Part shown: piece after piece, positions 1-64,000 of the stretch
Numbering within the stretch: the stretch's first letter is position 1
How the letters are laid out: each line of letters begins with the position of its first letter
NCBI RefSeq assembly: GCF_030680935.1
Contig: NZ_JAUXUP010000026.1
Coordinates: 62,001-126,000 of the forward strand
Direction: 5' to 3'
DNA: 64,000 nucleotides
Source: Polaromonas sp.
GTDB lineage: Bacteria > Pseudomonadota > Gammaproteobacteria > Burkholderiales > Burkholderiaceae_C
Program-made: the position numbers and the translations under genes
Notes under the pieces: generated by a model
Databases searched by the model: none
What the model saw: only the letters and a program-made list of their open reading frames with translations
What the model was told of the DNA's origin: nothing

Positions 1-1752
1 CACGGTGGCCAGTATCGTGCCCCGGTCTTCCAGCGGTGATAACTCCTGCTTCATGGACGGGAACACCAGTGCAATGGCAGCTGCACAAACCAGCATGACC
101 GCCACCACCATCCAACGCGCCTGCAACACCACCCCCTTGATTTTGCTGGCCACACCTTTCTCGCCCGGTGCAGCGCGGTAGCGGCGCGAGACGACCCAGC
201 GCAAAGCCGTTCCGTAGCGATCCGAGAGCGTCGTCAGCCAACGCTCCATGGAGCGGTCAAACCAGTTGGGCTTGGGGTTGTGCTTGAGCAAGAGCGAACA
301 CATCATCGGCGTCAGGGTCAGGGCGACCAGGCCCGACACCACCACCGCACCGGCCAGCGCCAACGCAAACTCGACAAACAGCCGCCCGGTTCGCCCGGGG
401 GTAAAAGCCAGTGGCGCATACACCGCCACCAGCGTGGCCGTCATGGTGACGACTGCAAAGCCAATTTCACGCGCGCCCTTGATCGCTGCAGAGAAAGGGT
501 CCAGTCCCTCCTCGATGTGCCGGAAAATATTCTCCAGCATCACAATTGCATCGTCAACGACGAGCCCAATGGCCAGCACCAAAGCCAGCAAAGTCAGGGT
601 GTTGATCGTGAACCCGGCCAGCGCCATCAGCGCAAAGGTACCCACCAGACTCACAGGAATGGTGACGATGGGAATGATGGAGGCACGGAAAGTGCGCAGA
701 AACACAAAAATCACCAGCGCCACCAGAGCCACCGCCTCGGCAATGGTCCTGTAGACGTTTTTGACGGAGCGGTCGATGAAGATCGAGTTGTCGTTGGCCA
801 CGTCAATCAACATGCCGCCGGGCAGGTCTGCCTGCAGGCGCGGGATCATCTCGCGCACCCCCTTGGAGAGCACCAGCGGGTTGGCTGTCGCCTGCCGTAT
901 CACGCCGACAGCCACCGCCGAGCGGCCATTGAGCCGCACGGCGCTGCGCTCGTCGGCGGCGGCCTCTTCCACCCGGGCCACATCCCGGATCTTGACGGGA
1001 AAACCGTTGACGCTTTTGATGACAATCTCTGAAAACTGCGCCGGGCGCACCAGGTCGGTCTGGGAGGTGACGCTGAACTCACGTTGTTGGGATTCAATGC
1101 GTCCGGCCGGCAGTTCCAGGTTGCTGCGCCTGAGGGCGTCTTCCACATCCTGGGTCGTGAGCTTGTAACCGGCCAGCTTGTCGGCATCCAGCCAGACACG
1201 CATGGCATATTTGCGCTCACCAAAAATGCGCACATCCGCCACACCGCTCACCGTCTGCAGGCGCGATTTGACGACCCGGTTGATCAGGTCATTGATCTGC
1301 AAACGAGACAGCGTTTCGCTGCTGAAAGCCAGAAAAATAACCGGGAAGGCATCGGCCTCTACCTTGGCGATCACCGGTTCCTCGATCGCCTGCGGCAAGC
1401 GGTTGCGTACACGCGACGTGCGGTCACGTACCTCGGCGGCGGCGGCGTCTGCATCTTTTTCAAGCCGGAAGCGCACCGAGATCTGCGCCTGCTCTGCCCG
1501 GCTGATGGAAGTGATGACATCGACCGCATCAATGCCAGCGATCGAGTCTTCCAGCGGCTTGGTGACCTGTGACTCAATCACCTCGGCCGACGCGCCGGCA
1601 TAACGCACGCTCACGGTGACTACCGGCTCATCGATTTTCGGGTACTCGCGCACCGCCAGGCGGCTGAAACTGACCGCTCCCACCAGTACGATCAACAGCG
1701 AGAGCACGGTGGCAAAGACGGGCCGTCGTATGGAAATTTCAGCTAGTTGCAT
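1..1752 (-). CDS. RND efflux transporter permease, N-terminal part (runs off left edge)
   Basis: This is the inner-membrane proton-driven pump subunit of a tripartite RND (AcrB/MexB-like) multidrug efflux system. 584 residues are visible from an ATG at 1752; the family is about 1030-1060 residues, so a little under half lies outside the window. The start MQLAEISIRRPVFATVLS is the typical first helix. The helix-4 signature GLVVDDAIVMLENI, which carries the paired proton-relay aspartates, is intact, and several further membrane helices follow (for example around VALVALVIFVFLRTF). It lies 33 bp downstream of the adaptor gene on the same strand, so the two form one operon. The outer-membrane channel gene is not visible. 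Substrates cannot be read from the sequence. Confidence 0.93.
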   Translation of the reverse strand, partial: MQLAEISIRRPVFATVLSLLIVLVGAVSFSRLAVREYPKIDEPVVTVSVRYAGASAEVIESQVTKPLEDSIAGIDAVDVITSISRAEQAQISVRFRLEKDADAAAAEVRDRTSRVRNRLPQAIEEPVIAKVEADAFPVIFLAFSSETLSRLQINDLINRVVKSRLQTVSGVADVRIFGERKYAMRVWLDADKLAGYKLTTQDVEDALRRSNLELPAGRIESQQREFSVTSQTDLVRPAQFSEIVIKSVNGFPVKIRDVARVEEAAADERSAVRLNGRSAVAVGVIRQATANPLVLSKGVREMIPRLQADLPGGMLIDVANDNSIFIDRSVKNVYRTIAEAVALVALVIFVFLRTFRASIIPIVTIPVSLVGTFALMALAGFTINTLTLLALVLAIGLVVDDAIVMLENIFRHIEEGLDPFSAAIKGAREIGFAVVTMTATLVAVYAPLAFTPGRTGRLFVEFALALAGAVVVSGLVALTLTPMMCSLLLKHNPKPNWFDRSMERWLTTLSDRYGTALRWVVSRRYRAAPGEKGVASKIKGVVLQARWMVVAVMLVCAAAIALVFPSMKQELSPLEDRGTILATV

Positions 1753-1785
1753 AAAGGGCTGCCTCTTCGGTCACCGGGTCAGTAT

Positions 1786-3195
1786 TCAGGCCGGATCACG
1801 CGCCGCTGCCGCCGGACGGCGATCCGGGGTGGCCGCATTGCGCCCCGCTTTCGAGGCGGTCGGCAACTCGGCAACAACGGATCCGCAGGGGTTTGGCCCG
1901 GAAGTCGACATCCGCGCTGCGGGCGCAGCAGCAAGCGCCTTGTCTCCGCGCGGCCCAACCGGGGACGAGGCGGCTGGCGCAGCAGCAGACGAAGGCGGTG
2001 GCGCTGGCCCCGTTGCAGAAGCGCCGGCCGAAGACGCTGCGGCGGAAGGGCCTGGCCCCCCCGCACGCGCACTGGCCAGATCGACCACAGTGACCACCGT
2101 CCCGTCGCGTTGCACCCGCTGCTGGCCCGCCGTCACCACGCTGTCACCGGCTTCAAGCCCTTCCAGAATTTCCACCTTGCCGGGGCTGCGCAGACCGAGC
2201 TTGACTTCCACGCGCTGGGTTGTGCGGGTTTTTTCGTCCGGCCCGCCCAGCAGCTTGATGACAAACTGTCGGCCGCCCTGGGGAACAATGGCTTCCTCGG
2301 GGATCACGCGTGCGCCTTCACGCACACCAAAAACAGTATTGACCCGCGCAAACATGCCAGGCCTGAGCTGCAACTGGCGGTTGTCAATACAAGCCCGGAT
2401 GCCCACAGAGCGCCCATTGGCATCGATCAGCGGGTCAATCGCCTGAATCTGCGCGCTGTATTTGCGCCCTGGCAACGCATCAATGTCGAGCAGGGCCGTC
2501 TGACCCCGTTTGACCTTGCTCTGAAAGCGCTCAGGCAACCTGAAATCCACAAAAATCGCTTCGATGTCTTCGATGTTGACAATGTCTGCGCCGTCTTTCA
2601 GGTAGTCGCCCACGTTGACCAGCCGGATACCGGCAATGCCGTCAAACGGCGCGACGATTTTCAGCCGTGCGGCCGTGGCTTTGGCCAGCGCCAGCTTGGC
2701 TTGCGCGACCTGCAGATTGGCCGCGCTTTCATCCAGCGAGCGCTGGCTGATGAAATTTTGCGCCACCAGTTCCTGGTTGCGTTTCTGGTTGGCCTGGGCT
2801 ATCGACAGCTCGGCCTGGCTTTGCTGGACTTGTGCCAGCGGCAGCTGGTCGTCAAACTGAACCAGCACCTGCCCCATGCGCACGCGCTGCCCATCCGTGA
2901 AATTGAGCGCGGTGATACGGCCGCTGACCTCGGGCCGCAACACCACCCCACGGCGTGAGCGCAGGCTGCCCACCGCCGAGGTGTCGTCGCTGAGCCGCGC
3001 CAGCTCCACCCGGGCCGCTTCCACCGAGGGCGGCCTTGCGCGGGTACCGGCCGCACTGGCGACCGAGCCAGGCGCAGCAAGCGCAGGCTGCGCTACCGTA
3101 TCGCCGGAGGCAGGCTTCTGGTACCACCAGGCTGCACCCGACGCTGCGGCAATGCCGGCCACCGCGATCACCATGTAAGTTGCTTTTTTAGCCAT
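1786..3195 (-). CDS. RND efflux periplasmic adaptor (membrane fusion protein)
   Basis: HlyD/MexA-family adaptor, 469 residues, linking the RND permease to an outer-membrane channel. After a cytoplasmic start (MAKKATYMVIAVAGIAAAS, one N-terminal membrane anchor or signal segment) come the lipoyl half-motif (RPEVSGRITALNFTDGQRV), a coiled-coil hairpin (VQQSQAELSIAQANQKRNQ onwards), the second lipoyl half (VAPFDGIAGIRLVNVGDYL) and the beta-barrel domain. The core ends near residue 375. An extra tail of about 90 residues is almost entirely Ala, Pro, Ser and Gly, unusual for the family and probably disordered. It is the first gene of the pump operon. Confidence 0.93.
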   Translation of the reverse strand: MAKKATYMVIAVAGIAAASGAAWWYQKPASGDTVAQPALAAPGSVASAAGTRARPPSVEAARVELARLSDDTSAVGSLRSRRGVVLRPEVSGRITALNFTDGQRVRMGQVLVQFDDQLPLAQVQQSQAELSIAQANQKRNQELVAQNFISQRSLDESAANLQVAQAKLALAKATAARLKIVAPFDGIAGIRLVNVGDYLKDGADIVNIEDIEAIFVDFRLPERFQSKVKRGQTALLDIDALPGRKYSAQIQAIDPLIDANGRSVGIRACIDNRQLQLRPGMFARVNTVFGVREGARVIPEEAIVPQGGRQFVIKLLGGPDEKTRTTQRVEVKLGLRSPGKVEILEGLEAGDSVVTAGQQRVQRDGTVVTVVDLASARAGGPGPSAAASSAGASATGPAPPPSSAAAPAASSPVGPRGDKALAAAPAARMSTSGPNPCGSVVAELPTASKAGRNAATPDRRPAAAARDPA

Positions 3196-3404
3196 GAAGA
3201 CTTGTTATAAAAGGAAACGAACTTCCAATGTATCAGGACGCTTCGGGCTGTACAGGCTGCGGGCTTCTCCGACGCTCTTTTTCCTGGCGGCTTTACAAGG
3301 GCTTTACCCACGCCAGTCGAGTTGGGGCTGCCTTGTCGGCTGCGATAATGTGTATGCTTGTTTTGCCCACTTTTCGCGCTCGCGGGTGGGCACAGGCGCC
3401 CTGT

Positions 3405-3878
3405 TCAGCGGCGACCCAGCGCTCGCTCCACACCCATGTTGGCCAGCGCATCGGCGCGCTCGTTGCCGGGGTCGCCGGCATGGCCCTTGACCCAACGCCA
3501 ATCAATGGTGTGGCCGCCGCTGCTGACCAGTGTGTCGAGTTTTTGCCAGAGATCCACGTTTTTTACCGGCTGTTTGGCTGCGGTGCGCCAACCCCTGGCC
3601 TTCCAGCCGCTGATCCATTCGGTGATGCCCTTGCGCACATATTCGCTGTCCAGATAAAGCGTAACGCGGCAGGGCCGCTTGAGCGCGGCCAGGGCTTCAA
3701 TCACCGCCGTCATCTCCATGCGGTTGTTGGTGGTGCCCAGTTCGCCCCCGAACAGCTCCTTGAGCGTGTCGCCGCTGGTCAACATCGCGCCCCAACCACC
3801 CGGGCCGGGGTTGCCCTTGCAGGCGCCGTCGGTGTAGATCACCACCTGTTGGGCCGCTGTCTGTAAATCGTCTGTCAT
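3405..3878 (-). CDS. rnhA: Ribonuclease HI
   Basis: Cleaves the RNA strand of RNA-DNA hybrids, removing primers and R-loops. 157 residues, the normal bacterial length. The four acidic catalytic positions are recognisable: [16 protein letters not shown] (Asp), [13 protein letters not shown] (Glu), LYLDSEYV (Asp) and [18 protein letters not shown] (His and final Asp). Its ATG overlaps the stop of the upstream methyltransferase gene by 4 nt (ATGA), so the two are probably translationally coupled. In many proteobacteria dnaQ follows rnhA; here about 210 bp without a convincing gene separates it from the efflux operon. Confidence 0.96.
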
Positions 3879-4729
3879 GAATCCGGGGTATCCAGTTTTT
3901 TGTGGTGATTGGGATGAAGTGAAAATGTGCCGGGGCGCCGCACCTGATTGGCAATCACGGCCGGCGCGGCGGCGCCTGCCTTTTGTGTTTTCCAGTTAGG
4001 CTCCAGCAGGCGCATGCCTCGCACGCGCTTGACTGCCACCAGAAAATACAGGGCTCCAAAAATAGGCCACCAGCGCTGGCCCACCTTGTCCATCCAGGAA
4101 AACCGCTCCAGCGACGCTGCGCGGCTGACTGCAGGCCGGTAACAGCCGAACTGGCCGGATTCGACCTCAAAGCTGAGCAGGCGCAGCCAGTCGCGCAGCC
4201 GCCAGTAACCAATAAATTCGCCGGCTTCAGGCAGAAACAACTCGCCATAACCCAGGCGCCGGTAAAAATGCGCCCGGCGCTGGCGCAAGCCCCAGAGGCT
4301 GGCAGGGTTCAGGCCGGTGATGACCACGCGGCCTTCCGGCACCAGCACACGCTCGACTTCGCGCAGGGTCGCATGCGGGTCAATGCTGAGTTCCAGCGTA
4401 TGTGGCAACAGCACCAGGTCCAGGCTGTTGGCAGGAAAAGGCAAGGCGGCTGAATCGCTCAACAAGGCGATGCGCGGGGAACTCGCTGCCGGCCTGGCGC
4501 TCTGACCCGCGTTGGCGGATGATGCGGATTCGGAGCCCTGCGCCGCCAGCCATTTGTGCGGCATGCGGTTGCTGCCCAGCGCGTCGAGTTCGGGCAGGCC
4601 GAGCTGCAGGGCGTGGTAGCCAAACATGTCGGCGACGGCCTGGTCAAATCGCTCGCGCTCCCACGCCAGCAAATACTCGCCGGGCGGGGTTTTGATCCAG
4701 TCTGTGAATCCTATAATTTGTGAGCCCAT
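3875..4729 (-). CDS. SAM-dependent methyltransferase-like protein
   Basis: 284 residues from an ATG at 4729; an upstream in-frame extension was rejected because it would run through gloB, which starts 12 bp away on the other strand. The centre resembles the post-motif-I part of class I methyltransferases: [20 protein letters not shown] followed by [21 protein letters not shown] do not see the usual glycine-rich motif I, so SAM binding may be modified. The N-terminal [20 protein letters not shown] is shared with proteins found next to rnhA and gloB in other betaproteobacteria (from memory). The substrate is unknown. Confidence 0.8.
4712..4717 (+). promoter_or_regulatory. Probable -10 element for gloB
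   Basis: A perfect TATAAT lies 24 bp before the gloB ATG, inside the first codons of the divergent methyltransferase gene. Upstream T-rich sequence (4689-4696) could serve as a poor -35 element. The short distance implies a brief leader for the gloB-mltD operon. No experimental support; assigned by match and position. Confidence 0.45.
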
Positions 4730-4741
4730 GAAGACTGCTGC

Positions 4742-5512
4742 ATGTTCCTGACACCCATCCCCGCATTTGACGACAACTACCTGTGGATGCTCGACGACGG
4801 CCGCCGCGCGCTGATTGTCGATCCAGGCGATGCGGCGCCCGTGTTTCAGGCGCTGCAAGACCGGCAGCTTCAATTAGAGTCGATTCTAGTCACGCACCAT
4901 CACGCGGACCACACCGGCGGCGTGGAAGCGTTGCGGCGCGCCACGGGCGCCAAAGTGTTTGGCCCGGCACGTGAGCGCATACCCGGGCCGTTTACGCCGC
5001 TGGCCGATGGCGACACGGTGCAGGCACTCGGGCTGAACTTCCAGGTCATCGACGTGCCAGGGCACACCGCCGGGCATATTGCATTTTTCGCACCCGAAAG
5101 GGACGGCAGCCCTTTGCTGTTCTGCGGCGACACGCTGTTTTCAGGTGGCTGCGGGCGCCTGTTTGAAGGCACCCCGGCGCAGATGCTGGCATCGCTGGAT
5201 CGCCTGGCCGCGCTGCCTGGCAACACGGTTGTCTGCTGTACCCATGAATACACCATGGGTAATCTGCGTTTTGCCCTGGCGGTAGAACCTGACAACAAGG
5301 ACTTGATTGGTTACCATGCACGCTGTACTGCTTTGCGGAACAACGGAGAGCCGACCTTGCCCACGTCGATTGACCAGGAACTGCTGATCAACCCGTTTTT
5401 GCGTACCCGACATCCCACGGTGGTGGCCGCGGCCAGACGTTTTGACCCGGCGGCCCATGACGAGAACACCCAATTTGCCGCCATCCGGCAATGGAAGAAC
5501 CAATTCAAATGA
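4742..5512 (+). CDS. gloB: Hydroxyacylglutathione hydrolase (glyoxalase II)
   Basis: Hydrolyses S-lactoylglutathione to lactate and glutathione, the second step of methylglyoxal detoxification, in the cytoplasm. 256 residues, the usual length. It is a metallo-beta-lactamase fold with the metal-binding motif THHHADH at residues 51-57, later ligands at DVPGHTAGH and FCGDTLFSGGCGR, and the C-terminal substrate domain with CTHEYTMGNLRFAL. It is divergent from the methyltransferase and overlaps the start of mltD by 4 nt (ATGA), indicating co-transcription. Confidence 0.96.
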   Translation: MFLTPIPAFDDNYLWMLDDGRRALIVDPGDAAPVFQALQDRQLQLESILVTHHHADHTGGVEALRRATGAKVFGPARERIPGPFTPLADGDTVQALGLNFQVIDVPGHTAGHIAFFAPERDGSPLLFCGDTLFSGGCGRLFEGTPAQMLASLDRLAALPGNTVVCCTHEYTMGNLRFALAVEPDNKDLIGYHARCTALRNNGEPTLPTSIDQELLINPFLRTRHPTVVAAARRFDPAAHDENTQFAAIRQWKNQFK

Positions 5513-7074
5513 CCGAGCCGTACGCCCCGCCCTCTTCACCTTCACTCATCTTTCATGGCCGTGCTGCCAGCCGTATCACCCGACTTCCTTCCCTTGTTGC
5601 CTTGCTCGCAGTCGCGGTGCTCGCCGGCTGTGCCAGCACCAGCCCGACCGGCATGCCCGGCGACCCGGTACTGAGTACCTCATCGGTTCCCGCATCGGCT
5701 GCCAAACCGGTTTACCCCAGCGGTCCGCTGACACCGATTGACCGGGCCCAGGCAACGTCCAGCGCGGTGACCGCTACCCAGACGCCCGCTGATTTGTGGG
5801 ACCGCATGCGCCGTGGCTTCGCCATGCCCAACCTGGAAGGCGAACTGGTGACCGACCGCGAGCAGTGGTATGCCAGTCGGCCCGACTACATCCAGCGCAT
5901 GACCGAGCGCTCCAGCAAATACCTGTTTCACATTGTTGAAGAGCTTGAACGCCGCAACATGCCGACCGAGCTGGCCTTGCTGCCCTACATTGAAAGTGCC
6001 TTCAACCCGCAGGCGGTGTCCAGCGCCAAGGCCGCTGGCATGTGGCAGTTCATGCCGGCCACCGGCAGGTATTTTGATTTGAAGCAAAACGCCTTTCGTG
6101 ATGACCGCCGCGATGTACTGGCCTCCACACGCGCCGCGCTGGACTACCTGCAAAAACTGCACCGCATGTTTGGCGACTGGCATCTGGCGCTGGCCGCGTA
6201 CAACTGGGGCGAGGGCAGTGTGGGCAGGGCCATCGCCAGGAATAAAAAAGACGGGCTGGGCACCAGCTACACCGATCTGCGCATGCCCGATGAAACCCGG
6301 CTGTACGTGCCCAAGCTGCAGGCCGTCAAGAACATTGTGGCCAACCCCCAGGCCTTTCGGGCCGAGCTGCCAGTGATCGAGAACCATCCCTACTTCCAGC
6401 AGGTGCAGATCACCCGCGACATCGACGTCGCGCTGGCCGCCAGACTGGCCGACGTGGAGCTGGCCAACTTCAAGGCGCTCAATCCGTCGGCGCACCGCCC
6501 GGTCATTCTGGCCGCCGGCACGCCGCACATCCTGCTGCCCTGGGACAACGCCAAGGTGTTCCAGCGCAACTTCGAGGCCTACACCCAGGGCCAATACGCC
6601 AGCTGGACCGCCTGGACGGCGCCGGCCACACTCAGCGTCGGCGATGCGGCCAGACGTGTCGGCATGAGCGAAGACGCCCTGCGCGGCGTCAACAACATCC
6701 CGCCACGCATGCTGATCAAGGCCGGCTCTACCCTGCTGGTGTCGCGCACCGCAAAAATGGACGATGACGTGGCCAGCCATGTGGCCGACAACGCGCAGAT
6801 GACGCTGGCACCAGAGATCGTCACACGCCGCAGTACTGTCAAGGCGCGCAAGGGCGAAACCGTGGCCAGCATTGCCAGACGTTACGGCCAAAGCGTCGCC
6901 AGCGTGGCCGAATGGAACAGCGTCAGCGCCACAGCCAGCTTCAAGCTGGGGCAGCAGGTAGTGCTTTTCCTGCCGGTGCGCGCGGCGCGGCCGGCGCGGG
7001 CGCAAACACGCGGCGCCGTGAAGGCGGTCCCGCGCAGCACCGGCAAAGCCGTGGTCAAGAGCAAGAAACGCTAG
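5509..7074 (+). CDS. mltD: Membrane-bound lytic murein transglycosylase D
   Basis: Cleaves peptidoglycan glycan strands to 1,6-anhydro products. About 521 residues from the ATG at 5509, which overlaps the gloB stop. There is an N-terminal lipoprotein signal with lipobox VLAGC. The SLT domain has the catalytic Glu in LLPYIESAFNPQAVS followed by AAGMWQFMPATGRYFDL and LAAYNWGEGSVGRAI. Two LysM-like peptidoglycan-binding repeats lie in the C-terminal third (around ATLSVGDAARRVGMSEDALR and VKARKGETVASIARRYGQS). The C-terminal tail is basic. Outer-membrane anchoring is inferred from the lipobox. Confidence 0.94.
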   Translation: MTEPYAPPSSPSLIFHGRAASRITRLPSLVALLAVAVLAGCASTSPTGMPGDPVLSTSSVPASAAKPVYPSGPLTPIDRAQATSSAVTATQTPADLWDRMRRGFAMPNLEGELVTDREQWYASRPDYIQRMTERSSKYLFHIVEELERRNMPTELALLPYIESAFNPQAVSSAKAAGMWQFMPATGRYFDLKQNAFRDDRRDVLASTRAALDYLQKLHRMFGDWHLALAAYNWGEGSVGRAIARNKKDGLGTSYTDLRMPDETRLYVPKLQAVKNIVANPQAFRAELPVIENHPYFQQVQITRDIDVALAARLADVELANFKALNPSAHRPVILAAGTPHILLPWDNAKVFQRNFEAYTQGQYASWTAWTAPATLSVGDAARRVGMSEDALRGVNNIPPRMLIKAGSTLLVSRTAKMDDDVASHVADNAQMTLAPEIVTRRSTVKARKGETVASIARRYGQSVASVAEWNSVSATASFKLGQQVVLFLPVRAARPARAQTRGAVKAVPRSTGKAVVKSKKR

Positions 7075-7137
7075 CCGGGCAAGAGCCTGAAGTACACGGT
7101 TGTTATCCCTTGACGCCCTTGTCCAGTCTGCGTAATC

Positions 7138-7157
7138 AGCTATCAACATAATAGCTA
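7138..7157. repeat. Partial copy of the GATAGCTGCT-type dispersed repeat
   Basis: The sequence AGCTAT...ATAGCT forms a short inverted repeat between mltD and the next gene. It matches the left half of the fuller repeat copies found at 22839, 24321, 54016 and 60122, but the right half (AAGGGCT...) is absent. Confidence 0.4.
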
Positions 7158-7174
7158 ATCAGACTGCATTTCAC

Positions 7175-8038
7175 ATGGTCGCCAGCACTCCTCGCAAACC
7201 AGTCCAGGCCAAGGCACCCGCCCAGTCACCGTTTAGCTTTCTTTTCGTCATCGGGCTGCTGGCTCTGGCTGCCGGCGTCGTCCTGCTGCTACTTTCCTTC
7301 AAAAATCGGGCTCTGCGTCCCGTCGGTGGCGCACTGCTGCTGATCGGCGTCGTCCTGGCGGGCGGCTACCTGACCAACCGGATCATTTCCGGGATTTATG
7401 TCGATCCCCTTGCCTATGAACCGCCGTGGGCCAAGCTGGGCAGGGGCGATGGCCCGCCCCGATTGCCAGCGCCCGGCAAGCCGGCTGCCCCCGAGGACAA
7501 GCCTTTTGAGATGGACAAACTGATCGACTTTCCCGTGGCTGATGCGCCCCGCCGACCGGTCGCGCCCGTCAACAGGCCCGTTGTAAGCCCGCCGCCGGTG
7601 CGATCCGGCTGGACGACGGAGATATTTGACTTCATGACGCCGCAGCAGTTTGACGCTGTGTGTGCAACACTGTTTGCGCAAAGTGGTCTGGAAACCCGCG
7701 CCCAGTCCCATGGCGCCGCCGGCGGCGTGACCATCTGGCTTCATTCACGCAACGCCCAACAGGGCAAGGACAGCCCGGTGGCAGTTGCCCTTTGCAAGTT
7801 ATGGCCAGGGCAGCCGCTGTTGGTTCGCGATATCCACCCCCTGCTTACCTTGATGGCTGCGCGGGGCCTCAAGCGCGCCACCTACGCCACCGGATCAAGC
7901 TTCACCGAGAACGCCAGCGAGTTTGCGAAAAACAACGGCATCAACGCGCTGGACCGCTTCGGCCTGCTCAAGCTGATTGCCACGCGCACACCTGCTCAGC
8001 AGCAGCAGCTGCTGGCCATTGCTCTTGCGAGGCGCTGA
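7175..8038 (+). CDS. Membrane protein with a degenerate Mrr-like endonuclease domain
   Basis: 287 residues. Two predicted membrane helices (about 20-42 and 46-72) are followed by a proline-rich linker (about 84-145) and a C-terminal domain (about 150-270) with the layout of Mrr-type restriction endonuclease folds: MTPQQFDAVCATLF, then GAAGGVTIWLH, VALCKLW, and TGSSFTENASEFAKNNGIN. In active Mrr proteins the second element ends in Asp (GGxD) and the third reads QxK. Here the Asp is Thr186 and the Gln is Leu206, while Lys208 remains, so catalysis is unlikely. The role is unknown; DNA or protein binding at the membrane is possible. Confidence 0.7.
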   Translation: MVASTPRKPVQAKAPAQSPFSFLFVIGLLALAAGVVLLLLSFKNRALRPVGGALLLIGVVLAGGYLTNRIISGIYVDPLAYEPPWAKLGRGDGPPRLPAPGKPAAPEDKPFEMDKLIDFPVADAPRRPVAPVNRPVVSPPPVRSGWTTEIFDFMTPQQFDAVCATLFAQSGLETRAQSHGAAGGVTIWLHSRNAQQGKDSPVAVALCKLWPGQPLLVRDIHPLLTLMAARGLKRATYATGSSFTENASEFAKNNGINALDRFGLLKLIATRTPAQQQQLLAIALARR

Positions 8039-8053
8039 CTGGCCTGCGGGTTA

Positions 8054-8206
8054 TTACAGTCGCAGTGAGCCGCTGCCAAACAGGCCAATCAGACCAATGA
8101 CAATGAGGTAAATCGCAACGATGTAATTTAGAAGCCGGGGCATGATCAAAATCAGGATGCCGGCAATCAAAGACACGATGGGGCCGAGGTGGAGCGAGAG
8201 ATTCAT
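8054..8206 (-). CDS. Small membrane protein, DUF3096-like
   Basis: 50 residues read directly on the minus strand from ATG 8206 to TAA 8054. The protein begins MNLSLHLGPIVSLIAG and contains MPRLLNYIVAIYLIVIGLIG. Two hydrophobic helices are separated by the short MPRLLNY turn, the pattern I associate with the DUF3096 family. Function unknown. Between it and the ABC permease gene (8207-8378) I see no further gene. Confidence 0.75.
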   Translation of the reverse strand: MNLSLHLGPIVSLIAGILILIMPRLLNYIVAIYLIVIGLIGLFGSGSLRL

Positions 8207-8378
8207 GGGGGTTCCTTGTCATGAGACCGCCCTTGCCTTGCATGGAGTCAGCACCGATAGCGACAGCGCACGGTGTTGGGCGGTGAACGTTCAATGTAGC
8301 TTCGGGCCTGCCGGTCGTCTGTAGGACGGAGCAGCTACCGTACCCCGGCCTGCGCAACCGTCAGAAATACACAGCCCA

Positions 8379-9218
8379 TCACAGTTTCTCCGTATCGCCG
8401 GTGCGCGGCTGCCACTTCATGAGCTTTTTCTCGACCCGCCCGACGATGCCGTCGAGCACCAGCGCAAACGCGGTCAGCACCACAATCCCGGCAAACACGG
8501 TGTTCACATCAAACGTGCCCTCCGCCTGCAGGATCAGGTAACCAACACCGCGTGCAGAACCCAGGTACTCACCGACCACCGCACCGACAAAAGCCAGGCC
8601 CACCGAGGTATGCAGGCTGGAGAAAACCCAGCTGGTGGCACTTGGCAGGTACACGGTGCGCAGCAACTGCCGCTGGTTGGCACCGAGCATGCGCGCATTG
8701 TTGAGCACCACCGGGCTGACCTCTTTCACACCCTGGTACACGTTGAAGAAAACAATGAAAAATACCAGCGTGACCGCCAGCGCCACCTTGCTCCAGATAC
8801 CCAGTCCAAACCACATGGCGAAAATCGGCGCAAGAATCACGCGTGGCATTGAATTGGCGGCCTTGATATACGGGTCCAGGATGGCGCTGGCCGTGGGCGC
8901 CAGCGCCAGCCAAAGGCCGCATGCCAGGCCCAGCATGGTTCCGATGCCAAAGGCCAGCACGGTTTCCAGCAAGGTGGTGCCGAGATGGATGTAAATGTCG
9001 GCATTGCCCGGCAAGCCATCGGGGAACAGGAGGCTGGGACCAAAACCAAAAGGCATGAACCAGGACCAGACACGCCCTGCCACCTTGACTGGCTCACCCA
9101 GAAAGAAAGCCAGTTGCTGATCCCGCGAAGCCAGCTGCCACAGCGCCAGAAAAGCCAGCAGCATGCCGACTTGCCATGCGCGCAGGTTGGATGCAGACGG
9201 TTTGAGAGAGGACCACAT
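8379..9218 (-). CDS. ABC transporter permease (nitrate/sulfonate/taurine type)
   Basis: Inner-membrane channel subunit of a SsuC/TauC-like importer, 279 residues from ATG 9218. It has about six hydrophobic helices, and the cytoplasmic EAA-type loop is near GVKEVSPVVLNNARMLGAN. The start lies 2 bp after the stop of the ATPase gene, so the two are translationally coupled; a longer in-frame version would overlap the ATPase gene. It is the third gene of the binding protein-ATPase-permease operon on the minus strand. Confidence 0.9.
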   Translation of the reverse strand: MWSSLKPSASNLRAWQVGMLLAFLALWQLASRDQQLAFFLGEPVKVAGRVWSWFMPFGFGPSLLFPDGLPGNADIYIHLGTTLLETVLAFGIGTMLGLACGLWLALAPTASAILDPYIKAANSMPRVILAPIFAMWFGLGIWSKVALAVTLVFFIVFFNVYQGVKEVSPVVLNNARMLGANQRQLLRTVYLPSATSWVFSSLHTSVGLAFVGAVVGEYLGSARGVGYLILQAEGTFDVNTVFAGIVVLTAFALVLDGIVGRVEKKLMKWQPRTGDTEKL

Positions 9219-9220
9219 GT

Positions 9221-10057
9221 TCAGGCCCTCTTCAGTTGTTGCGCATAACCCTTGAGCACTTCGTCGCGCAGCACATTCCATATCTGCGTGTGCAGCTCGA
9301 TGAAACGCGGCTGGGTGCGAACCTCGGCGACATTGCGTGGGCGCGGCAAGTCAATCTCGAACTCCCCCAGGGGCCGGGTCGCCGGTCCGGCCGACAGCAC
9401 CACCACGCGGTCGCTCATGGCAATGGCTTCGTCCAGGTCGTGTGTGATGAACAGCACCGCCTTCTTTTTGGCGGCCCACAAATCCAGCACTTCGTTTTCC
9501 ATGAGCTGGCGGGTCTGGATGTCCAGTGCTGAAAACGGCTCGTCCATCAGGATGATGTCGGGGTCCAGCGCCAGCACCTGGGCCAGCGCGGTACGCTTGC
9601 GCATGCCGCCAGACAACTGGTGCGGGTAACGGTCGCCAAAGTCACTCAGGCCCACGCGCTCCAGCCAGGACTGCGCCTGCTCACGCGCCTCGGTGTCAGG
9701 CACACCCCGGTACTGCAAGCCCACCATGACGTTGTCGATGGCGCTGCGCCAGGGCATCAGCGCCTCGGTCTGAAACATGTAGCCAGCGCGGGTGTTGATG
9801 CCCTGTAAAGTCTGGCCGAAGACCTTGACGGTACCGGAGGTCGGCGGCAACAGGCCGGCGCTGATATTGAGCAGGGTGGACTTGCCGCAACCGGTCGGGC
9901 CAACCACGGAGACAAACTCGCCGGCGCGTATGCGCAGCGAGGTCTGGCCGACGGCGGTGTAGCCCGGCCCGGCATCGTCCCGTGATCTGAAGGTACAAGT
10001 GATGTCCAGCAGTTCGAGCGCGCAGTCAGCGGTGTGATTTTGGGTCGGGTCCGGCAT
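9221..10057 (-). CDS. ABC transporter ATP-binding protein (nitrate/sulfonate/taurine type)
   Basis: 278 residues from ATG 10057 (MPDPTQNHTADCALELLDIT). Walker A is [12 protein letters not shown], the Q-loop lies near YMFQTEALMPW, the ABC signature is LSGGMRKRTALAQ, Walker B is DIILMDEPFSALD, and the switch His is in LFITHDLDEAIA. These place it with SsuB/TauB proteins. An upstream in-frame extension to 10162 falls inside the dispersed repeat and is probably not translated. It is separated from the binding-protein gene by a hairpin-rich 245-bp spacer. Confidence 0.92.
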   Translation of the reverse strand: MPDPTQNHTADCALELLDITCTFRSRDDAGPGYTAVGQTSLRIRAGEFVSVVGPTGCGKSTLLNISAGLLPPTSGTVKVFGQTLQGINTRAGYMFQTEALMPWRSAIDNVMVGLQYRGVPDTEAREQAQSWLERVGLSDFGDRYPHQLSGGMRKRTALAQVLALDPDIILMDEPFSALDIQTRQLMENEVLDLWAAKKKAVLFITHDLDEAIAMSDRVVVLSAGPATRPLGEFEIDLPRPRNVAEVRTQPRFIELHTQIWNVLRDEVLKGYAQQLKRA

Positions 10058-10107
10058 GGTTGAATTGTCGCTGCGAACGGACCGGCGCCGTGGCTGTGTG
10101 AGTTCAA

Positions 10108-10299
10108 ACCAGCCGGGGCCGCGGAACCGGCTCCGCCGGGCCGCAGGCTGGAGGCTGTCCAAGCCCGCTTGAGCGGGCTTGGACAGCCTCCAGATGCGCT
10201 GCCTCTGGCAGCGCGGCGCCCTGCAAGGGCAGCGGCCCCTTTTTCAGTGCAAGGGGCAGGGAGCCGCCGCAGGCTCGAAGGCAACGACCGTGGGGGCCC
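10108..10299 (-). repeat. Dispersed GC-rich repeat, family A, copy 1 (interrupted)
   Basis: Read on the minus strand, this spacer starts with GGGCCCCCACGGTCG, contains CTGCCCCTTGCACTGAAAAA followed by GGGGC, and ends with GGTTCCGCGGCCCCGGCTGG. The same ordered blocks occur at 12611-12721 and 32144-32240. This copy is longer because a palindrome (10148-10193) and other hairpins (10196-10214, 10231-10256) lie inside it. It sits directly after the stop codon of the binding-protein gene. Confidence 0.7.
10148..10193. repeat. Perfect 22-bp inverted repeat with 2-nt centre
   Basis: The two arms, 10148-10169 and 10172-10193, are exact reverse complements separated by TG. The core is CAAGCCCGCT/AGCGGGCTTG. 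No T-run follows on either strand, so it is not a classical terminator. It lies within the family A repeat between the binding protein and ATPase genes and could act as an RNA-stabilising hairpin, as REP elements do between unequal operon parts. Confidence 0.8.
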
Positions 10300-10302
10300 T
10301 AT

Positions 10303-11352
10303 TCAGGCCTTGAACTTTTCCTTGGCCCGGCGGGCAAATTCGTTGGTGTAGGTCTTGCTCAGGTCAATCTTGTCGACCTTGATGCTGGGGTCAAAACTGG
10401 CCAGCGCCTTCAGTGCTGTTTTGGCGCCTTCTTCGGGCAGGATGCCGTCGAGCGCAATCGCATCGCGCACCTTGGCAAAGGACGCCAGGTAGAGGCCCCT
10501 GTCACCGAGCAGGTAGTTCTCGGGCACGGTCTTGATGATGTCGCCCGGGCCGGCGGTCTGCAGCCACTTCAGCCCGTGCACGATGGCATTGGCCATCGCC
10601 TGGCAGGTGTTGGGATTTTTCTGGATGAACTCCAGCGGCGCGTACAGGCAGGCGGCGGGCATGGGACCGCCAAACACATCGACCGTGCCTTTGAGCGTGC
10701 GGGTGTCAGAGATGATCTTGACCTCGCCTTTTTGCTCCAGCATGGTCATGACGGGATCGGTGTTGCTCATCGCATCGATCTGCCCGGAACGCAACGCGGC
10801 CAGTGCGCCGGCAGCCGTGCCGACGCCGATAAAACTCACATCAGCGGGCTTGATGCCTGCGCGCGACAGCACCAGGTTGGCCATCATGTTGGTGGATGAC
10901 CCCGGTGCCGACACACCAATTTTTTTACCCCGAAGGTCTGCCACCGACTTGTAGTTGGGCATGTTTTTGGTGGACACACCAAAGGCAATCTGCGGCGCCC
11001 TGCCCTGCAACACAAAGGCCTGGAACATCTGGTTTTTCGATTGCAGGTTGATGGTGTGCTCGTAAGCACCCGACACCACGTCGGCCGAGCCACCCACCAC
11101 CGCCTGCAGGGCGCGCGCGCCGCCGGCAAAGTCACTGATCTCCAGCTCCAGGCCCTCGGCTTTGAAATAACCAAGCTGCTCGGAAATGGTCAAAGGCAGG
11201 TAATAAAATGCGGCCTTGCCACCCACGGCCAGCGCGATTTTTGTTTTCTCCAGCTTGCTCTGGGCGCGCAGCGCAGGGAAAGCCAGCGTTGCGGCAGCAA
11301 GCGCCACCACCCCAGAAAAACCTCGGCGCGTCGGGCTGAAATCAGGCTTCAT
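10303..11352 (-). CDS. ABC transporter substrate-binding protein (NMT1/SsuA-like)
   Basis: 349 residues from ATG 11352, chosen over a TTG two codons upstream because AGAGAGGA is well placed before it. The N-terminus MKPDFSPTRRGFSGVVALAA, ending ALRAQ, is a Tat-like or Sec signal peptide (RRGFSG), so the protein acts in the periplasm. The body has the NMT1/SsuA layout: ISEQLGYFKAEGLELEISDF, GGSADVVSGAYEHT and ADLRGKKIGVSAPGSSTNMM. The ligand cannot be deduced; relatives bind sulfonates, nitrate, pyrimidine precursors or aromatic acids. It is the first gene of the importer operon. Confidence 0.9.
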   Translation of the reverse strand: MKPDFSPTRRGFSGVVALAAATLAFPALRAQSKLEKTKIALAVGGKAAFYYLPLTISEQLGYFKAEGLELEISDFAGGARALQAVVGGSADVVSGAYEHTINLQSKNQMFQAFVLQGRAPQIAFGVSTKNMPNYKSVADLRGKKIGVSAPGSSTNMMANLVLSRAGIKPADVSFIGVGTAAGALAALRSGQIDAMSNTDPVMTMLEQKGEVKIISDTRTLKGTVDVFGGPMPAACLYAPLEFIQKNPNTCQAMANAIVHGLKWLQTAGPGDIIKTVPENYLLGDRGLYLASFAKVRDAIALDGILPEEGAKTALKALASFDPSIKVDKIDLSKTYTNEFARRAKEKFKA

Positions 11353-11472
11353 GAACAATCCTCTCTCTGTTTTTATGTGTTCAGAAGAGAATAGCCAGCC
11401 ACCCCATCAACCGCATCGGTATCATCCCGTGCGGGTTTGTACGGAACGGGGACTCCCCCCGGTTACCAGACG

Positions 11473-11886
11473 TTACCGGTAGCCCAGAAAAAGTATGCCT
11501 ACGTTGACCAGCAAGGCCAGGAACCACAAGACGCTACGGCTTTTGGCCATGTCGGCAACATACATGATCACATAGGCCATGCGCAACACCACAAACACAA
11601 ACGCAAACACATCAAGCCGCACCTGCGAGGCCTGCAATTGGTGCGCAATGATCACGGCGGCAAAAAAGAAGGGCAGCGCCTCGAAGGTGTTGGCCTGCGC
11701 GCTGTTGGCACGCGCGCGCCAGTCGGTCTGACGCGCCAGCCAGGCGCGCGGGTTGTGGTTGTCATAACCGCCCAGACGTGCAGACACACCAAACATGCCC
11801 CATTTGGCCAGCGCAGCGCAGGCAAAAGGCAGCAAGGCCGCGACCAGCAGGCACCAGTAGGCTACGGTGAAACGGGCGTAAGTCAT
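11473..11886 (-). CDS. MAPEG family membrane protein
   Basis: 137 residues with four predicted membrane helices. The segment RANSAQANTFEALPFFFAAV matches the conserved region of the MAPEG family (membrane proteins linked to eicosanoid and glutathione metabolism in animals; role in bacteria largely unknown). It starts at ATG 11886, and no operon partner is evident. Confidence 0.88.
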   Translation of the reverse strand: MTYARFTVAYWCLLVAALLPFACAALAKWGMFGVSARLGGYDNHNPRAWLARQTDWRARANSAQANTFEALPFFFAAVIIAHQLQASQVRLDVFAFVFVVLRMAYVIMYVADMAKSRSVLWFLALLVNVGILFLGYR

Positions 11887-11976
11887 TTTTTGAGCCTTTC
11901 TGGCGTTGGGACTTCGGGAGACGGGCGGGAGCAGCTATAAAAGCAACAGCAGTTTGAAACACGGTGCGGCCACGCA

Positions 11977-12603
11977 TCAGCGCCGGTCCACCAGTGCGTG
12001 GGCGATGGTGCCAAGGTCAACGTACTCCAGCTCGCTGCCCACCGGCACGCCGCGCGCCAGCCGGGTGACCTGCACGTTGCGGCTTTTCAGCGCCTGCGCA
12101 ATCACGTGCGCGGTGGCCTCGCCTTCGGCTGTGAAGTTGGTGGCCAGGATGACCTCCTGCACCTCGCGCTCTACGGCAGCGACCGGTTCACCCTGCGCAT
12201 CCCGGGGCAGGACGCGGTCAAAGAGTTTCTGCAGCCCGATGTCATGCGGGCCAATGCCGTCCAGCGGACTGAGCTTGCCCATCAACACAAAGTAAAGGCC
12301 GCGATAAGCCAGCGTACGCTCCAGCGCCGCCTGGTCGGCCGGGGTCTCCACCACGCAGAGTTTGCTGCGGTCCCTGCCCGGGTTGGCGCAGGTGCTGCAA
12401 ACCTCGTGCTCGGTCAGGGTGTTGCACAGGGCGCAGTGTTTGACACTTTCAACCGCGTGTATCAACGCGCGGGCAATCTGCAAGGCGCCCGGTTTGTCGT
12501 GCTGCAACAAATGAAAAGCCATGCGCGCGGCCGACTTGGCGCCCACCCCCGGCAGGCGCCGCAGCGCCTGGGTCAGGCCTTCGAGAGCGTTGGAGTCAGC
12601 CAT
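11977..12603 (-). CDS. recR: Recombination protein RecR
   Basis: 208 residues, standard length. RecR works with RecO and RecF to load RecA at gaps. Visible features are the helix-hairpin-helix [20 protein letters not shown], a four-cysteine zinc site ([16 protein letters not shown]), and a Toprim domain ([16 protein letters not shown]). It is the last gene of the conserved dnaX-ybaB-recR cluster; a family A repeat lies between ybaB and recR. Confidence 0.97.
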
Positions 12604-12610
12604 CTATTGT

Positions 12611-12721
12611 GAGCCCCCACGTTCGCTCACTGCGAGCCTTCGGCAGCTCTCTGCCCCTTGCACTGAAAAAGGGGCGCTGCTCATGCGCTCAGGCAAAGCC
12701 AGTCCCGCGGCCCCGGCTGGT
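12611..12721 (+). repeat. Dispersed GC-rich repeat, family A, copy 2
   Basis: Ordered blocks GAGCCCCCACGTTCGCTCAC, then CTGCCCCTTGCACTGAAAAA with its pairing GGGGC, then AAAGCCAGTCCCGCGGCCCC and GGCTGG. These match copies at 10108-10299 (opposite strand) and 32144-32240. It fills the ybaB-recR spacer and includes a hairpin (GCCCCTT/AAGGGGC). Confidence 0.75.
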
Positions 12722-12738
12722 AAATGCAGATACCAAAG

Positions 12739-13071
12739 TCAGAAGGGGAGTTTCATGCCGCCGGGCAGGCCTGGCATGCCCGCCGTGAGCTTGCCCATTT
12801 TTTCCTGGCTCAGGTCTTCCGCCTTTCGCACTGCCGCGTTGAAAGCCGCTGCCACCAGGTCTTCCAGCATGTCTTTGTCTTCCGCCAGCAGGCTGGGGTC
12901 GATCTCGACACGTTTGACATCGTGTTTGCAGGTCATGGTGACCTTGACCAGGCCCGCGCCGGACTCAGCGGTGACTTCGATAAAGGCCAGCTCGTCCTGC
13001 GCCTTTTTGAGGTTGTCCTGCATGGCCTGCGCCTGCTTCATCAGGCCTGCAAGTTGTCCTTTGTTGAACAT
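12739..13071 (-). CDS. YbaB/EbfC family nucleoid-associated protein
   Basis: 110 residues, the family length. It starts [20 protein letters not shown] and has the conserved [15 protein letters not shown] segment and a glycine/methionine-rich tail ([16 protein letters not shown]). Family members form DNA-binding dimers. The position between dnaX and recR is the conserved one; its ATG is 30 bp after the dnaX stop. Confidence 0.96.
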
Positions 13072-13101
13072 GTCTGTATTCCTTTAAAAACTTGTGATTA
13101 A

Positions 13102-14880
13102 TCATATCGGCTTGCTGACCAGGGGGGCCAGCGGTTTGATGCTGCCTGGTACCACACGGGCGCCCCACTGGCGCACCATGTCCTGCACAAACGGGTCATT
13201 TTCAATCGTTGCTTCGGCCTGGCGCTGGCGCTCAATCTGCGCGGCGGCATTGCGCCGTGCGGGCGTATCAAGCACCGGGCCGAGCTCCACCACCAGTTGC
13301 GGCGCAGCTTGGTCCGGCAGGGCGGCTTGCAGGGCAAGCTGGAGTTTTTCCCGCGCCGCGACCTGGTTCAATGACTCGCGCTCGACCCGCAAGGTCCAGG
13401 TGCCGCCGGCCTGCGAGCGCAATTCGGACTGCAAGGCCAGCTCTCGCGCCAGCGCTGCCACCATGTCAGCCGCCACCATGCGGTTGACCAGCTCGGCCCA
13501 GGTGTCACCCAACGGGTTGACGCCGAGGGCTGACGGCGGCGCAGCGGTGATGGCCGGCGCTGGTATCGGGGCAGCGCTTGGCGGAGCCTCTTCCCACGGA
13601 GCGGGCACCCTTGCGGCTGGCTGATCAGGCCGCTTTTTTGCTATCAATTCAGGAGCTGCTTGCGCATGTCCCCCAAGGGCTGGCGGCTTATTTCGTTCTA
13701 CATTTTCAGGGAAGGCCGTGGCGCTGGCGGCACGCTCAGGCGACGGCTTTTTTGCGGGCTCGACGGCGCCTCCCGCAGGCTTGAAGGCCAGCAAGCGCAG
13801 CAGCACCATGGTGAGGGCCGCATAGTCGTCAGGCGCCAGCCCCAGCTCTGCGCGGCCATGCAGGCACAGGCTGTACAGCAATTGCGTCTCGTCGGCCGGC
13901 ATGGTTTGCGCCAGCCGCGCCGTCGCAGCGGTGTCGGGGTCAGAGGCGTCATCGCCCTCACCGATACCTGGAACCGCCTGCAGCACCGCCATGCGCTGCA
14001 GGACGGTGGCCATTTCCTCCAGAGTGGATGCAGCGCTCAGGCCATTGAGACGCAGCACCTCGGAAGTTTCAACCACACTTTTGCCGTCGCCATGCGCCAG
14101 CGCATCAAGCAGCTGGAACACATAACTGCGGTCCACGCTGCCCAACATCTGGCGCACACTGGCTTCCTGCAGCTGGCCGGAACCGAAGGCAATCGCCTGG
14201 TCGGTCAGCGACAGTGCATCGCGCATGGAGCCGCGCGCGGCGCGCGCCAGCAGGCGCAGGGCCTGCGGCTCGGAAGCCACCGCTTCCGCCTGCAGCACCT
14301 GGCCCAGATGCTCAAGAATGGTTTCGGGCGCCATGGGCCGCAGGTTGAACTGCAGGCAACGCGACAGCACGGTGGCCGGCACTTTTTGCGGATCGGTCGT
14401 GGCCAGCACAAATTTGAGGTATTCGGGCGGTTCTTCCAGCGTCTTGAGCATGGCGTTGAAGGCCGTGTTCGTCAGCATGTGCACCTCGTCGATCATGAAG
14501 ACCTTGAAGCGCCCAACGACGGGTTTGTAGACCGCCTGCTCCAGCAACTGCGCGATCTCGTCAACGCCGCGGTTGGAGGCCGCGTCGAGCTCGGTGTAAT
14601 CCACAAAACGGCCGCTGTCGATGTCGGTGCAGGCCTGGCACACGCCACAGGGCGTCGCCGTGATGCCGCCCTGCCCGTCCGCGCCCAGGCAGTTGAGCGA
14701 CTTGGCCAGGATGCGCGAGATCGTGGTTTTGCCAACGCCACGCGTGCCGGTGAAAAGGTAGGCATGGTGAAGGCGCTGTGTCGTCAGCGCGTTGCCCAGG
14801 GCCTGCACCACATGCGCCTGCCCGACCATTTCAGAAAAATTCCGGGGGCGGTATTTGCGGGCAAGCACGAGGTAGGACAT
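13102..14880 (-). CDS. dnaX: DNA polymerase III subunits tau and gamma
   Basis: 592 residues in the full-length (tau) form; clamp-loader ATPase that also ties the polymerases together. Walker A is GTRGVGKTTISR near residues 45-56. The zinc-binding cysteines are C64, C78, C81 and C84 (CGVCQAC), followed by DEVHMLTNTAFNAMLKTLEE. From about residue 370 a low-complexity linker leads to the tau-specific C-terminal domain. The linker contains two A AAA AAG heptamers in the zero frame (codons 376-378 and 414-416), each followed within a few codons by a -1 frame TGA. This would give gamma forms of about 381 or 418 residues. A dispersed repeat encodes residues around 397-413. Confidence 0.97.
   Translation of the reverse strand: MSYLVLARKYRPRNFSEMVGQAHVVQALGNALTTQRLHHAYLFTGTRGVGKTTISRILAKSLNCLGADGQGGITATPCGVCQACTDIDSGRFVDYTELDAASNRGVDEIAQLLEQAVYKPVVGRFKVFMIDEVHMLTNTAFNAMLKTLEEPPEYLKFVLATTDPQKVPATVLSRCLQFNLRPMAPETILEHLGQVLQAEAVASEPQALRLLARAARGSMRDALSLTDQAIAFGSGQLQEASVRQMLGSVDRSYVFQLLDALAHGDGKSVVETSEVLRLNGLSAASTLEEMATVLQRMAVLQAVPGIGEGDDASDPDTAATARLAQTMPADETQLLYSLCLHGRAELGLAPDDYAALTMVLLRLLAFKPAGGAVEPAKKPSPERAASATAFPENVERNKPPALGGHAQAAPELIAKKRPDQPAARVPAPWEEAPPSAAPIPAPAITAAPPSALGVNPLGDTWAELVNRMVAADMVAALARELALQSELRSQAGGTWTLRVERESLNQVAAREKLQLALQAALPDQAAPQLVVELGPVLDTPARRNAAAQIERQRQAEATIENDPFVQDMVRQWGARVVPGSIKPLAPLVSKPI
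13633..13639 (-). other. Candidate -1 frameshift heptamer in dnaX (downstream site)
   Basis: On the coding strand the bases read A AAA AAG, with AAA and AAG being zero-frame codons 415 and 416 (Ala-Lys-Lys). After a -1 slip the next codons are GCG, GCC, TGA, ending a 418-residue product. A possible stem GCGGC/GCCGC begins at the last base of the heptamer. The heptamer is the same one used in E. coli dnaX. No clear upstream Shine-Dalgarno stimulator is visible here. Confidence 0.6.
13640..13692. repeat. Dispersed GATAGCTGCT-type repeat (family B) inside dnaX
   Basis: The plus strand reads GCTATCAATTCAGGAGCTGC, then TTGCGC, a variable stretch, AAGGGCTGGCGGCTTATTT. This matches intergenic copies at 22839, 54016 and 60122 in order and spacing. 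It is translated in frame within the tau linker and abuts the downstream slippery heptamer. Confidence 0.65.
13747..13753 (-). other. Candidate -1 frameshift heptamer in dnaX (upstream site)
   Basis: A second A AAA AAG in the zero frame, at codons 376-378 (Ala-Lys-Lys). After a -1 slip the codons are GCC, GTC, GCC, TGA, giving a product of about 381 residues. A GGGAGG sequence lies 15 nt upstream of the heptamer and might act as a stimulatory Shine-Dalgarno-like site. Whether one or both heptamers are used cannot be decided from sequence. Confidence 0.55.
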
Positions 14881-14927
14881 GAGACGATTCTAAAGCGCGA
14901 GGCCAGGGGTTTTTCTCCGCATAGCCC

Positions 14928-14955
14928 TTTAAGTCCGGCGCACCGCCCTTACAAT
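14928..14955 (+). promoter_or_regulatory. Probable promoter of the 4.5S RNA gene
   Basis: TACAAT at 14950-14955 as -10 and TTTAAG at 14928-14933 as -35, separated by 16 bp. The predicted start falls at about 14962, exactly at the first paired base of the RNA. It lies in the spacer divergent from dnaX. Confidence 0.55.
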
Positions 14956-14962
14956 ACAAAGC

Positions 14963-15056
14963 GACGGGCCTTCCCGCATGGTGAAGCGGCCAACCGGGTC
15001 AGATGGGGAACCAAGCAGCCCTAACTGCAGAGCCAGTGCCGGGGTCAAGGTCCGTC
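14963..15056 (+). ncRNA. ffs: Signal recognition particle 4.5S RNA
   Basis: The RNA component of the bacterial SRP, which binds Ffh and targets membrane proteins. The conserved apical region is recognisable: GGGTCAGATGGGGAACCAAG followed by CAGCCCTAACTGCAG, including the GGTCAG and AAGCAGCC blocks of the Ffh-binding internal loops. The ends GACGGGCCTT and AAGGTCCGTC pair (one G-U), closing a single long hairpin of about 94 nt. Ends are inferred from this pairing; a T-run at 15060-15064 serves as the termination signal. Location beside dnaX agrees with many proteobacteria. Confidence 0.85.
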
Positions 15057-15063
15057 ACCTTTT

Positions 15064-18000
15064 TCATGGCTGTGACCGGTTTTTCCCGGCCGCAGCCACA
15101 AACCGCGCAAGCGCCTCCCGCAAGCCGGGCAAATTGCGCTGCACACTTGCCAGCTTGCCTTCGCTGGCGCTGTGGTGCAGCGAAGCCAGCGCCATATGTA
15201 CCTCGGTGGCGGCAATGGCCGATGACGCGCCCAGCAGGGAATGCAGATGGCGCGCAACCGGCGAGGCATCACCGTCCTGCAAGGCGCGCTCCAGCTCGGC
15301 CATCACCTTGGGCAGTCGTTCCACGAACGACTGCACCACTGCGTCCAGAAGCGCCTGATCGCCCCCCAGTCGCTCCAGCGCCGCCTCGCGCTCGAACACA
15401 GCCACGCCCGCCGGAGCACCAGCCCCTGGCACCGGCGAATCACCGGCCGACGGTGCGTCGCTGCTGGCCACCCAGCGGTTCAGGGTGTCCCGCAAAGTCA
15501 CCCGGGCCACGGGTTTGGCCATGTAGTCGTTCATGCCGGCCTGCAGGCATCTTTGCGCGTCGCCCTCACTGGCATTCGCGGTCATCGCAATGATGGGCGT
15601 CAACACGCCATTTTTCCGAAGCGTGCGGGTCGCCTCGTACCCGTCCATCACGGGCATCTGGCAGTCCATCAAAATGACGGCAAACTCACTGCGGCCACAC
15701 TGGTCTACCGCATCACGCCCATTGCCCACCACGATGACGTCGTCATAACCCAGTTTGTTGAGCAGGCCCACGGCGACAATCTGGTTGGTTGGATTGTCTT
15801 CGGCCAGCAAAATCCGGCCCGAACGTCTGTGAGCCTCGGGCTCACGCCGCGCCGACATGCTGCCGGTCACCGCACCCGACGCCAGCCGCACGTTTTCGAG
15901 CACCAGCGTAAAAGTGGACCCCTTGCCGGGAACACTGTCCAGCTCAACCCGCCCGCCCATGAGCTCACTGAGCTGCCTGACAATGGCCAGCCCCAGCCCG
16001 GTGCCGCCGTATTTGCGGGTGGTGGACGTGTCAGCCTGCACAAAGTTGTTGAATATCCGCGCCTGCACCTCCGGCGCAATGCCTATGCCGGAGTCGGTGA
16101 TTGAAAACCTCAAGCTCAACCGGTCTGCGACACGGTCTCCCGCCTCCACCAGCAGGCCCAGTTCGCCGGTTTCTGTGAACTTCAGCGCATTGCCCAGCAG
16201 GTTGACAAGAATTTGCCGCAAGCGTGATGGGTCGCCCCAAATCCACTCCGGCAGCGCAGGGTCCACCCTGCGCTGGAACATCAGGCTTTTCGCACTGGCC
16301 CGGTAGGCAAACAGGTCGCCTACATCGGCCAGCAAACGCTGCAGGTTGAAGGGCACATCTTCCAGCACAGTCTGACCGGCATCAATTTTGGCCAGGTCCA
16401 GGAAGTCGTTGGCCAGCACCAGCAAAGACTGCGCACTGCCGTCAATCAGCTGCGCAAACTGGGCTTGCTGAGGGCTCAAGGGCTCATCCAGCAACAACTG
16501 GGTGATGCCCAGAATACCGTTGAGCGGCGTGCGAATCTCATGGCTCATGGTCGCCAGAAAAGTGCTTTTGGCCCGATTGGCAGCTTCCGCTGCGTCTTTG
16601 GCCTGCTTGAGCTCGGCTTCGGCCGCCCTGCGGGCGGTCACGTCGCGAAAACTCCAGACGCGGCCAAAGCTCTGCGCGCCCAACCTGTGCAGTTTGGAAT
16701 ACCGCTCAAAAACGCGCCCGTCCGTGAACTCCAGGACATCAAGACTATCTGCAGCCTGCGTGCGGTACAGCTCTTCAACTTTTGCCAAAAATCCGGCAGG
16801 GTCATTTAACTGTGTCATCGCAAATCGTGTCATCTCCTTGTTGCCGGACTCAACCACTTTTTCCGGGAATCGCCACATGTCCAGAAACCGCTGATTGAAA
16901 AGCACCATTTCCCGTTGCGCGTTGATCACGAGAATGCCGTCCTCGGTGGCGTCCAGCGTGGCGCTGGTAAGAGCTGCGGCGCTTTGCTGCTCGATCTGCG
17001 CCACCTTGCGTGCGGTGACATCCTGATTGGTCCCGCTGGCACGCAAGGCGCGGCCCTTGGCATCGCGCCGGGTGACCTGCCCGACGCTCAACACCCACGC
17101 GCTTGTTCCGTCCGCTTTGCGGACGCGGTGCTCCACCGAATAACTTTCCTGGGTGCCCTTGAGTACGGGCACAAAGGCATCCCAAATGGCGAGCCGGTCT
17201 TCATGTGGGACCAGGTCAACCAGCGCCTGCAAGGTGGTCACGGTGGTACCGCCGCTGCCGCCTACCAGATCGGCCCAGTTTTCGGACAGATAGATCTGGC
17301 CGGTTTCCAGGTCGAAGTCCCAAAGTACCACGCCGGAGGCCACAAACGCACGATGCTGCCTTTCCTCACTCAGGCGCAGGGCTTCCTCGGCATCTCTTGC
17401 GGCGCTGACGTCCACATAGGTGGTCACGAAACCACCGACCGGCATCGGGGAACCGCGTATGTCCAGCGTGATGCCGTTGGGCCGGGTACGCTGAAAATGA
17501 TGTGCGACCGAACTGCGCGCATGTCCCACCAGCCGATCAATCACGGCCTGGATCGGACCACCTTCGTATTCGCCGCGTGCGGCGTTGAAGCCGATGATGC
17601 TTTCGAAGGTCACCACCGGCACATCAAACAGGCTGTCGGGCAACTCCAGCAGCTGGCGAAATTGTGCGTTGTGGGCCACCAGTTGCAGATCACCGTCAAA
17701 CACACTCATGCCGCAGGGCAGGTTGTCCAGCACCGCCTGCAACACCTTGTTGGCATGGCGCAGCTCTTCCTCGACGGCTTTTTTGGCAGTGATGTCTTGC
17801 AGGGCGCCGACCAGGCGCACGGGTTGCCCGCCTTCAAATTCTGCAAGCCCTACCGAACGTGTCCAGACCCGGCGCCCTTTTGCCGTGACCATGGGCAGCT
17901 CCAGGTCCCAGGGCTTGCCGGTGCGCATGGCGTCTTCTGCCGTTTTTTCAATGATGGCGCGCGCCTCGGGGTCAAAATGCGCGTTGTGCGTCGCAAAGTC

Positions 18001-19044
18001 AGGCTGAAAGTCGGCTGGTAGCTCGTAAATGCGCTTGCACTGGTCCGTCCATTTGACGCTACGCTGGCGCAGGTCCACCTCCCAGCCGCCTACACCGGCA
18101 ATACGTTCGGCACGATCCAGAAAACGGTTGCTGGCGCGCAACTCTTCTTCAACCAGCTTGTAGCTGGAGATGTCTTCCACCGCGCCGACAAAGCCGCGCT
18201 GGGGCGGGTCACCCCAGGTCACCGAGCGGGCTTGGGCCCGGACATGGGTCACGTCACCATTGCTGCGACGCAAACGGTATTCCATGCGCAGCGACCCGCC
18301 GCGTTGTGCAGAGTGTCTCAACTCACTGAACAGCGCCTCACGGTCCTCGGGGTGAATCACCTCCCGCCAGGCGGTCCCCATGCTCTGGTTCAGTGGAATG
18401 CCGTAAATTTCACGCCACCTCGGGTTGGTATAGGTACAGTTGCCCTGTAAATCAGCGTGGAAGATACCAAGAGGCGAGGCTTCGGCAATCACCTTGAATC
18501 GGTCTTCATGACCGGCAACCTCAAAGTAGTGAAACCGTTCACGCAGCAGCAAGGCCTGGGCCACCACATCGGCCAGATCGCTCAGGGCATGCAGTTGCTC
18601 CGATGACAAGTGGCGCGGCTCGCGGTCGATCACACACAAAGTGCCCAGACGCTCACCGCCCGGCATGATAATCGGCGCACCGGCGTAAAAACGTATGCCA
18701 GGCTCGCCGGTGACCAGCGGATTCGCCTGGAAGCGGCCATCGAGCAGCGCGTCCGGGACTTCCATCACTTCTGCGCCCTCGATCGCATGGGCACAAAAGG
18801 CCAAATCCCGCGCCGTCTCGCTGACACCGTCCAGCCCGACATTGGCCTTGAACCACTGGCGCCTGTCATCGAGCAGGCTGACCAGTGAAATCGGTGTGCC
18901 GCAAATCGTGCTGGCCAAGCGCGCCAGCAATTCAAAGATGGGCTCGGGCCCGCTGTCCATCACCGCCAGCAAGCGAAGGCGCGCCAGACGGCGCTTCTCC
19001 CCCTCAGGGTCTGAAGGATGACCCGATGCCGGTAGATTGGTCAT
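15064..19044 (-). CDS. Hybrid sensor histidine kinase/response regulator with GAF, multiple PAS, REC and Hpt
   Basis: 1326 residues, no obvious membrane helix, so cytoplasmic. In order: a GAF domain (about 25-165), roughly five PAS-like units (about 180-800), a dimerisation/phosphoacceptor domain with the His in SHEIRTPLNGILG, an ATPase domain (NLLGNALKFTETGE, DSGIGIAPE, GGTGLGLAIV), a receiver domain with the phospho-Asp in ILMDCQMPVMDGYEAT, and an Hpt domain with His in HSLLGASSAIAA. The usual Lys after that His is Leu. It can therefore run an internal His-Asp-His phosphorelay. Its ATG overlaps the stop of the upstream regulator gene by 4 nt. The signal is unknown. Confidence 0.92.
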   Translation of the reverse strand: MTNLPASGHPSDPEGEKRRLARLRLLAVMDSGPEPIFELLARLASTICGTPISLVSLLDDRRQWFKANVGLDGVSETARDLAFCAHAIEGAEVMEVPDALLDGRFQANPLVTGEPGIRFYAGAPIIMPGGERLGTLCVIDREPRHLSSEQLHALSDLADVVAQALLLRERFHYFEVAGHEDRFKVIAEASPLGIFHADLQGNCTYTNPRWREIYGIPLNQSMGTAWREVIHPEDREALFSELRHSAQRGGSLRMEYRLRRSNGDVTHVRAQARSVTWGDPPQRGFVGAVEDISSYKLVEEELRASNRFLDRAERIAGVGGWEVDLRQRSVKWTDQCKRIYELPADFQPDFATHNAHFDPEARAIIEKTAEDAMRTGKPWDLELPMVTAKGRRVWTRSVGLAEFEGGQPVRLVGALQDITAKKAVEEELRHANKVLQAVLDNLPCGMSVFDGDLQLVAHNAQFRQLLELPDSLFDVPVVTFESIIGFNAARGEYEGGPIQAVIDRLVGHARSSVAHHFQRTRPNGITLDIRGSPMPVGGFVTTYVDVSAARDAEEALRLSEERQHRAFVASGVVLWDFDLETGQIYLSENWADLVGGSGGTTVTTLQALVDLVPHEDRLAIWDAFVPVLKGTQESYSVEHRVRKADGTSAWVLSVGQVTRRDAKGRALRASGTNQDVTARKVAQIEQQSAAALTSATLDATEDGILVINAQREMVLFNQRFLDMWRFPEKVVESGNKEMTRFAMTQLNDPAGFLAKVEELYRTQAADSLDVLEFTDGRVFERYSKLHRLGAQSFGRVWSFRDVTARRAAEAELKQAKDAAEAANRAKSTFLATMSHEIRTPLNGILGITQLLLDEPLSPQQAQFAQLIDGSAQSLLVLANDFLDLAKIDAGQTVLEDVPFNLQRLLADVGDLFAYRASAKSLMFQRRVDPALPEWIWGDPSRLRQILVNLLGNALKFTETGELGLLVEAGDRVADRLSLRFSITDSGIGIAPEVQARIFNNFVQADTSTTRKYGGTGLGLAIVRQLSELMGGRVELDSVPGKGSTFTLVLENVRLASGAVTGSMSARREPEAHRRSGRILLAEDNPTNQIVAVGLLNKLGYDDVIVVGNGRDAVDQCGRSEFAVILMDCQMPVMDGYEATRTLRKNGVLTPIIAMTANASEGDAQRCLQAGMNDYMAKPVARVTLRDTLNRWVASSDAPSAGDSPVPGAGAPAGVAVFEREAALERLGGDQALLDAVVQSFVERLPKVMAELERALQDGDASPVARHLHSLLGASSAIAATEVHMALASLHHSASEGKLASVQRNLPGLREALARFVAAAGKNRSQP

Positions 19045-20207
19045 TCTTGCTCAAGCGCATGCAGCTCGATAACCGGGACAAGTTCCATGGCGTCCCCGCG
19101 CGAGACCAGGGCTGCGCCGCCAGTCACCACCCATTCTGAAAATCCGCTGATCACCTCTTTGGCACAGCAGATCTGCCAGGATTCGGTCCGCGCATGCGCG
19201 CCCAGCGCCCTGACGGCATCCAACGCCTCACCGCTGGCAAAAGTCAACCCTTCGCCGCCATGCAGCGGGTCTTTGATATGCACCAGCGTGACCGTGCCGC
19301 CGTACAAGGCAATCGTGACGGGCGGATAGGCAACATCGCCGCGCGCCGACTCAGGCGCGACGGAATGAAAAGCAGCGTTGACAATTTTTTGCAGGCCCAG
19401 CGCTGCGCGCACCGCCAGCAAACCGGTGTGGGCTGCCCCTGCCTCGCCCGTATCCGGAAAAATTGCCAGCAGGTCGTTGCCAGCGGGCACCAGCCGGCTG
19501 GCGCCAAACAGGTACAAGGTATCGCTGGCAGCCTGGTAGACGCGCCGGGTGGCGCTGAAGCGCTGAGCGAGCGGAAAGCGGTGGTTGATGCTGCTGAAGA
19601 GGTCCACCAGCAGCACCGTCGCATTGTCGTAGCGTACCTCCAGATTGGTATCGTCCTGTGCGCTCCAACGCTCATTGAGCTCCTGCATCAAGCGCTTTTC
19701 ATAACGCAGAGACAGGGCATCTTGTTGCGCCTGCAGGGCGGTGCTCATTTTCTTCTCAAAGTCACGGTCGTACTGTGCACGCTGCACTTCGCGCTTGGCC
19801 AACAGGGCTGCGACGGCCCGCCGCAACTCAGCCGCCCGGAAGGGTTTGGACAGATAGTCGTCGGCACCCGCCGTCATGCCGGTGCGCACATGCGCACGTT
19901 CGGTCATGGCCGTCAACAAAATGACCGGTATGGTGGACAGCGCGGCCTCCAGCTTGAGCGCGGCGACCAACTGGTAACCGTTCAGCCCCGGCATCATGAC
20001 ATCGCACACAATCAGGGCCGGCTTGGCTTGGCGTGCCAGCTCCAGGCCGGTTGGCCCGTCTTCTGCCTCAAGGACTTCGTAGCCGGCGCTGCGCAGCACA
20101 GAGCTGCTCAGCAGCCGCTGCGTCGGATCGTCTTCAATCACCAGAATCAGCGGAGCCTGCGCCGGCAGTTCGAAGTCATCGCCCTTGCCACCCGGATCAG
20201 GACCCAT
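19041..20207 (-). CDS. Response regulator with a cyclase-like C-terminal domain
   Basis: 388 residues from ATG 20207; a GTG three codons upstream is possible. The receiver domain (about 17-130) has the acidic pair in VIEDDPTQR, phospho-Asp in LIVCDVMMPGLNGYQ, and Lys in DDYLSKPFRAAEL. A helical linker with many charged residues follows (about 135-190). The last 190 residues resemble a class III nucleotidyl cyclase fold: NATVLLVDLFSSINHRF, then GNDLLAIFPD, VTIALYGGTVTLVHI and LTFASGEALDAVRALGAHAR. The second metal-binding Asp region is altered, so activity is doubtful. It overlaps both neighbours (11 nt and 4 nt). Confidence 0.8.
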   Translation of the reverse strand: MGPDPGGKGDDFELPAQAPLILVIEDDPTQRLLSSSVLRSAGYEVLEAEDGPTGLELARQAKPALIVCDVMMPGLNGYQLVAALKLEAALSTIPVILLTAMTERAHVRTGMTAGADDYLSKPFRAAELRRAVAALLAKREVQRAQYDRDFEKKMSTALQAQQDALSLRYEKRLMQELNERWSAQDDTNLEVRYDNATVLLVDLFSSINHRFPLAQRFSATRRVYQAASDTLYLFGASRLVPAGNDLLAIFPDTGEAGAAHTGLLAVRAALGLQKIVNAAFHSVAPESARGDVAYPPVTIALYGGTVTLVHIKDPLHGGEGLTFASGEALDAVRALGAHARTESWQICCAKEVISGFSEWVVTGGAALVSRGDAMELVPVIELHALEQE

Positions 20208-20667
20208 GGCTGCCACCTGCCCCAGGCACCACCACCACCGTCAGCCAGTAACCCGCCAGTTGGCTGATGGCCTTGACGAAGCTTTCAAAATCAACCGGCT
20301 TGGTGATGTAGGAGCTGCAGCGCAGGCCATACATTTTGTGAATATCAGCCGCCTCATAAGAGGTTGACAGCACAACCACAGGCAGGTGATGCAGCTTGAC
20401 GTCCTTGACAATTTCTGACAGGACCTCATATCCGTCCATCACCGGCATGTGCATGTCGAGCAGGATCAGGTCTGGCGTGGAAGCACCCGCATAAGGCCCC
20501 TGCTTGCGCAGATACTGCAGACATTTTTCGCCATTGTCGACATGCTGAAGGTTGACCCGCAGGCTGGCCGCATCAAAGGCCTCGCGGGTCAGGAAAACAT
20601 CGTCTTCGTTGTCATCAACCAGCAGGATTTCTGCAATGCGGCTGTTGGCGAGGGGTTCAAGCTTCAT
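20197..20667 (-). CDS. Single-domain response regulator (Rcp1-like)
   Basis: 156 residues from ATG 20667; longer readings run inside the kinase gene. It contains only a receiver domain: ILLVDDNEDDVFLTREAFD, phospho-Asp in LILLDMHMPVMDGYEVL, Thr/Ser in VVLSTSYEAADI, and Lys in SSYITKPVDFESF. The form resembles the small regulators partnered with phytochrome-type kinases. It overlaps the upstream kinase by 11 nt and the downstream regulator by 11 nt, so it likely shuttles phosphoryl groups within this operon. Confidence 0.9.
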   Translation of the reverse strand: MKLEPLANSRIAEILLVDDNEDDVFLTREAFDAASLRVNLQHVDNGEKCLQYLRKQGPYAGASTPDLILLDMHMPVMDGYEVLSEIVKDVKLHHLPVVVLSTSYEAADIHKMYGLRCSSYITKPVDFESFVKAISQLAGYWLTVVVVPGAGGSHGS

Positions 20668-22495
20668 AGGTTGCCTCAGGTGAATACACCGGCAGTGTAA
20701 AGCTGAAAGTGCTTCCGACGCCGCTCTCCGACGTGACCCATATTTTCCCGCCATGACCCTCCACCACCCGCCGGCAGACGGCCAGACCGATGCCGGTGCC
20801 GGGGTATTCGTTCTGGGTATGCAGGCGCTTGAAGACTTCAAACACTTTTTCGTGGTGTTTGGCAGCGATACCAATGCCGTTGTCCTCGACAGAAAACACC
20901 CATTCGCGCCCGGTTCTGCGCGCTGAAACATGCACCACTGGCGCCCTGTCGGCACGGTACTTGATACCGTTGCCAATCAGGTTGAGAAACAGCTGCACCA
21001 GTTGCGTGCGGTCGCCGGTAACTTCGGGCAAATCGCCAAAGCTCACCTTGGCCCCGCTGCCCACAATGGCGGCATCCAGCAGGTGAACCACTTCATCGAG
21101 CACCTCAGTGCAATGCACAGACGCAAAGGGCCTGACTTCAGAATTCACCCGGGCATAAGACAGCAGGTCCTCGGTCAGTTGCTCCAGCCTTTTGACCGCA
21201 GCAGCGGTGCGGTGAATCAGCATCAACGCCTTTTCATCGAGATTGTCTGCGTAATTCTTTTCGAGAATCTGCACAAAGCCGCCAATCGAGCGCAGCGGTG
21301 TTTTGAGGTCGTGCGAGGCGATGTAGGCAAACTGCTGCAGGTCCAGATTGCTGCGCTCCAGCGCCTCGTGCGTCTGGGCCAGAACCGAAGATGCCCTTGT
21401 CATGGCTCGGGCGACTTCGTCCGCTTCCCGGATAGGCAGTGCTGGCACCACCACCGCCTGCCCGTGGCCCAGCTGTTCAGCCGCAGGCCCCAGCGCGCGG
21501 ACAGCGCGTGCGATACGCCCGCCCAGCGCCCAGGCCAGGCCCAGGCTGCCAGCCAGCAGCAGCGCGGAAAAACCGGTGAGCAACCAGAACGATCGCCGCA
21601 AGTCGGCCGTCAGGCTGTCAATCGGCGTGCCAATGGCCACGGTCCAGCCCGACCTCGCCGAACGCACATAAACGACTAAAGCAGGTATGCCTTCCAGCGT
21701 GACGAGTTCAAACGCGCCCTGGTTACTTTCTTCTTTCAGGCGCTGGGCCAGGTCCGGCGTCAGACCTTTTCCGATGAAGCGCTCAATCTCATGAGTACGC
21801 GCCACCACCTTTGACGCGGCATCGGCGATCACCACAATCCGGCCTGGCGGAAACTGCTGGGCCTGCAACATCTTTTGAAAATACCCCGGAAGCAACTCAC
21901 CAACCAGGGAGTGCGTGGGGCCAGCAGCAGCACCGACACGGACAGCAAGCGCCACATGGATCACCAGTCGGTCCAGCACGGGCGAGAGAAACAGATTGGA
22001 GACGTCAGTCCGGCCTGTCGAAAAGACACGCGCGAGCTGGGCCAGGTTGTTGGCTTTGGGCAAAGGCTGGCCAAAAGCCCTGGCTGTATTGAGGCGCTGC
22101 TGGCCACCCGCGTCAATCAACACAAAATTGTTCACGTCACTGCTTGCCAGCACCTCGGTGGCCTGAGCATGAAAGGCCCTCAGATCTTGTTGCGCGAGCG
22201 AGGGCGAGGTGGACAACGCGTACAAAGACCTTTCAACACCCTGGAACTCCCGGTCTACTGCCAGCATCAGCGCCTGCGCGGTTTCCTGCGAGTCCTGTAT
22301 CAGGCGTGCCCGCTCGCGTTGGTAGTCGTAATACACAAGTACGGCAACCAGCAACACGGCCGGAATCAGACAGGCCGCCACCAGCCCGGCCAGACTGGAA
22401 CGTATCGACTGAGCCGACTTTGATGTCAAAAAATTCCAACCTGCTTTCTTGTTCAGAAATAGTAGTCCCAATTGCCCACCCCGACAAGGGAACAA
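20657..22495 (-). CDS. Membrane sensor histidine kinase
   Basis: Up to 612 residues. There is no ATG; the frame begins with TTG at 22495, and TTG 22429 (LTSKSAQS) is an equally credible start. A first helix (SLAGLVAACLIPAVLLVAVLVYY from its middle) and a second near WLLTGFSALLLAGSLGLAW bracket a periplasmic sensor region of about 230 residues, dCache-like. A HAMP-like region, the phosphoacceptor motif YIASHDLKTPLRSIGGF, and the ATPase boxes (NLIGNGIKYRADRA, DNGIGIAAKHHEKVF, GTGIGLAVCRRVVEGHGG) follow. It heads the overlapping signalling genes. Confidence 0.9.
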   Translation of the reverse strand: MFPCRGGQLGLLFLNKKAGWNFLTSKSAQSIRSSLAGLVAACLIPAVLLVAVLVYYDYQRERARLIQDSQETAQALMLAVDREFQGVERSLYALSTSPSLAQQDLRAFHAQATEVLASSDVNNFVLIDAGGQQRLNTARAFGQPLPKANNLAQLARVFSTGRTDVSNLFLSPVLDRLVIHVALAVRVGAAAGPTHSLVGELLPGYFQKMLQAQQFPPGRIVVIADAASKVVARTHEIERFIGKGLTPDLAQRLKEESNQGAFELVTLEGIPALVVYVRSARSGWTVAIGTPIDSLTADLRRSFWLLTGFSALLLAGSLGLAWALGGRIARAVRALGPAAEQLGHGQAVVVPALPIREADEVARAMTRASSVLAQTHEALERSNLDLQQFAYIASHDLKTPLRSIGGFVQILEKNYADNLDEKALMLIHRTAAAVKRLEQLTEDLLSYARVNSEVRPFASVHCTEVLDEVVHLLDAAIVGSGAKVSFGDLPEVTGDRTQLVQLFLNLIGNGIKYRADRAPVVHVSARRTGREWVFSVEDNGIGIAAKHHEKVFEVFKRLHTQNEYPGTGIGLAVCRRVVEGHGGKIWVTSESGVGSTFSFTLPVYSPEATYEA

Positions 22496-22522
22496 GCCCC
22501 CGACAAGGCGCGCGCAGGCTAC

Positions 22523-22804
22523 TTACCCGCAAACCTCTTCAATCGCCGTGGTTGTCTGCAACGCATGGTCTGCGATTTGTGCCGACGCCAATGCCAGTGA
22601 AGCCAGCGCATAGGTGCCGCTGATCACGCCCTTGTAAGCCACCTCTGCGGCCACGGCGTCCTGCCCCAGGCCTTCGGTGGCGGCGACGATACAGGCTTCG
22701 ATGCTGTGCAACCCCGCATCGGCATAAAGCGCTTCACCCTCGTAAGTCACGCGGTAGTCGTAGCGGTCCTGCCCGTCCGGGTCAATGTGAAAACGCACAA
22801 TCAT
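22523..22804 (-). CDS. Small protein of unknown function
   Basis: 93 residues from ATG 22804, preceded by AAGGAG at 6-nt spacing, a strong start. It begins MIVRFHIDPDGQDRYDYRVT and continues into alanine-rich helices. No signal peptide, membrane helix or known motif is visible. It lies just upstream of the sensor kinase on the same strand (27 bp to the longest kinase start), so it is probably co-transcribed and could be a small modulator; that is inference. Confidence 0.65.
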   Translation of the reverse strand: MIVRFHIDPDGQDRYDYRVTYEGEALYADAGLHSIEACIVAATEGLGQDAVAAEVAYKGVISGTYALASLALASAQIADHALQTTTAIEEVCG

Positions 22805-22838
22805 GCTTGGCTCCTTGCAGGTAACGAAGTCCTGATAC

Positions 22839-22892
22839 GCTATCAAATAAATAGCTGCTTACGCCCATCATATAAGGGCTACAGCCCGAAAT
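22839..22892. repeat. Dispersed family B repeat, overlapping a gene end
   Basis: The plus strand reads GCTATCAAATAAATAGCTGC, TTACGCCC, then ATAAGGGCTACAGCCCGAAA. It matches the other family B copies block by block. The stop codon of the flavoprotein gene on the minus strand (22879-22881) lies inside the repeat, so the repeat forms the end of that gene. Confidence 0.7.
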
Positions 22893-24285
22893 GTCTTATA
22901 ACACCTTGCCCCGCCACACGGCCGCTGGCAAAACACGCCGTCAGCAGGTAGCCGCCGGTGGGCGCCTCCCAGTCGAGCATTTCACCGGCGCAGAACACGG
23001 GCGGGGTGATGCCGGGCGGCAGCACAATTTTCAAGTTGGCGTCCAGGGCCTCAAAGCGCACACCCCCGGCGCTGCTGATGGCCTCGTCAATGGGCCGGGC
23101 CGCCGTCACACGCACCGGCAGGCCCTTGATGGCGTGGGCCAGTTGCACCGGGGCGTTCATCGCTTCCTTGCCGAGCAGCTCGTGCAGCATCGCGGCCTTG
23201 ATGCCTTCAATGGTCAGGCGGCTTTTGAGGTGGCTGGACAGCGAGCGTGAACCGCGCGGATGGCGCACTTCGACCAACACCTGCTCGGGTGATTTGTCCG
23301 GCAGCAAATCCAGCATGAAGGTGGCGCTGCCGTGGGCTGCGATTTCATCGCGCAGCAGGCTGGAGGCGGCGTAGATCAGGCTGCCTTCCACGCCGGTGGC
23401 GGTCGCCACAAACTCGCCCTTGCGGCTAAAAACCCGACCCTGTGAATCCGTGAAGCTGATAGCCACCGACTTGAAGGGCTGACCGGCAAAGCGGCTGGCG
23501 AAATGTTCGGTCCAGCCCGGCTGCTGCGACGGCCCTGTGCCGATCAACTCCTTGAAAAACTCGCGGCGGGTTTCGCCCTGCTCCGCAGTGGCCAGGGCGT
23601 GGGGCTCTGGGCCGACGTCGAAGCCACAGTTCGACGGCAGCAAGGGCGCCACAGCCACGCCGCGCGCAGCCAGCAGCGACACCCAGGCACCGTCCGAGCC
23701 GAGCCGCGCCCAGCTGCCACCGCCCAGCGCCAGCACCACCGCGTCGGCCTGCGCCGTGACCTCACCTGCCGGACTGGAGAATTTCAGGGCGCCGTCTTCA
23801 GCCCAGCCCAACCAACGGTGCCGCATCGAGAACTTCACACCCGCAGCGCGCAGGCGCTGCAACCAGGAGCGCAGCAGCGGGGCCGCTTTCATGTCTTTGG
23901 GAAAGACCCGGCCCGAGCTGCCGACAAAAGTCTCCACGCCCAGGTCTTGCGCCCAGGCACGCAGCTCGGCCGGTCCGAAAGCTGCCAGCAGTGGCTCCAG
24001 CTGCGCACTGCGTTCACCATAACGACTGAGAAAAGGCGCGGCGGCCTCGGAATGTGTGAGGTTCAGCCCGCCCTTGCCGGCCAGCAAAAACTTGCGGCCC
24101 ACCGAAGGCATGGCGTCGTACACCTGCACCTGCAAGCCAGGCACGCCAGCACTGGCCAGCACCTCCGCAGCCATCAGGCCGGCGGGGCCGCCGCCAATGA
24201 TGGCCACGCGCAACGGGGAAGCGGAGGAAGAAGGTAAGTCGTTCAAGAAAAGTCCGTCTGCACAAGGTGGCAATGGGTAAAGCAC
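22879..24285 (-). CDS. NAD(P)/FAD-dependent oxidoreductase, HI0933/BaiN-like
   Basis: About 455-468 residues. The dinucleotide-binding motif is AIIGGGPAGLMAAEVLAS, followed by GRKFLLAGKGGLNLTHSE, the family hallmark, and a C-terminal FAD motif GEMLDWEAPTGGYLLTACFA. The members have a Rossmann flavin domain with an inserted barrel; their substrates are mostly unknown. No ATG is available: GTG 24285 gives the longest form, and TTG 24246 is an alternative start closer to the conserved core. The last codons and the stop are supplied by a dispersed repeat. Confidence 0.88.
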   Translation of the reverse strand: MLYPLPPCADGLFLNDLPSSSASPLRVAIIGGGPAGLMAAEVLASAGVPGLQVQVYDAMPSVGRKFLLAGKGGLNLTHSEAAAPFLSRYGERSAQLEPLLAAFGPAELRAWAQDLGVETFVGSSGRVFPKDMKAAPLLRSWLQRLRAAGVKFSMRHRWLGWAEDGALKFSSPAGEVTAQADAVVLALGGGSWARLGSDGAWVSLLAARGVAVAPLLPSNCGFDVGPEPHALATAEQGETRREFFKELIGTGPSQQPGWTEHFASRFAGQPFKSVAISFTDSQGRVFSRKGEFVATATGVEGSLIYAASSLLRDEIAAHGSATFMLDLLPDKSPEQVLVEVRHPRGSRSLSSHLKSRLTIEGIKAAMLHELLGKEAMNAPVQLAHAIKGLPVRVTAARPIDEAISSAGGVRFEALDANLKIVLPPGITPPVFCAGEMLDWEAPTGGYLLTACFASGRVAGQGVIRHFGL

Positions 24286-24320
24286 AAGAGCCGGGGGCCA
24301 GCTGAGCCCGCATACGCTCT

Positions 24321-24371
24321 GTTTTTGATAGCTGCCCGCGCACAGCCAGAAAGGGCTGCAAGGTCAAAAAG
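24321..24371. repeat. Dispersed family B repeat
   Basis: The plus strand reads GTTTTTGATAGCTGCCCGCG, CACAGCCAG, then AAAGGGCTGCAAGGTCAAAA. An intergenic copy upstream of the flavoprotein gene, between it and addA. Confidence 0.65.
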
Positions 24372-24447
24372 CTTGAAAACTGCGTCCAGGCGGTTCTCGC
24401 GGGCCATGCACCCATTATTGCAGGGCGCCACCCGCCCGGCACCGGAC

Positions 24448-27400
24448 TCAGTCCACTTCGATCACCTTGCCCTGCGGCGTCAAAAACGCGGCCTTGACCA
24501 TCACGCCGGGGTAGACGGACTGCACGCCCGTGCGGTAGAGCTGCATTTTCGCCAGCAAGTCGGGCTGCTGTTGCGGCGCACTGCCTGACTTGTAGTCCAG
24601 CACCCACCAGTGGCCTTCGTGCCCCGCATCGCGGCGCTGCACCAGGCGGTCCAGCCTCAGGGTCTGGCCCTGGTGAACCAGCTCCACCTCGTTGCCCTGC
24701 CAGGCCATCACGGCCGGGTCCCAGGCCCAAGCGCCCTCGCCCGCCAGGATGCGCTGCGCCTTGTCAGCGGCTTCACGCGCCTGCGCTGCGTCAAGCCGAA
24801 ACTCGCGTTGCACCGCACGCAGCCGCGCGTCCGACACGCCGCCCCACTCCAGCAGCCGGTGCATGGCATTGCCGATGCGGGCCAGCAGGGAGTCTTGGTC
24901 GGGGCTTGCCGCAGCGGCTGGCGCAAGCAGGGCAGGGGCTGCGGGCAGCTCCAGCAATACAAAAGGGGTGGCCGTATCGCCCTGGGCCGGGCTGGGGTTT
25001 GCAGGTGACGGCGCCGCGCATTCGTCCACGCAACCGGCCAGCCTTTGCCACCAGCTGTCCGGCGCCGGGCGGTAAGGCGTGATCGACGACAGCGTCAATG
25101 TGTGTTTGGCACGGGTCAGGGCGACATAGAGCGCGTTGAGCTCTTCGCGCCGCCGGGCTTCCTGCTCGATGCGCAGGGTCTCCAGCGCGCAGGCAGGTGG
25201 CCGGGTTTCGCTGACCAGAAAGACAAACTTCTGGGGGACACTCGCCGCGCCCGGCCAATCGACCAGCACCCCCATGCTGTCGGCGTTGCGCTCGGCGGTG
25301 TCGGTATCCAGCAGCAGCACGGCCTCAGCCTCCAGGCCCTTGGCACCGTGGATGGTCAACAGGCGCACGGCCTGGCTGTTCACCGTGGCGGGCGCCTGCA
25401 GACCCCCCGCCTTGAGCGCGCGCACAAAGGCATAGGGCGTGGCGTAACGACCGCCGTCAAGTTGCAGCGCCGCCGTCAGCACCGCGCCCAGGTTGGCCAG
25501 CACGCTGGCGCGCTGCGCAGCGGGCGCGGCAGCGGCAAACCGCGCCAGCACATCGCCGTGGTGGTAAATCGCCTGCAAAGCGTCGTGCGGCGGCAAACTG
25601 CCCAGCCATCCTTGATAGAGTATCAAAACAGGCGCCAGGCCTTTGGTGGCAGGCGCAAGCAGCTCTGATTTTTGTAGCACCTCGAACCACGACAGGTGTG
25701 AACCGCCTTTTGCCACGGCGATCTGCACCAATGCGTCGTCGCTCAAACCGAACAGCGGCGAGCGCAGGGCTCTAGCCAGCGACAGGTCGTGTTGCGGCGA
25801 CACCAGCACGTCGAGCAGCGCGACGATGTCCAGCACCTCGCAGCAGTCGATCAAGGCGGTTTTCTCGCCGATCAGCGCCGGGATGTGTATGGCCCGCAGT
25901 TCGTCCTGCAAAGGCAACAGGCCGGCGCGTTTGCGCGACAGCACCATGATGTCAGACGGCTGCAGACCTTGCGCCACCTGCCCGGCGATCCACGCTACGG
26001 CCTGCCGGGCTTCGAGCGTGCGCAATGTTTCTTCAGGGATCTCGCGCGGAGTCGTCAGGCTGTCGCGCCAGCCGCCTGCCCCGTCGCCGCCGTCCTCGGC
26101 TTCGCGGCGCGGAATTGGTGGCAGTCGGCCCACTATGCCGGCCTCAAGGGAAGCGGTGGTGTGTTCGCGAAAACCGTCGTAGCCGTCGTTCTCGCGCGCT
26201 GCAGCCATCACGGTATTGACGGTGTGGATCACCCCCAGGGCGTTGCGCCGGGTGTGGTCACAACTGAGCAGATCACCGCCCAGGCCTTCGCGCACAAACT
26301 GCTGCGCCGCCTTGAAAACCTGCGGCTCGGCGCGCCGGAAGCGATAGATGCTCTGCTTGGGGTCGCCGACGATAAACACGCTGGGTGCGTTGCCGGCACC
26401 GCCATAAGCGCTGAGCCAGGACCACAGCGCCTGCCACTGCAAGGGGTTGGTATCCTGGAACTCGTCGATCAGCAGGTGCCGGATGCGCGCGTCCAGGCGC
26501 TCCTGCACCCAGCCGGACAACACCTCGTCGCCCAGCAACACACCCGCCACGCGTTCAATGTCGTTCATGTCGACCCAGCCGCGCTCGCGCTTGAGCGCGG
26601 TGAACTCGGCGATCAGCAGGCGGCTCAAACGGGCCATGCGCTGTTGGTACAGCCACGCATCGTGCTGCTGGCGTGCGGCCAGCACGAGCAGCACCAGGTC
26701 TTGCGCAATGCGCACCTGCTCGATGCCGGTAATTTTTTCGCCAAACTTTCGCGGTGTGCCTTTCTCGGTCAGCAAGGCGGAAAAAGCCGCCGGCATGTCG
26801 CCAGACGTCAAGGCCTGCTCCAGCTCCACCCCCTTGGCCGAAAAGGTGGGCGCACTGGCGCGGCCCAGGGCCACGGCGGCATCACGCAGGGTCTGGCGGT
26901 GAAAGCGGTTGGTGCTTAGCAACTCTTCGGGTTCGTCGAGCCCGCCGAATTCGGTGAACTGCAAAGTGAAGTGCTGCACCGAGGCGTCCACCACACCGGC
27001 AGCGTCGGCCAGCGCAAATTCGGTGCGTTTGTCGAGCGCGGCCTGCAGCGCCTTGTCGGTCTGAAAGCGGCCATGCACCAGGACCACCGCTTCAAAGTCG
27101 GCCTTGAGGTCGGGCTGTGCCAGCAGCGCCGCATAAAAGCGCCGCCAGACCAACGCGCGGGCCGGCGCATCGTCTTCCAGCAGCTCGTAGTTCAGCGGCA
27201 GACCCTGCTGCTGCAGCACCACCAGCGGCGCGCTGCGCAGCAAGGCGGCAAACCAGCTGTGAAAGGTGCGTATCTGCACGGCGCGGCCGGTGTCGAGAAT
27301 GCGCTGGTACAAATTTGATAGCTGCTCACGCCCATCCGCCGTGGGCTGCGGGCCATTTTCGCTTGTAAATCCACGCATGGCGAGCTCACGCAGCAAGGTG

Positions 27401-27666
27401 GCATCGTCCGCATGGGCAAACTGCTGCAGCCATTCATACAGACGCTCGCGCATCTCGCCGGCGGCCCGTTTGGTAAACGTGATGGCCAGGATTTCCTGCG
27501 GCTCGGCCCCGGCCAGCAAGGCCCGCACAATGCGCGACACCAGCATCCAGGTCTTGCCGGCACCGGCGCAGGCCTCGACCGCGACGCTGCGGCGCGGGTC
27601 GCAGGCGATGGCGTAAAACGCCTCGGCAGAGACCGGTTGGCCGTTGTGTTCGTAGGCGGCGTTCAT
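24448..27666 (-). CDS. addA: AddA-like UvrD-family helicase/exonuclease
   Basis: 1072 residues. Large subunit of an AddAB-type double-strand break resection enzyme. Walker A is EACAGAGKTWMLVSRI, then AITFTKRAAGEMRERLYEWL, the DEFQDTNPLQWQAL motif, GDPKQSIYRFRRAEP, and LLTIHGAKGLEAEAV (motif V/VI region). The C-terminal domain has the RecB-type nuclease motif near WWVLDYKSGSAPQQQ with a preceding conserved Glu/Asp region. The ATG overlaps the stop of the addB-like gene by 4 nt. Two family B repeats are read through in frame (25618-25678 and 27308-27362). Naming as addA rather than a generic helicase is by architecture and partner. Confidence 0.88.
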   Translation of the reverse strand: MNAAYEHNGQPVSAEAFYAIACDPRRSVAVEACAGAGKTWMLVSRIVRALLAGAEPQEILAITFTKRAAGEMRERLYEWLQQFAHADDATLLRELAMRGFTSENGPQPTADGREQLSNLYQRILDTGRAVQIRTFHSWFAALLRSAPLVVLQQQGLPLNYELLEDDAPARALVWRRFYAALLAQPDLKADFEAVVLVHGRFQTDKALQAALDKRTEFALADAAGVVDASVQHFTLQFTEFGGLDEPEELLSTNRFHRQTLRDAAVALGRASAPTFSAKGVELEQALTSGDMPAAFSALLTEKGTPRKFGEKITGIEQVRIAQDLVLLVLAARQQHDAWLYQQRMARLSRLLIAEFTALKRERGWVDMNDIERVAGVLLGDEVLSGWVQERLDARIRHLLIDEFQDTNPLQWQALWSWLSAYGGAGNAPSVFIVGDPKQSIYRFRRAEPQVFKAAQQFVREGLGGDLLSCDHTRRNALGVIHTVNTVMAAARENDGYDGFREHTTASLEAGIVGRLPPIPRREAEDGGDGAGGWRDSLTTPREIPEETLRTLEARQAVAWIAGQVAQGLQPSDIMVLSRKRAGLLPLQDELRAIHIPALIGEKTALIDCCEVLDIVALLDVLVSPQHDLSLARALRSPLFGLSDDALVQIAVAKGGSHLSWFEVLQKSELLAPATKGLAPVLILYQGWLGSLPPHDALQAIYHHGDVLARFAAAAPAAQRASVLANLGAVLTAALQLDGGRYATPYAFVRALKAGGLQAPATVNSQAVRLLTIHGAKGLEAEAVLLLDTDTAERNADSMGVLVDWPGAASVPQKFVFLVSETRPPACALETLRIEQEARRREELNALYVALTRAKHTLTLSSITPYRPAPDSWWQRLAGCVDECAAPSPANPSPAQGDTATPFVLLELPAAPALLAPAAAASPDQDSLLARIGNAMHRLLEWGGVSDARLRAVQREFRLDAAQAREAADKAQRILAGEGAWAWDPAVMAWQGNEVELVHQGQTLRLDRLVQRRDAGHEGHWWVLDYKSGSAPQQQPDLLAKMQLYRTGVQSVYPGVMVKAAFLTPQGKVIEVD
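25618..25678 (-). repeat. Family B repeat inside addA (reverse orientation)
   Basis: On the minus strand: AATCAGAGCTGCTTGCGCCT, then a variable part and AAAGGCCTGGCGCCTGTTTT followed by GATA. It keeps the block order of the intergenic copies but has diverged in a way that leaves the addA frame open. Confidence 0.5.
27308..27362 (+). repeat. Family B repeat inside addA
   Basis: The plus strand reads ACAAATTTGATAGCTGCTCA, CGCCCATCC, then GTGGGCTGCGGGCCATTTTC. A close match to the intergenic consensus, translated antisense to the repeat as part of AddA around residues 100-120. Confidence 0.6.
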
Positions 27667-30167
27667 GACCAGAAGTCTTTTCTACATAGGCCGCGTGCAG
27701 CGCAGTATTCGCAGGCCTTGCCTTCACCCAGCGCGGGCAGTGGCGTGCCGCGTGCCACCCGCGCCATGTCGGTGACGATGCTGTCCAGCAATTCATCACG
27801 CAGCGCCACGATGTCTGGCTGTTCATACGTGCGTGTGGCTTCCTTCTCGCCAAGGTTGATGTAGGCCGCTGCCAGCGTGTCGTCCTCGAGCAGGCCCGCG
27901 TAAAACGCCAGTTGTGTGTCTTCCTGGGGCTGCTTCAGGCGCTCGGCGGTGGTGGCGCGGGCTTCGGTTTTGTAGTCCATCACCAGCGTGCTGCCATCGG
28001 CGAATTTGTCGATGCGGTCTATCTTGCCGATCAAGCTCAAGGCGCCCAGCGGGACTTCGCGCGAGACTTCGCCCGCCTCAAACACCGCCCCGGCGGCTTC
28101 GTGGTCCGCCAGCCAGGCCAGGTAGCCGTCACGCACCCTGGGCCAACTGGCGGCAAAAGGCAAAAACTCGCTGTCACTCAAGGCCAGATCGCGTGCGGCC
28201 TGCTCAGCCGCTATGTTTATCATAGCTATCCGTGCAGGTGGAGTCTGGGCTGGCGCCTGTTTCAGTGCATCGTGAAAGAGCTTGAGCAGGGTGTGCAGCC
28301 AGTTGCCAAAATCGCGCTTGCCAAGTTCACTGTCCAGCTCATCGGCCTCTTGCAGACGCAGCTGGCGCAGCGCAAAAAAGCGATAGGGGCAGCGGCGCAA
28401 GTCGTCATACGCGCTGGCCGACAGGCGTCGCACCGGCAAGGCCTCTCCCGTCGGCAATGGGCGCGCCGTTGGCTGGGCGTTGACAAGCCGGGGCTGGCGC
28501 GGGTCGAGCGCCACTGGCGGTGCATGAAGTAACAGCAACTCTTGCACAAAGCCGCTGGGCATCAAACGTTCACCGCCTTCGCTTTCACGCCACAACACAT
28601 CCAGGTGCGAAAACCGCAGGGCGTAGCGCCAGGCCGCGCTCTGGGCTTCGCTCAGGGCTTCGCGCGATGGCAGACCCAGCAAGGCGCGCTGGGCGGGTGT
28701 CCACAGGCCGCCGGGTTCGGGCGACACCGCCAGGTGCAACTCGTCGCAACCAGCCAGAACCACCGCCTGCGGTATGCGGCCCAGCAGCTGGCTCAGCGGC
28801 AGGATGATGACCTGCTCTTGCGGCGGATGCGCCGGCCTGAAGTCAGCGTCCTCCAGCGCATGGTTAACCCAGTTGCTGAAGTCGCTCAAGTTCATACGCC
28901 CGGCATCGGCGAACTCTGCCTCGGCACCTTCGTGCAGCCGCAAGGCATCCAGCACCGCCTGCCCGGCCACATCGCCCGCCAGGCCGTCCCACTGGCCTGC
29001 GCTTTGCAGGGCGACACGCAGGTCGCGCAGCCACGCAGGCAGCGGTCTGGCACGCTGCAGCCCATCACGCAGGGCCTGCATCTGCCCTGCCATCGCGTGG
29101 CAGGCGGGCAGCGAAGCCGTGACCGTGCGCCAGTCACGCACACCGGCCTGGCGCAATTCTTTTTCAGCCGCAGCCACCGCCTCCGCCTCAAAAGCCGGGG
29201 CATTTTTCAGCCAGTCCAGCACCGTGTCGCAACTGGCTTGCCAACTCAAGGCGCGCAGCAAGCCCACCAGCGTGGCCGCAGCCCGGGTAGTGGACAGCTT
29301 CCAGCCGGTTTCGTCGCGTATCGCCACCCCGCGCTCGCCGAGCATGGCGCGCACGCGGCGCGTCAGCTCGCGGTCCTGGGCGATCAGCGCCACCGGGCTG
29401 CGCCCCTGCGCCAGGTGCGCCAGCACACAGGCGGCTGTGCGCTGCGCTTCGTCGTCGGCATCCTGCGCCGCATGTATGGCAGGCAAGACGGCATCCCCCG
29501 GGGCATCGAGTTCCAGCAACACGGCGCGCTCACCGAAATGCGCCTGCAGCGCGGCATGTAGCGGCTCGCTCTGAAAGCCCTCTACCAGCACCAGCAGGTC
29601 CACCGGCGCGTGGTCAGCAAAAAGTACATCCGACGGATAAGCAGATGCGGCCACCCAGGCCAGCGCAATCCGGCCCAGCGCTGCCTCCAGTTGCAGCAAA
29701 GGCGAGTCCAGACCAGCACCCAGCTCGACAGCCATGCGTACACCCCAGGCGGTTCGCTGTGCGGGAGGCACAGCCGCCGCCAGCCGGGCCAAAGGAGCAG
29801 CTGCCTCCACAAGGCGTGGTGCGAGAGCTTCTTGCTGCCGGCCCAGCCCGGCGCTTTCCAGCAACAGCGCTGCCGTCAGCAAATCGTGGGCGGCGTCGAG
29901 CCGGATGTCGCCTGCGGCGGGCTCCCAGCCGCCGAGGCTGCCGACCCAGTTCATGGTGGTTTCAAAGCGGGGCACAAAATGGGTATCACCCGCCGTAGCC
30001 GCCCAGGCATCCCTGGCCTGCTGCATGAGCTGGGCGTAAGGCAGCAAAACCACCGTCCGGGCGGGGTGGATCTGGCGCTCTGCCAACAACGCAGCAAGTC
30101 GCAAGCAGACCTTTTGCCAGCATGCCTCGCCCGGCCCGTAGGCACCGGCTCCGACTATCGCGGCCAT
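27663..30167 (-). CDS. addB: AddB-like PD-(D/E)XK nuclease/inactivated helicase
   Basis: 834 residues from ATG 30167; longer readings overlap trxA. The N-terminal two thirds have a helicase-like arrangement without a Walker A. The C-terminal nuclease contains [14 protein letters not shown] (Asp and Lys of the PD-(D/E)XK site) and [13 protein letters not shown]. Cysteines at RRCPYRFF and the [10 protein letters not shown] end form the four-cysteine pattern of an AddB-type iron-sulfur cluster that staples the nuclease domain. It is immediately upstream of, and overlaps, addA. It is divergent from trxA. Confidence 0.85.
28205..28262 (+). repeat. Diverged family B repeat inside addB
   Basis: The plus strand contains GCTATGTTTATCATAGCTAT, CCGTGCAGG, and CTGGGCTGGCGCCTGTTTC. 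Weaker match than the other copies, but with the same block order. Confidence 0.4.
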
Positions 30168-30275
30168 AGGCGGCGCCTCATGCGGTGTCTCACAAGGAAA
30201 CTTGCTTTCTGCCACAATGCCTGCAACTTTAGACCTGACTTCAAAATTTCCGACCCCTCTTCCAAAGGACATGCC

Positions 30276-30608
30276 ATGGCCAGCGAACTGATCAAACATA
30301 CCACCGATGCCACCTTCGAGGCCGATGTACTGCAGGCCACAAAACCAGTGCTGGTGGACTACTGGGCTGAATGGTGCGGTCCCTGCAAGATGATTGCCCC
30401 GATTCTGGACGAAGTCGCTACCGGCTACGACGGCCGCCTGCAGATCGCCAAGATGAATGTTGATGAAAACCGCGACATCCCGGCCAAGTTCGGCATTCGC
30501 GGCATTCCGACCCTGATGCTGTTCAAGGACGGCCAGCTTGCCGCCACCAAGGTGGGCGCCATGAGCAAGGCGCAGCTGACCGCGTTCATCGACCAGCAAC
30601 TGGCCTGA
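30276..30608 (+). CDS. trxA: Thioredoxin
   Basis: 110 residues. Cytoplasmic dithiol oxidoreductase with active site WCGPC at residues 33-37, and the conserved cis-proline segment [14 protein letters not shown]. The ATG at 30276 is preceded by AAAGGAC at 5-nt spacing; an ATG 5 bases earlier is out of frame. The trxA-rho order is also found in E. coli. Thioredoxin would also recycle the thioredoxin-type arsenate reductase encoded near the right end. Confidence 0.97.
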
Positions 30609-30621
30609 CCTTCCGGCCCGC

Positions 30622-30656
30622 CATGCGAACGATCCCGCCCGCGGATTCTTCGCATG
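30622..30656 (+). other. Inverted repeat after trxA
   Basis: CATGCGAA (30622-30629) and TTCGCATG (30649-30656) pair perfectly around a GC-rich 19-nt loop. No T-run follows. It may be the end of the trxA transcript or part of the rho leader; rho leaders are regulatory in E. coli. Weak evidence. Confidence 0.35.
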
Positions 30657-30878
30657 TCAGGGCACCAGCCCTGCGCCTGCCCATCTTGTGCACTGGGGCA
30701 CTGGCGCAGCCCCGCTTTGGATCTGACGGGCACCTCTGATTTCCTGTCATAATGACCTTGTTCGCTGACCGGCCGCTGCCGGTTGGTTCGAGTTCCCGGT
30801 TTGTAAGCCTTCCCTCTGAAGCGGCTTCTTTTCAAACCTCCCCCGTTTCCATCAATGAACTCCGCAAGGAGTAATTCC

Positions 30879-32141
<1,263 letters not shown>

Positions 32142-32143
32142 CT

Positions 32144-32240
32144 AGCCCCCACGGTCGCTCACTGCGTGTAGCGCCCTGCCCCCCGAGGGGGCCGTTGCGC
32201 CTGCGGCCCGGCAAAGCCGGTTCCGCGGCCCCGGCTGACA
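32144..32240 (+). repeat. Dispersed GC-rich repeat, family A, copy 3
   Basis: Begins 3 bp after the rho stop codon: AGCCCCCACGGTCGCTCACT, CTGCCCCCCGAGGGGG, then AAAGCCGGTTCCGCGGCCCC and GGCTGAC. It shares first and last blocks with copies 1 and 2, while the middle hairpin sequence is replaced by CCCCCCGAGGGGG. It may contribute to rho transcript ending. Confidence 0.75.
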
Positions 32241-32269
32241 AATTCGCCCTCACAGACTCCAAAGCACGC

Positions 32270-32275
32270 TATAAT
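32270..32275 (+). promoter_or_regulatory. Probable -10 element for rpmE2
   Basis: A perfect TATAAT 65 bp upstream of the rpmE2 ATG, just past the family A repeat. No good -35 is visible at 16-18 bp. The predicted leader is about 58 nt. Confidence 0.45.
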
Positions 32276-32340
32276 GCGAGGCTTCACGGAAAGTGCTCAA
32301 AACTGGTTTGAGTGGCTGCCGAAACGAACAAGGAAAGATC

Positions 32341-32625
32341 ATGAAAGAAGGCATTCACCCCAATTACCGCGAAGTTTGTTTTGTGGACTTGTCCAACAAC
32401 TTCAAATTCGTCACCCGCTCCTGCGTGAACACCAAGGAAATGGTGAAGATGGACGACGGTCGCGAACTGCCCCTGTACAAGCTCGACACCTCCAGCGAGT
32501 CGCACCCCTTCTACACCGGCACACAAAAATCCGTGGACAACATGGGTGGCCGCGTCGAGAAATTCCGCAACCGCTTTGGCAAGACTCCCGCCAAAGACGC
32601 AGCACCCGCTGCTGCTGCCGAATAA
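32341..32625 (+). CDS. rpmE2: 50S ribosomal protein L31 type B
   Basis: 94 residues from the ATG at 32341 ([20 protein letters not shown]). This start motif and the absence of the CxxC zinc pair identify the zinc-independent type B paralogue. The typical end [20 protein letters not shown] and FRNRFG is intact, with an alanine-rich tail. AAGGAA lies at suitable spacing. Followed by a strong terminator. Confidence 0.97.
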
Positions 32626-32651
32626 GCTGCGACACTTTCTCAAGTCCAACC

Positions 32652-32687
32652 AAAAAAAGCAGCCTGGCACCCAGGCTGCTTTTTTTT
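32652..32687 (+). terminator. Intrinsic terminator after rpmE2
   Basis: A-rich sequence, stem GCAGCCTGG/CCAGGCTGC with loop CAC, then eight T residues. The flanking A and T runs pair as well, so it could work on both strands. Confidence 0.92.
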
Positions 32688-32733
32688 GCCCCAAAATCGG
32701 GCATTCCCTGACCCATCCACCCCGCCTCGCCCC

Positions 32734-34440
32734 TTGAACAAGCCCTCGCCCGCCCTTATTGCCCAAGCTGCGGTTCGCCGTTTGCCGCGGCTCGCGCTGC
32801 TGCTGTTTTGTCTGGCCTATGTATTGCCGGGCTTTTTGGGCCGCGGCCCCTGGAAAAACGCCGATATCGCCGCCTTTGGCACCATGCGTGCGCTGGCGTC
32901 GGGTCAGACTTCGTGGCTGAACCCGCAGTTGCTGGGTCAGGCAGGCGAGTTTGAAGCCCTGGCGCCTTACTGGCTGGGCGCACTGGCCATCAAGGTCCTG
33001 CCTTTTCTGGACCCGGCGCTGGCGGTGCGTATTCCCTTCGGCCTGCTGCTGGCGCTGACCCTGCTGTGCACCTGGTACGCCGTGTATTACCTGGCGCGCA
33101 GCCCGCAGGCCCAGCCAGTGGCCTTTGCCTTTGGCGGCGAGGCCAGCCCGGTGGATTACGCCCGCGCCATCGCCGACGCAGGCCTGCTGGCCCTGATCGC
33201 CAGTCTGGGGCTGGCGCAGCTGTCGCATGAAACCACACCAGCCCTGACGCAACTGGCTTTCACCGCGCTGGTTTTTTATGCCATGGCGGCCAGCGCCTAC
33301 CGCAGCGCCTACAAGATCCTCGGTCCGGCGCTGGGGCTGGCCATTGGCCTCACGGGGTTGGCCCTGAGCGGGGCCCCGGCCGTGGCCACACTTCTGGGCC
33401 TGGGCAGCACCCTGATTGCGCTGGGTGCGGTGTCCGAGAAAAACCAGCCACACCCCTGGCGCTGGGTGCTGCTGACGAGCACACTGACCCTGGCCGTGGC
33501 CGCACTCGCCCATGCGTTGGACCTCTGGCGCTGGCATATCGAGATTCCCGGCCTGGAGACCCCTGCCGACCGCAAGGAATGGCGCAGCCTGGCACGCCTG
33601 CTGATCTGGTTCACCTGGCCCACCTGGCCGCTGGCCGCCTGGACCTTGTACCGCTGGCGCAGGCAATTGACCAGCCGGCACGTGGCCCTGCCGCTGTGGT
33701 TTGCACTGGTGGCGCTGGCCGCCACCGTCACTACCAGCGCCTCGGACCGCAGCCTGCTGCTGAGCCTGCCGCCGCTGGCCGCGCTGGCCGCGTTTGCCCT
33801 GCCCACCCTGAAGCGCAGTGTGGCCTCGCTGATCGACTGGTTCACCCTGCTGTTTTTCACCGGCTGCGCCTTCGTCATCTGGGTAATCTGGATTGCCATG
33901 CAAACCGGCATGCCTAAGCAGCCTGCAGCCAACGTGGCCAAACTGGCTCCCGGTTTCGAGCCCAGTTTTTCCTGGCTGGCCTTTCTTGCCGCGATGCTGG
34001 CCACGCTGGCATGGGCCTGGCTGGTCCGGTGGCGGGCGGGCCGCCAGCGCGCGGCCATCTGGAAATCCATGGTGTTGCCCGCAGGCGGTGCCACGCTGTG
34101 CTGGCTGCTGTTGATGACTTTGTGGCTGCCGCTGCTGGACTATGCGCGCAGTTATGCGCCCCTGTCGCGGCAGGTGGCCGCTCGCGTCGACCCGTCGGCC
34201 TGTGTGGAGGTGTACGGTTTGAACAGCGCGATGGTAGCGGCCTTTCAGTACCACGGCCACATGGAACTGCGCAGGGCCGGAGCCAAAGCAGTCTGTCCGT
34301 ACCTGGTGGTCAATGCCGATGCGCAGGGTACGCTCAGCGGGACTATTGACATGCCTGAGTGGGCATTCCTCGCCACTTTGCGCCGTCCGACCGACAGGAA
34401 CGAGAATGTCCTGCTGTTCAAACGTGTCAGCCGTCCCTGA
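32734..34440 (+). CDS. Polytopic membrane protein, GT-C/ArnT-like glycosyltransferase family
   Basis: About 568 residues with ten or more hydrophobic helices. The first helix (LPRLALLLFCLAYVLPGFL) is followed by a periplasmic loop GRGPWKNADIAAFGTMRALA, which has the position and acidic residue expected for the catalytic loop of GT-C fold lipid-linked sugar transferases (ArnT/PMT type). A soluble C-terminal part follows the last helix (DPSACVEVYGLNSAMVAAFQ). No ATG is available; TTG 32734 was chosen because the longer TTG at 32686 lies inside the terminator. Substrate unknown. Confidence 0.65.
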   Translation: MNKPSPALIAQAAVRRLPRLALLLFCLAYVLPGFLGRGPWKNADIAAFGTMRALASGQTSWLNPQLLGQAGEFEALAPYWLGALAIKVLPFLDPALAVRIPFGLLLALTLLCTWYAVYYLARSPQAQPVAFAFGGEASPVDYARAIADAGLLALIASLGLAQLSHETTPALTQLAFTALVFYAMAASAYRSAYKILGPALGLAIGLTGLALSGAPAVATLLGLGSTLIALGAVSEKNQPHPWRWVLLTSTLTLAVAALAHALDLWRWHIEIPGLETPADRKEWRSLARLLIWFTWPTWPLAAWTLYRWRRQLTSRHVALPLWFALVALAATVTTSASDRSLLLSLPPLAALAAFALPTLKRSVASLIDWFTLLFFTGCAFVIWVIWIAMQTGMPKQPAANVAKLAPGFEPSFSWLAFLAAMLATLAWAWLVRWRAGRQRAAIWKSMVLPAGGATLCWLLLMTLWLPLLDYARSYAPLSRQVAARVDPSACVEVYGLNSAMVAAFQYHGHMELRRAGAKAVCPYLVVNADAQGTLSGTIDMPEWAFLATLRRPTDRNENVLLFKRVSRP

Positions 34441-34589
34441 CCCTGGCGATTCTCAAACACTGTTTCCTGTCTCGCTCCTGGAGCCGTTCCTCCTCCCCCC
34501 CCAACCCAAAGGGAACAGACGCCAGCGGCGCCTCTTCAACGTTGCACCGCCAACGCAACTGCCACTTTTTTTCACACTCCGCGACCGAC

Positions 34590-35264
34590 ATGCCCAAACT
34601 CATCGTCAGAAATACAACCCGCGATGACATCGATGCGCTGGTGCGCCTGCAACGTGAGGTCTACCCCCATATTGCCTCCTGGCAGCACGACCGTGTAGCT
34701 CACCAGATTGAACTCTTTCCGCAGGGGCAGTTTGTTGCCTTCTACGATGGCCGACTCGTCGGCTGCGCCAGTTCGCTGGTGATCCAGTGGGATGAATGGT
34801 CGGAGCCCCACACCTGGGATGAGATCACCGCCAAGGGCACCTTCGACACCCACGACGTCGCCGGCTTGACGCTGTATGGCGCCGAGGTGTTTGTCGCGCC
34901 GCTGCTGCGCGGCAAGCGCCTTGGTCACGCCCTGTACGAGGCCAGGCGAAAGGTCTGCAAGGCGTTGAACCTGCGTCGCGTCATCGCCTGCGGCAGGTTG
35001 CCGGGGTACCACAAGGTTGCCGACCAGATGCCCGTGGACCTCTATGCCCGCAAGGTGCTGTGGGGCGACATCACCGACCCGGTCTTGAGTTTTCAGCTGC
35101 GCGAGGGATTCCGGTACTGTGGCATCATGAAAAACTACATCGCCGACGACCGCGAATCCTGCGGCTACGCGTCCTTGATTGTCTGGATCAATCCGGACTT
35201 CGACCCTTCCAGGCCCTCCGGGCTTCAACTGGCGCGCGACGCCGCAAAGGATGTCCAGCAATGA
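34590..35264 (+). CDS. GNAT family N-acetyltransferase
   Basis: 224 residues from ATG 34590 (MPKLIVRNTTRDDIDALVRL). The acetyl-CoA-binding region is AEVFVAPLLRGKRLGHALYE followed by ARRKVCKALNLRRVIACGRL. The C-terminal part (GFRYCGIMKNYIADDRESCG) is typical of GNAT proteins that travel with nitrilase-family hydrolases. Its stop overlaps the next gene's ATG by 4 nt. In some other bacteria I recall these two proteins as a single fused polypeptide, which supports a common pathway. Substrate unknown. Confidence 0.85.
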   Translation: MPKLIVRNTTRDDIDALVRLQREVYPHIASWQHDRVAHQIELFPQGQFVAFYDGRLVGCASSLVIQWDEWSEPHTWDEITAKGTFDTHDVAGLTLYGAEVFVAPLLRGKRLGHALYEARRKVCKALNLRRVIACGRLPGYHKVADQMPVDLYARKVLWGDITDPVLSFQLREGFRYCGIMKNYIADDRESCGYASLIVWINPDFDPSRPSGLQLARDAAKDVQQ

Positions 35265-36175
35265 CCAACAAACCCCAGGCCGGCGTACACGAACCCAAGC
35301 CGATCACCGTACGTATCGCAGCCGTGCAATACCTGCTGCGCTCCATCCACGACTGGAACGGTTTCGAGAACCAGGTGCGCTTCGTGATGAAAGCCGCTGG
35401 CGACTACAAACCCCAATTTGTGCTGCTGCCCGAAATCTTCACGACCCAGCTGCTCTCGTTCATGGACACCAGCGACCTGCACCAGGCGGTGCGCAACATG
35501 AACGACTACACCACGCGTTATGTCGACCTGTTCAAGGAACTCGCCGCACAGTGGAAAGTCCACGTGATAGGCGGCAGTCACCCGACCATACGAGACGGCC
35601 AGCTGCTCAACACCGCCTACCTTTTCACCCCGGAAGGCAAGGTGTTCACCCAGGACAAGATTCACCTGACCCGCTGGGAAAAGGAAAAATGGAAGGGCGA
35701 CCCCGGACACCACCTGCGGGTATTCGACACGCCGCATGGCCGCATTTCAATCCTTATCTGTTACGACATCGAGTTCCCCGAGCTGAGCCGCAAGGTCTGC
35801 GAGATGGGCGCCGACATCATCTTTGTGCCATCGTGCACCGACGATCGCCAGGGTTTTCTGCGCGTGCGTTATTGCTGTCACGCCAGGGCCATCGAAAATC
35901 AGGTTTACGTCGCTGTCACCGGTACCGTGGGCAACCTGCCGGTCGAGGGTTTGGGCCTGCATTATGGCCAGGCGGCCATCATCACGCCGTCGGACTTTCC
36001 TTTTGCACGCGATGGCATCGCCGCCGAAGGTGTGCCCAATATGGAGCAGATCGTGATTGCGGATGTGGACCTCGGCAAGCTGGTCATGAACCGCGTCAAT
36101 GGCACCACCATTCCGCTTTATGACAAGCGGGTCGACGTCTACGACAACGATGTGGAGATCGTCTCGACGATCTGA
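35261..36175 (+). CDS. Carbon-nitrogen hydrolase (nitrilase superfamily)
   Basis: 304 residues. The catalytic triad is visible: Glu in PQFVLLPEIFTT, Lys in TQDKIHLTRWEKEKW, and Cys in ISILICYDIEFPELSR. Members hydrolyse amides or nitriles, or condense acyl groups. The start at 35261 is fixed by ATGA overlap with the GNAT gene. Together they look like an acyl transfer/amide hydrolysis pair, substrate unknown. Confidence 0.9.
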   Translation: MTNKPQAGVHEPKPITVRIAAVQYLLRSIHDWNGFENQVRFVMKAAGDYKPQFVLLPEIFTTQLLSFMDTSDLHQAVRNMNDYTTRYVDLFKELAAQWKVHVIGGSHPTIRDGQLLNTAYLFTPEGKVFTQDKIHLTRWEKEKWKGDPGHHLRVFDTPHGRISILICYDIEFPELSRKVCEMGADIIFVPSCTDDRQGFLRVRYCCHARAIENQVYVAVTGTVGNLPVEGLGLHYGQAAIITPSDFPFARDGIAAEGVPNMEQIVIADVDLGKLVMNRVNGTTIPLYDKRVDVYDNDVEIVSTI

Positions 36176-36208
36176 CCCAGCCGGTCAAGGCATCAGGCGC
36201 CCGGGGAA

Positions 36209-37552
36209 TCAGGCCCGCTGGAGCTGACGCACCCGCGCAGCCGGGAAGACGATTGAAAATCGCGATCCCTGACCCGGCTGACTTTCAATACGCAACTCGG
36301 CGCCGTGGCGCTGGGTCACATGTTTGACAATCGCCAGCCCCAGCCCGGTGCCACCTGTTTCGCGTGAGCGGCTGCGGTCAATCCGGTAAAACCTTTCGGT
36401 CAGACGCGGAATGTGCTCGGCAGCGATGCCGGGGCCGCTGTCCACCACCCGAAACTCCCCACGGCCATCGTCCAGCACGCTCCAGCTGACCTTGATCAGA
36501 CCCCCCTGTGGCGTATAACGCACTGCGTTGGTGACCAGGTTGGACATCGCGCTGAGCAGCTCATTTTGTACGCCGGCCAACTCACACGGTGGCCCGGTGT
36601 CGAACTCCAGCCGGTGCCCGGCAGGTGCCAGGACCACAGAAAGCGCCCTGCCCTCCTGCTCGCAATGCGCCAGCAGCGCGCTGGTGGCGACCCACTCGCT
36701 GGTGTCTGGAAAAGGACTTCCTTCCAGTCGGGACAAAGTCAGCAGATCATTGACCAGCGTCTGCATGCGTTGCGACTGCTGCGCCATCAGACCCAGGTAA
36801 CGCGTGCGTTCGGCCTCCTTGAGTGGCAGTGTTTGCAGGGTTTCAATGAAACCGGACAACACCGTCAGCGGCGTGCGTATCTCATGCGACACGTTGGCAA
36901 CAAAATCGCGGCGCATGGCTTCTGCCAGTTCCAGCGACGTGATGTCCCTGGACAAAAGCAGCTTGCGGCGGTTGCCATAGGCATGCAGATGCACCGACAG
37001 CCGGACGGGCCGAGCCGGAGAGGAACGCCCTCCTGGAATGGTCACGTCCCTCGAAAAATTGCCTGACGCCAGGTAGGCCGTGAACAAGGGGTCGCGTACC
37101 AGATTGGCGATATGCTGCATCACATCGCGGTGCGCATCAAACCCGAAGTGCTGAGCTGCGGTCTGGTTGCACCACTCAATCCGGCCATCGGGATCCAGTA
37201 GCACCACCCCATTGGGCGACGCTTGCATCGCCGACAGAAATTCATTCAGGCGCGCCTGACTTTCAAGGTGCTGGCGATCACGGCTTCTGAGCAACCTGCG
37301 AGTGCGGTCAGCCAACTCGCCCCACACACCGCCTATGACCGGCGCCGTGCTTGAAAGTACGCCCGGCTCCTGCGCATTCTGCTCGGACCGCAACCACCGC
37401 AGCAATTTGGCAATGTACAGGCTGTCAAGCAGCAACCAGGCAAACCCGGCGACCAGCAAGCCCGGCTCCAGGCCGTCTTTTCCCGCCAGCCACCAGCCCA
37501 CACCAGACCCAAGCAGCAAACAGACTGAAAACGTTAGCCAGCGATTGATCAT
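36209..37552 (-). CDS. phoR: Phosphate regulon sensor kinase PhoR
   Basis: 447 residues. Two N-terminal hydrophobic segments (LTFSVCLLLGSGVGWWLAG and LLVAGFAWLLLDSLY), a PAS domain (LSAMQASPNGVVLLDPDGRI), the phosphoacceptor FVANVSHEIRTPLTVLSGFI, and ATPase boxes NLVTNAVRYTPQGG, DSGPGIAAEHIPRL and GGTGLGLAIVKHV. It phosphorylates PhoB when phosphate is scarce, under control of PstSCAB and PhoU. Its ATG overlaps phoB by 4 nt. It is the last gene of the pst-pho operon. Confidence 0.96.
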   Translation of the reverse strand: MINRWLTFSVCLLLGSGVGWWLAGKDGLEPGLLVAGFAWLLLDSLYIAKLLRWLRSEQNAQEPGVLSSTAPVIGGVWGELADRTRRLLRSRDRQHLESQARLNEFLSAMQASPNGVVLLDPDGRIEWCNQTAAQHFGFDAHRDVMQHIANLVRDPLFTAYLASGNFSRDVTIPGGRSSPARPVRLSVHLHAYGNRRKLLLSRDITSLELAEAMRRDFVANVSHEIRTPLTVLSGFIETLQTLPLKEAERTRYLGLMAQQSQRMQTLVNDLLTLSRLEGSPFPDTSEWVATSALLAHCEQEGRALSVVLAPAGHRLEFDTGPPCELAGVQNELLSAMSNLVTNAVRYTPQGGLIKVSWSVLDDGRGEFRVVDSGPGIAAEHIPRLTERFYRIDRSRSRETGGTGLGLAIVKHVTQRHGAELRIESQPGQGSRFSIVFPAARVRQLQRA

Positions 37553-38274
37553 GCCCCGGATTGTGACGCAGCAGACTGGCCCGCCGACACAAGCGCCGTC
37601 AGCCGGTAGCCGGCGCCGCGAACGGTTTCAACCATCGCACCGGCAGAGCCCAGGGCTTCACGCAGACGTTTGACATGCACATCCACCGTGCGCTCTTCAA
37701 TGAACACGTGGTCGCCCCAGACCTTGTCAAGCAGCGTGCTGCGGCTGTGCACACGCTCGGCATGTTTCATCAGGTAATGCAGCAGTTTGAACTCGGTAGG
37801 CCCCAGCTTGAGTTCCTGCCCCTGGTAGGAGATGCGGTGGGTCGCCGCATCCAGCAGCAACTCGCCCACCGTCACACTGTCATTGACAGACTCGGGTGCG
37901 CGCCGGCGCAACACCGCGCGGATGCGGGCCAGCAGCTCCTGGGTTGAAAAAGGCTTGGTGATGTAGTCATCGGCACCCGCGTCCAGGCCCGCCACCTTGT
38001 CAGGTTCATCGCCCTTGGCAGTGAGCATCAGGATGGGAATGCCTTTGGTGCGGGGCTGCTTGCGTAAATGCCGCGCCAGCGCCAGCCCGCTTTGCCCCGG
38101 AAGCATCCAGTCGAGCAAAATCGCATCGGGCAGCACAGCATCGAGCTCACGCTGCGCAGCCACGCTGTCACCGGCGATCACTGGCGAAAAACCGCCGTGC
38201 GAGAGATTGACGGCAATCAGCTCGGCAATCGCCGGCTCATCTTCAACAATCAATATGCGCGGTTGATGTTTCAT
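37549..38274 (-). CDS. phoB: Phosphate regulon response regulator PhoB
   Basis: 241 residues. Receiver domain with ILIVEDEPAIAELIAVNLSH, phospho-Asp in ILLDWMLPGQSGLALARHL, and Lys in DDYITKPFSTQELLARIRA. An OmpR-type winged helix follows, with recognition region SRSTLLDKVWGDHVFIEER and TVDVHVKRLREAL. It binds Pho boxes, of which several are visible in this window. It is 3 bp from phoU and overlaps phoR. Confidence 0.97.
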   Translation of the reverse strand: MKHQPRILIVEDEPAIAELIAVNLSHGGFSPVIAGDSVAAQRELDAVLPDAILLDWMLPGQSGLALARHLRKQPRTKGIPILMLTAKGDEPDKVAGLDAGADDYITKPFSTQELLARIRAVLRRRAPESVNDSVTVGELLLDAATHRISYQGQELKLGPTEFKLLHYLMKHAERVHSRSTLLDKVWGDHVFIEERTVDVHVKRLREALGSAGAMVETVRGAGYRLTALVSAGQSAASQSGA

Positions 38275-38277
38275 GAA

Positions 38278-38979
38278 TTACCTAACCGCGGACTCAATCT
38301 GTTCCATCGGCGTGTGCCGCACATCGGCACCCTTGACGATGTAGATGATGAACTCGGCAATGTTCTTGGCATGGTCACCCACACGTTCAATCGCCTTGGC
38401 CACAAACAGCAGGTCCAGGCTGGGAGAAATGGTTCTCGGGTCTTCCATCATGTAGGTGATGAGTTTGCGCACAAACCCGTCAAACTCCTGGTCAATCAGG
38501 TCGTCCTCCTTCAGGATGGAAACCGCCACCGCCGTGTCCAGCCGGGCAAATGCGTCGAGCGCCTTGCGCAGCAGGCCCGAGGCCAGTTCTGCGGCTACGT
38601 TCAACTCCGAAGCAGGCAGAGAACGCGCCGACCCGCTTTCGATGATGGACTTGACCATGCGGGCGATCTTCTCGGCCTCGTCGCCTGCACGCTCCAGGTT
38701 CGCCGTGGTTTTTGAAATGGCGATCAGCAGCCTCAGATCGCGTGCCGTCGGCTGACGCCGAGCAATGATGGATGACAAATCGCGGTCAATGTCGACTTCC
38801 ATTGCATTGACCCGGGCCTCGGTTTCGATCACCTGATTGGCAGTTTCGGCGCTGAACTGGGACAGGGCGTAAATCGCCAGACGGATCTGGGATTCAACCA
38901 GCCCGCCGAGTTCCATCACGCGCGAGGACACGGTGTTCAGTTCGCTGTCAAACTGCGTCGATAGATGTTTATCTGGCAT
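38278..38979 (-). CDS. phoU: Phosphate transport regulator PhoU
   Basis: 233 residues of two similar three-helix bundles, with metal-binding E/DxxxD-type motifs near RVNAMEVDIDRDLSSIIARR and AKAIERVGDHAKNIAEFI. It transmits the state of PstSCAB to PhoR as a negative regulator. ATG 38979. Located between pstB and phoB in the operon, 58 bp after pstB. Confidence 0.96.
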   Translation of the reverse strand: MPDKHLSTQFDSELNTVSSRVMELGGLVESQIRLAIYALSQFSAETANQVIETEARVNAMEVDIDRDLSSIIARRQPTARDLRLLIAISKTTANLERAGDEAEKIARMVKSIIESGSARSLPASELNVAAELASGLLRKALDAFARLDTAVAVSILKEDDLIDQEFDGFVRKLITYMMEDPRTISPSLDLLFVAKAIERVGDHAKNIAEFIIYIVKGADVRHTPMEQIESAVR

Positions 38980-39037
38980 GGAGCAATCCTTGTATTCAGT
39001 GGGGACAATGTAGACACACCCTCCCCTGATTCATGTC

Positions 39038-39820
39038 TCAGCCGAAACGGCCGGTGATGTAGTCTTCGGTCTCTTTGCGTTTGGGCTTGAAGAACAGGTC
39101 TTCGGTCGCGCCAAATTCAATCAGGTCGCCAAGATACATGTAGGCCGTGTAGTCGCTGCAACGGGCAGCCTGCTGCATGTTGTGCGTCACGATGACCACG
39201 GTGTAGTCCGCCTTGAGCTCGGCAATCAGCTCTTCAATCTTTGCAGTGGACAGCGGGTCCAGTGCCGAGCACGGCTCATCCAGCAGCAATACCTCGGGCT
39301 TGATCGCAATACCGCGGGCGATACACAGGCGCTGCTGCTGCCCCCCGGAAAGACTGGCGCCGTTCTGGTTGAGTTTGTCCTTGACTTCGTTCCAGAGCGC
39401 CGCTTTGCCCAGCGCCCACTCAACGCGTTCGTCCATGTCACTGGCACTGAGACTTTCAAAAAGCTTCACACCGTAGGCAATGTTGTCGTAAATCGACATG
39501 GGAAACGGCGTGGGTTTCTGAAACACCATGCCAATGCGGGCGCGGATCAATGACACGTCTTCCTTGGAAGTGATCATGTTTTCACCGCCCATCATGACCT
39601 GGCCTTCAGCCCGCTGGTCGGGGTACAACTCGTACATGCGGTTGAAGGTACGCAACAGGGTCGACTTGCCGCAGCCCGATGGACCAATGAAGGCGGTCAC
39701 CTTTTTCTCGGGAATATCCAGACTGACGTTTTTGATCGCATGGAACTTGCCGTAGTAAAAGTTCAGGTCGCGTACCGCCATCTTGATCGGGTCGTTGGCA
39801 ACCATGGAGGATGTTTGCAT
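39038..39820 (-). CDS. pstB: Phosphate ABC transporter ATP-binding protein PstB
   Basis: 260 residues from ATG 39820, preferred over a TTG five codons upstream because GAGGAA is properly spaced. Walker A is [12 protein letters not shown], signature is [16 protein letters not shown], Walker B is [13 protein letters not shown], switch His in [13 protein letters not shown]. The C-terminal [20 protein letters not shown] is diagnostic of PstB. It lies 11 bp after pstA. Confidence 0.97.
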
Positions 39821-39831
39821 TTTGGGATTCC

Positions 39832-40701
39832 TCAATTTTTATTTCTGAACAGCACACGGGCCAGAATATTCAGGGCCAGCACCCCGAGGGTAATCAGCAG
39901 CACCCCGGCCCAGGCCAGTTTTTGCCAATTTTCGAAAGGACTCATGGCGAACTTGAAAATGGTCACCGGCAAGCTGGCCATCGGCTGGCTCAGGTCACTG
40001 GTCCAGAACTGGTTGGACAGTGCGGTGAACAGCAGCGGCGCGGTCTCGCCGGCCACACGGGCCACAGCCAGCAGCACCCCGGTCACCACACCCGCCTGGG
40101 CCGCACGCAACGTGATGCCCATGATCACTTTCCACTTCGGGCTGCCCAGCGCGTAGGCCGCTTCGCGCAGGGCATTCGGTACCAGCCGCAACATGTTGTC
40201 GGTGGTGCGGATCACCACCGGAATGATCAGCAATGCCAAAGCCACCACACCGGCCCAACCGGAAAAGCTTTTGACCTGCGCCACGATCATGGCATAGACG
40301 AAAAGGCCAATCACGATGGAAGGCGCCGACAACAGAATGTCATTGATAAAACCAGTGAGCTTGCCCAACCGGGTGTGTGCGCCGTACTCTGCAAGGTAGA
40401 TACCAGCCAAAACACCAATCGGTGTGCCAAGCACGGTGGCCAACAAGACCATGGTCAGGGAGCCAAAGATGGCGTTGGCCAAGCCGCCGATCTCGGCATT
40501 GGGCGGTGGCGTCATCTCGGTGAACAGCGCCAGGCTCAACCCGCCCAGACCCAGTCGAAAGGTTTCAATCAGTATCCACATCAGCCAGAACAGGCCGAAA
40601 GCCATGGCGCCCAGGGACAGGGCAATGGCCACCGCATTGACGGTTTTGCGGGCGCGAAATTTTGCCAGCCGGGCTTGCTGCGCGGTATTGAGGGTACTCA
40701 T
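39832..40701 (-). CDS. pstA: Phosphate ABC transporter permease PstA
   Basis: 289 residues, six helices. The family motif [18 protein letters not shown] marks the loop that contacts Pst[19 protein letters not shown] and [20 protein letters not shown] are characteristic. ATG 40701 overlaps the pstC stop by 4 nt. Confidence 0.96.
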
Positions 40702-41711
40702 GTGCGCGCCCCTTCGCCTTTTTGCAGGCGCGACAGCAGCACCTTGGACAGCGTCAGCACCACGAAAGTGATGAAAAACAGCACCAGACCGAGGTAAATC
40801 AGCGCCGCCTGGTGCAGGCCCTCACTGGCCTCGGCAAACTCATTGGCCAGTGCCGAGGTGATGCTGTTGGCCGCCTGAAACAGCGACAGCGAGTCAAGCT
40901 GGTTGAAGTTGCCGATCACAAAAGTGACCGCCATGGTTTCACCCAGGGCGCGGCCCAGGCCCAGCATGATGCCGCCAATCACACCGGCCTTGGTGTAGGG
41001 CAGAACAATCTTGAAGACCACTTCCCAGGTCGTGGCACCCAGGGCATAAGCCGACTCCTTGAGCATGGGCGGCGTGACCTCAAACACATCACGCATCACA
41101 GATGCGATGAAAGGAATGATCATGATCGCCAGGATGATGCCGGCCGCCAGAATGCCAATGCCCACAGGCGGGCCGGAAAACAGCGCACCCAGATACGGCA
41201 CATCGCCGAAAGCCGCCTGCAAAGGCGCCTGGACATACTTGGCGAGGATGGGCCCGAACACCAGCAAGCCCCACATGCCATACACGATGGACGGCACGGC
41301 AGCCAGCAGTTCAATCGCCACACCGAGGGGGCGCCTGAGCCAGCGCGGCGACAACTCGGTGAGAAACAAGGCAATGCCGAAACTCACCGGCACGGCAATG
41401 ACCAGCGCAACCAGCGAGGTCATCAGCGTGCCGTAAATCATCACCAGGCCACCGTACTTGTTCTGGACCGGGTCCCACTCGGAGGTCCATAAAAAGCTCA
41501 GGCCGTATTCCTTGATGGCGGGCCATGCACCCATGACCAGGGACAGAATAATGGCCGCCAGCAGCAGCAAGGTGGCAATGGCAGCCAGCCGGGCCGCCCA
41601 CTCAAAAGCAATGTCCGCAGTACGGCTGGATCTGCGCGTGGAAGGACCGGGGGGGACAGACATGGTTGTATCGCTGCTGCGGTAGGAATTTGCAGGAAGT
41701 GTAGCTGCCAC
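40698..41711 (-). CDS. pstC: Phosphate ABC transporter permease PstC
   Basis: 337 residues starting at GTG 41711, selected because TAGGAG lies just upstream with good spacing; the internal ATG at 41663 has no ribosome-binding site. The helices include [20 protein letters not shown], and the coupling loop is [38 protein letters not shown] is typical. A terminator-like hairpin precedes it after pstS. Confidence 0.95.
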
Positions 41712-41727
41712 GACAGGCTCCTATCCA

Positions 41728-41766
41728 GAGAAAAGAAAAGGCGAAGCAACCCAAGTTGCTTCGCCT
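41728..41766 (-). terminator. Attenuator-like hairpin between pstS and pstC
   Basis: A perfect 12-bp stem (AGGCGAAGCAAC/GTTGCTTCGCCT, 41739-41766) with a 4-nt loop is followed on the minus strand by TTTCTTTTC. This is the form of a partial intrinsic terminator. It would let pstS be made in excess over pstCAB-phoU-phoBR. Confidence 0.75.
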
Positions 41767-41779
41767 CGCTGGGGCGGGG

Positions 41780-42823
41780 TTATTTGACCGCGACTGCTTT
41801 GCCAGCGCCGTCAGTGATCTTGCTCCACGATTGGCGGATCACTGTTTTCACCGAATCGGGCATCGGCACATAGTCCAGCTCGTCGGCCATCTTGTCGCCG
41901 TTGCCATAGGCCCAGTCAAAGAACTTCAGCGACTGGGTAGCCTGGCCTGGCTTGTCCTGCTTGGCGTGCATCATGATAAAGGTGGCGCCGGTGATGGGCC
42001 AGGAATCCTTGCCCGGCTGCTCGGTCAGGACCTGGTAGAAGGACTTGGCCCACTCAGCACCTGCTGCAGCGGCCTTGAAAGCGGTGTCGCTGGGCTGTAC
42101 GTAGGCGCCAGAAGCATTGCGCATGGACACATGGGTCTGCTTGTTCTGCTTGGCGTAGGCGTATTCCACATAACCAATCGAATTGGGCAGGCGCTGCACA
42201 AAGGCCGACACGCCCTCGTTGCCCTTGCCACCCGCACCGGTTGGCCAGTTCACCGCCGTGCCTTCACCCACCTTGGTTTTCCACTCGGGATTGACCTTGG
42301 ACAGGTAGTTGGTGAACAAAAAGGTGGTGCCAGAGCCATCTGCGCGGCGCACCACCGCAATCGCTGCGTCCGGCAGCGGCACACCGGGGTTCAGGGCGGC
42401 AATTGCTGCGTCATTCCATTTGGTAATCTTGCCCAGATAGATGTCACCCAGCACCGCGCCGGTCATTTTGATCTGGCCAGCGGCAATACCCTTGATATTG
42501 ACAACCGGAACGACACCGCCAATCACGGTGGGAAACTGCAGCAGCCCGTCTTTGGCAAGTTCTGCGTCTGTCAAAGGGGCGTCAGAGGCGCCGAAATCCA
42601 CCGTCTTGCCGCGAATCTGGCGCATGCCCGCGCCCGAGCCGACCGACTGGTAGTTGATACGGACACCGGTGGCCTTGTTGTAGGCATCTGCCCATTTGGC
42701 GTAAATTGGCGCCGGAAACGATGCGCCTGCACCGGTCACATCCTGTGCGTTGGCCATGGACGAAAGGGAAAGACCAGCCAAGGCCAGTGTGGTGGCAACC
42801 GTCGCTTTGAATATCAGCTTCAT
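41780..42823 (-). CDS. pstS: Phosphate-binding periplasmic protein PstS
   Basis: 347 residues from ATG 42823, with AGAGG upstream; a TTG two codons before is less likely. Signal peptide MKLIFKATVATTLALAGLSL ending near NAQ. The mature start DVTGAGASFPAPIYAKWADA is the classic PstS phosphate-binding segment, followed by QSVGSGAGMRQIRGKTVDFG and RRADGSGTTFLFTNYLS. It delivers phosphate to PstC/PstA. A good Pho box lies 51 bp upstream. Confidence 0.97.
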   Translation of the reverse strand: MKLIFKATVATTLALAGLSLSSMANAQDVTGAGASFPAPIYAKWADAYNKATGVRINYQSVGSGAGMRQIRGKTVDFGASDAPLTDAELAKDGLLQFPTVIGGVVPVVNIKGIAAGQIKMTGAVLGDIYLGKITKWNDAAIAALNPGVPLPDAAIAVVRRADGSGTTFLFTNYLSKVNPEWKTKVGEGTAVNWPTGAGGKGNEGVSAFVQRLPNSIGYVEYAYAKQNKQTHVSMRNASGAYVQPSDTAFKAAAAGAEWAKSFYQVLTEQPGKDSWPITGATFIMMHAKQDKPGQATQSLKFFDWAYGNGDKMADELDYVPMPDSVKTVIRQSWSKITDGAGKAVAVK

Positions 42824-42873
42824 TCGCAAACCTCTTTAGTTGAAGAAAGATGGCCTAACTCTAAGAAGCTTGT

Positions 42874-42891
42874 GTGACAAAGGCATGACAG
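42874..42891 (-). promoter_or_regulatory. Pho box upstream of pstS
   Basis: Read on the minus strand: CTGTCAT GCCT TTGTCAC, close to the consensus of two CTGTCAT-like 7-mers with a 4-bp spacer. A TAGAGT hexamer (42863-42858), usable as a -10, begins 10 bp downstream of the box, the spacing known for PhoB-dependent promoters. Confidence 0.8.
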
Positions 42892-42950
42892 TGCCCCCTG
42901 CCCCGGTCAAGGAGGCTGTCACTGGCCGATGGGCGCGTAAACCGCCTTGA

Positions 42951-42968
42951 TCGTCATTCAATTGTCAC
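42951..42968 (+). promoter_or_regulatory. Candidate Pho box facing the fasciclin gene
   Basis: The plus strand reads TCGTCAT TCAA TTGTCAC, two 7-mers with a 4-bp spacer, the second a 6/7 match and the first 5/7. CATAAG (42977-42982) could be the -10, although only 8 bp away. It lies 46 bp before the fasciclin start. Weaker than the pstS, ppk1 and phoX boxes. Confidence 0.5.
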
Positions 42969-43014
42969 GAAACGTCCATAAGCTCACCCCTGTTTATCAA
43001 CCAGGAGTGACCTT

Positions 43015-43497
43015 ATGTTTCGTCGTCGTGTTTTGCTTGTCGCGGCTGCTGCCGCCATCGTGTCCGGTTGCGCCACCATGTCTTCACCCGTGTCGGTCGC
43101 AGACACCATTGCTGCCAACCCATCCCTGAGCACGCTCAACGGCCTGATCGTGAAAGCCGGCCTGACCCCCACCCTGAAAGGCGCAGGCCCTTTCACCGTG
43201 TTTGCCCCGACCAACGACGCCTTCAAGGCCGTGCCGGCCAAAACCATGGACGATCTGGCCAAAAATCCGGCAATGCTCAAGGATGTCCTGACCTACCACG
43301 TCATCTCCGCCAAGGTCATGAGCGCTGATGTGAAAAACGGCCCCGTCAAAACAGTCAACGGCGCAAATGTCGCCGTTGCCAAAGCCGGTGATTTCGTCAC
43401 CGTTGAAGATTCCATGGTTCAGACAGCCAACATCGTGGCGACCAATGGCGTGGTGCACACCGTAGACCGCGTGATGATCCCACCCAAAAAGAACTGA
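43015..43497 (+). CDS. Fasciclin-domain lipoprotein
   Basis: 160 residues. Lipoprotein signal MFRRRVLLVAAAAAIVSGC with lipobox IVSGC; the rest is one FAS1 domain: LSTLNGLIVKAGLTPTLKGA, the hallmark FTVFAPTNDAFKAVP, LTYHVISAKVMS, and the closing TNGVVHTVDRVMIP. FAS1 proteins mediate adhesion or bind small ligands. AGGAG lies 8 nt before the ATG. Divergent from pstS with a possible Pho box in the shared spacer, which hints at phosphate control. Confidence 0.93.
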   Translation: MFRRRVLLVAAAAAIVSGCATMSSPVSVADTIAANPSLSTLNGLIVKAGLTPTLKGAGPFTVFAPTNDAFKAVPAKTMDDLAKNPAMLKDVLTYHVISAKVMSADVKNGPVKTVNGANVAVAKAGDFVTVEDSMVQTANIVATNGVVHTVDRVMIPPKKN

Positions 43498-43507
43498 GGA
43501 TGAGCGT

Positions 43508-43529
43508 CCGGCCCCATTCGCCGGTTTTT
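43508..43529 (+). terminator. Probable terminator after the fasciclin gene
   Basis: Short stem CCGGC/GCCGG (7-nt loop) followed by TTTTT, 10 bp after the stop codon. The stem is short, so strength is uncertain. Confidence 0.5.
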
Positions 43530-43549
43530 ACGCGCCTACCTCGGATTTT

Positions 43550-43582
43550 CAGCTGATGCCCCAGTTCAGCGGGCATCAGCTG
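43550..43582 (+). other. Perfect 12-bp hairpin without T-run
   Basis: CAGCTGATGCCC and GGGCATCAGCTG pair exactly around a 9-nt loop (CAGTTCAGC). It lies between the fasciclin terminator and the binding-protein gene. No run of T follows on either side. It could be an RNA-stability element or a Rho-type end signal. Confidence 0.5.
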
Positions 43583-43648
43583 CTATTCATTCAGTAGCAT
43601 TTTCAACAAGACGGTGAGGCCCTCCGGGCCGCGCCATGGGGGAAGACC

Positions 43649-44797
43649 GTGTACAAACAGCCAAAAAACAAAAAACGTCGCCAATTCCTGCAAGGGGCCG
43701 CCCTGCTTGCCGCCGGTGCAACCGCCCCCCTGTGGGCCCAGCCCGGAAAAACGGTCGGCAACTCGCGCGGCATCACCGTGGCCCAGGTGGTCGATTTTTC
43801 GTTGGCGCAGCAAGACGTGTCCAAGGATTTCCTGATTGGCTCACGCGCCGCCTGGCAGGACATCAATGCCAAAGGGGGCCTGCGCGGCAAGCCGGTCCAG
43901 CATCTGACACTGGAAACCGACGGCACCCCAGCCAGCATCCGCGCCGCCCTGGACAAGATCAAGGACGACCCTTCCTGCGTCGTTCTGTCCGGGAGCGTGG
44001 GGGACCAGGTGGCAGGGCATGTCATTTCCCAGTTGCAGCAAAGCAGAACAGAAATTGCGCACACGGCCCCCTGGCTGCAGAACTCCAGCCTGGACATTGA
44101 CCAGCAGACCTTCCCGATTTTTGCGGCACGCCAGCAACAGATCAGCCATGCGCTCAAAACCCTCTCGGTGATGGGCCTGAAGGAGTTGGGAGCGGTGTAC
44201 GCCTCGGACGCGGACCAGGCGATCTACCGCAGCGACGTCGAGCGCATCGCCAGTGGCATGGGGCTCAAGCTGCTTTCTTTTCGCAGCGGCGGCGATCTGG
44301 CGGTACTGGGCCAGAAGCTCACGCCAGCCACCCCGGCGGTGCTGCTGTTCCTGGGCGGGACGCCCGAGCTTGCACAGTTCACACAGGGCCTGGACAAGCA
44401 GGCAAGGCAACGTTACGTGGTTGCGCTGGCCGATGTCAACCTCCAGACCATGGTGCAGATGGGCGGCACGCGAAGCACGCCCATCATCGCCACGCAGCCT
44501 GTTCCCCTGATCAAATCCAGCATTCCCGTCGTGCGAGCCTACCGCGAGACCCTGGCCCGCCTTTTTGACGAACCGCCGGTACCCCTCAGTCTGGCCGGCT
44601 TTATCGCGGCCCGCTATACCTATGAAGTTCTGCGCGATATCGAAGGCCCGCTGACCAGGCAACACACCCTGGGTGAATTCCAGCGCCGGGCCAGTGTCGA
44701 TGTGGGCGGCTTCCGCGTCGCTTTCGACGCCCAGCGGCGCAGCGCGACCTACGTCACCCAAAGCATGACCACTGCCGACGGACGGGTGATCGGATAG
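43649..44797 (+). CDS. ABC transporter substrate-binding protein (LivJ-like, type 1 fold)
   Basis: 382 residues starting at GTG 43649 with GGGGAAGA upstream; no nearby in-frame ATG. Tat signal KKRRQFLQGAALLAAGA ending WAQ. The body is a periplasmic binding protein type 1 (branched-chain amino acid or amide-type): SLAQQDVSKDFLIGSRAAWQ, INAKGGLRGKPVQHLTLE, VVLSGSVGDQVAGHVISQ. No permease or ATPase gene is nearby, so it is an orphan; it may serve another importer or act as a sensor. Ligand unknown. Confidence 0.82.
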   Translation: MYKQPKNKKRRQFLQGAALLAAGATAPLWAQPGKTVGNSRGITVAQVVDFSLAQQDVSKDFLIGSRAAWQDINAKGGLRGKPVQHLTLETDGTPASIRAALDKIKDDPSCVVLSGSVGDQVAGHVISQLQQSRTEIAHTAPWLQNSSLDIDQQTFPIFAARQQQISHALKTLSVMGLKELGAVYASDADQAIYRSDVERIASGMGLKLLSFRSGGDLAVLGQKLTPATPAVLLFLGGTPELAQFTQGLDKQARQRYVVALADVNLQTMVQMGGTRSTPIIATQPVPLIKSSIPVVRAYRETLARLFDEPPVPLSLAGFIAARYTYEVLRDIEGPLTRQHTLGEFQRRASVDVGGFRVAFDAQRRSATYVTQSMTTADGRVIG

Positions 44798-44863
44798 AGC
44801 TGCAAAAAGCGCGGGCGGGCCCCGTGCGGATGCTATGCTGGGATTCCAACAAAACGCTCATAC

Positions 44864-46354
44864 ATGCAAAACGGAACCCGCCTGGCCGCTGTTGATCTGG
44901 GATCCAACAGCTTTCGCCTCGAAATTGGCCGCCTTGAACACGGCCAGATCAACCGCACTGAATACCTCAAGGAAACCGTCCGCCAGGGCAATGGCCTGGA
45001 CGCCGACCGCAACCTCACGCCTGAGGCCATGCAGCGTGGCTGGGACTGCCTGGCGCGTTTCGGCGAGCGGCTGGCCGGCTTCAAAAAAAGCCAGGTGCGC
45101 GCTGTGGCCACGCAGACGCTGCGCGAGGCACGAAACCGCGATGTCTTTCTGGAGCGGGCGCACCGCGTGCTGGGCTTCCCGATTGATGTCATTCCTGGCC
45201 GCGAAGAAGCGCGGCTGATCTACCAGGGCGTGGCCCACATGCTGCCGCAGTCGGACGACCGCCGCCTGGTGGTCGATATCGGTGGCCGCTCTACCGAATT
45301 GATTCTCGGCAAAGGCCTGACGGCCCAAACCATGGAGTCTTACCGCGTAGGCAGTGTGGCCTGGTCCATGAAGTATTTTGCAGAAGGCCTGTTCACGACA
45401 CGCGCCTTTCAGAGCGCCGAGGTGGCCGCCAAGGCGGTTCTTGAGGAAGCCATCAACACCTACCGCGCAGGCTGGGACATTGCCTACGGCTCATCGGGCA
45501 CCATTGGGGCCGTCAGCGATGTGCTGGTGGCCGCCGGCTGGCCGCAGGGCCTGGTCTCACAGGACGGGCTGGACTGGCTGCTGGACCGGCTGCTCAAGGC
45601 CCAAAGCTCCGACCGCCTGCGACTTGACGGCATGAAGGACGACAGGCGTGCCGTCATAGGTGGCGGCGTCAGTGTGCTGCGCGCCGTGTTTGAGCTGCTC
45701 GGCATTGACCAGATGCATGCAGCCCAGGGTGCGCTGCGCCACGGCGTGTTGTACGACCTGCTGGATCGGGAGCAGGAGGTGACCGACCTGCGCTCTGTCA
45801 CCGTGCAGCGGCTGGTGCGCAAGTTTGAGGCGGACCAGGCCCAGGCCGTACGGGTCAGCAAGGTCGCCAGAACACTTTTTCTGCAAGTTGGTACCGGTTT
45901 GCCCGAGCCGGACCTTGATCGCCTCCAGCGCAAACTAGACTGGGCCGCGCAACTGCACGAAATTGGCAGCCATATCTCGCACAGCGAGTATCACAAACAC
46001 GGCGCCTACATTCTGGACAATGCCGACGCGCCCGGTTTTGCCCTGCCCGAGCTGCACCGGCTGAGCCTGCTGGTGCTGGGGCACCGCGGCAAGCTGCGCA
46101 AACTCGAAGCCGATTTCGAAGACATACTTTTTGTACAGCAGTTGCTCTGCCTGCGCCTGGCCGTCATCCTGTGCCATGCGCGCCGCGACCCCGACATCCG
46201 GGACATGCGCATCGAAGCGGCGGGTGACCATGTGTTTGCACTGGCCTGCCGCGACGGCTGGTCGGACAGCTTTCCGCAATCGGCCCACCTGCTGCGCGAA
46301 GAAGTGCTGGCCTGGCAAAAAACCCCCTGGACGCTGGCCCTGACCGGGCTGTAG
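44864..46354 (+). CDS. ppx: Exopolyphosphatase
   Basis: 496 residues. ASKHA-fold enzyme that removes terminal phosphate from polyphosphate (or pppGpp). Motifs: AAVDLGSNSFRLEIGRLEHG (phosphate 1), RAVATQTLREARN, VVDIGGRSTELILGKG (phosphate 2), AYGSSGTIGAVSDV. The C-terminal HD-like region includes AAQLHEIGSHISHSEYHKHG. Faces the sixA-ppk1 genes, an arrangement matching polyphosphate turnover. Confidence 0.95.
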   Translation: MQNGTRLAAVDLGSNSFRLEIGRLEHGQINRTEYLKETVRQGNGLDADRNLTPEAMQRGWDCLARFGERLAGFKKSQVRAVATQTLREARNRDVFLERAHRVLGFPIDVIPGREEARLIYQGVAHMLPQSDDRRLVVDIGGRSTELILGKGLTAQTMESYRVGSVAWSMKYFAEGLFTTRAFQSAEVAAKAVLEEAINTYRAGWDIAYGSSGTIGAVSDVLVAAGWPQGLVSQDGLDWLLDRLLKAQSSDRLRLDGMKDDRRAVIGGGVSVLRAVFELLGIDQMHAAQGALRHGVLYDLLDREQEVTDLRSVTVQRLVRKFEADQAQAVRVSKVARTLFLQVGTGLPEPDLDRLQRKLDWAAQLHEIGSHISHSEYHKHGAYILDNADAPGFALPELHRLSLLVLGHRGKLRKLEADFEDILFVQQLLCLRLAVILCHARRDPDIRDMRIEAAGDHVFALACRDGWSDSFPQSAHLLREEVLAWQKTPWTLALTGL

Positions 46355-46382
46355 AATTTTCTGCGGCGCGGAGCCAGCGGGC

Positions 46383-46853
46383 TCAGAGCACTTCTGGCGA
46401 CTGCACCGTCACCACCACGGTCTGCGGTGCACCCTCACGCTCGCGCGTGCGTAACCACCACACCGCGCCTTTTTTCACCGCGCAATCGTTCTCCTGCAAG
46501 CCCAGCAGATGGGCAATGGTCTGCCCCAGAACGGGCTGGTGGCCAATCACCAGAATCGGCAGCTTGTTGACCGGCCATTGAACCAGCTCCAGCAGCTGCC
46601 CGGGCAGCGCATCGGGGCCCAGCTCGGCCCGGACCTTGTATTTGCGGCCCAGCGCCAGGGCGGTCTGCTCGCAGCGCCTGGCCGGGCTGACCAGAATGCG
46701 CGCGCGCTCCGGCAACTGACGGTCCAGCCAGACCGCCATGCGGGCCGCCTGCTTTTCGCCGCGTGGTGTCAGCGAGCGATCCAGGTCGCTGCCGCCCTCG
46801 GCATCCCCGGGTAGCTCTTCAGCCTCTGCGTGGCGCCAAAGAATCAGGTCCAC
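46383..46853 (-). CDS. sixA: Histidine phosphatase family protein, SixA-like
   Basis: 156 residues starting at GTG 46853, 5 bp after the ppk1 stop. Motif LILWRHAEAEELP has the catalytic RHA (His8); ILVSPARRCEQTALAL and ILVIGHQPVLGQTIAHLLG supply the other active-site residues. SixA dephosphorylates phosphohistidine on phosphotransfer proteins. Genes of this type commonly follow ppk in betaproteobacteria, so a role in polyphosphate or histidine-phosphate metabolism is likely. Confidence 0.88.
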   Translation of the reverse strand: MDLILWRHAEAEELPGDAEGGSDLDRSLTPRGEKQAARMAVWLDRQLPERARILVSPARRCEQTALALGRKYKVRAELGPDALPGQLLELVQWPVNKLPILVIGHQPVLGQTIAHLLGLQENDCAVKKGAVWWLRTREREGAPQTVVVTVQSPEVL

Positions 46854-46858
46854 CGGGT

Positions 46859-49012
46859 TTACCTGTGCGGCTTGCCGCCGGTGGCCGAATAACGCGCCAT
46901 CAGTGCGGCTTGTGCGCCGTGCCGTCTGCCTTTTTCGGGTGCCCCCACATGCTTGTAACTGCCGTCAGGCTGCAGGTCCCAGGCGTCCTGGCTGTCGTGC
47001 AGGTAAGCGACCAGGCATTCATCGATGATGCGCTGACGGATCATCGGGTCTGTGACCGACCAGGCCAGCTCCACCCGCCTGAGCATGTTGCGGTTCATCC
47101 AGTCGGCACTCGACAGGTACAGCGTCTCCACACCCGCGCAACGGAAGTAGAACACCCGCGAATGCTCCAGAAACCGCCCGACCACCGAACGCACCCGGAT
47201 GTTGTCCGTCACGCCTGGCACGCCGGCCGGCAGCATGCAGGCACCGCGCACCACCAGATCAATCTTCACGCCGCACCGCCCTGCCCTGACCAGCGCGTGC
47301 ATCAAGGCTTCGTCGGTCAGCGCGTTCATCTTGGCCACGATACGTGTGTCCTTGCCCAGTTTGGCAGCTTCGCCCAGTGCATCCATTTTTTCAATCAACT
47401 TGCGGTGCAGCTGAAACGGCGCCACCAGCAGCCGGTTCAGCCGGGGCAACTTGCTCTGGCTGGCCATGTGCACAAAAACATTGTCAATATCTGCTGTGAG
47501 GTCCGCATCTGCGGTGAGGTAACTCACATCGGTGTACAGCCGGGCGGTGTTGGGGTTGTAGTTGCCGGTGGACAAATGGGCATAACGTTTGAGATGTTTG
47601 CCCTCGCGTCGCGTCACCAGCAGCATCTTGGCGTGCGTCTTCAGGCCTACCACCCCATACACCACCTGCGCACCAATTGATTCCAGCATCTCGGCCCAGT
47701 TGATGTTGGCTTCTTCATCAAAGCGGGCTTTCAATTCCAGCACCACCGTGACTTCCTTGCCACGGCGCACCGCCTCGCGCAAAAGCACCATCAGTTCGGA
47801 GTCCGGCCCGGTGCGGTAAATGGTCTGCCGGATGGCCAGCACCTGCGGGTCGTTGACCGCTTCGCGCAGAAAATCAAGCACACCGCCAAAACTCTCAAAA
47901 GGCTGGTGGATGGACACATCCCCGTGTTTGAGCCGTTCAAAAAAAGACTGACCCGGTACCAGTTGCACCGGGTAACAGGCCTTGTAGGGCGGAAAAAGAA
48001 GTTTCGGGTCGTTCACCAGATCCACCAGCTGCGTCAGGCGTACCAGGTTCACCGGGCCATGCACGCGGTACAGCGACTGCGCCGGCAGATTGAACTGCCG
48101 CAGCAAAAAGGCAGAGAGGTATTCCGAGCAGCCGGATGAAACCTCCAGCCGCACCGCCTGACCATAGTGGCGCTGCTCCAGGCCCAGGCGCAGGGCGGTA
48201 CGCAGGTTTCTCACATCGTCTTCGTCCACCGCCAGGTCCGAGTGCCGGGTGACCCGGAACTGCGAGAACTCGCCTACCTCCCGCCCCGGAAACAGGTCGG
48301 TGAGGTGCGCGCGTATCACGCTGGACAGCGACACAAACAGCGATTTTTTATGCGAGCCCTTGTCGGGCATGTGAATCAGCCGCGGCAGCACCCTGGGCAC
48401 CTTGACAATCGCAATGTCGTTTTCGCGGCCAAAAGCATCGCGGCCGCCAAGACGCACAATGAAGTTCAGCGACTTGTTGGCCACCTGCGGAAAAGGGTGA
48501 GACGGGTCCAAGCCCACCGGGATCAGCAGCGGTCTGACCTCGGTATCAAAGTAATTTTTGACCCAGCGGCGCTGCGCAGCATTGCGGTCACCGTGCGACA
48601 CAACGCGTATGCCATGGCGTGCAAATTCGGGCATCAAGGCGTCGTTGTACAGCGCGTACTGCCGCTCCACCATGTCGTGCACAGAAGCCGACAAGGTCTG
48701 AAATGACTGTTCCGAGTAGCCGGCCTTGGCCTCCTGCTGCACGGCTGCCGTCAGGTGCAGCGCTGCGCGCACTTCAAAAAACTCGTCCAGGTTGGAAGAA
48801 ACAATACACAGAAAGCGCAGGCGCTCCAGCAGCGGGACCTCAGGGCGTTTGGCCCAGTCCAGCACCCGCTCATTGAAGGCCAGAATGCTCTGGTCCCTGT
48901 CCAGAAACCGCACGGCAGGTGAAGTTGGCGGGGTAGTCACAACAGGCGTGGAAGGTGTTTGGCGCATACAAATTTCAGGCGAGGCGTTGGCCTCTTGTTC
49001 TTTTGTCATCAT
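46859..49012 (-). CDS. ppk1: Polyphosphate kinase 1
   Basis: 717 residues. Makes polyphosphate from ATP. N-terminal domain FLDRDQSILAFNERVLDWAK; HPFPQVANKSLNFIV; the phosphohistidine region in VVGLKTHAKMLLVTRREGKH; LSTGNYNPNTARLYTDVSYL; C-terminal SSADWMNRNMLRRVELAWSV. ATG 49012, with a second ATG next to it. A strong Pho box 28 bp upstream suggests induction on phosphate limitation. Confidence 0.96.
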   Translation of the reverse strand: MMTKEQEANASPEICMRQTPSTPVVTTPPTSPAVRFLDRDQSILAFNERVLDWAKRPEVPLLERLRFLCIVSSNLDEFFEVRAALHLTAAVQQEAKAGYSEQSFQTLSASVHDMVERQYALYNDALMPEFARHGIRVVSHGDRNAAQRRWVKNYFDTEVRPLLIPVGLDPSHPFPQVANKSLNFIVRLGGRDAFGRENDIAIVKVPRVLPRLIHMPDKGSHKKSLFVSLSSVIRAHLTDLFPGREVGEFSQFRVTRHSDLAVDEDDVRNLRTALRLGLEQRHYGQAVRLEVSSGCSEYLSAFLLRQFNLPAQSLYRVHGPVNLVRLTQLVDLVNDPKLLFPPYKACYPVQLVPGQSFFERLKHGDVSIHQPFESFGGVLDFLREAVNDPQVLAIRQTIYRTGPDSELMVLLREAVRRGKEVTVVLELKARFDEEANINWAEMLESIGAQVVYGVVGLKTHAKMLLVTRREGKHLKRYAHLSTGNYNPNTARLYTDVSYLTADADLTADIDNVFVHMASQSKLPRLNRLLVAPFQLHRKLIEKMDALGEAAKLGKDTRIVAKMNALTDEALMHALVRAGRCGVKIDLVVRGACMLPAGVPGVTDNIRVRSVVGRFLEHSRVFYFRCAGVETLYLSSADWMNRNMLRRVELAWSVTDPMIRQRIIDECLVAYLHDSQDAWDLQPDGSYKHVGAPEKGRRHGAQAALMARYSATGGKPHR

Positions 49013-49039
49013 TCTGACTCATCAGTGTGGTCGCAATTG

Positions 49040-49057
49040 GTGACAGTTGTGTGACAG
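49040..49057 (-). promoter_or_regulatory. Pho box upstream of ppk1
   Basis: Read on the minus strand: CTGTCAC ACAA CTGTCAC, two identical 7-mers with a 4-bp spacer, the best single match to the PhoB consensus in the window. No strong -10 is obvious at the expected distance (CACACT is the nearest). Confidence 0.8.
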
Positions 49058-49084
49058 CCTTGTTGCAAATCAATGACAAGTCGA

Positions 49085-50152
49085 TCAGGTCAGCGCCTGC
49101 ACCGCAGTGGTCTTGACTTCAGCCTGCGCATGGGCCGGCACAAGATGCCGCTCAAACAGCTGCGCGGCATGCTCCCAGCTGAAGTCCAGCGCACGGGCAC
49201 GCGCCGCGTGACGCGGCACCTGCATGGCCTGGTAGCTGGCCTGCTTCAGGTCCTGGTCCATCACACCCCCATGACAACTGCCGTCAGGTTTTCCCAGCAC
49301 CTCCAGAGGGCCGTCCACCGGATAAGCCGCCACCGGTGTGCCGCAGGCCATGGCCTCCAGCATCACCAGACCAAAGGTTTCTGACCGACTGGGAAACACG
49401 AATACATCGGCCGCCGCGTACACCCGGGCCAGCTCGTCGCGCGGCAACACGCCCAGCCAGCGCACCTGCGGATACCGCTCTTTGAGCGACGCTTCCAGTG
49501 GGCCTACACCACACACCACCTTGGTCCCCGGAATGTCCAGTGCCAAAAAGGTATCGATGTTTTTTTCATAGGACACGCGCCCCACAAACAGCGAGACCGG
49601 CCGCACCAACGTACCCATGGGAGGGTAGAGCCGCGCCTCGGGATAAAAAGCAAACAGCTCAGTGTCCACACCATGCGTCCAGCTGCGCAGATTGCGAAAG
49701 CCACGCTTTTCCAGCATGTTCAACACGCCGTTGGTGGGCACCATCACACCTGATGACGGCTTGTGAAAATGGCGAAACAGCGCATACCCCCAGGACAGCG
49801 GTATTTTCAGCGCAGCGTTGAGGATTTCCGGAAATTTGGTGTGAAACGCGGTCGTGAACTGCAAGCCCCGCTTCAGACAATACCCGCGCGCCGCCCAGCC
49901 CAGCGGACCTTCGGTGGCAATATGAATCGCGTCCGGCTGCAAGGCATCCATCTTCGCGCTAAGCAAAGCCTTGGGGCGAATCGCCAGGTCAATGCCCGCG
50001 TACCCCGGGCAAGGCCGCGTTTTGAACAGGCCCGGGTGAATGACCTCGACCCGGTGGCCAAGGTCTTCCAGCTCGCGCACCAGCTCTACCAGGGTGGTGA
50101 CAACGCCGTTGACCTGTGGCTGCCAGGCATCGGTAATCAAAGCGATCTTCAT
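49085..50152 (-). CDS. GT4 glycosyltransferase, Agt/MgtA-like (lipid glycosylation)
   Basis: 355 residues. GT-B fold: [20 protein letters not shown] and the donor-binding E-x7-E motif within [20 protein letters not shown]. Its ATG overlaps the phosphoesterase gene by 4 nt. In Agrobacterium and other bacteria, Agt-type enzymes of this family glycosylate diacylglycerol during phosphate starvation, using diacylglycerol released by PlcP. The same neighbourhood here supports that role (inference). Alternative: another mannosyl- or glucosyltransferase of envelope lipids. Confidence 0.82.
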
Positions 50153-51012
50153 GCGGCCACCGTGCTGCTGACATGGCCGAGACCACGGGTTTCGTGCGCA
50201 GGCGCCCAGTGCAGCAGCTCCAGCCTGCCGTCGAAGTGCTCTACCAGCGCGGTGCGGCTTTCCACCCAGTCACCGTCGTTGCAATACAGCACACCGTTGA
50301 TGTCGCGCATCTCTGCGCGGTGAATGTGGCCGCAGACCACACCCTGATGGCCCTTGCGCCGCGCCTCGTTGGCCACGGCCACCTCAAAATCGGTCACATA
50401 GTTCAACGCGCTTTTGACCTTTTGCTTGAGGTAAGCCGACAGCGACCAGTACGGCAGGCCCATGCGGGCACGCAGGCTGTTCAGGTAGCGATTGAGTTTG
50501 AGTGTGAATTCATAGAGGTTGTCGCCCACAATGGCGAGCCACCTGGCGCATTGCACCACTGCATCGAAATAGTCTCCGTGGATCACCCACAGATTGCGGC
50601 CGTCGGCGGTGGTGTGCACCGCCTCTTCCATGACCTCGATGCCGCCGAACTGGTGGCCAATAAATTCACGCGCAAACTCATCATGGTTGCCGGGCACATA
50701 CACCACGCGGCAACCCTTGCGCGCTCGACGCAGCAGCTTTTGCACCACATCGTTGTGGGTTTGCGGCCAGTACCATTTGCGCCGCAACTGCCAGCCATCC
50801 ACAATGTCGCCGACCAGGTACAGGTAGTCGCTGGGGTGCGCCTTCAAAAAGTCCAGCAGCGCAGTGGCCTGGCAGCCGGGCGTGCCCAGGTGCAGATCCG
50901 AGATAAAGATGGTGCGGTAACGCTTGCGCAGCGCATCCTCGTCATGGTCGTCATCAGGCTCTGGCGCACCGCCGTTGTTGAGCGGGCCCAGCTTGTCGAA
51001 CATCGTGCGCAT
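50149..51012 (-). CDS. PlcP-like metallophosphoesterase (phospholipase C type)
   Basis: 287 residues. Calcineurin-like motifs: [61 protein letters not shown] and [10 protein letters not shown]. Often annotated as UDP-2,3-diacylglucosamine hydrolase-like, but it is longer than LpxH and has the features I remember for PlcP, the phospholipase C used by Sinorhizobium and marine bacteria to degrade phospholipids when phosphate is scarce. The start overlaps the olsB stop by 1 nt and its stop overlaps the glycosyltransferase start. Functional call is inference from family and context. Confidence 0.78.
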
Positions 51013-51866
51013 CAGGCCGCCCCGGCAGAAAAGTGTTTGCGATAACGCGGCGGCAAATCGGCAATACGCATCATCATCGGCAGATCGGCAGAGTTGAAAT
51101 CAGGGTCCCAGGCTGGCGCGCCCAGCACCTTGGCACCCAGGCGCAGGTAGCCCCGGATCAGCGCTGGTGGCTCTACATCGAGCGAGTCGTCCATGCGCTC
51201 CACCGGCAGCGGCAGGCGCGGCGTCACATGAAACTCAATCGGTGCCAGATGTGTTTGCCGCACCTGGCGCCAGATGCTGGCGGCCGCCTGCCCGCTGGAG
51301 GCCCCGGTGTGCTGCATGGGGATGCTGGCGCAGCCAATCATGGTGTCCAGCTGGTTGCGCGCCATGAACTCGGCCAGCGCGCCCCAGAGCGCCAGAATCA
51401 CGCCGCCGTGCCGGTGCTCGGCATGCACGCAGCTGCGGCCGAGTTCAACCATACGTTCGCGCAAAAAACGCAGCCGCGTCAGGTCAAACTCGGTGTCGCT
51501 GTAGGTGCTGCCGGCGCGTTTGGCCTGGGTGGGCGTGAGCACGCGGTAAGTGCCTATGACCTCCTGGCTGGCTTGGTCGCGCACCAGCAGGTGTTCGCAG
51601 AAATCATCAAACAGGTCGATGTCGTGGCCCGGCACTGTGTTGGGCAGGGTGGCGCCCATCTCGAGCGCGAAGACCTGGTACCTCAGACGCTGCGCCTGCC
51701 GGACTTCATCCTGGTGCCTGGCCCAGCTGACCTGGATTTTGCCCATGGCAGGCCTTTGAACAGCGGCTGGAACGGTTGCATGAGAGCTTTGATGAAGTAA
51801 CCCCCGTGAAAAGTGCCCGGGGGCGACTGGCGACAAAGCAAACGTGGGATTCGGCAGTTCTTTCAT
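51012..51866 (-). CDS. olsB: L-ornithine N-acyltransferase (ornithine lipid synthesis)
   Basis: 284 residues from ATG 51866, preceded by AAGGAG at 5-nt spacing. OlsB-type GNAT fold: QRLRYQVFALEMGATLPNT, DFCEHLLVRDQASQEVIGTY, ELGRSCVHAEHRHGGVILAL, MIGCASIPMQHTG. The enzyme N-acylates ornithine with a 3-hydroxy fatty acid to lyso-ornithine lipid. An OlsA-type acyltransferase is not in the window. Ornithine lipids replace phospholipids on phosphate starvation, consistent with the phoX and plcP neighbours. Confidence 0.88.
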   Translation of the reverse strand: MKELPNPTFALSPVAPGHFSRGLLHQSSHATVPAAVQRPAMGKIQVSWARHQDEVRQAQRLRYQVFALEMGATLPNTVPGHDIDLFDDFCEHLLVRDQASQEVIGTYRVLTPTQAKRAGSTYSDTEFDLTRLRFLRERMVELGRSCVHAEHRHGGVILALWGALAEFMARNQLDTMIGCASIPMQHTGASSGQAAASIWRQVRQTHLAPIEFHVTPRLPLPVERMDDSLDVEPPALIRGYLRLGAKVLGAPAWDPDFNSADLPMMMRIADLPPRYRKHFSAGAA

Positions 51867-51909
51867 GATGACTCCTTGTTGTCTTTGAATAATCAAGTGC
51901 AAACGCTGT

Positions 51910-51934
51910 AAAAAAGCCCCGTTGCAGGGGCTTT
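51910..51934 (-). terminator. Intrinsic terminator after phoX
   Basis: On the minus strand: AAAGCCCC, loop TGCAAC, GGGGCTTT and a T-run. Located between phoX and olsB, it would end phoX transcription or limit read-through into olsB-plcP-agt. The short region after it shows no clear Pho box. Confidence 0.85.
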
Positions 51935-51945
51935 GTGATGACTGA

Positions 51946-53904
51946 CTAGGTGCCGACAATGCCGCCGTCTTTGCGACGGATGACCACGGTGGCCGAACGC
52001 GGTCGGCCACCGGTGGGCCCGTCCGGCCAGTGACTGACCGCCTTGGGCTGGGCCGGGTCACCGCGCTCACTGGCGGTTTCTCCCGGGTGCTGGATATTGA
52101 TAAACACTGCGCGGCGGTCCGGCGTAAAGGTCACGCCGGTGATCTCGCAACCGGCCGGGCCGGTCAGAAAGCGCTTGGTCTCGCCAGTGGCCGGATCGGC
52201 GCACAACATCATGTTGTTGCCTATGTTCTTGTAGCCACCTTTGTGCATGGCCGAGGTGGAAATGTCGGTCTGTATCCACAACATGCCGCCAGCGTCAAAC
52301 TGCAGGCCATCGGGGCTGCCATACATGTCGCCCTTGATCGTGCCCCGGTACTCGGCTTTTTCAGCATTCGGGTCACCGGCCAATGCAAAGTGCATCCAGC
52401 GGAACTCGGTGGCGCTGGCGTCGCCGTCCAGCCGGCTGGCGCTGCCGCCCGGGCTGCCCTTGCCTTCACGCCAGCGAATGATGTGGCCCATGATGTTGTC
52501 GTTGCGCGGGTTGGCCGCATTGGCCATACGCGCCGGCTGGCTGCCCTGCCCCCGGTTGCTGTTGTTGGTCAGCGTCACAAACACCTCACCGGTGTTGGGG
52601 TGCACAGCCACCCACTCCGGCCGGTCCATCTTGGTGGCACCGGCCACATCAGCGGCCTGGCGGCACTTGACCACCACGTCGGCCTGGCTGGCAAAGCCGT
52701 TGGCGGCGGTCAGCTTGTCTTGCCCCTGCACCAGCGGCAACCAGCGGCCATAACCCTGCTCGTCAAAACGGGCCACGTACAGCGTGCCATGGTCCAGCAG
52801 CTCTTTGTTGGCGCGGTATCCGCCGGGCTTGACCTTGTCGCGGCTGACAAATTTGTAGATGTACTCAAAACGCTCGTCGTCACCCATGTACACCACAGCG
52901 CGGCCATCGCGCGACAGCGTGGTGGTGGCGCCTTCGTGTTTGAAGCGGCCCAGCGCCGTGCGCTTGATCGGGGTTTGTGTCGGGTCTTGTGGGTCGATCT
53001 CGACCACCCAGCCAAAACGGTTGGCCTCGTTGGGGTGTTTCACCGCATTGAAACGCTCATCAAACTCATGCCAGCGGTAACCAAAACCCTTGGCTGTCAT
53101 GCCATAACGCGCCTCGTCCGGGCCAGGCTTGTCGCCCGTGGCAAAGTAGCCGTTCCAGTTTTCTTCACAGGTCAAAAACGTGCCCCAGGGGGTTTGACCG
53201 GCTGCGCAATTGTTCAGAGTGCCCAAAGGACGCATGCCTTCAGGGTCGGCTGCCGTTTTCAGCAAGGCATGGCCGGCGGCCGGGCCGCTGAACTGCATGG
53301 GTGTGCTGGCAGTGATGCGGCGCGCATAACGCGAGTTGGGCATGACGCGCCAGACACCGGCACGCTCTACCACCTCAATCACGCTGACGCCGTGGGCCGC
53401 TTGGGACTTGCGCACTTTTTCAGCCGTCCAGGTCAACATGCCATCGCTGTGCAGCAGACCGTCGTCGGTGTACTCGTGGTTGATGGCCAGCAGGCCATGG
53501 CGCGGATTTTTGTCCAGCGGAAAATACTCCATGCCGTCGTGGTGCATGCCCGACTGCAGCAATTGCTCTTGCCAGCTGTTCGATGCATCGGCATTAAAAG
53601 CCGTCGCCGCAGAACCGGCAATACCGGTCGCATCACCCCAGCGGTACAGCACCTGGGCATCGTATTCAGGCGGCACCACCAGCGCGTCGGCACTGGACAC
53701 CGGCACACCGGTGAAGCCCAGCGCCTTGCCCTTGGCTGCCGTGGCGGCATTAGCAGTCAGGGTGTGCGAGCCCATCAGCAAAGCCACAGCCGCTGTGGTG
53801 CAACGCAACACATGGCGCCGCTCGCCGTCTATTTCGTGGATAGAGGGGTTGGGCGTGTTGTTGACGCCGTACTGCTCAGAATCCCCTGCAAAACCTTGAC
53901 CCAT
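51946..53904 (-). CDS. phoX: PhoX-type alkaline phosphatase
   Basis: 652 residues. Secreted phosphomonoesterase that uses Ca and Fe. The N-terminus contains a twin-arginine motif ERRHVLRCTTAAVALLMGSH, so export is by Tat. Family blocks: NHEYTDDGLLH, LNNCAAGQTPWGTFLTCEEN (with the iron-ligand Cys), ERFEYIYKFVSRD, RPEWVAVHPNTGEVFVTLTN and SPDGLQFDAGGMLWIQTD. A triple Pho box lies 65 bp upstream. Confidence 0.95.
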   Translation of the reverse strand: MGQGFAGDSEQYGVNNTPNPSIHEIDGERRHVLRCTTAAVALLMGSHTLTANAATAAKGKALGFTGVPVSSADALVVPPEYDAQVLYRWGDATGIAGSAATAFNADASNSWQEQLLQSGMHHDGMEYFPLDKNPRHGLLAINHEYTDDGLLHSDGMLTWTAEKVRKSQAAHGVSVIEVVERAGVWRVMPNSRYARRITASTPMQFSGPAAGHALLKTAADPEGMRPLGTLNNCAAGQTPWGTFLTCEENWNGYFATGDKPGPDEARYGMTAKGFGYRWHEFDERFNAVKHPNEANRFGWVVEIDPQDPTQTPIKRTALGRFKHEGATTTLSRDGRAVVYMGDDERFEYIYKFVSRDKVKPGGYRANKELLDHGTLYVARFDEQGYGRWLPLVQGQDKLTAANGFASQADVVVKCRQAADVAGATKMDRPEWVAVHPNTGEVFVTLTNNSNRGQGSQPARMANAANPRNDNIMGHIIRWREGKGSPGGSASRLDGDASATEFRWMHFALAGDPNAEKAEYRGTIKGDMYGSPDGLQFDAGGMLWIQTDISTSAMHKGGYKNIGNNMMLCADPATGETKRFLTGPAGCEITGVTFTPDRRAVFINIQHPGETASERGDPAQPKAVSHWPDGPTGGRPRSATVVIRRKDGGIVGT

Positions 53905-53968
53905 GAATCACTCTCCATCGCGTTTTTTGACTGATGCGAGGATTCTGGAAGGCAGCGGTTACGTGATC

Positions 53969-53997
53969 ATGTCAGTTTGATGGCAGTTTGATGACAG
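53969..53997 (-). promoter_or_regulatory. Triple Pho box upstream of phoX
   Basis: On the minus strand three 7-mers, CTGTCAT, CTGCCAT and CTGACAT, are each separated by CAAA, giving an exact 11-bp period over 29 bp. This would bind at least one PhoB dimer and probably an array. No obvious -10 follows at 10-11 bp. Confidence 0.85.
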
Positions 53998-54015
53998 GGG
54001 GTTGGGGTGGTGGCT

Positions 54016-54072
54016 TGCTATTGAATAAATAGCTGCTTGCGCAGGTGGGAAAAGGGCTGGGGGCCTAAATTG
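54016..54072. repeat. Dispersed family B repeat
   Basis: The plus strand reads TGCTATTGAATAAATAGCTG, CTTGCGCAGG, then AAAAGGGCTGGGGGCCTAAA. One of the best copies. The rest of this 382-bp spacer (53905-54286) holds the phoX Pho boxes and otherwise no gene I can support. Confidence 0.7.
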
Positions 54073-54286
54073 GTATGTATTGTTGTGTGGCCACAAAGTC
54101 CCGCTTTCGATAGCCAGCGCCCGTCGTCCCCGTGACTTGTTCAGATACCAGACCGTGGGCCGGTCGGCTCGGGTTGACCGAATTCGATTGAATCCTTTGG
54201 AGGAGGCAAATCACAATCGGCTACAGCCGGTAATGCAGCAGCCCAACCAGCGGTGAGCTCGTCGGCCAGCACATTCGGAGTCAGAA

Positions 54287-55249
54287 TCAGGTCTGATGGG
54301 TAAGCTCAAGCCGCTGCGCCACCAGACGCACCAGGGCGCGTGCGTTGGCACCCGCGGTATGTACGGGCAAGGTCAGGGCCTGAACGCAGTCGCCCTCCGC
54401 AATGGGCAAATGCCAGTCCGGCAGCAGGTTGTGCAAGCGCCCGGCCGCGACGTCCTCTTGCACGCAAAAGTCGGGTGCCAACACGACCCCTTGGCCGAGC
54501 CGCGCCAACGTTACCAGGGCTTCGAGGCTGTCGGCGCTGATGTGCGGCTGCAGCTCCACGGTTTCGCTCATCTTGCCGCTGCGGCGGTGCCATTGCAGCG
54601 GCCAAATTTGCGCGCCGCCTTCGAGCATGAGCAAAGGCCATTGCTGCAACGCCGCCGGACCCGCCAAGGGCATTGGTGTGGTGCCGTATGCACCAATCAA
54701 AAAGCGCAGCACCGGCTGGGCCACGCAGTCCTCCGGCGGCTTGCGGGTGATGCGAAAGGCCACATCCACACCCTCGCGCACCAGGTCGACCCGCCGCTCG
54801 GTGAACATCAACTCCATGGCCACGCCAGGATGCGTGCGGCCAAACTCGGCCAGTAAAGGCAACAACACGCTGTAGCCGAAGGCGCGCATGCTTGTGATGC
54901 GCAACCGCCCCTGCAGGGCATCGCCCTCCTTGCGCAACGCCATGCGTGCCGCGTTAGCGGCTTCGTGCACGACCTGGGCCCTCGATGCCAGCGCGCGCCC
55001 GGCCTCGGTCAACCCCAGCGAGCGAGTGGTGCGTGCCAGCAGTGTCTGGCCGACTATCTGCTCCATGGCGGCCACGCGGCGGCTGACGGCAGCACGGGTC
55101 AGCCCCAGCTGGCGCGCTGCCCGTGAAAAGCTGCCGGCCGCGACCACGTGGGCAAATAGCTCCAGTGCGTTGGCATCCAAGGCCGAGGCCTCGCGATGGC
55201 GGTGTAGTCGGGTTGCTGACAAGGCAACTGCGTCTTTTGGTGAGCTCAT
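54287..55249 (-). CDS. LysR family transcriptional regulator
   Basis: 320 residues from ATG 55249 (a TTG six codons upstream is possible). The winged HTH is LELFAHVVAAGSFSRAARQL followed by GLTRAAVSRRVAAMEQ, and the effector domain follows (GRLRITSMRAFGYSVLLPLL). It is divergent from the hydrolase gene, 89 bp apart, so it probably controls it. Effector unknown. Confidence 0.92.
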   Translation of the reverse strand: MSSPKDAVALSATRLHRHREASALDANALELFAHVVAAGSFSRAARQLGLTRAAVSRRVAAMEQIVGQTLLARTTRSLGLTEAGRALASRAQVVHEAANAARMALRKEGDALQGRLRITSMRAFGYSVLLPLLAEFGRTHPGVAMELMFTERRVDLVREGVDVAFRITRKPPEDCVAQPVLRFLIGAYGTTPMPLAGPAALQQWPLLMLEGGAQIWPLQWHRRSGKMSETVELQPHISADSLEALVTLARLGQGVVLAPDFCVQEDVAAGRLHNLLPDWHLPIAEGDCVQALTLPVHTAGANARALVRLVAQRLELTHQT

Positions 55250-55338
55250 GTAAACAGTGTGACTCAAAAATAGAGTCTATTCAACAGATTAGTACAAATC
55301 TACCATGCAGCTTCATGAACCAACTGTTTGGAGTTGCT

Positions 55339-56385
55339 ATGTCCTTTGCCTTGTCCGCCGCCGCCCCTGCCACGTATGCAAGGGCTACCTTGGAATCCCC
55401 CGACCAGGCACACCTGCACGCCCATCTGCCGTTCCAGGATGAACCAGACCCGCAGGACGCGCAGGTAGACATGGACGCGGTGCAATTTGCCGCCACGGAT
55501 GGTCACCCTCTGCACGGGCACTGGTTTGTGCCGCAGCACCAAGGTGCCCATGCGGTGGCGGTCATGGCGCCCGCCACCGGTGTTCCGCAGCGCTACTATC
55601 ACGCCTTTGCCCGCTGGCTTGCCGCTCGTGGCTATGCCGTGTTGTGCTTTGACTACCGCGGAATGGGTAAGCGCAACGGTGCCAATGCCAGTGCCAGTGG
55701 GCGCACCGGCATGCGCGAGTGGGTGCGCCACGACCTCTCGGGTGCGCTGGCCTGTGCGAAGGCGCGTAGCACCCAAAGCGACCAGCACTTGCCCCTGCTG
55801 TGGGTCGGGCACTCGTTAGGAGGCAATGGATTGCCGCTGGTACAGGGGCTTGAGCACATCAACGCGGTCATTACCCTCGGTTCCCAATTCGGGTACTGGA
55901 AACTGTGGCCACGTGGATGGCACCGCCAGGTTACCCGTGTGTTTTTTGGGCGCTGGGTCCCGCTGTTGGTGCGTCTGACCGGCAAGCTGCCCGGCTGGGC
56001 GTTGGGTGGTGGCGAGACGCTGCCCGGGGCTGCCGCCATGGACTGGGCTCGATGGGGCATGTCGCCCGGATACTTTCGCGATGACCCGGCCTGCGAGGGC
56101 TGGTATCAGCCCGACCAATTTCAGGGGCACATGCAACTGTGGAGCATTGACGACGACAAAACATTTGGTCCAGTCGATGCGGTGGATGCACTAGCGGCGT
56201 GCTTTGGCCAGAGCGCAGGCCAAGTCGAGCGTTTGCACCTGCACCCACGCGCGGTAGGACGCAAAGCGGTCGGGCATTTTGGCGTGTTCCAGCGCGTGGC
56301 GGAAGCAAAAATTTGGCCCCTGGTGTTAAACCACATCGAGGCCAAGGTACCACTTTTGCGCCCTGGGGTAGGCGTTTATTCCTAG
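55339..56385 (+). CDS. Alpha/beta hydrolase family protein
   Basis: 348 residues from ATG 55339, chosen for GGAG at 5-nt spacing; ATG 55315 lacks one. The nucleophile elbow is WVGHSLGGNGLPLVQGL, the oxyanion side is VMAPATGVPQRYYHAFARW, and YAVLCFDYRGMGKRNG is a typical strand-loop. A likely acid and His are in the C-terminal part (LWSIDDDKTFGP; AVGHFGVFQ). Substrate unknown; regulated probably by the divergent LysR. Confidence 0.85.
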   Translation: MSFALSAAAPATYARATLESPDQAHLHAHLPFQDEPDPQDAQVDMDAVQFAATDGHPLHGHWFVPQHQGAHAVAVMAPATGVPQRYYHAFARWLAARGYAVLCFDYRGMGKRNGANASASGRTGMREWVRHDLSGALACAKARSTQSDQHLPLLWVGHSLGGNGLPLVQGLEHINAVITLGSQFGYWKLWPRGWHRQVTRVFFGRWVPLLVRLTGKLPGWALGGGETLPGAAAMDWARWGMSPGYFRDDPACEGWYQPDQFQGHMQLWSIDDDKTFGPVDAVDALAACFGQSAGQVERLHLHPRAVGRKAVGHFGVFQRVAEAKIWPLVLNHIEAKVPLLRPGVGVYS

Positions 56386-56734
56386 CTACTCCATGACATA
56401 CGGCGGGTAGGGAATTCAAGCGCATGTGGGCAAGTGTGTTGCCGGTCGCAGGTTCGATTCGACCCCCTTGCGGCGCGCCACGCGCCGGGAATATGTGTGA
56501 TCGCTCGGATTGAAAGAATCCGATCGACTTCTTTGTGGCGAGCAAATCGACCACCGCAATGACTCCAATGGGCCTGAAGGCGCCACACCCCAGAAATTCG
56601 CAGAGAGCGTCAGAGTTGTCAAGCGACCTGACGGGAAGCAGTCATCTGCATGGTTCCGCTTCTGGCCCGAAAGCAGCAATCGACGACAAAGCAGCCATTG
56701 CCTCGCCCCGAGGGCGTGCACGAACCAGATCTGG
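56386..56734. other. Gene-free spacer with a tRNA-like fragment
   Basis: 349 bp between two converging genes. I see no convincing reading frame. Near 56438-56480 the plus strand carries GGTCGCAGGTTCGATTCGAC and ends CGGCGCGCCA, resembling the T arm and 3' end of a tRNA. GGTCG and CGACC can pair around an 11-nt loop rather than the normal 7. No D or anticodon arm precedes it, so at most it is a relic. Confidence 0.3.
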
Positions 56735-57415
56735 TCACAGGGCGCTGCTGACTCGATTGGACTTTGGCTTCCAACTCGCCGCACCCAGCAATACGATCCT
56801 GAGTTGCTGCACGAAAGTCTCGGTCATCTCGGCCTCCAGCAGGGGTTGATCGGCCTGTAGATCGAGCATCTCCGGCGCGGCGGCCAACATGGTGGTGACG
56901 ACCAGTCCGCAAATCATTTGCAGATCGCCCGTGGACAGACCTGAGTAGTCGCCCATGCGGCGAAAATCCTGCACCATCTCGCTCGTGAAGTGGCTGACTT
57001 CGTTACGGATGGCCGCCCGCAGCGTCCGGCTGCCGCCCGACCGCTCGCTCGAGATGAAGAGAAACAGCCGGCGATTCTGCTTCACGTACGCCTGGTAGGC
57101 CTGCACTGAGCGCCTGAGCAAGTCCACGTCCTGCTCTCCCTCCACTTGGCGGGCCTCGCGCAGCAGGCGCCGCAACGTCAGCCCCACCTCGGCGACCAGA
57201 GCCAGGCCCAATTCGTCAGTGTTATTGAAGTGGCGATAAAACGAATTGGGGACCACTCCGGCCTCCCGCGCGATCTCGCGGATGCCCAGGCTGGTGAAGC
57301 TGCGGCCTTCGCCGATCAGTTTCAACGCCGCGCGCACGAGGCTGCCTCGCGTCAAGTCCTTGCGCTCGGTGCGAGACAGGTTCTCCCTGCTCATCGGGTT
57401 TGGTGTGCCTGCCAT
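56735..57415 (-). CDS. FabR-like TetR family repressor of unsaturated fatty acid synthesis
   Basis: 226 residues. The TetR HTH is GSLVRAALKLIGEGRSFTSL followed by GIREIAREAGVVPNSFYRHF, and then NNTDELGLALVAEVGLTLRR, very like E. coli FabR. FabR/DesT proteins bind acyl-CoA and repress desaturase genes. An operator copy sits 7 bp upstream of its ATG, so it probably represses itself. Divergent from the reductase-desaturase genes. Confidence 0.88.
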   Translation of the reverse strand: MAGTPNPMSRENLSRTERKDLTRGSLVRAALKLIGEGRSFTSLGIREIAREAGVVPNSFYRHFNNTDELGLALVAEVGLTLRRLLREARQVEGEQDVDLLRRSVQAYQAYVKQNRRLFLFISSERSGGSRTLRAAIRNEVSHFTSEMVQDFRRMGDYSGLSTGDLQMICGLVVTTMLAAAPEMLDLQADQPLLEAEMTETFVQQLRIVLLGAASWKPKSNRVSSAL

Positions 57416-57421
57416 GTTTGT

Positions 57422-57437
57422 GTGGACAAATGTACCT
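57422..57437. promoter_or_regulatory. Candidate operator before the FabR-like gene
   Basis: GTGGACAAATGTACCT is an imperfect copy of the palindrome at 57519-57534 (12 of 16 positions agree). It lies 7 bp from the regulator's ATG, a position suited to autorepression. Confidence 0.5.
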
Positions 57438-57518
57438 CATTTCTTGTTGTAGATCAGCTGATTTCTACTGGTGAAGTTGGTCAATCACTCTAATATTTCT
57501 CGCCACTATCGACAATTG

Positions 57519-57534
57519 GTGTACAACTGTACAC
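57519..57534. promoter_or_regulatory. Palindromic operator before the reductase gene
   Basis: GTGTACA AC TGTACAC is a perfect 7+2+7 inverted repeat 10 bp before the ATG of the reductase gene. It resembles FabR/DesT-type operators (TACA...TGTA cores). Binding of the FabR-like protein here would block the reductase-desaturase operon. Confidence 0.75.
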
Positions 57535-57543
57535 AATAGCGGC

Positions 57544-58671
57544 ATGATGCAAAAGAAACCTGCTCCAGAACCCGGTTTGGCCCGCAAGGCGCTGAATGCA
57601 GTGACCCGGTTGACCGACAGCTTTTCATACCCCCTGAGCCTTTCGCACTATGTCGAGCTGGTCAATCCTCTCTGGGCCACCCACGCGATGCAGGCGCGGG
57701 TCGAGAAGGTTTGGGACGAAACGAAGAACGCACGCACCCTCACGCTGAAGCCGGGTCTGAACTGGCGGGGTTTTCGGGCCGGCCAGCATGTTCGCGTCGG
57801 AATTCCGGTCGATGGGAAGCACTTCACCCGCACGTACACGATCTCATCGCCGCCGGAGCGAGAGGATGGCCGCTTCACAATCACCGTCAAGGCGATCGAG
57901 GGCGGCACCATTTCCCACCACCTGGTGCGCAGCATCCGGGTGGGCGACTACCTGCCCATCGGTTTGCCGCAAGGCGACTTCCACCTGCCGGATGCGCAAC
58001 CCGTGTCGCCGCTGTTTATCACGGCGGGCAGCGGCGCGACGCCCGCAATGAGCATGGTGCGCAGCATGATCGCGCAAGAGCGTCTGGTGGACACCGTGCA
58101 CATTCACTACGCGCCCCACGAGTTCGACGTGATCTTCGGCAAGGACTTCCATCAGTTGGCGCAGGAGCACACGCGTTATGTCTACCACCCGGTCTATACC
58201 CACCCGTTTGGCAAATCCATCCCATCCGAGGGACATTTCAGCGCCGGGCAGTTGGATCGACTCTGCCCGGACTGGCGGGACCGCGAGGTCTACGCGTGCG
58301 GCCCACAGTCGTTGCTGGTGGCGCTGGAACTTCATTTCGGGAACGCCGGCAGGGCTCGGCATCTGCACATCGAGCGCTTCCGAGCCGCGTTCGCCGAAAT
58401 TCCCGCGCAAGCCACCGGCGGCCGCGTGTGGTTCGCCAAGGCCGGCGTGCAGGCGGATGCCGATGCAACTACCAACTTGCTGCGGGTGGCCGAGCAAGCG
58501 GGCATGAACCCGCCCCATGGTTGCCGCATGGGAATTTGCCACGCCTGCGATACGCGGCTTGTCTCCGGCTGCGTCCGCGATCTGCGAACCGGCAAAGTCC
58601 ACAGCGAAGCAGGCAGCGTGATCCAGCCCTGTGTCTGCGCGACCGCGGGCGACTGCGAACTCGACCTTTGA
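57544..58671 (+). CDS. Ferredoxin reductase with C-terminal 2Fe-2S domain (desaturase electron donor)
   Basis: 375 residues. FAD-binding motif HFTRTYTISSPPEREDG, NAD-binding ITAGSGATPAMSMVRSMIA, then a plant-type ferredoxin domain with CRMGICHACDTRLVSGC and a fourth Cys in IQPCVC. This matches the DesC-type partner of fatty acid desaturases. It is 21 bp upstream of the desaturase gene and behind a FabR-type operator, so it should pass electrons from NAD(P)H to the desaturase. Confidence 0.92.
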   Translation: MMQKKPAPEPGLARKALNAVTRLTDSFSYPLSLSHYVELVNPLWATHAMQARVEKVWDETKNARTLTLKPGLNWRGFRAGQHVRVGIPVDGKHFTRTYTISSPPEREDGRFTITVKAIEGGTISHHLVRSIRVGDYLPIGLPQGDFHLPDAQPVSPLFITAGSGATPAMSMVRSMIAQERLVDTVHIHYAPHEFDVIFGKDFHQLAQEHTRYVYHPVYTHPFGKSIPSEGHFSAGQLDRLCPDWRDREVYACGPQSLLVALELHFGNAGRARHLHIERFRAAFAEIPAQATGGRVWFAKAGVQADADATTNLLRVAEQAGMNPPHGCRMGICHACDTRLVSGCVRDLRTGKVHSEAGSVIQPCVCATAGDCELDL

Positions 58672-58692
58672 CCGAAACCCCTGAGAGCCCCC

Positions 58693-59871
58693 ATGAACTC
58701 CACCGCCCTCCCCGTGAACCTGACCGACGCCCAGATCGAGGAGTTCGGCCGCGAGCTCGACACGATGCGCGAAGAAGTGATCGACTCCCGTGGCGAAACC
58801 GACAGGCAGTACATCGTCACGCTGATCCGGATCCAGCGCAGCATGGCGTTGGCCGGGCGCATCCTCATCCTGGCAAGCATCCTTCTGCTGCCGGCTTGGG
58901 AGCACGCTCTCGCTTCGACGACGGGCTTCTGGCTGCTGATCGCCCTGGGCACCCTGAGCTTGGCGCTGGCCAAGATCATCGAGAACATGGAGATCGGCCA
59001 CAACGTGCTTCATGCGCAGTGGGACTGGATGAACGATCCCACCATCCAGTCGGGGACCTGGGAATGGGACCACGTCTGCCCTTCGGATCAGTGGATGCAC
59101 TCCCACAACATCCGGCACCACACGTGGACCAATGTGTTGGGCAAGGATCCGGACATCGGCTATGGCTTGCTGCGCATGTCCGCTGCGCAGCGCTGGAAAC
59201 CCTTCCACCTGGGTCAGCCGATTTACGCACTGCTGCTCGCGCTGCTGTTCGAATGGGGCGTCGCCGTCCAGGAACTGGAGCTGGGCAAGTTCTTCACGCG
59301 GAAGAAGCACCTGGAAACCGTCGGCCCGCAGCTGCGTCGCACCGGCAGGAAGATTGCGGCCCAGGTGACCAAGGACTACATCGCCTGGCCGCTGCTGGGC
59401 GTCGCCCTGGCGATTCCGTTTGCACTCGCCGGCGTCGGCCCGTCCCTGCTGACGGTCTTCCTCGCCGTCTTCAGTGCCGGCGCCGTGGCCTGCCTGCTTC
59501 GCAGCCTGTGGACTTACATCATCATCTTCTGCGGCCACTTTCCGGAAGACGTGCATGTGTTCACCAAGGCGCAGGTGGAGAACGAAACCCGCGCACGCTG
59601 GTACGTGCGCCAGATGCTCGGCTCCTGCAACATCGGCGGCGGCCGGCTTTTCCATGTCCTGTCGGGCAACCTGTCGCATCAGATCGAACACCACCTGTTC
59701 CCGGATCTGCCCAGCAACCGGTACCCAGGTCTGGCCGTGCGCGTGCGCGCGCTGGCATCGCGCTACGGCATTCCGTACAACACCGGGTCGTTGACGCGGC
59801 AGTTCGGGACGACGGTGATGAAAATCCTGCGGTTGTCGCTGCCAGGAGGTGGCGCGGTTGCCGCGGCTTGA
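58693..59871 (+). CDS. Membrane fatty acid desaturase
   Basis: 392 residues. The three histidine boxes of the di-iron site are present: HNVLH (103-107), HNIRHH (138-143) and HQIEHH near residue 332. Several hydrophobic helices lie between them. It introduces double bonds into acyl chains of membrane lipids or acyl-CoA, with the upstream reductase as donor. Position of the double bond is not readable from the sequence. Confidence 0.93.
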   Translation: MNSTALPVNLTDAQIEEFGRELDTMREEVIDSRGETDRQYIVTLIRIQRSMALAGRILILASILLLPAWEHALASTTGFWLLIALGTLSLALAKIIENMEIGHNVLHAQWDWMNDPTIQSGTWEWDHVCPSDQWMHSHNIRHHTWTNVLGKDPDIGYGLLRMSAAQRWKPFHLGQPIYALLLALLFEWGVAVQELELGKFFTRKKHLETVGPQLRRTGRKIAAQVTKDYIAWPLLGVALAIPFALAGVGPSLLTVFLAVFSAGAVACLLRSLWTYIIIFCGHFPEDVHVFTKAQVENETRARWYVRQMLGSCNIGGGRLFHVLSGNLSHQIEHHLFPDLPSNRYPGLAVRVRALASRYGIPYNTGSLTRQFGTTVMKILRLSLPGGGAVAAA

Positions 59872-60192
59872 GGTCAGGCGCCTCTGCCATACCGATTCGG
59901 CCGCAAGAGTTTAGGCGCCGCAGCCGCCTGGATGGGCCTTGCTTGTTATGTCCGCTACTGGCCCAAACCCAGCCATTCGCCAGATTTCTGTGAATACCCG
60001 CTCCCACTCCCTTGCAGTCGTTCAGAGCAAAGAATCGAAAGCCCGCCTGAGAGAAAAAGAAGCTACCAGCTAACCAGCGACAATATTTACTTGTTGATAG
60101 TCAGCGCCATTTTCACGAACGAATTACTATCAATTCAATAGCTGCCAGCGCACATGCCCAAAGGGCCAGAGCCCGATTTGGCGCATAAACTT
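59872..60192. other. Gene-free spacer
   Basis: 321 bp between the desaturase and arsH ends, both pointing inward. It contains a family B repeat at 60122-60181. The remainder is AT-richer near 60060-60120 and has no frame I can support. Confidence 0.6.
60122..60181. repeat. Dispersed family B repeat
   Basis: The plus strand reads ATTACTATCAATTCAATAGC, TGCCAGCGCACATGCCC, then AAAGGGCCAGAGCCCGATTT. It is among the most complete copies. Confidence 0.7.
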
Positions 60193-60930
60193 TCACAAGC
60201 CCCGCTGATTCACCCGCTTTGACAGCGCCTCAGCACTCTCCCTGCGCTCGCTGTACCTGTCCACCAGATACGGCGACACATCACGCGTCAGCAGTGTGAA
60301 CTTGACCAGCTCTTCCATCACATCGACCACCCGGTCGTAAAACGCCGAGGGTTTCATGCGCCCTGCTTCGTCAAACTCCAGAAACGCCTTGGCCACCGAT
60401 GACTGGTTCGGGATCGTCAACATGCGCATCCAGCGGCCCAGCACGCGCAGCTGATTCACGGCGTTGAACGATTGCGAGCCGCCGCTGACCTGCATGACGG
60501 CCAGTGTTTTGCCCTGGGTGGGGCGCACCGCGCCGTCGGCCAGCGGGATCCAGTCGATCTGCGACTTCATGATGCCGGTCATGGCGCCGTGGCGCTCGGG
60601 CGATGTCCAGACCATGCCTTCGGCCCACTGCGCCAGTTGCCGCAGCTCTTGCACCTTGGGGTGGCTGTCGGGTGCATCGTCGGGCAACGGCAGGCCGCGC
60701 GGGTCGAACGTTTTTGTTTCCGCGCCCATGGCCTGCAACAGGCGCGCGGCTTCTTCGCTGAGCAGGCGGCTGTAAGAGCGCTCGCGCACCGAGCCGTAGA
60801 GCAGCAAAATGCGCGGTGCATGGGCCGAGGGGCGAAAGGCCTGCAGCGCGCTGGCTGTCGGCGGCGCAAACAGCGCGGCGTCGAGGTTGGGAAGATCGTC
60901 AAGCGCTTGCAACACGTTCACCCTTCTCAT
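60193..60930 (-). CDS. arsH: Arsenical resistance protein ArsH
   Basis: 245 residues from ATG 60930. NADPH-dependent FMN reductase family, with the phosphate loop [20 protein letters not shown], and ArsH blocks [20 protein letters not shown] and [20 protein letters not shown]. ArsH proteins oxidise trivalent organoarsenicals. The start lies inside the end of arsC (32-nt overlap); a slightly later GTG is possible. Second gene of the minus-strand arm of the ars cluster. Confidence 0.93.
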
Positions 60931-61330
60931 CAATCACCAGTTCGCCATCTTCCTTGGTGAAAGCGCCCTGCTGCGGCGCAGGCAGGATGTCCAGCACCGC
61001 TTCAGACGGCCGGCACAGGCGTGTGCCCAGCAGCGTCACCACGATGGGGCGATTGATCAGGATGGGGTGGGCCAGCATGGCATCCAGCAATTGCCCGTCG
61101 CTCAGCGCCGGGTCGTCCAGCTTCAGTTCCGCATACGGCGTGCCCTTTTGCCGCATCACATCGCGCACCGGCAGGCGCATGGCGGCGATCAGTCGTACCA
61201 GCGTCTCGCGGCGGGGTGGTGTTTTTATGTACTCAATCACTTCAGGCTCAGCGCCGCTGTTGCGTATCAGCGCCAGGGTGTTGCGCGAGGTAGCGCACTG
61301 CGGGTTGTGATAAATCGTGATGTCGGCCAT
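60899..61330 (-). CDS. arsC: Arsenate reductase, glutaredoxin-dependent type
   Basis: 143 residues. ArsC of the Spx/ArsC fold with catalytic Cys12 in [20 protein letters not shown], and the arginine-rich anion site [20 protein letters not shown]. It reduces arsenate to arsenite with glutathione and glutaredoxin. Divergent from arsR, sharing a short operator region. Longer readings would run through arsR on the other strand. Confidence 0.94.
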
Positions 61331-61358
61331 CGGTTTTTCCTGTCTGCAATTGCTTCGT

Positions 61359-61382
61359 TTCAATAATTCAATTATATTTGAA
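61359..61382. promoter_or_regulatory. Candidate ArsR operator
   Basis: TTCAA at 61359-61363, TTCAA at 61367-61371 and TTGAA at 61378-61382. The last two form an inverted repeat with a TTATAT centre, 2 bp from the arsR ATG and between arsR and arsC. AT-rich in contrast to its surroundings; suitable for controlling both arms. Confidence 0.6.
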
Positions 61383-61384
61383 CT

Positions 61385-61714
61385 ATGGAAACTACTCTTC
61401 TGCCACTGATCGATGAAGCCGTTGCCGTCAAGGCATTGGCCGCCCTCGCGCAGGCTCAGCGCCTGCGCACCTTCCGCGCGCTGGTGGTGGCCGGGCCCGA
61501 TGGCCTGACGCCGGGCACCATTGCCGAACAGCTGGAAGTGGCGCCCAGCGCCTTGTCGTTTCATCTGAAAGAGCTGGCGCATTCTGGCCTGGTCAGCAGC
61601 GAGCCGCGTGGCCGCAACCTGATTTACCGCGCCAATTTTGCGCAGATGACCGCCCTGCTGGGCTACCTGACCGAACATTGCTGCCAGGGCGAAAGCTGCG
61701 GTGTGAAATGTTGA
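61385..61714 (+). CDS. arsR: Arsenite-responsive repressor ArsR
   Basis: 109 residues, winged helix: LTPGTIAEQLEVAPSALSFH and LKELAHSGLVSSEPRGRNLI. It lacks the ELCVCDL metal motif of plasmid R773 ArsR; instead, cysteines 99, 100, 105 and 109 sit at the C-terminus, like the Acidithiobacillus-type ArsR where three C-terminal cysteines bind arsenite. Its stop overlaps the next gene by 7 nt. Confidence 0.93.
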   Translation: METTLLPLIDEAVAVKALAALAQAQRLRTFRALVVAGPDGLTPGTIAEQLEVAPSALSFHLKELAHSGLVSSEPRGRNLIYRANFAQMTALLGYLTEHCCQGESCGVKC

Positions 61715-63120
61715 GCCAGCCGCCGACCATGACCCTTGCTGACAAACTGAACCTGGGCTGCCTGTGCCGCACCCTGAGCCCGGAGCGGCTGCGCCAGCAG
61801 CTTGAGACGGACGCCACCCTCAAAGGCATGGCCGCCTCTCTGGCGGCCAGCCACCCGCATCTGTTTTCTGAAAGCGCGGTGTTTCTGGACCCGGCCATCA
61901 ACACCACACTGGCCCAGGCGATTGCGGCGATAGAGCGCGCGATCGCCCTGCCCGCCTACCAGCAGCACGCGTTATCTGCCGCGCCGGACATTGCCAGGCT
62001 TGATTTTGGCCCTGCCAGTGTCTTCATGGGTTATGACTTTCACCTGGGTGAAGACGGCCCGCGCCTGATTGAGATCAACACCAACGCTGGTGGCGCATTG
62101 CTGAACGCCGCACTGGCGCGCGCGCACCGCGACTGCTGCGCGCCCATGCAGGGGCTGATGGATGCCAACAGCGATCTGACGGGGCTGGACGACACCTTTG
62201 TAGCGATGTTTCGCAGCGAGTGGCAGGCCCAGCGCGGCACGGCACCGCTGCGCAGCGTGCTGATTGTGGACGACGCGCCCGACGACCAGTACCTGGCACC
62301 AGAGTTTGCGCTGGCGCGCCAGCTGTTTCTGGCGCACGGCATCAGCGCTGCGGTGGGTGATGCGCGCGATTTTGAGTGGAAAGACGGCGCCTTGTGGCAC
62401 CCGGCCCTGCCAGACCAGGCGGTGGATCTGGTCTACAACCGCCTGACCGACTTCAGCCTGTCTGAGCCCACGCACGCTGCCCTGCGCGCCGCCTATGTGG
62501 CAGGCGCGGCAGTGGTCACGCCGCACCCGCGCGCCCATGCGCTGTTTGCAGACAAGCGCAACCTGATCACGTTGGGTGACGATGCCCTTCTGGCCTCATG
62601 GGGCGTCTCTGCTGAAGACCGGCGCTTGCTGCAGGCGGTGGTGCCGCGCACCGAGCTGGTCAAGGCCGAAGATGCCGATGCGCTGTGGGCCAGGCGGCGG
62701 CAATTGTTCTTCAAACCGGTGGCAGGTTACGGCGGCAAGGCCGCGTACCGGGGCGAAAAACTCACCAAAACCGTCTGGGCGCACATCACGGCGGGCGGTT
62801 TTATTGCCCAGGCGCTGGTGCCACCCAGCGAAAGGCTGGTTGATGTGGATGGCGTGGCAACGCGCCTGAAGCTGGACATACGCGCCTACACCTACCGCGG
62901 CCAGGTGCAACTGCTGGCCGCACGCACCTACACCGGTCAGACCACCAACTTCCGCACAGCGGGGGGCGGCTTTTCGCCGGTGGTGGTGCTGCCCGTTGGT
63001 CCTGATAAGGCTCGTTTAACCGTTCGCCCTGAGCTTGTCGAAGGGTCGTCTCCATGCCAAGGGGCTTCGACAGGGCCTGTCCTGAGCCCGTCGAAGGGCT
63101 CAGCCCGAACGCAGTTGTAG
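61708..63120 (+). CDS. ATP-grasp-like protein of unknown function in the ars cluster
   Basis: 470 residues from ATG 61708, overlapping arsR; ATG 61729 is an alternative. The central and C-terminal parts resemble ATP-grasp enzymes: RLIEINTNAGGALLNAALAR, the glycine-rich loop LFFKPVAGYGGKAAYRGEK, and LKLDIRAYTYRGQVQLLAAR with TNFRTAGGGFSPV. ATP-grasp enzymes join carboxylates to amines or thiols. The last 35 or so codons (RPELVEG, PVLSPSKG) come from a dispersed DNA repeat, so the natural end has been replaced. Substrate unknown; a peptide or thiol product linked to arsenic is speculation. Confidence 0.7.
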   Translation: MLSQPPTMTLADKLNLGCLCRTLSPERLRQQLETDATLKGMAASLAASHPHLFSESAVFLDPAINTTLAQAIAAIERAIALPAYQQHALSAAPDIARLDFGPASVFMGYDFHLGEDGPRLIEINTNAGGALLNAALARAHRDCCAPMQGLMDANSDLTGLDDTFVAMFRSEWQAQRGTAPLRSVLIVDDAPDDQYLAPEFALARQLFLAHGISAAVGDARDFEWKDGALWHPALPDQAVDLVYNRLTDFSLSEPTHAALRAAYVAGAAVVTPHPRAHALFADKRNLITLGDDALLASWGVSAEDRRLLQAVVPRTELVKAEDADALWARRRQLFFKPVAGYGGKAAYRGEKLTKTVWAHITAGGFIAQALVPPSERLVDVDGVATRLKLDIRAYTYRGQVQLLAARTYTGQTTNFRTAGGGFSPVVVLPVGPDKARLTVRPELVEGSSPCQGASTGPVLSPSKGSARTQL

Positions 63121-63132
63121 CGCTTAAACGAA
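63012..63132. repeat. Dispersed repeat pair (family C) at the end of the ATP-grasp gene
   Basis: CGTTCGCCCTGAGCTTGTCG and AAGGG (63021-63045) is followed by an inverted set, CTTCGACAGGGCCTGTCCTG, AGCCCGTCGAAGGGCTCAGC and CCGAACG (63064-63111). This is the widespread CCTGAGC(TT/CC)GTCGAAGG type of proteobacterial repeat. The block is flanked by TCGTTTAA (63012-63019) and TTAAACGA (63124-63131), which are exact reverse complements and may be the element ends. Confidence 0.75.
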
Positions 63133-63191
63133 CAGCATTGCCCTTAGATCCGTTTCATCAAAACCTCAACCCATCGCCCCGGAGAACTTTC

Positions 63192-63695
63192 ATGGCCGAG
63201 CGCCCCCTCAACGTCCTGTTTTTGTGCACCCACAATTCCGCCCGGAGCATTCTGGCTGAAGCAGTGCTGAACCACATCGGCAAGGGCCGCTTCAAGGCTT
63301 ATTCGGCCGGCAGCAGCCCGCGCGACAACCAGCAACCCAATCCGCTGGGCCTGCAGGTTCTACAAAACGCGGGCATTTCCACCGAGGGTTTGCGCAGCAA
63401 AAGCTGGGACGAGTTTGCCGTTTCGGAGGCGCCGCACATGGATCTGGTGATCACGGTGTGCAACAACGCGGCCGGCGAAGTCTGCCCCTACTGGCCCGGC
63501 CAGCCCGCCACCGCGCACTGGGGTTATGCCGACCCGTCCGAGGGCGACGGCGATGAGGCGAACAAGCTCGAAGCCTTTCGCCAGACCCTGCACGCCATCC
63601 ACAGACGGCTCGAGTTGTTGATCAATTTGCCGGCCGACAAGCTGGCGCGTGCCATGGTGCAGCAGACCGCGCGCGAGCTGGCGGGACGACCCTGA
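63192..63695 (+). CDS. arsC: Arsenate reductase, thioredoxin-coupled (low-molecular-weight phosphatase) type
   Basis: 167 residues from ATG 63192 with GGAG upstream. The phosphatase loop CTHNSARS (Cys12 to Ser19) and the pair Cys90 and Cys98 (VCNNAAGEVCPYWPG) give the three-cysteine relay of pI258-type ArsC. FKAYSAGSSPRDNQQPNPLG is typical. It reduces arsenate with thioredoxin. It is not homologous to the ArsC at 60899-61330. Confidence 0.92.
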   Translation: MAERPLNVLFLCTHNSARSILAEAVLNHIGKGRFKAYSAGSSPRDNQQPNPLGLQVLQNAGISTEGLRSKSWDEFAVSEAPHMDLVITVCNNAAGEVCPYWPGQPATAHWGYADPSEGDGDEANKLEAFRQTLHAIHRRLELLINLPADKLARAMVQQTARELAGRP

Positions 63696-63735
63696 TTTTC
63701 TGTCGCTTCTTTTTCTATTTTTTCTTCCTGTTCCT

Positions 63736-64000
63736 ATGAAAAACATCATCTCCTGGGGGCTGTTGCCCGCTGCGGTACTGGTCAGTGTTGGCACTTTTCT
63801 TTATGCCCGGCACACTGGCGGCAACATGGAACTCGCCATCCTGCTGAGCAGCCTGGGCGCTCTCGGCCTCGCCATGCTGCTGGAGCGCACCATGCCGCAT
63901 CAAGCCGAATGGAACAGGCCACGCGGCGACCGCCTGACCGACTGGATCAGTTTCGGCCTGCTTGCCGGTGCGGTGCAGCCCTTGCTGAAATGGCTGTCGC
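63736..64000 (+). CDS. Sterol desaturase/fatty acid hydroxylase-like protein, N-terminal part
   Basis: 88 residues visible to the right edge, frame open. It starts at ATG 63736, MKNIISWGLLPAAVLVSVGT. Two hydrophobic helices are followed by LLERTMPHQAEWNRPRGDRL and TDWISFGLLAGAV, the pattern seen at the start of sterol desaturase family proteins. The histidine motifs that would confirm this lie outside the window. Confidence 0.6.
   Translation, partial: MKNIISWGLLPAAVLVSVGTFLYARHTGGNMELAILLSSLGALGLAMLLERTMPHQAEWNRPRGDRLTDWISFGLLAGAVQPLLKWLS

Follow-up and report, generated by a model that had tools for sequence, protein, structure and literature searches.

The window, that is, the whole 64,000-nucleotide stretch of Polaromonas sp. 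DNA that was analysed, contains a run of minus-strand genes reading phoX, olsB, plcP and agt, together with genes of polyphosphate metabolism, phosphate uptake and phosphate regulation. The features of the region are the following.

36209..42829, minus strand: pstS-pstC-pstA-pstB-phoU-phoB-phoR
42874..42891, minus strand: Pho box before pstS
44864..46354, plus strand: ppx, exopolyphosphatase (TIGR03706, 311.5 bits; cut-off 307)
46383..46853, minus strand: sixA-like phosphohistidine phosphatase (TIGR00249, 62 bits, under the cut-off of 74.5)
46859..49012, minus strand: ppk1, polyphosphate kinase 1 (TIGR03705, 874 bits; cut-off 466)
49040..49057, minus strand: Pho box before ppk1, within a four-register array (49040-49079)
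49085..50152, minus strand: agt-like gene, putative GT4 diacylglycerol glycosyltransferase (PF13439 and PF00534)
50149..51012, minus strand: plcP, predicted intracellular phospholipase C-type metallophosphoesterase (family matches, P. aeruginosa homologue, metal motifs)
51012..51866, minus strand: olsB-like ornithine N-acyltransferase gene (PF13444, 122 bits)
51913..51934, minus strand: terminator-like hairpin, AAAGCCCC-loop-GGGGCTTT and a T run, between phoX and olsB
51946..53904, minus strand: phoX, alkaline phosphatase PhoX (PF05787, 565 bits)
53958..53997, minus strand: Pho promoter array of four 11-bp registers (CTGTCAT/CTGCCAT/CTGACAT/ACGTAAC), upstream of phoX

The order of phoX, olsB, the PlcP-like gene and the GT4 gene is that described in the earlier note, and the family matches agree with its gene names. 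The overlapping ends that it reported are borne out as well, TGATG being common to the olsB stop and the plcP start, and ATGA to the plcP stop and the agt start. The Pho and polyphosphate context is also as described, with pstSCAB-phoU-phoBR and ppk1-sixA-ppx adjoining the lipid genes. These family-level identities and overlaps are established. PstS, PstB, PhoU, PhoB and PhoR each score above an NCBIfam cut-off, pstC and pstA are assigned from their position and sequence only, and sixA is a frequent gene 3' of ppk1 in relatives. The N-terminus of PhoX is twin-arginine-like and contains ERRHVLRCTTAAVALLMG, which we take to be a Tat signal. An Rfam search of positions 36000-56000 gave no match.

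Identities of the lipid enzymes

The metal motifs DxH, GDxxD, GNHD and HGD of PlcP are invariant in 114 of 114 matches, among which some genomes are present in more than one locus, and GHxH is invariant in all 107 matches that cover that stretch. Proteins of this sort are often annotated publicly as LpxH-type, which would place this one in the synthesis of lipid A, and it does bear a distant similarity to LpxH; 11 of 15 plasmid homologues among the matches listed are labelled UDP-2,3-diacylglucosamine diphosphatase. We consider this identity scarcely credible and rejected it. The protein scores far below the cut-offs of both LpxH models (TIGR01854, 41.9 bits against 190.35; NF003743, 48.5 against 134), the genome carries a separate LpxH (189 bits with TIGR01854, just below the cut-off, and 227 with NF003743, above it), and PlcP has GNHD where that LpxH has GNRD. 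Moreover, PlcP has agt as its neighbour and is 58% identical, over 238 residues, to a Pseudomonas aeruginosa homologue that is likewise followed by a glycosyltransferase gene. Judged by its sequence, PlcP is thus distinct from the LpxH of the cell. LpxH-type activity only, the outcome that the earlier note held to be fatal to its reading, appears unlikely because the genome has its own LpxH.

The GT4 protein is a putative Agt-type diacylglycerol glycosyltransferase, with 49% identity to its P. aeruginosa homologue over 336 aligned positions. The motifs GRVAxEKN and FPSxTDTFG, His104 and Asp256 follow Pelagibacter numbering and were compared as motifs and numbered residues; on this basis, the window protein has His104, near-versions of the two sugar-binding motifs, and Glu258 as the acid. 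Of 79 matches of at least 45% identity, 61 likewise have Glu as the acid and 15 have Asp, while 3 do not cover the position. The Pelagibacter enzyme has a catalytic Asp, and its change to Glu abolished more than 90% of the activity, according to passages of PMC8231724. No model named for Agt is among its NCBIfam matches. Because GT4 is a large family and the window protein matches many functions weakly, it might instead make a surface polysaccharide or another glycoside, its place in the locus being accidental. The linkage of agt with plcP, the resemblance to a P. aeruginosa homologue that itself adjoins plcP, and the presence of His104 and of near-versions of two sugar-binding motifs make such a role very improbable.

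In NCBIfam, the window OlsB scores highest with the two OlsB models, at 158 and 146 bits, against 43 bits for the model ranked after them; given that it falls below both equivalog cut-offs (350 and 320), it is treated as OlsB-like. OlsB by itself cannot complete ornithine lipid. An OlsA candidate is encoded elsewhere in the genome, on contig C48, with OlsA models as its best matches (130 and 119 bits; cut-off 300). The proposed combination of a glycolipid route with an ornithine-lipid route is supported as an idea, but the OlsA candidate lies on another contig. Among 120 Burkholderiales genomes, 83 carry olsB, and in 48 of these a relative of this candidate lies within 500 bp of it on the same strand.

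Gene order in relatives

We compared the 80 named loci most similar to the window PlcP, the best of at least 592 pattern hits ranked by this likeness. In this set, olsB precedes plcP in 68 loci, olsB-plcP-agt-ppk1 is continuous in 40, and agt is next to plcP in 54 of the 76 loci with room for it, but phoX stands directly 5' of the olsB-plcP unit in only 5. Across the family, as the genome set defines it, plcP is present in 148 of 200 genomes. From these, we sampled the 29 best-scoring relatives, with 1.5-kb flanks, and 40 farther members with plcP, for which one in three of the lower-ranked genomes was picked at even intervals; the 29-member and 80-locus sets overlap (e.g. L062/L167). All 29 near relatives have olsB adjoining plcP, versus 10 of the 40 farther ones; both olsB and agt accompany plcP in 25 versus 4, and ppk1 lies within 2.2 kb in 24 versus 18. 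A family-wide olsB-plcP-agt fusion, first drawn from the 80 closest loci, was rejected on the 10/40 and 4/40 counts, and we assign the fusion to the family members closest to the window. A conserved four-gene unit including phoX was likewise rejected as a general feature (5/80 loci, and 5/29 nearest family members) and retained for the close relatives of the window. What recurs is the pair olsB-plcP, commonly joined by agt and ppk1, and phoX is a minority neighbour. The same gene order, which was suggested as something to look for elsewhere, is therefore common among near relatives as regards olsB-plcP(-agt-ppk1), whereas phoX is rare in it and the farther family mostly does without the fusion.

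This distribution bears on the question of which enzyme is the main partner of PlcP. Conceivably, that partner is OlsB, so that PlcP removes phospholipid, OlsB and OlsA refill the membrane with ornithine lipid, a kinase recycles the diacylglycerol, and Agt is an optional addition. Seventeen of the closest loci keep olsB-plcP, with room downstream, and have no agt adjoining plcP; the PlcP motifs remain intact. In 10 of 11 searched genomes with olsB-plcP and no adjacent agt, the closest match to Agt has 35-42% identity, compared with 67-85% in 5 comparison genomes that have agt, 2 of which also carry a 37-38% relative. Some lineages with plcP and olsB thus have no agt, and in Limnohabitans sp. 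15K, a 23-residue agt-like remnant is left in the gap (E = 0.001). Furthermore, PlcP, DagK, OlsA and OlsB all increase in Pseudomonas putida under phosphate stress (passages of PMC5082522). Nevertheless, we regard a primary OlsB partnership as unlikely, given that the window carries agt, as do most of the closest loci with room for it. Among 120 Burkholderiales genomes, 59 have plcP, and within 500 bp of it agt occurs in 32 and olsB in 2; this count covered all plcP, olsB and olsA places but 44 of 77 agt genomes, none of the left-out agt places being, by eye, within 500 bp of plcP.

Pho arrays and expression of the lipid genes

The Pho box upstream of phoX, previously described as triple, is real, but its registers number four (53958-53997), not three, the fourth being degenerate. 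The array includes an 11-bp tandem repeat of 2.6 copies (53969-53997) and two overlapping matches to CTGTCATN4CTGTCAT, and is followed by TTCCAGAATC, a possible −10 region. Its box score falls at the 99th-99.9th percentile of 4000 random 250-bp pieces. Over the whole window, a loose pattern with 3 mismatches is weakly enriched (9 matches versus 4.0 expected; at least 9 in 4 of 100 shuffles). The Pho boxes before ppk1 and pstS are absent from the earlier note's account; the ppk1 promoter is also four-register by score, above the phoX array. The 250 bp upstream of olsB in the window contain no Pho box (best score 9.0; random mean 8.9).

Across the loci compared, Pho boxes precede olsB in 32 of 73 cases, ppk1 in 49 of 60 and pstS in 27 of 27, against a background of 3.6% of 6000 random pieces. 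Four-register arrays are distributed differently: they occur upstream of olsB in 40 of 56 loci, of a small ORF in 23 of 24 rows (two genomes being counted twice, L009/L117 and L023/L119) and of phoX in 7 of 7, versus 7 of 61 for ppk1, 4 of 26 for pstS and 1.3% of 3000 random pieces. Four duplicate rows were removed from a further comparison, which scored 20. The contrast between two-unit boxes, mostly those of pstS and ppk1, and four-register arrays is statistical, not absolute. Arrays like that of phoX thus precede olsB, or the small ORF 5' of olsB, in relatives, which means that phoX sits between a promoter of this type and olsB. The notion of a Polaromonas olsB without a Pho site was dropped because 5 of 8 checked phoX-less relatives have Pho boxes 313-449 bp upstream of olsB, and the small ORF occupies the stretch between the distant box and olsB.

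This small ORF, which resembles the PhoX signal region, was found in most of the other genomes of the genus that were searched, 5' of olsB wherever its locus was fetched. It is mostly 60-96 residues long and is followed by a hairpin. Polaromonas sp. JS666 has this ORF in the position that phoX occupies in Polaromonas sp. AET17H-212. Differences at the three codon positions (1316/891/2830; 171 pairs among 19 sequences) led us to reject a chance reading frame; the predicted fold is a single helix of low confidence (mean pLDDT 62.8). More widely, the small ORF is present in at least 4 of 200 genomes, a lower bound because at most 27 candidates were scored per genome; 2 of the 4 are weak and their loci lack olsB. 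Speculatively, and with more doubt than confidence, we propose that the space between the four-register promoter and olsB is a module slot, filled by full-length phoX in the window and, in most of the genus, by a PhoX-derived leader that selection maintains as a functional element. Such a leader would act either as a small protein or, through its translation, as a gate on read-through into olsB-plcP-agt that adjusts lipid replacement to the phosphate available, and the slot would represent a phosphatase gene pared to its leader with the regulatory layout retained.

With a hairpin 3' of phoX and no Pho box directly 5' of olsB, Pho control of the lipid genes requires read-through, and olsB, plcP and agt could use the phoX Pho box only by this means. 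Alternatively, olsB-plcP-agt might be a transcription unit of its own outside the phoX Pho box, with the hairpin ending the phoX transcript and expression low and constant. The hairpin and its T run (z = −2.1), the lack of a directly upstream Pho box and the recurrence of a similar hairpin 5' of olsB, by eye, in 13 of 15 Polaromonas- or Curvibacter-type sequences, with and without phoX, are compatible with such an arrangement. This alternative, in which the 79-bp phoX-olsB gap would hold an unrecognised promoter, we likewise judge unlikely. A crude scan of positions 48800-54400, with 1.7 sites expected by chance, yielded no sigma-70-like promoter. In addition, terminator-like sites in the region are at chance number (5 versus 5.6 expected), the phoX promoter shares its architecture with the olsB promoters of relatives, and many phoX-less relatives carry the array directly 5' of olsB. 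We prefer read-through from the phoX array.

Proposed function and known systems

Taken together, these results suggest that the region is quite probably a Pho-linked membrane-lipid replacement locus of a Polaromonas-type bacterium, with functions assigned from homology. Under the predicted scheme, PhoB would bind the four-register array upstream of phoX when phosphate is low, and exported PhoX would free phosphate from outside phosphoesters. Read-through past the hairpin would yield olsB-plcP-agt transcripts, and the overlaps suggest translational coupling. PlcP would convert phospholipids to diacylglycerol and a phosphate-bearing head group, Agt would add a predicted sugar to the diacylglycerol, producing a phosphorus-free glycolipid, and OlsB would begin the synthesis of ornithine lipid that OlsA, encoded elsewhere, would complete. 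The next gene in line, ppk1, has its own Pho box. If this physiological role is correct, both phosphorus-free lipid routes are brought into one Pho-linked unit in Polaromonas and related genera, adjoining polyphosphate metabolism, and lipid remodelling in such bacteria becomes directly testable and predictable from sequence. Public records give PlcP-type genes LpxH-type labels.

Each component is of a known kind, and their joining in one block is an arrangement that we did not find described. Among the open-licence PMC papers listed by the searches (titles, abstract starts and passages), none described a single olsB-plcP-agt unit, and olsB is named in none of the six plcP arrangement types in the available passages of PMC9239053 and PMC4796936.

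A plasmid-borne plcP-agt pair of P. aeruginosa has the same 4-bp overlap as the window, with 58% and 49% identity, but its 3.9-kb stretch, in which the pair is flanked by a regulator gene on the upstream side and a cyclase gene on the downstream side, contains no olsB or ppk1. Partly from its neighbours, we take this pair to be PA3219-PA3218. PlcP-Agt1 of P. aeruginosa (PA3219-PA3218) resembles the window in having plcP, then agt, and a Pho box, according to passages of PMC8528852. PlcP-Agt was experimentally tested in that species (same passages), and plcP is present in about half of the Burkholderiales genomes above, so that the system, described in the earlier note as alphaproteobacterial, is known there but is not limited to that class.

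In the plcP neighbourhoods of Methylosinus trichosporium and of marine type 2, agt lies directly 3' of plcP, as in the window (passages of PMC9239053 and PMC4796936). M. trichosporium also makes ornithine lipid under low phosphate, with olsA and olsB under separate locus tags (PMC9239053, in part). In P. putida, PlcP and OlsA/OlsB are under Pho control, as proposed here, but the locus numbers of plcP, olsAB and phoX are far apart there, unlike in the window (PMC5082522, in part). The olsBA genes of Burkholderia encode the same OlsB family and have predicted Pho boxes 5' of olsB (PMC7814305, in part). Whereas olsB commonly stands beside an olsA-like gene in other families of Burkholderiales, the olsB of the window is set apart from that gene and stands beside plcP instead.

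Composition of the locus and identity of its enzymes

As the earlier note had claimed, phoX, olsB, plcP and agt lie in succession. All four are on the minus strand, with olsB and plcP overlapping in TGATG and plcP and agt in ATGA. Among named organisms the closest are Polaromonas, so that by similarity the host would be Polaromonas-type.

51946-53904, minus strand: phoX (PF05787, 565 bits)
51012-51866, minus strand: olsB-like gene (two best NCBIfam models both OlsB, under their cut-offs)
50149-51012, minus strand: plcP, a phosphoesterase gene related to that of a P. aeruginosa protein
49085-50152, minus strand: agt-like gene, encoding a GT4 glycosyltransferase

The claimed proximity to polyphosphate and pst-pho genes is likewise borne out: downstream of agt come ppk1 and a sixA-like gene, then ppx on the opposite strand and, farther on, pstSCAB-phoU-phoBR. 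Near the lipid-replacement genes, at 56735-59871, a putative fatty acid desaturase (assigned from its own sequence alone) and an oxidoreductase are encoded beside FabR, a repressor scoring 157 bits (cut-off 151); together they would form a membrane unsaturation cluster.

The comparisons agree with the earlier assignment of the phosphoesterase as PlcP-like and make an LpxH-type enzyme unlikely. It scores 42 bits against the LpxH model (cut-off 190), and another contig of the same genome encodes a separate LpxH (189 bits, slightly below that cut-off; 227 bits in a second model, cut-off 134), which has GNRD at the place of GNHD in PlcP. The PlcP motifs DxH, GDxxD, GNHD and HGD are invariant in 114/114 matches from the compared loci, some genomes being counted more than once. 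PlcP shares 58% identity with a P. aeruginosa protein encoded immediately upstream of a glycosyltransferase gene, and the GT4 protein shares 49% with that partner glycosyltransferase. Agt also has His104 and near-versions of both sugar-binding motifs known from the Pelagibacter enzyme but carries Glu258 at the acid position, where the Pelagibacter enzyme has Asp (PMC8231724). Among 79 Agt matches of at least 45% identity, this residue is Glu in 61, Asp in 15 and not covered in 3. Of the 15 PlcP homologues listed from public plasmid records, 11 bear the LpxH-type annotation UDP-2,3-diacylglucosamine diphosphatase, likely a mislabel.

The Pho array and the position before olsB

When regions upstream of genes in the compared loci were scored with a simple two-unit Pho pattern, the threshold of 11 or more was reached for pstS (27/27), ppk1 (49/60), phoX (9/10) and olsB (32/73), and for ppx (11/44), plcP (10/96), agt (5/73) and sixA (1/56), as well as in 3.6% of 6000 random pieces. 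The pattern before olsB is longer, comprising four 11-bp registers. With at least 14 of 16 core positions required, it is found in 40/56 olsB promoters, 23/24 rows for promoters of a small reading frame located before olsB and 7/7 phoX promoters before olsB, including that of the window, compared with 7/61 for ppk1, 4/26 for pstS and 1.3% of 3000 random pieces. The array at 53958-53997 is thus olsB-type, with phoX lying between array and olsB. The Pho box reported earlier before phoX is present, albeit with four registers rather than three. The window's ppk1 promoter (49040-49079) likewise scores as a four-register array and is the higher-scoring of the two detected in the window.

The 79-bp gap between phoX and olsB can fold into a GC-rich stem-loop followed by a run of T (z = -2.1; 4/200 shuffles as stable). 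Because a terminator scan of the region is at chance level (5 sites versus 5.6 expected), the weight of this hairpin rests on its recurrence. Of 15 sequences of Polaromonas and Curvibacter type compared by eye, with or without phoX, 13 show a similar hairpin before olsB and two (loci L024 and L055) do not; by pattern search, it lies 3' of the small reading frame in 9/12 loci. If the Pho array drives the lipid genes, transcription would have to read through this hairpin.

In relatives without phoX, the region between array and hairpin holds a conserved small reading frame of mostly 60-96 residues (131 in one case); examples, with others elsewhere, are:

1501-1695 in locus L113: small reading frame
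6748-7023 in locus L031: small reading frame
11789-12058 in locus L009: small reading frame

Differences by codon position point to a coding sequence, although neither Pfam nor NCBIfam gives a match and the fold prediction is poor. Of 41 related genomes, 18 have it (three weakly); these all belong to the 24 other genus members, and it was not found in the window's genome. It lies within 200 bp upstream of olsB in 12/12 loci, including genomes in which plcP gave no match or a weak one; in L024 about 780 bp separate the two. Its N-terminal half resembles the PhoX signal region, and its core aligns to the PhoX N-terminus with a mean score of 39 (shuffle maximum 28; 0/400 reach it), scoring 43 against the window's PhoX and 15-22 against 15 other window proteins; profile comparison gives E = 1.5e-5 and a probability of 79%. 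PhoX itself (E up to 1e-100) was detected in 2/16 genus members searched, the window's genome and G004, both times between array and olsB. In our reading, phoX has been reduced in most of the genus to a stub resembling a leader, with promoter, hairpin and lipid genes retained.

Conservation of the gene order

Among the 80 named loci most similar to the window's PlcP (best 80 of at least 592 pattern matches), olsB is immediately upstream of plcP in 68, and the run olsB-plcP-agt-ppk1, counting ppk1 within 2.2 kb, is found in 40; agt comes next after plcP in 54 of the 76 with sufficient downstream sequence. The gene phoX is a minority neighbour, being immediately upstream of olsB in 5/80 (likewise in G017, G004 and the window). 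Across 200 family genomes of at least 90% completeness, 148 have plcP. In the 29 best-scoring relatives, olsB adjoins plcP in 29, with agt in 25, and phoX is near in 5; in 40 farther genomes (every third of the lower ranks), the counts are 10, 4 and 0, with ppk1 within 2.2 kb in 18. The olsB-plcP-agt fusion is thus a feature of the nearer part of the family. On a 263-kb plasmid of Mitsuaria sp. 7 (L133), the order is plcP-ppk1-ppx, with neither agt nor olsB annotated in the stretch examined. In G130, G055, G099, G031 and G093, from other Burkholderiales families, plcP and olsB are close, in different orders.

The olsB-plcP pair is kept without agt directly downstream in 17/80 loci; in L054, L058, L061, L074, L079, L089, L090, L099 and L102, agt is absent between plcP and ppk1. 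A search for agt-like proteins covered 11 genomes without agt at the locus and five with it. The latter gave matches of 67-85% identity, two also having a 37-38% relative; in the former, the best match is 35-42% identical in 10/11, and L098 has a 47% match elsewhere. Limnohabitans sp. 15K (L099) retains a 23-residue agt-like remnant in the gap (E = 0.001). A weaker relative of the window's Agt (34-42% identical), of which 49 positions were assigned, is no more than 12 kb from olsB in 15 Burkholderiales genomes and may be a second lipid glycosyltransferase.

The OlsA candidate and relation to known systems

The product of OlsB is the lyso form only. The window's genome has five acyltransferase matches above the Pfam cut-off; for an acyltransferase on another contig, C48, the best matches are both OlsA models (130 and 119 bits, under cut-off), and its neighbour is what we take to be a dihydroorotase-like gene, named from sequence. 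A survey of 120 Burkholderiales genomes (completeness 90% or more) detected plcP in 59, olsB in 83 and relatives of the C48 protein in 111; plcP and olsB occur together in 49, above expectation (Fisher p = 0.0015, shared ancestry uncorrected). Because 48 of the 83 genomes with olsB have the C48 relative on the same strand and no more than 500 bp away from it, identification of the C48 protein as a putative OlsA is supported; this arrangement also shows that olsB is often placed with olsA outside the window's near relatives. Among the 49 genomes holding both plcP and olsB, the two are at most 500 bp apart in 2 and within 10 kb in 12. As the gene orders differ, this proximity suggests that the glycolipid and ornithine-lipid routes became clustered on more than one occasion. 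The earlier proposal of a locus combining two phosphorus-free lipid routes is supported for the unit itself; the olsA candidate is on C48.

Judged from homology and context, the overall function of the locus appears to us quite probable; the weakest links are the predicted Pho control of the lipid genes here and the proposal that a distant olsA candidate completes the ornithine lipid.

Marine bacteria, Pseudomonas and Methylosinus are established cases of lipid remodelling by PlcP and Agt (PMC4796936, PMC8528852, PMC9239053), Pho boxes have been predicted before olsB in Burkholderia (PMC7814305), and PlcP is induced together with OlsA and OlsB in Pseudomonas putida (PMC5082522). The PlcP-Agt route, which the earlier note drew from alphaproteobacteria, is not limited to them, having been tested in Pseudomonas aeruginosa (PMC8528852), and the presence of both lipid routes in one organism is already known. 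An overlapping unit of this kind, its four-register promoter and its nearness to ppk1 were not found in the open-licence literature searched; the parts are each of a known kind, and their arrangement appears to be a new one.
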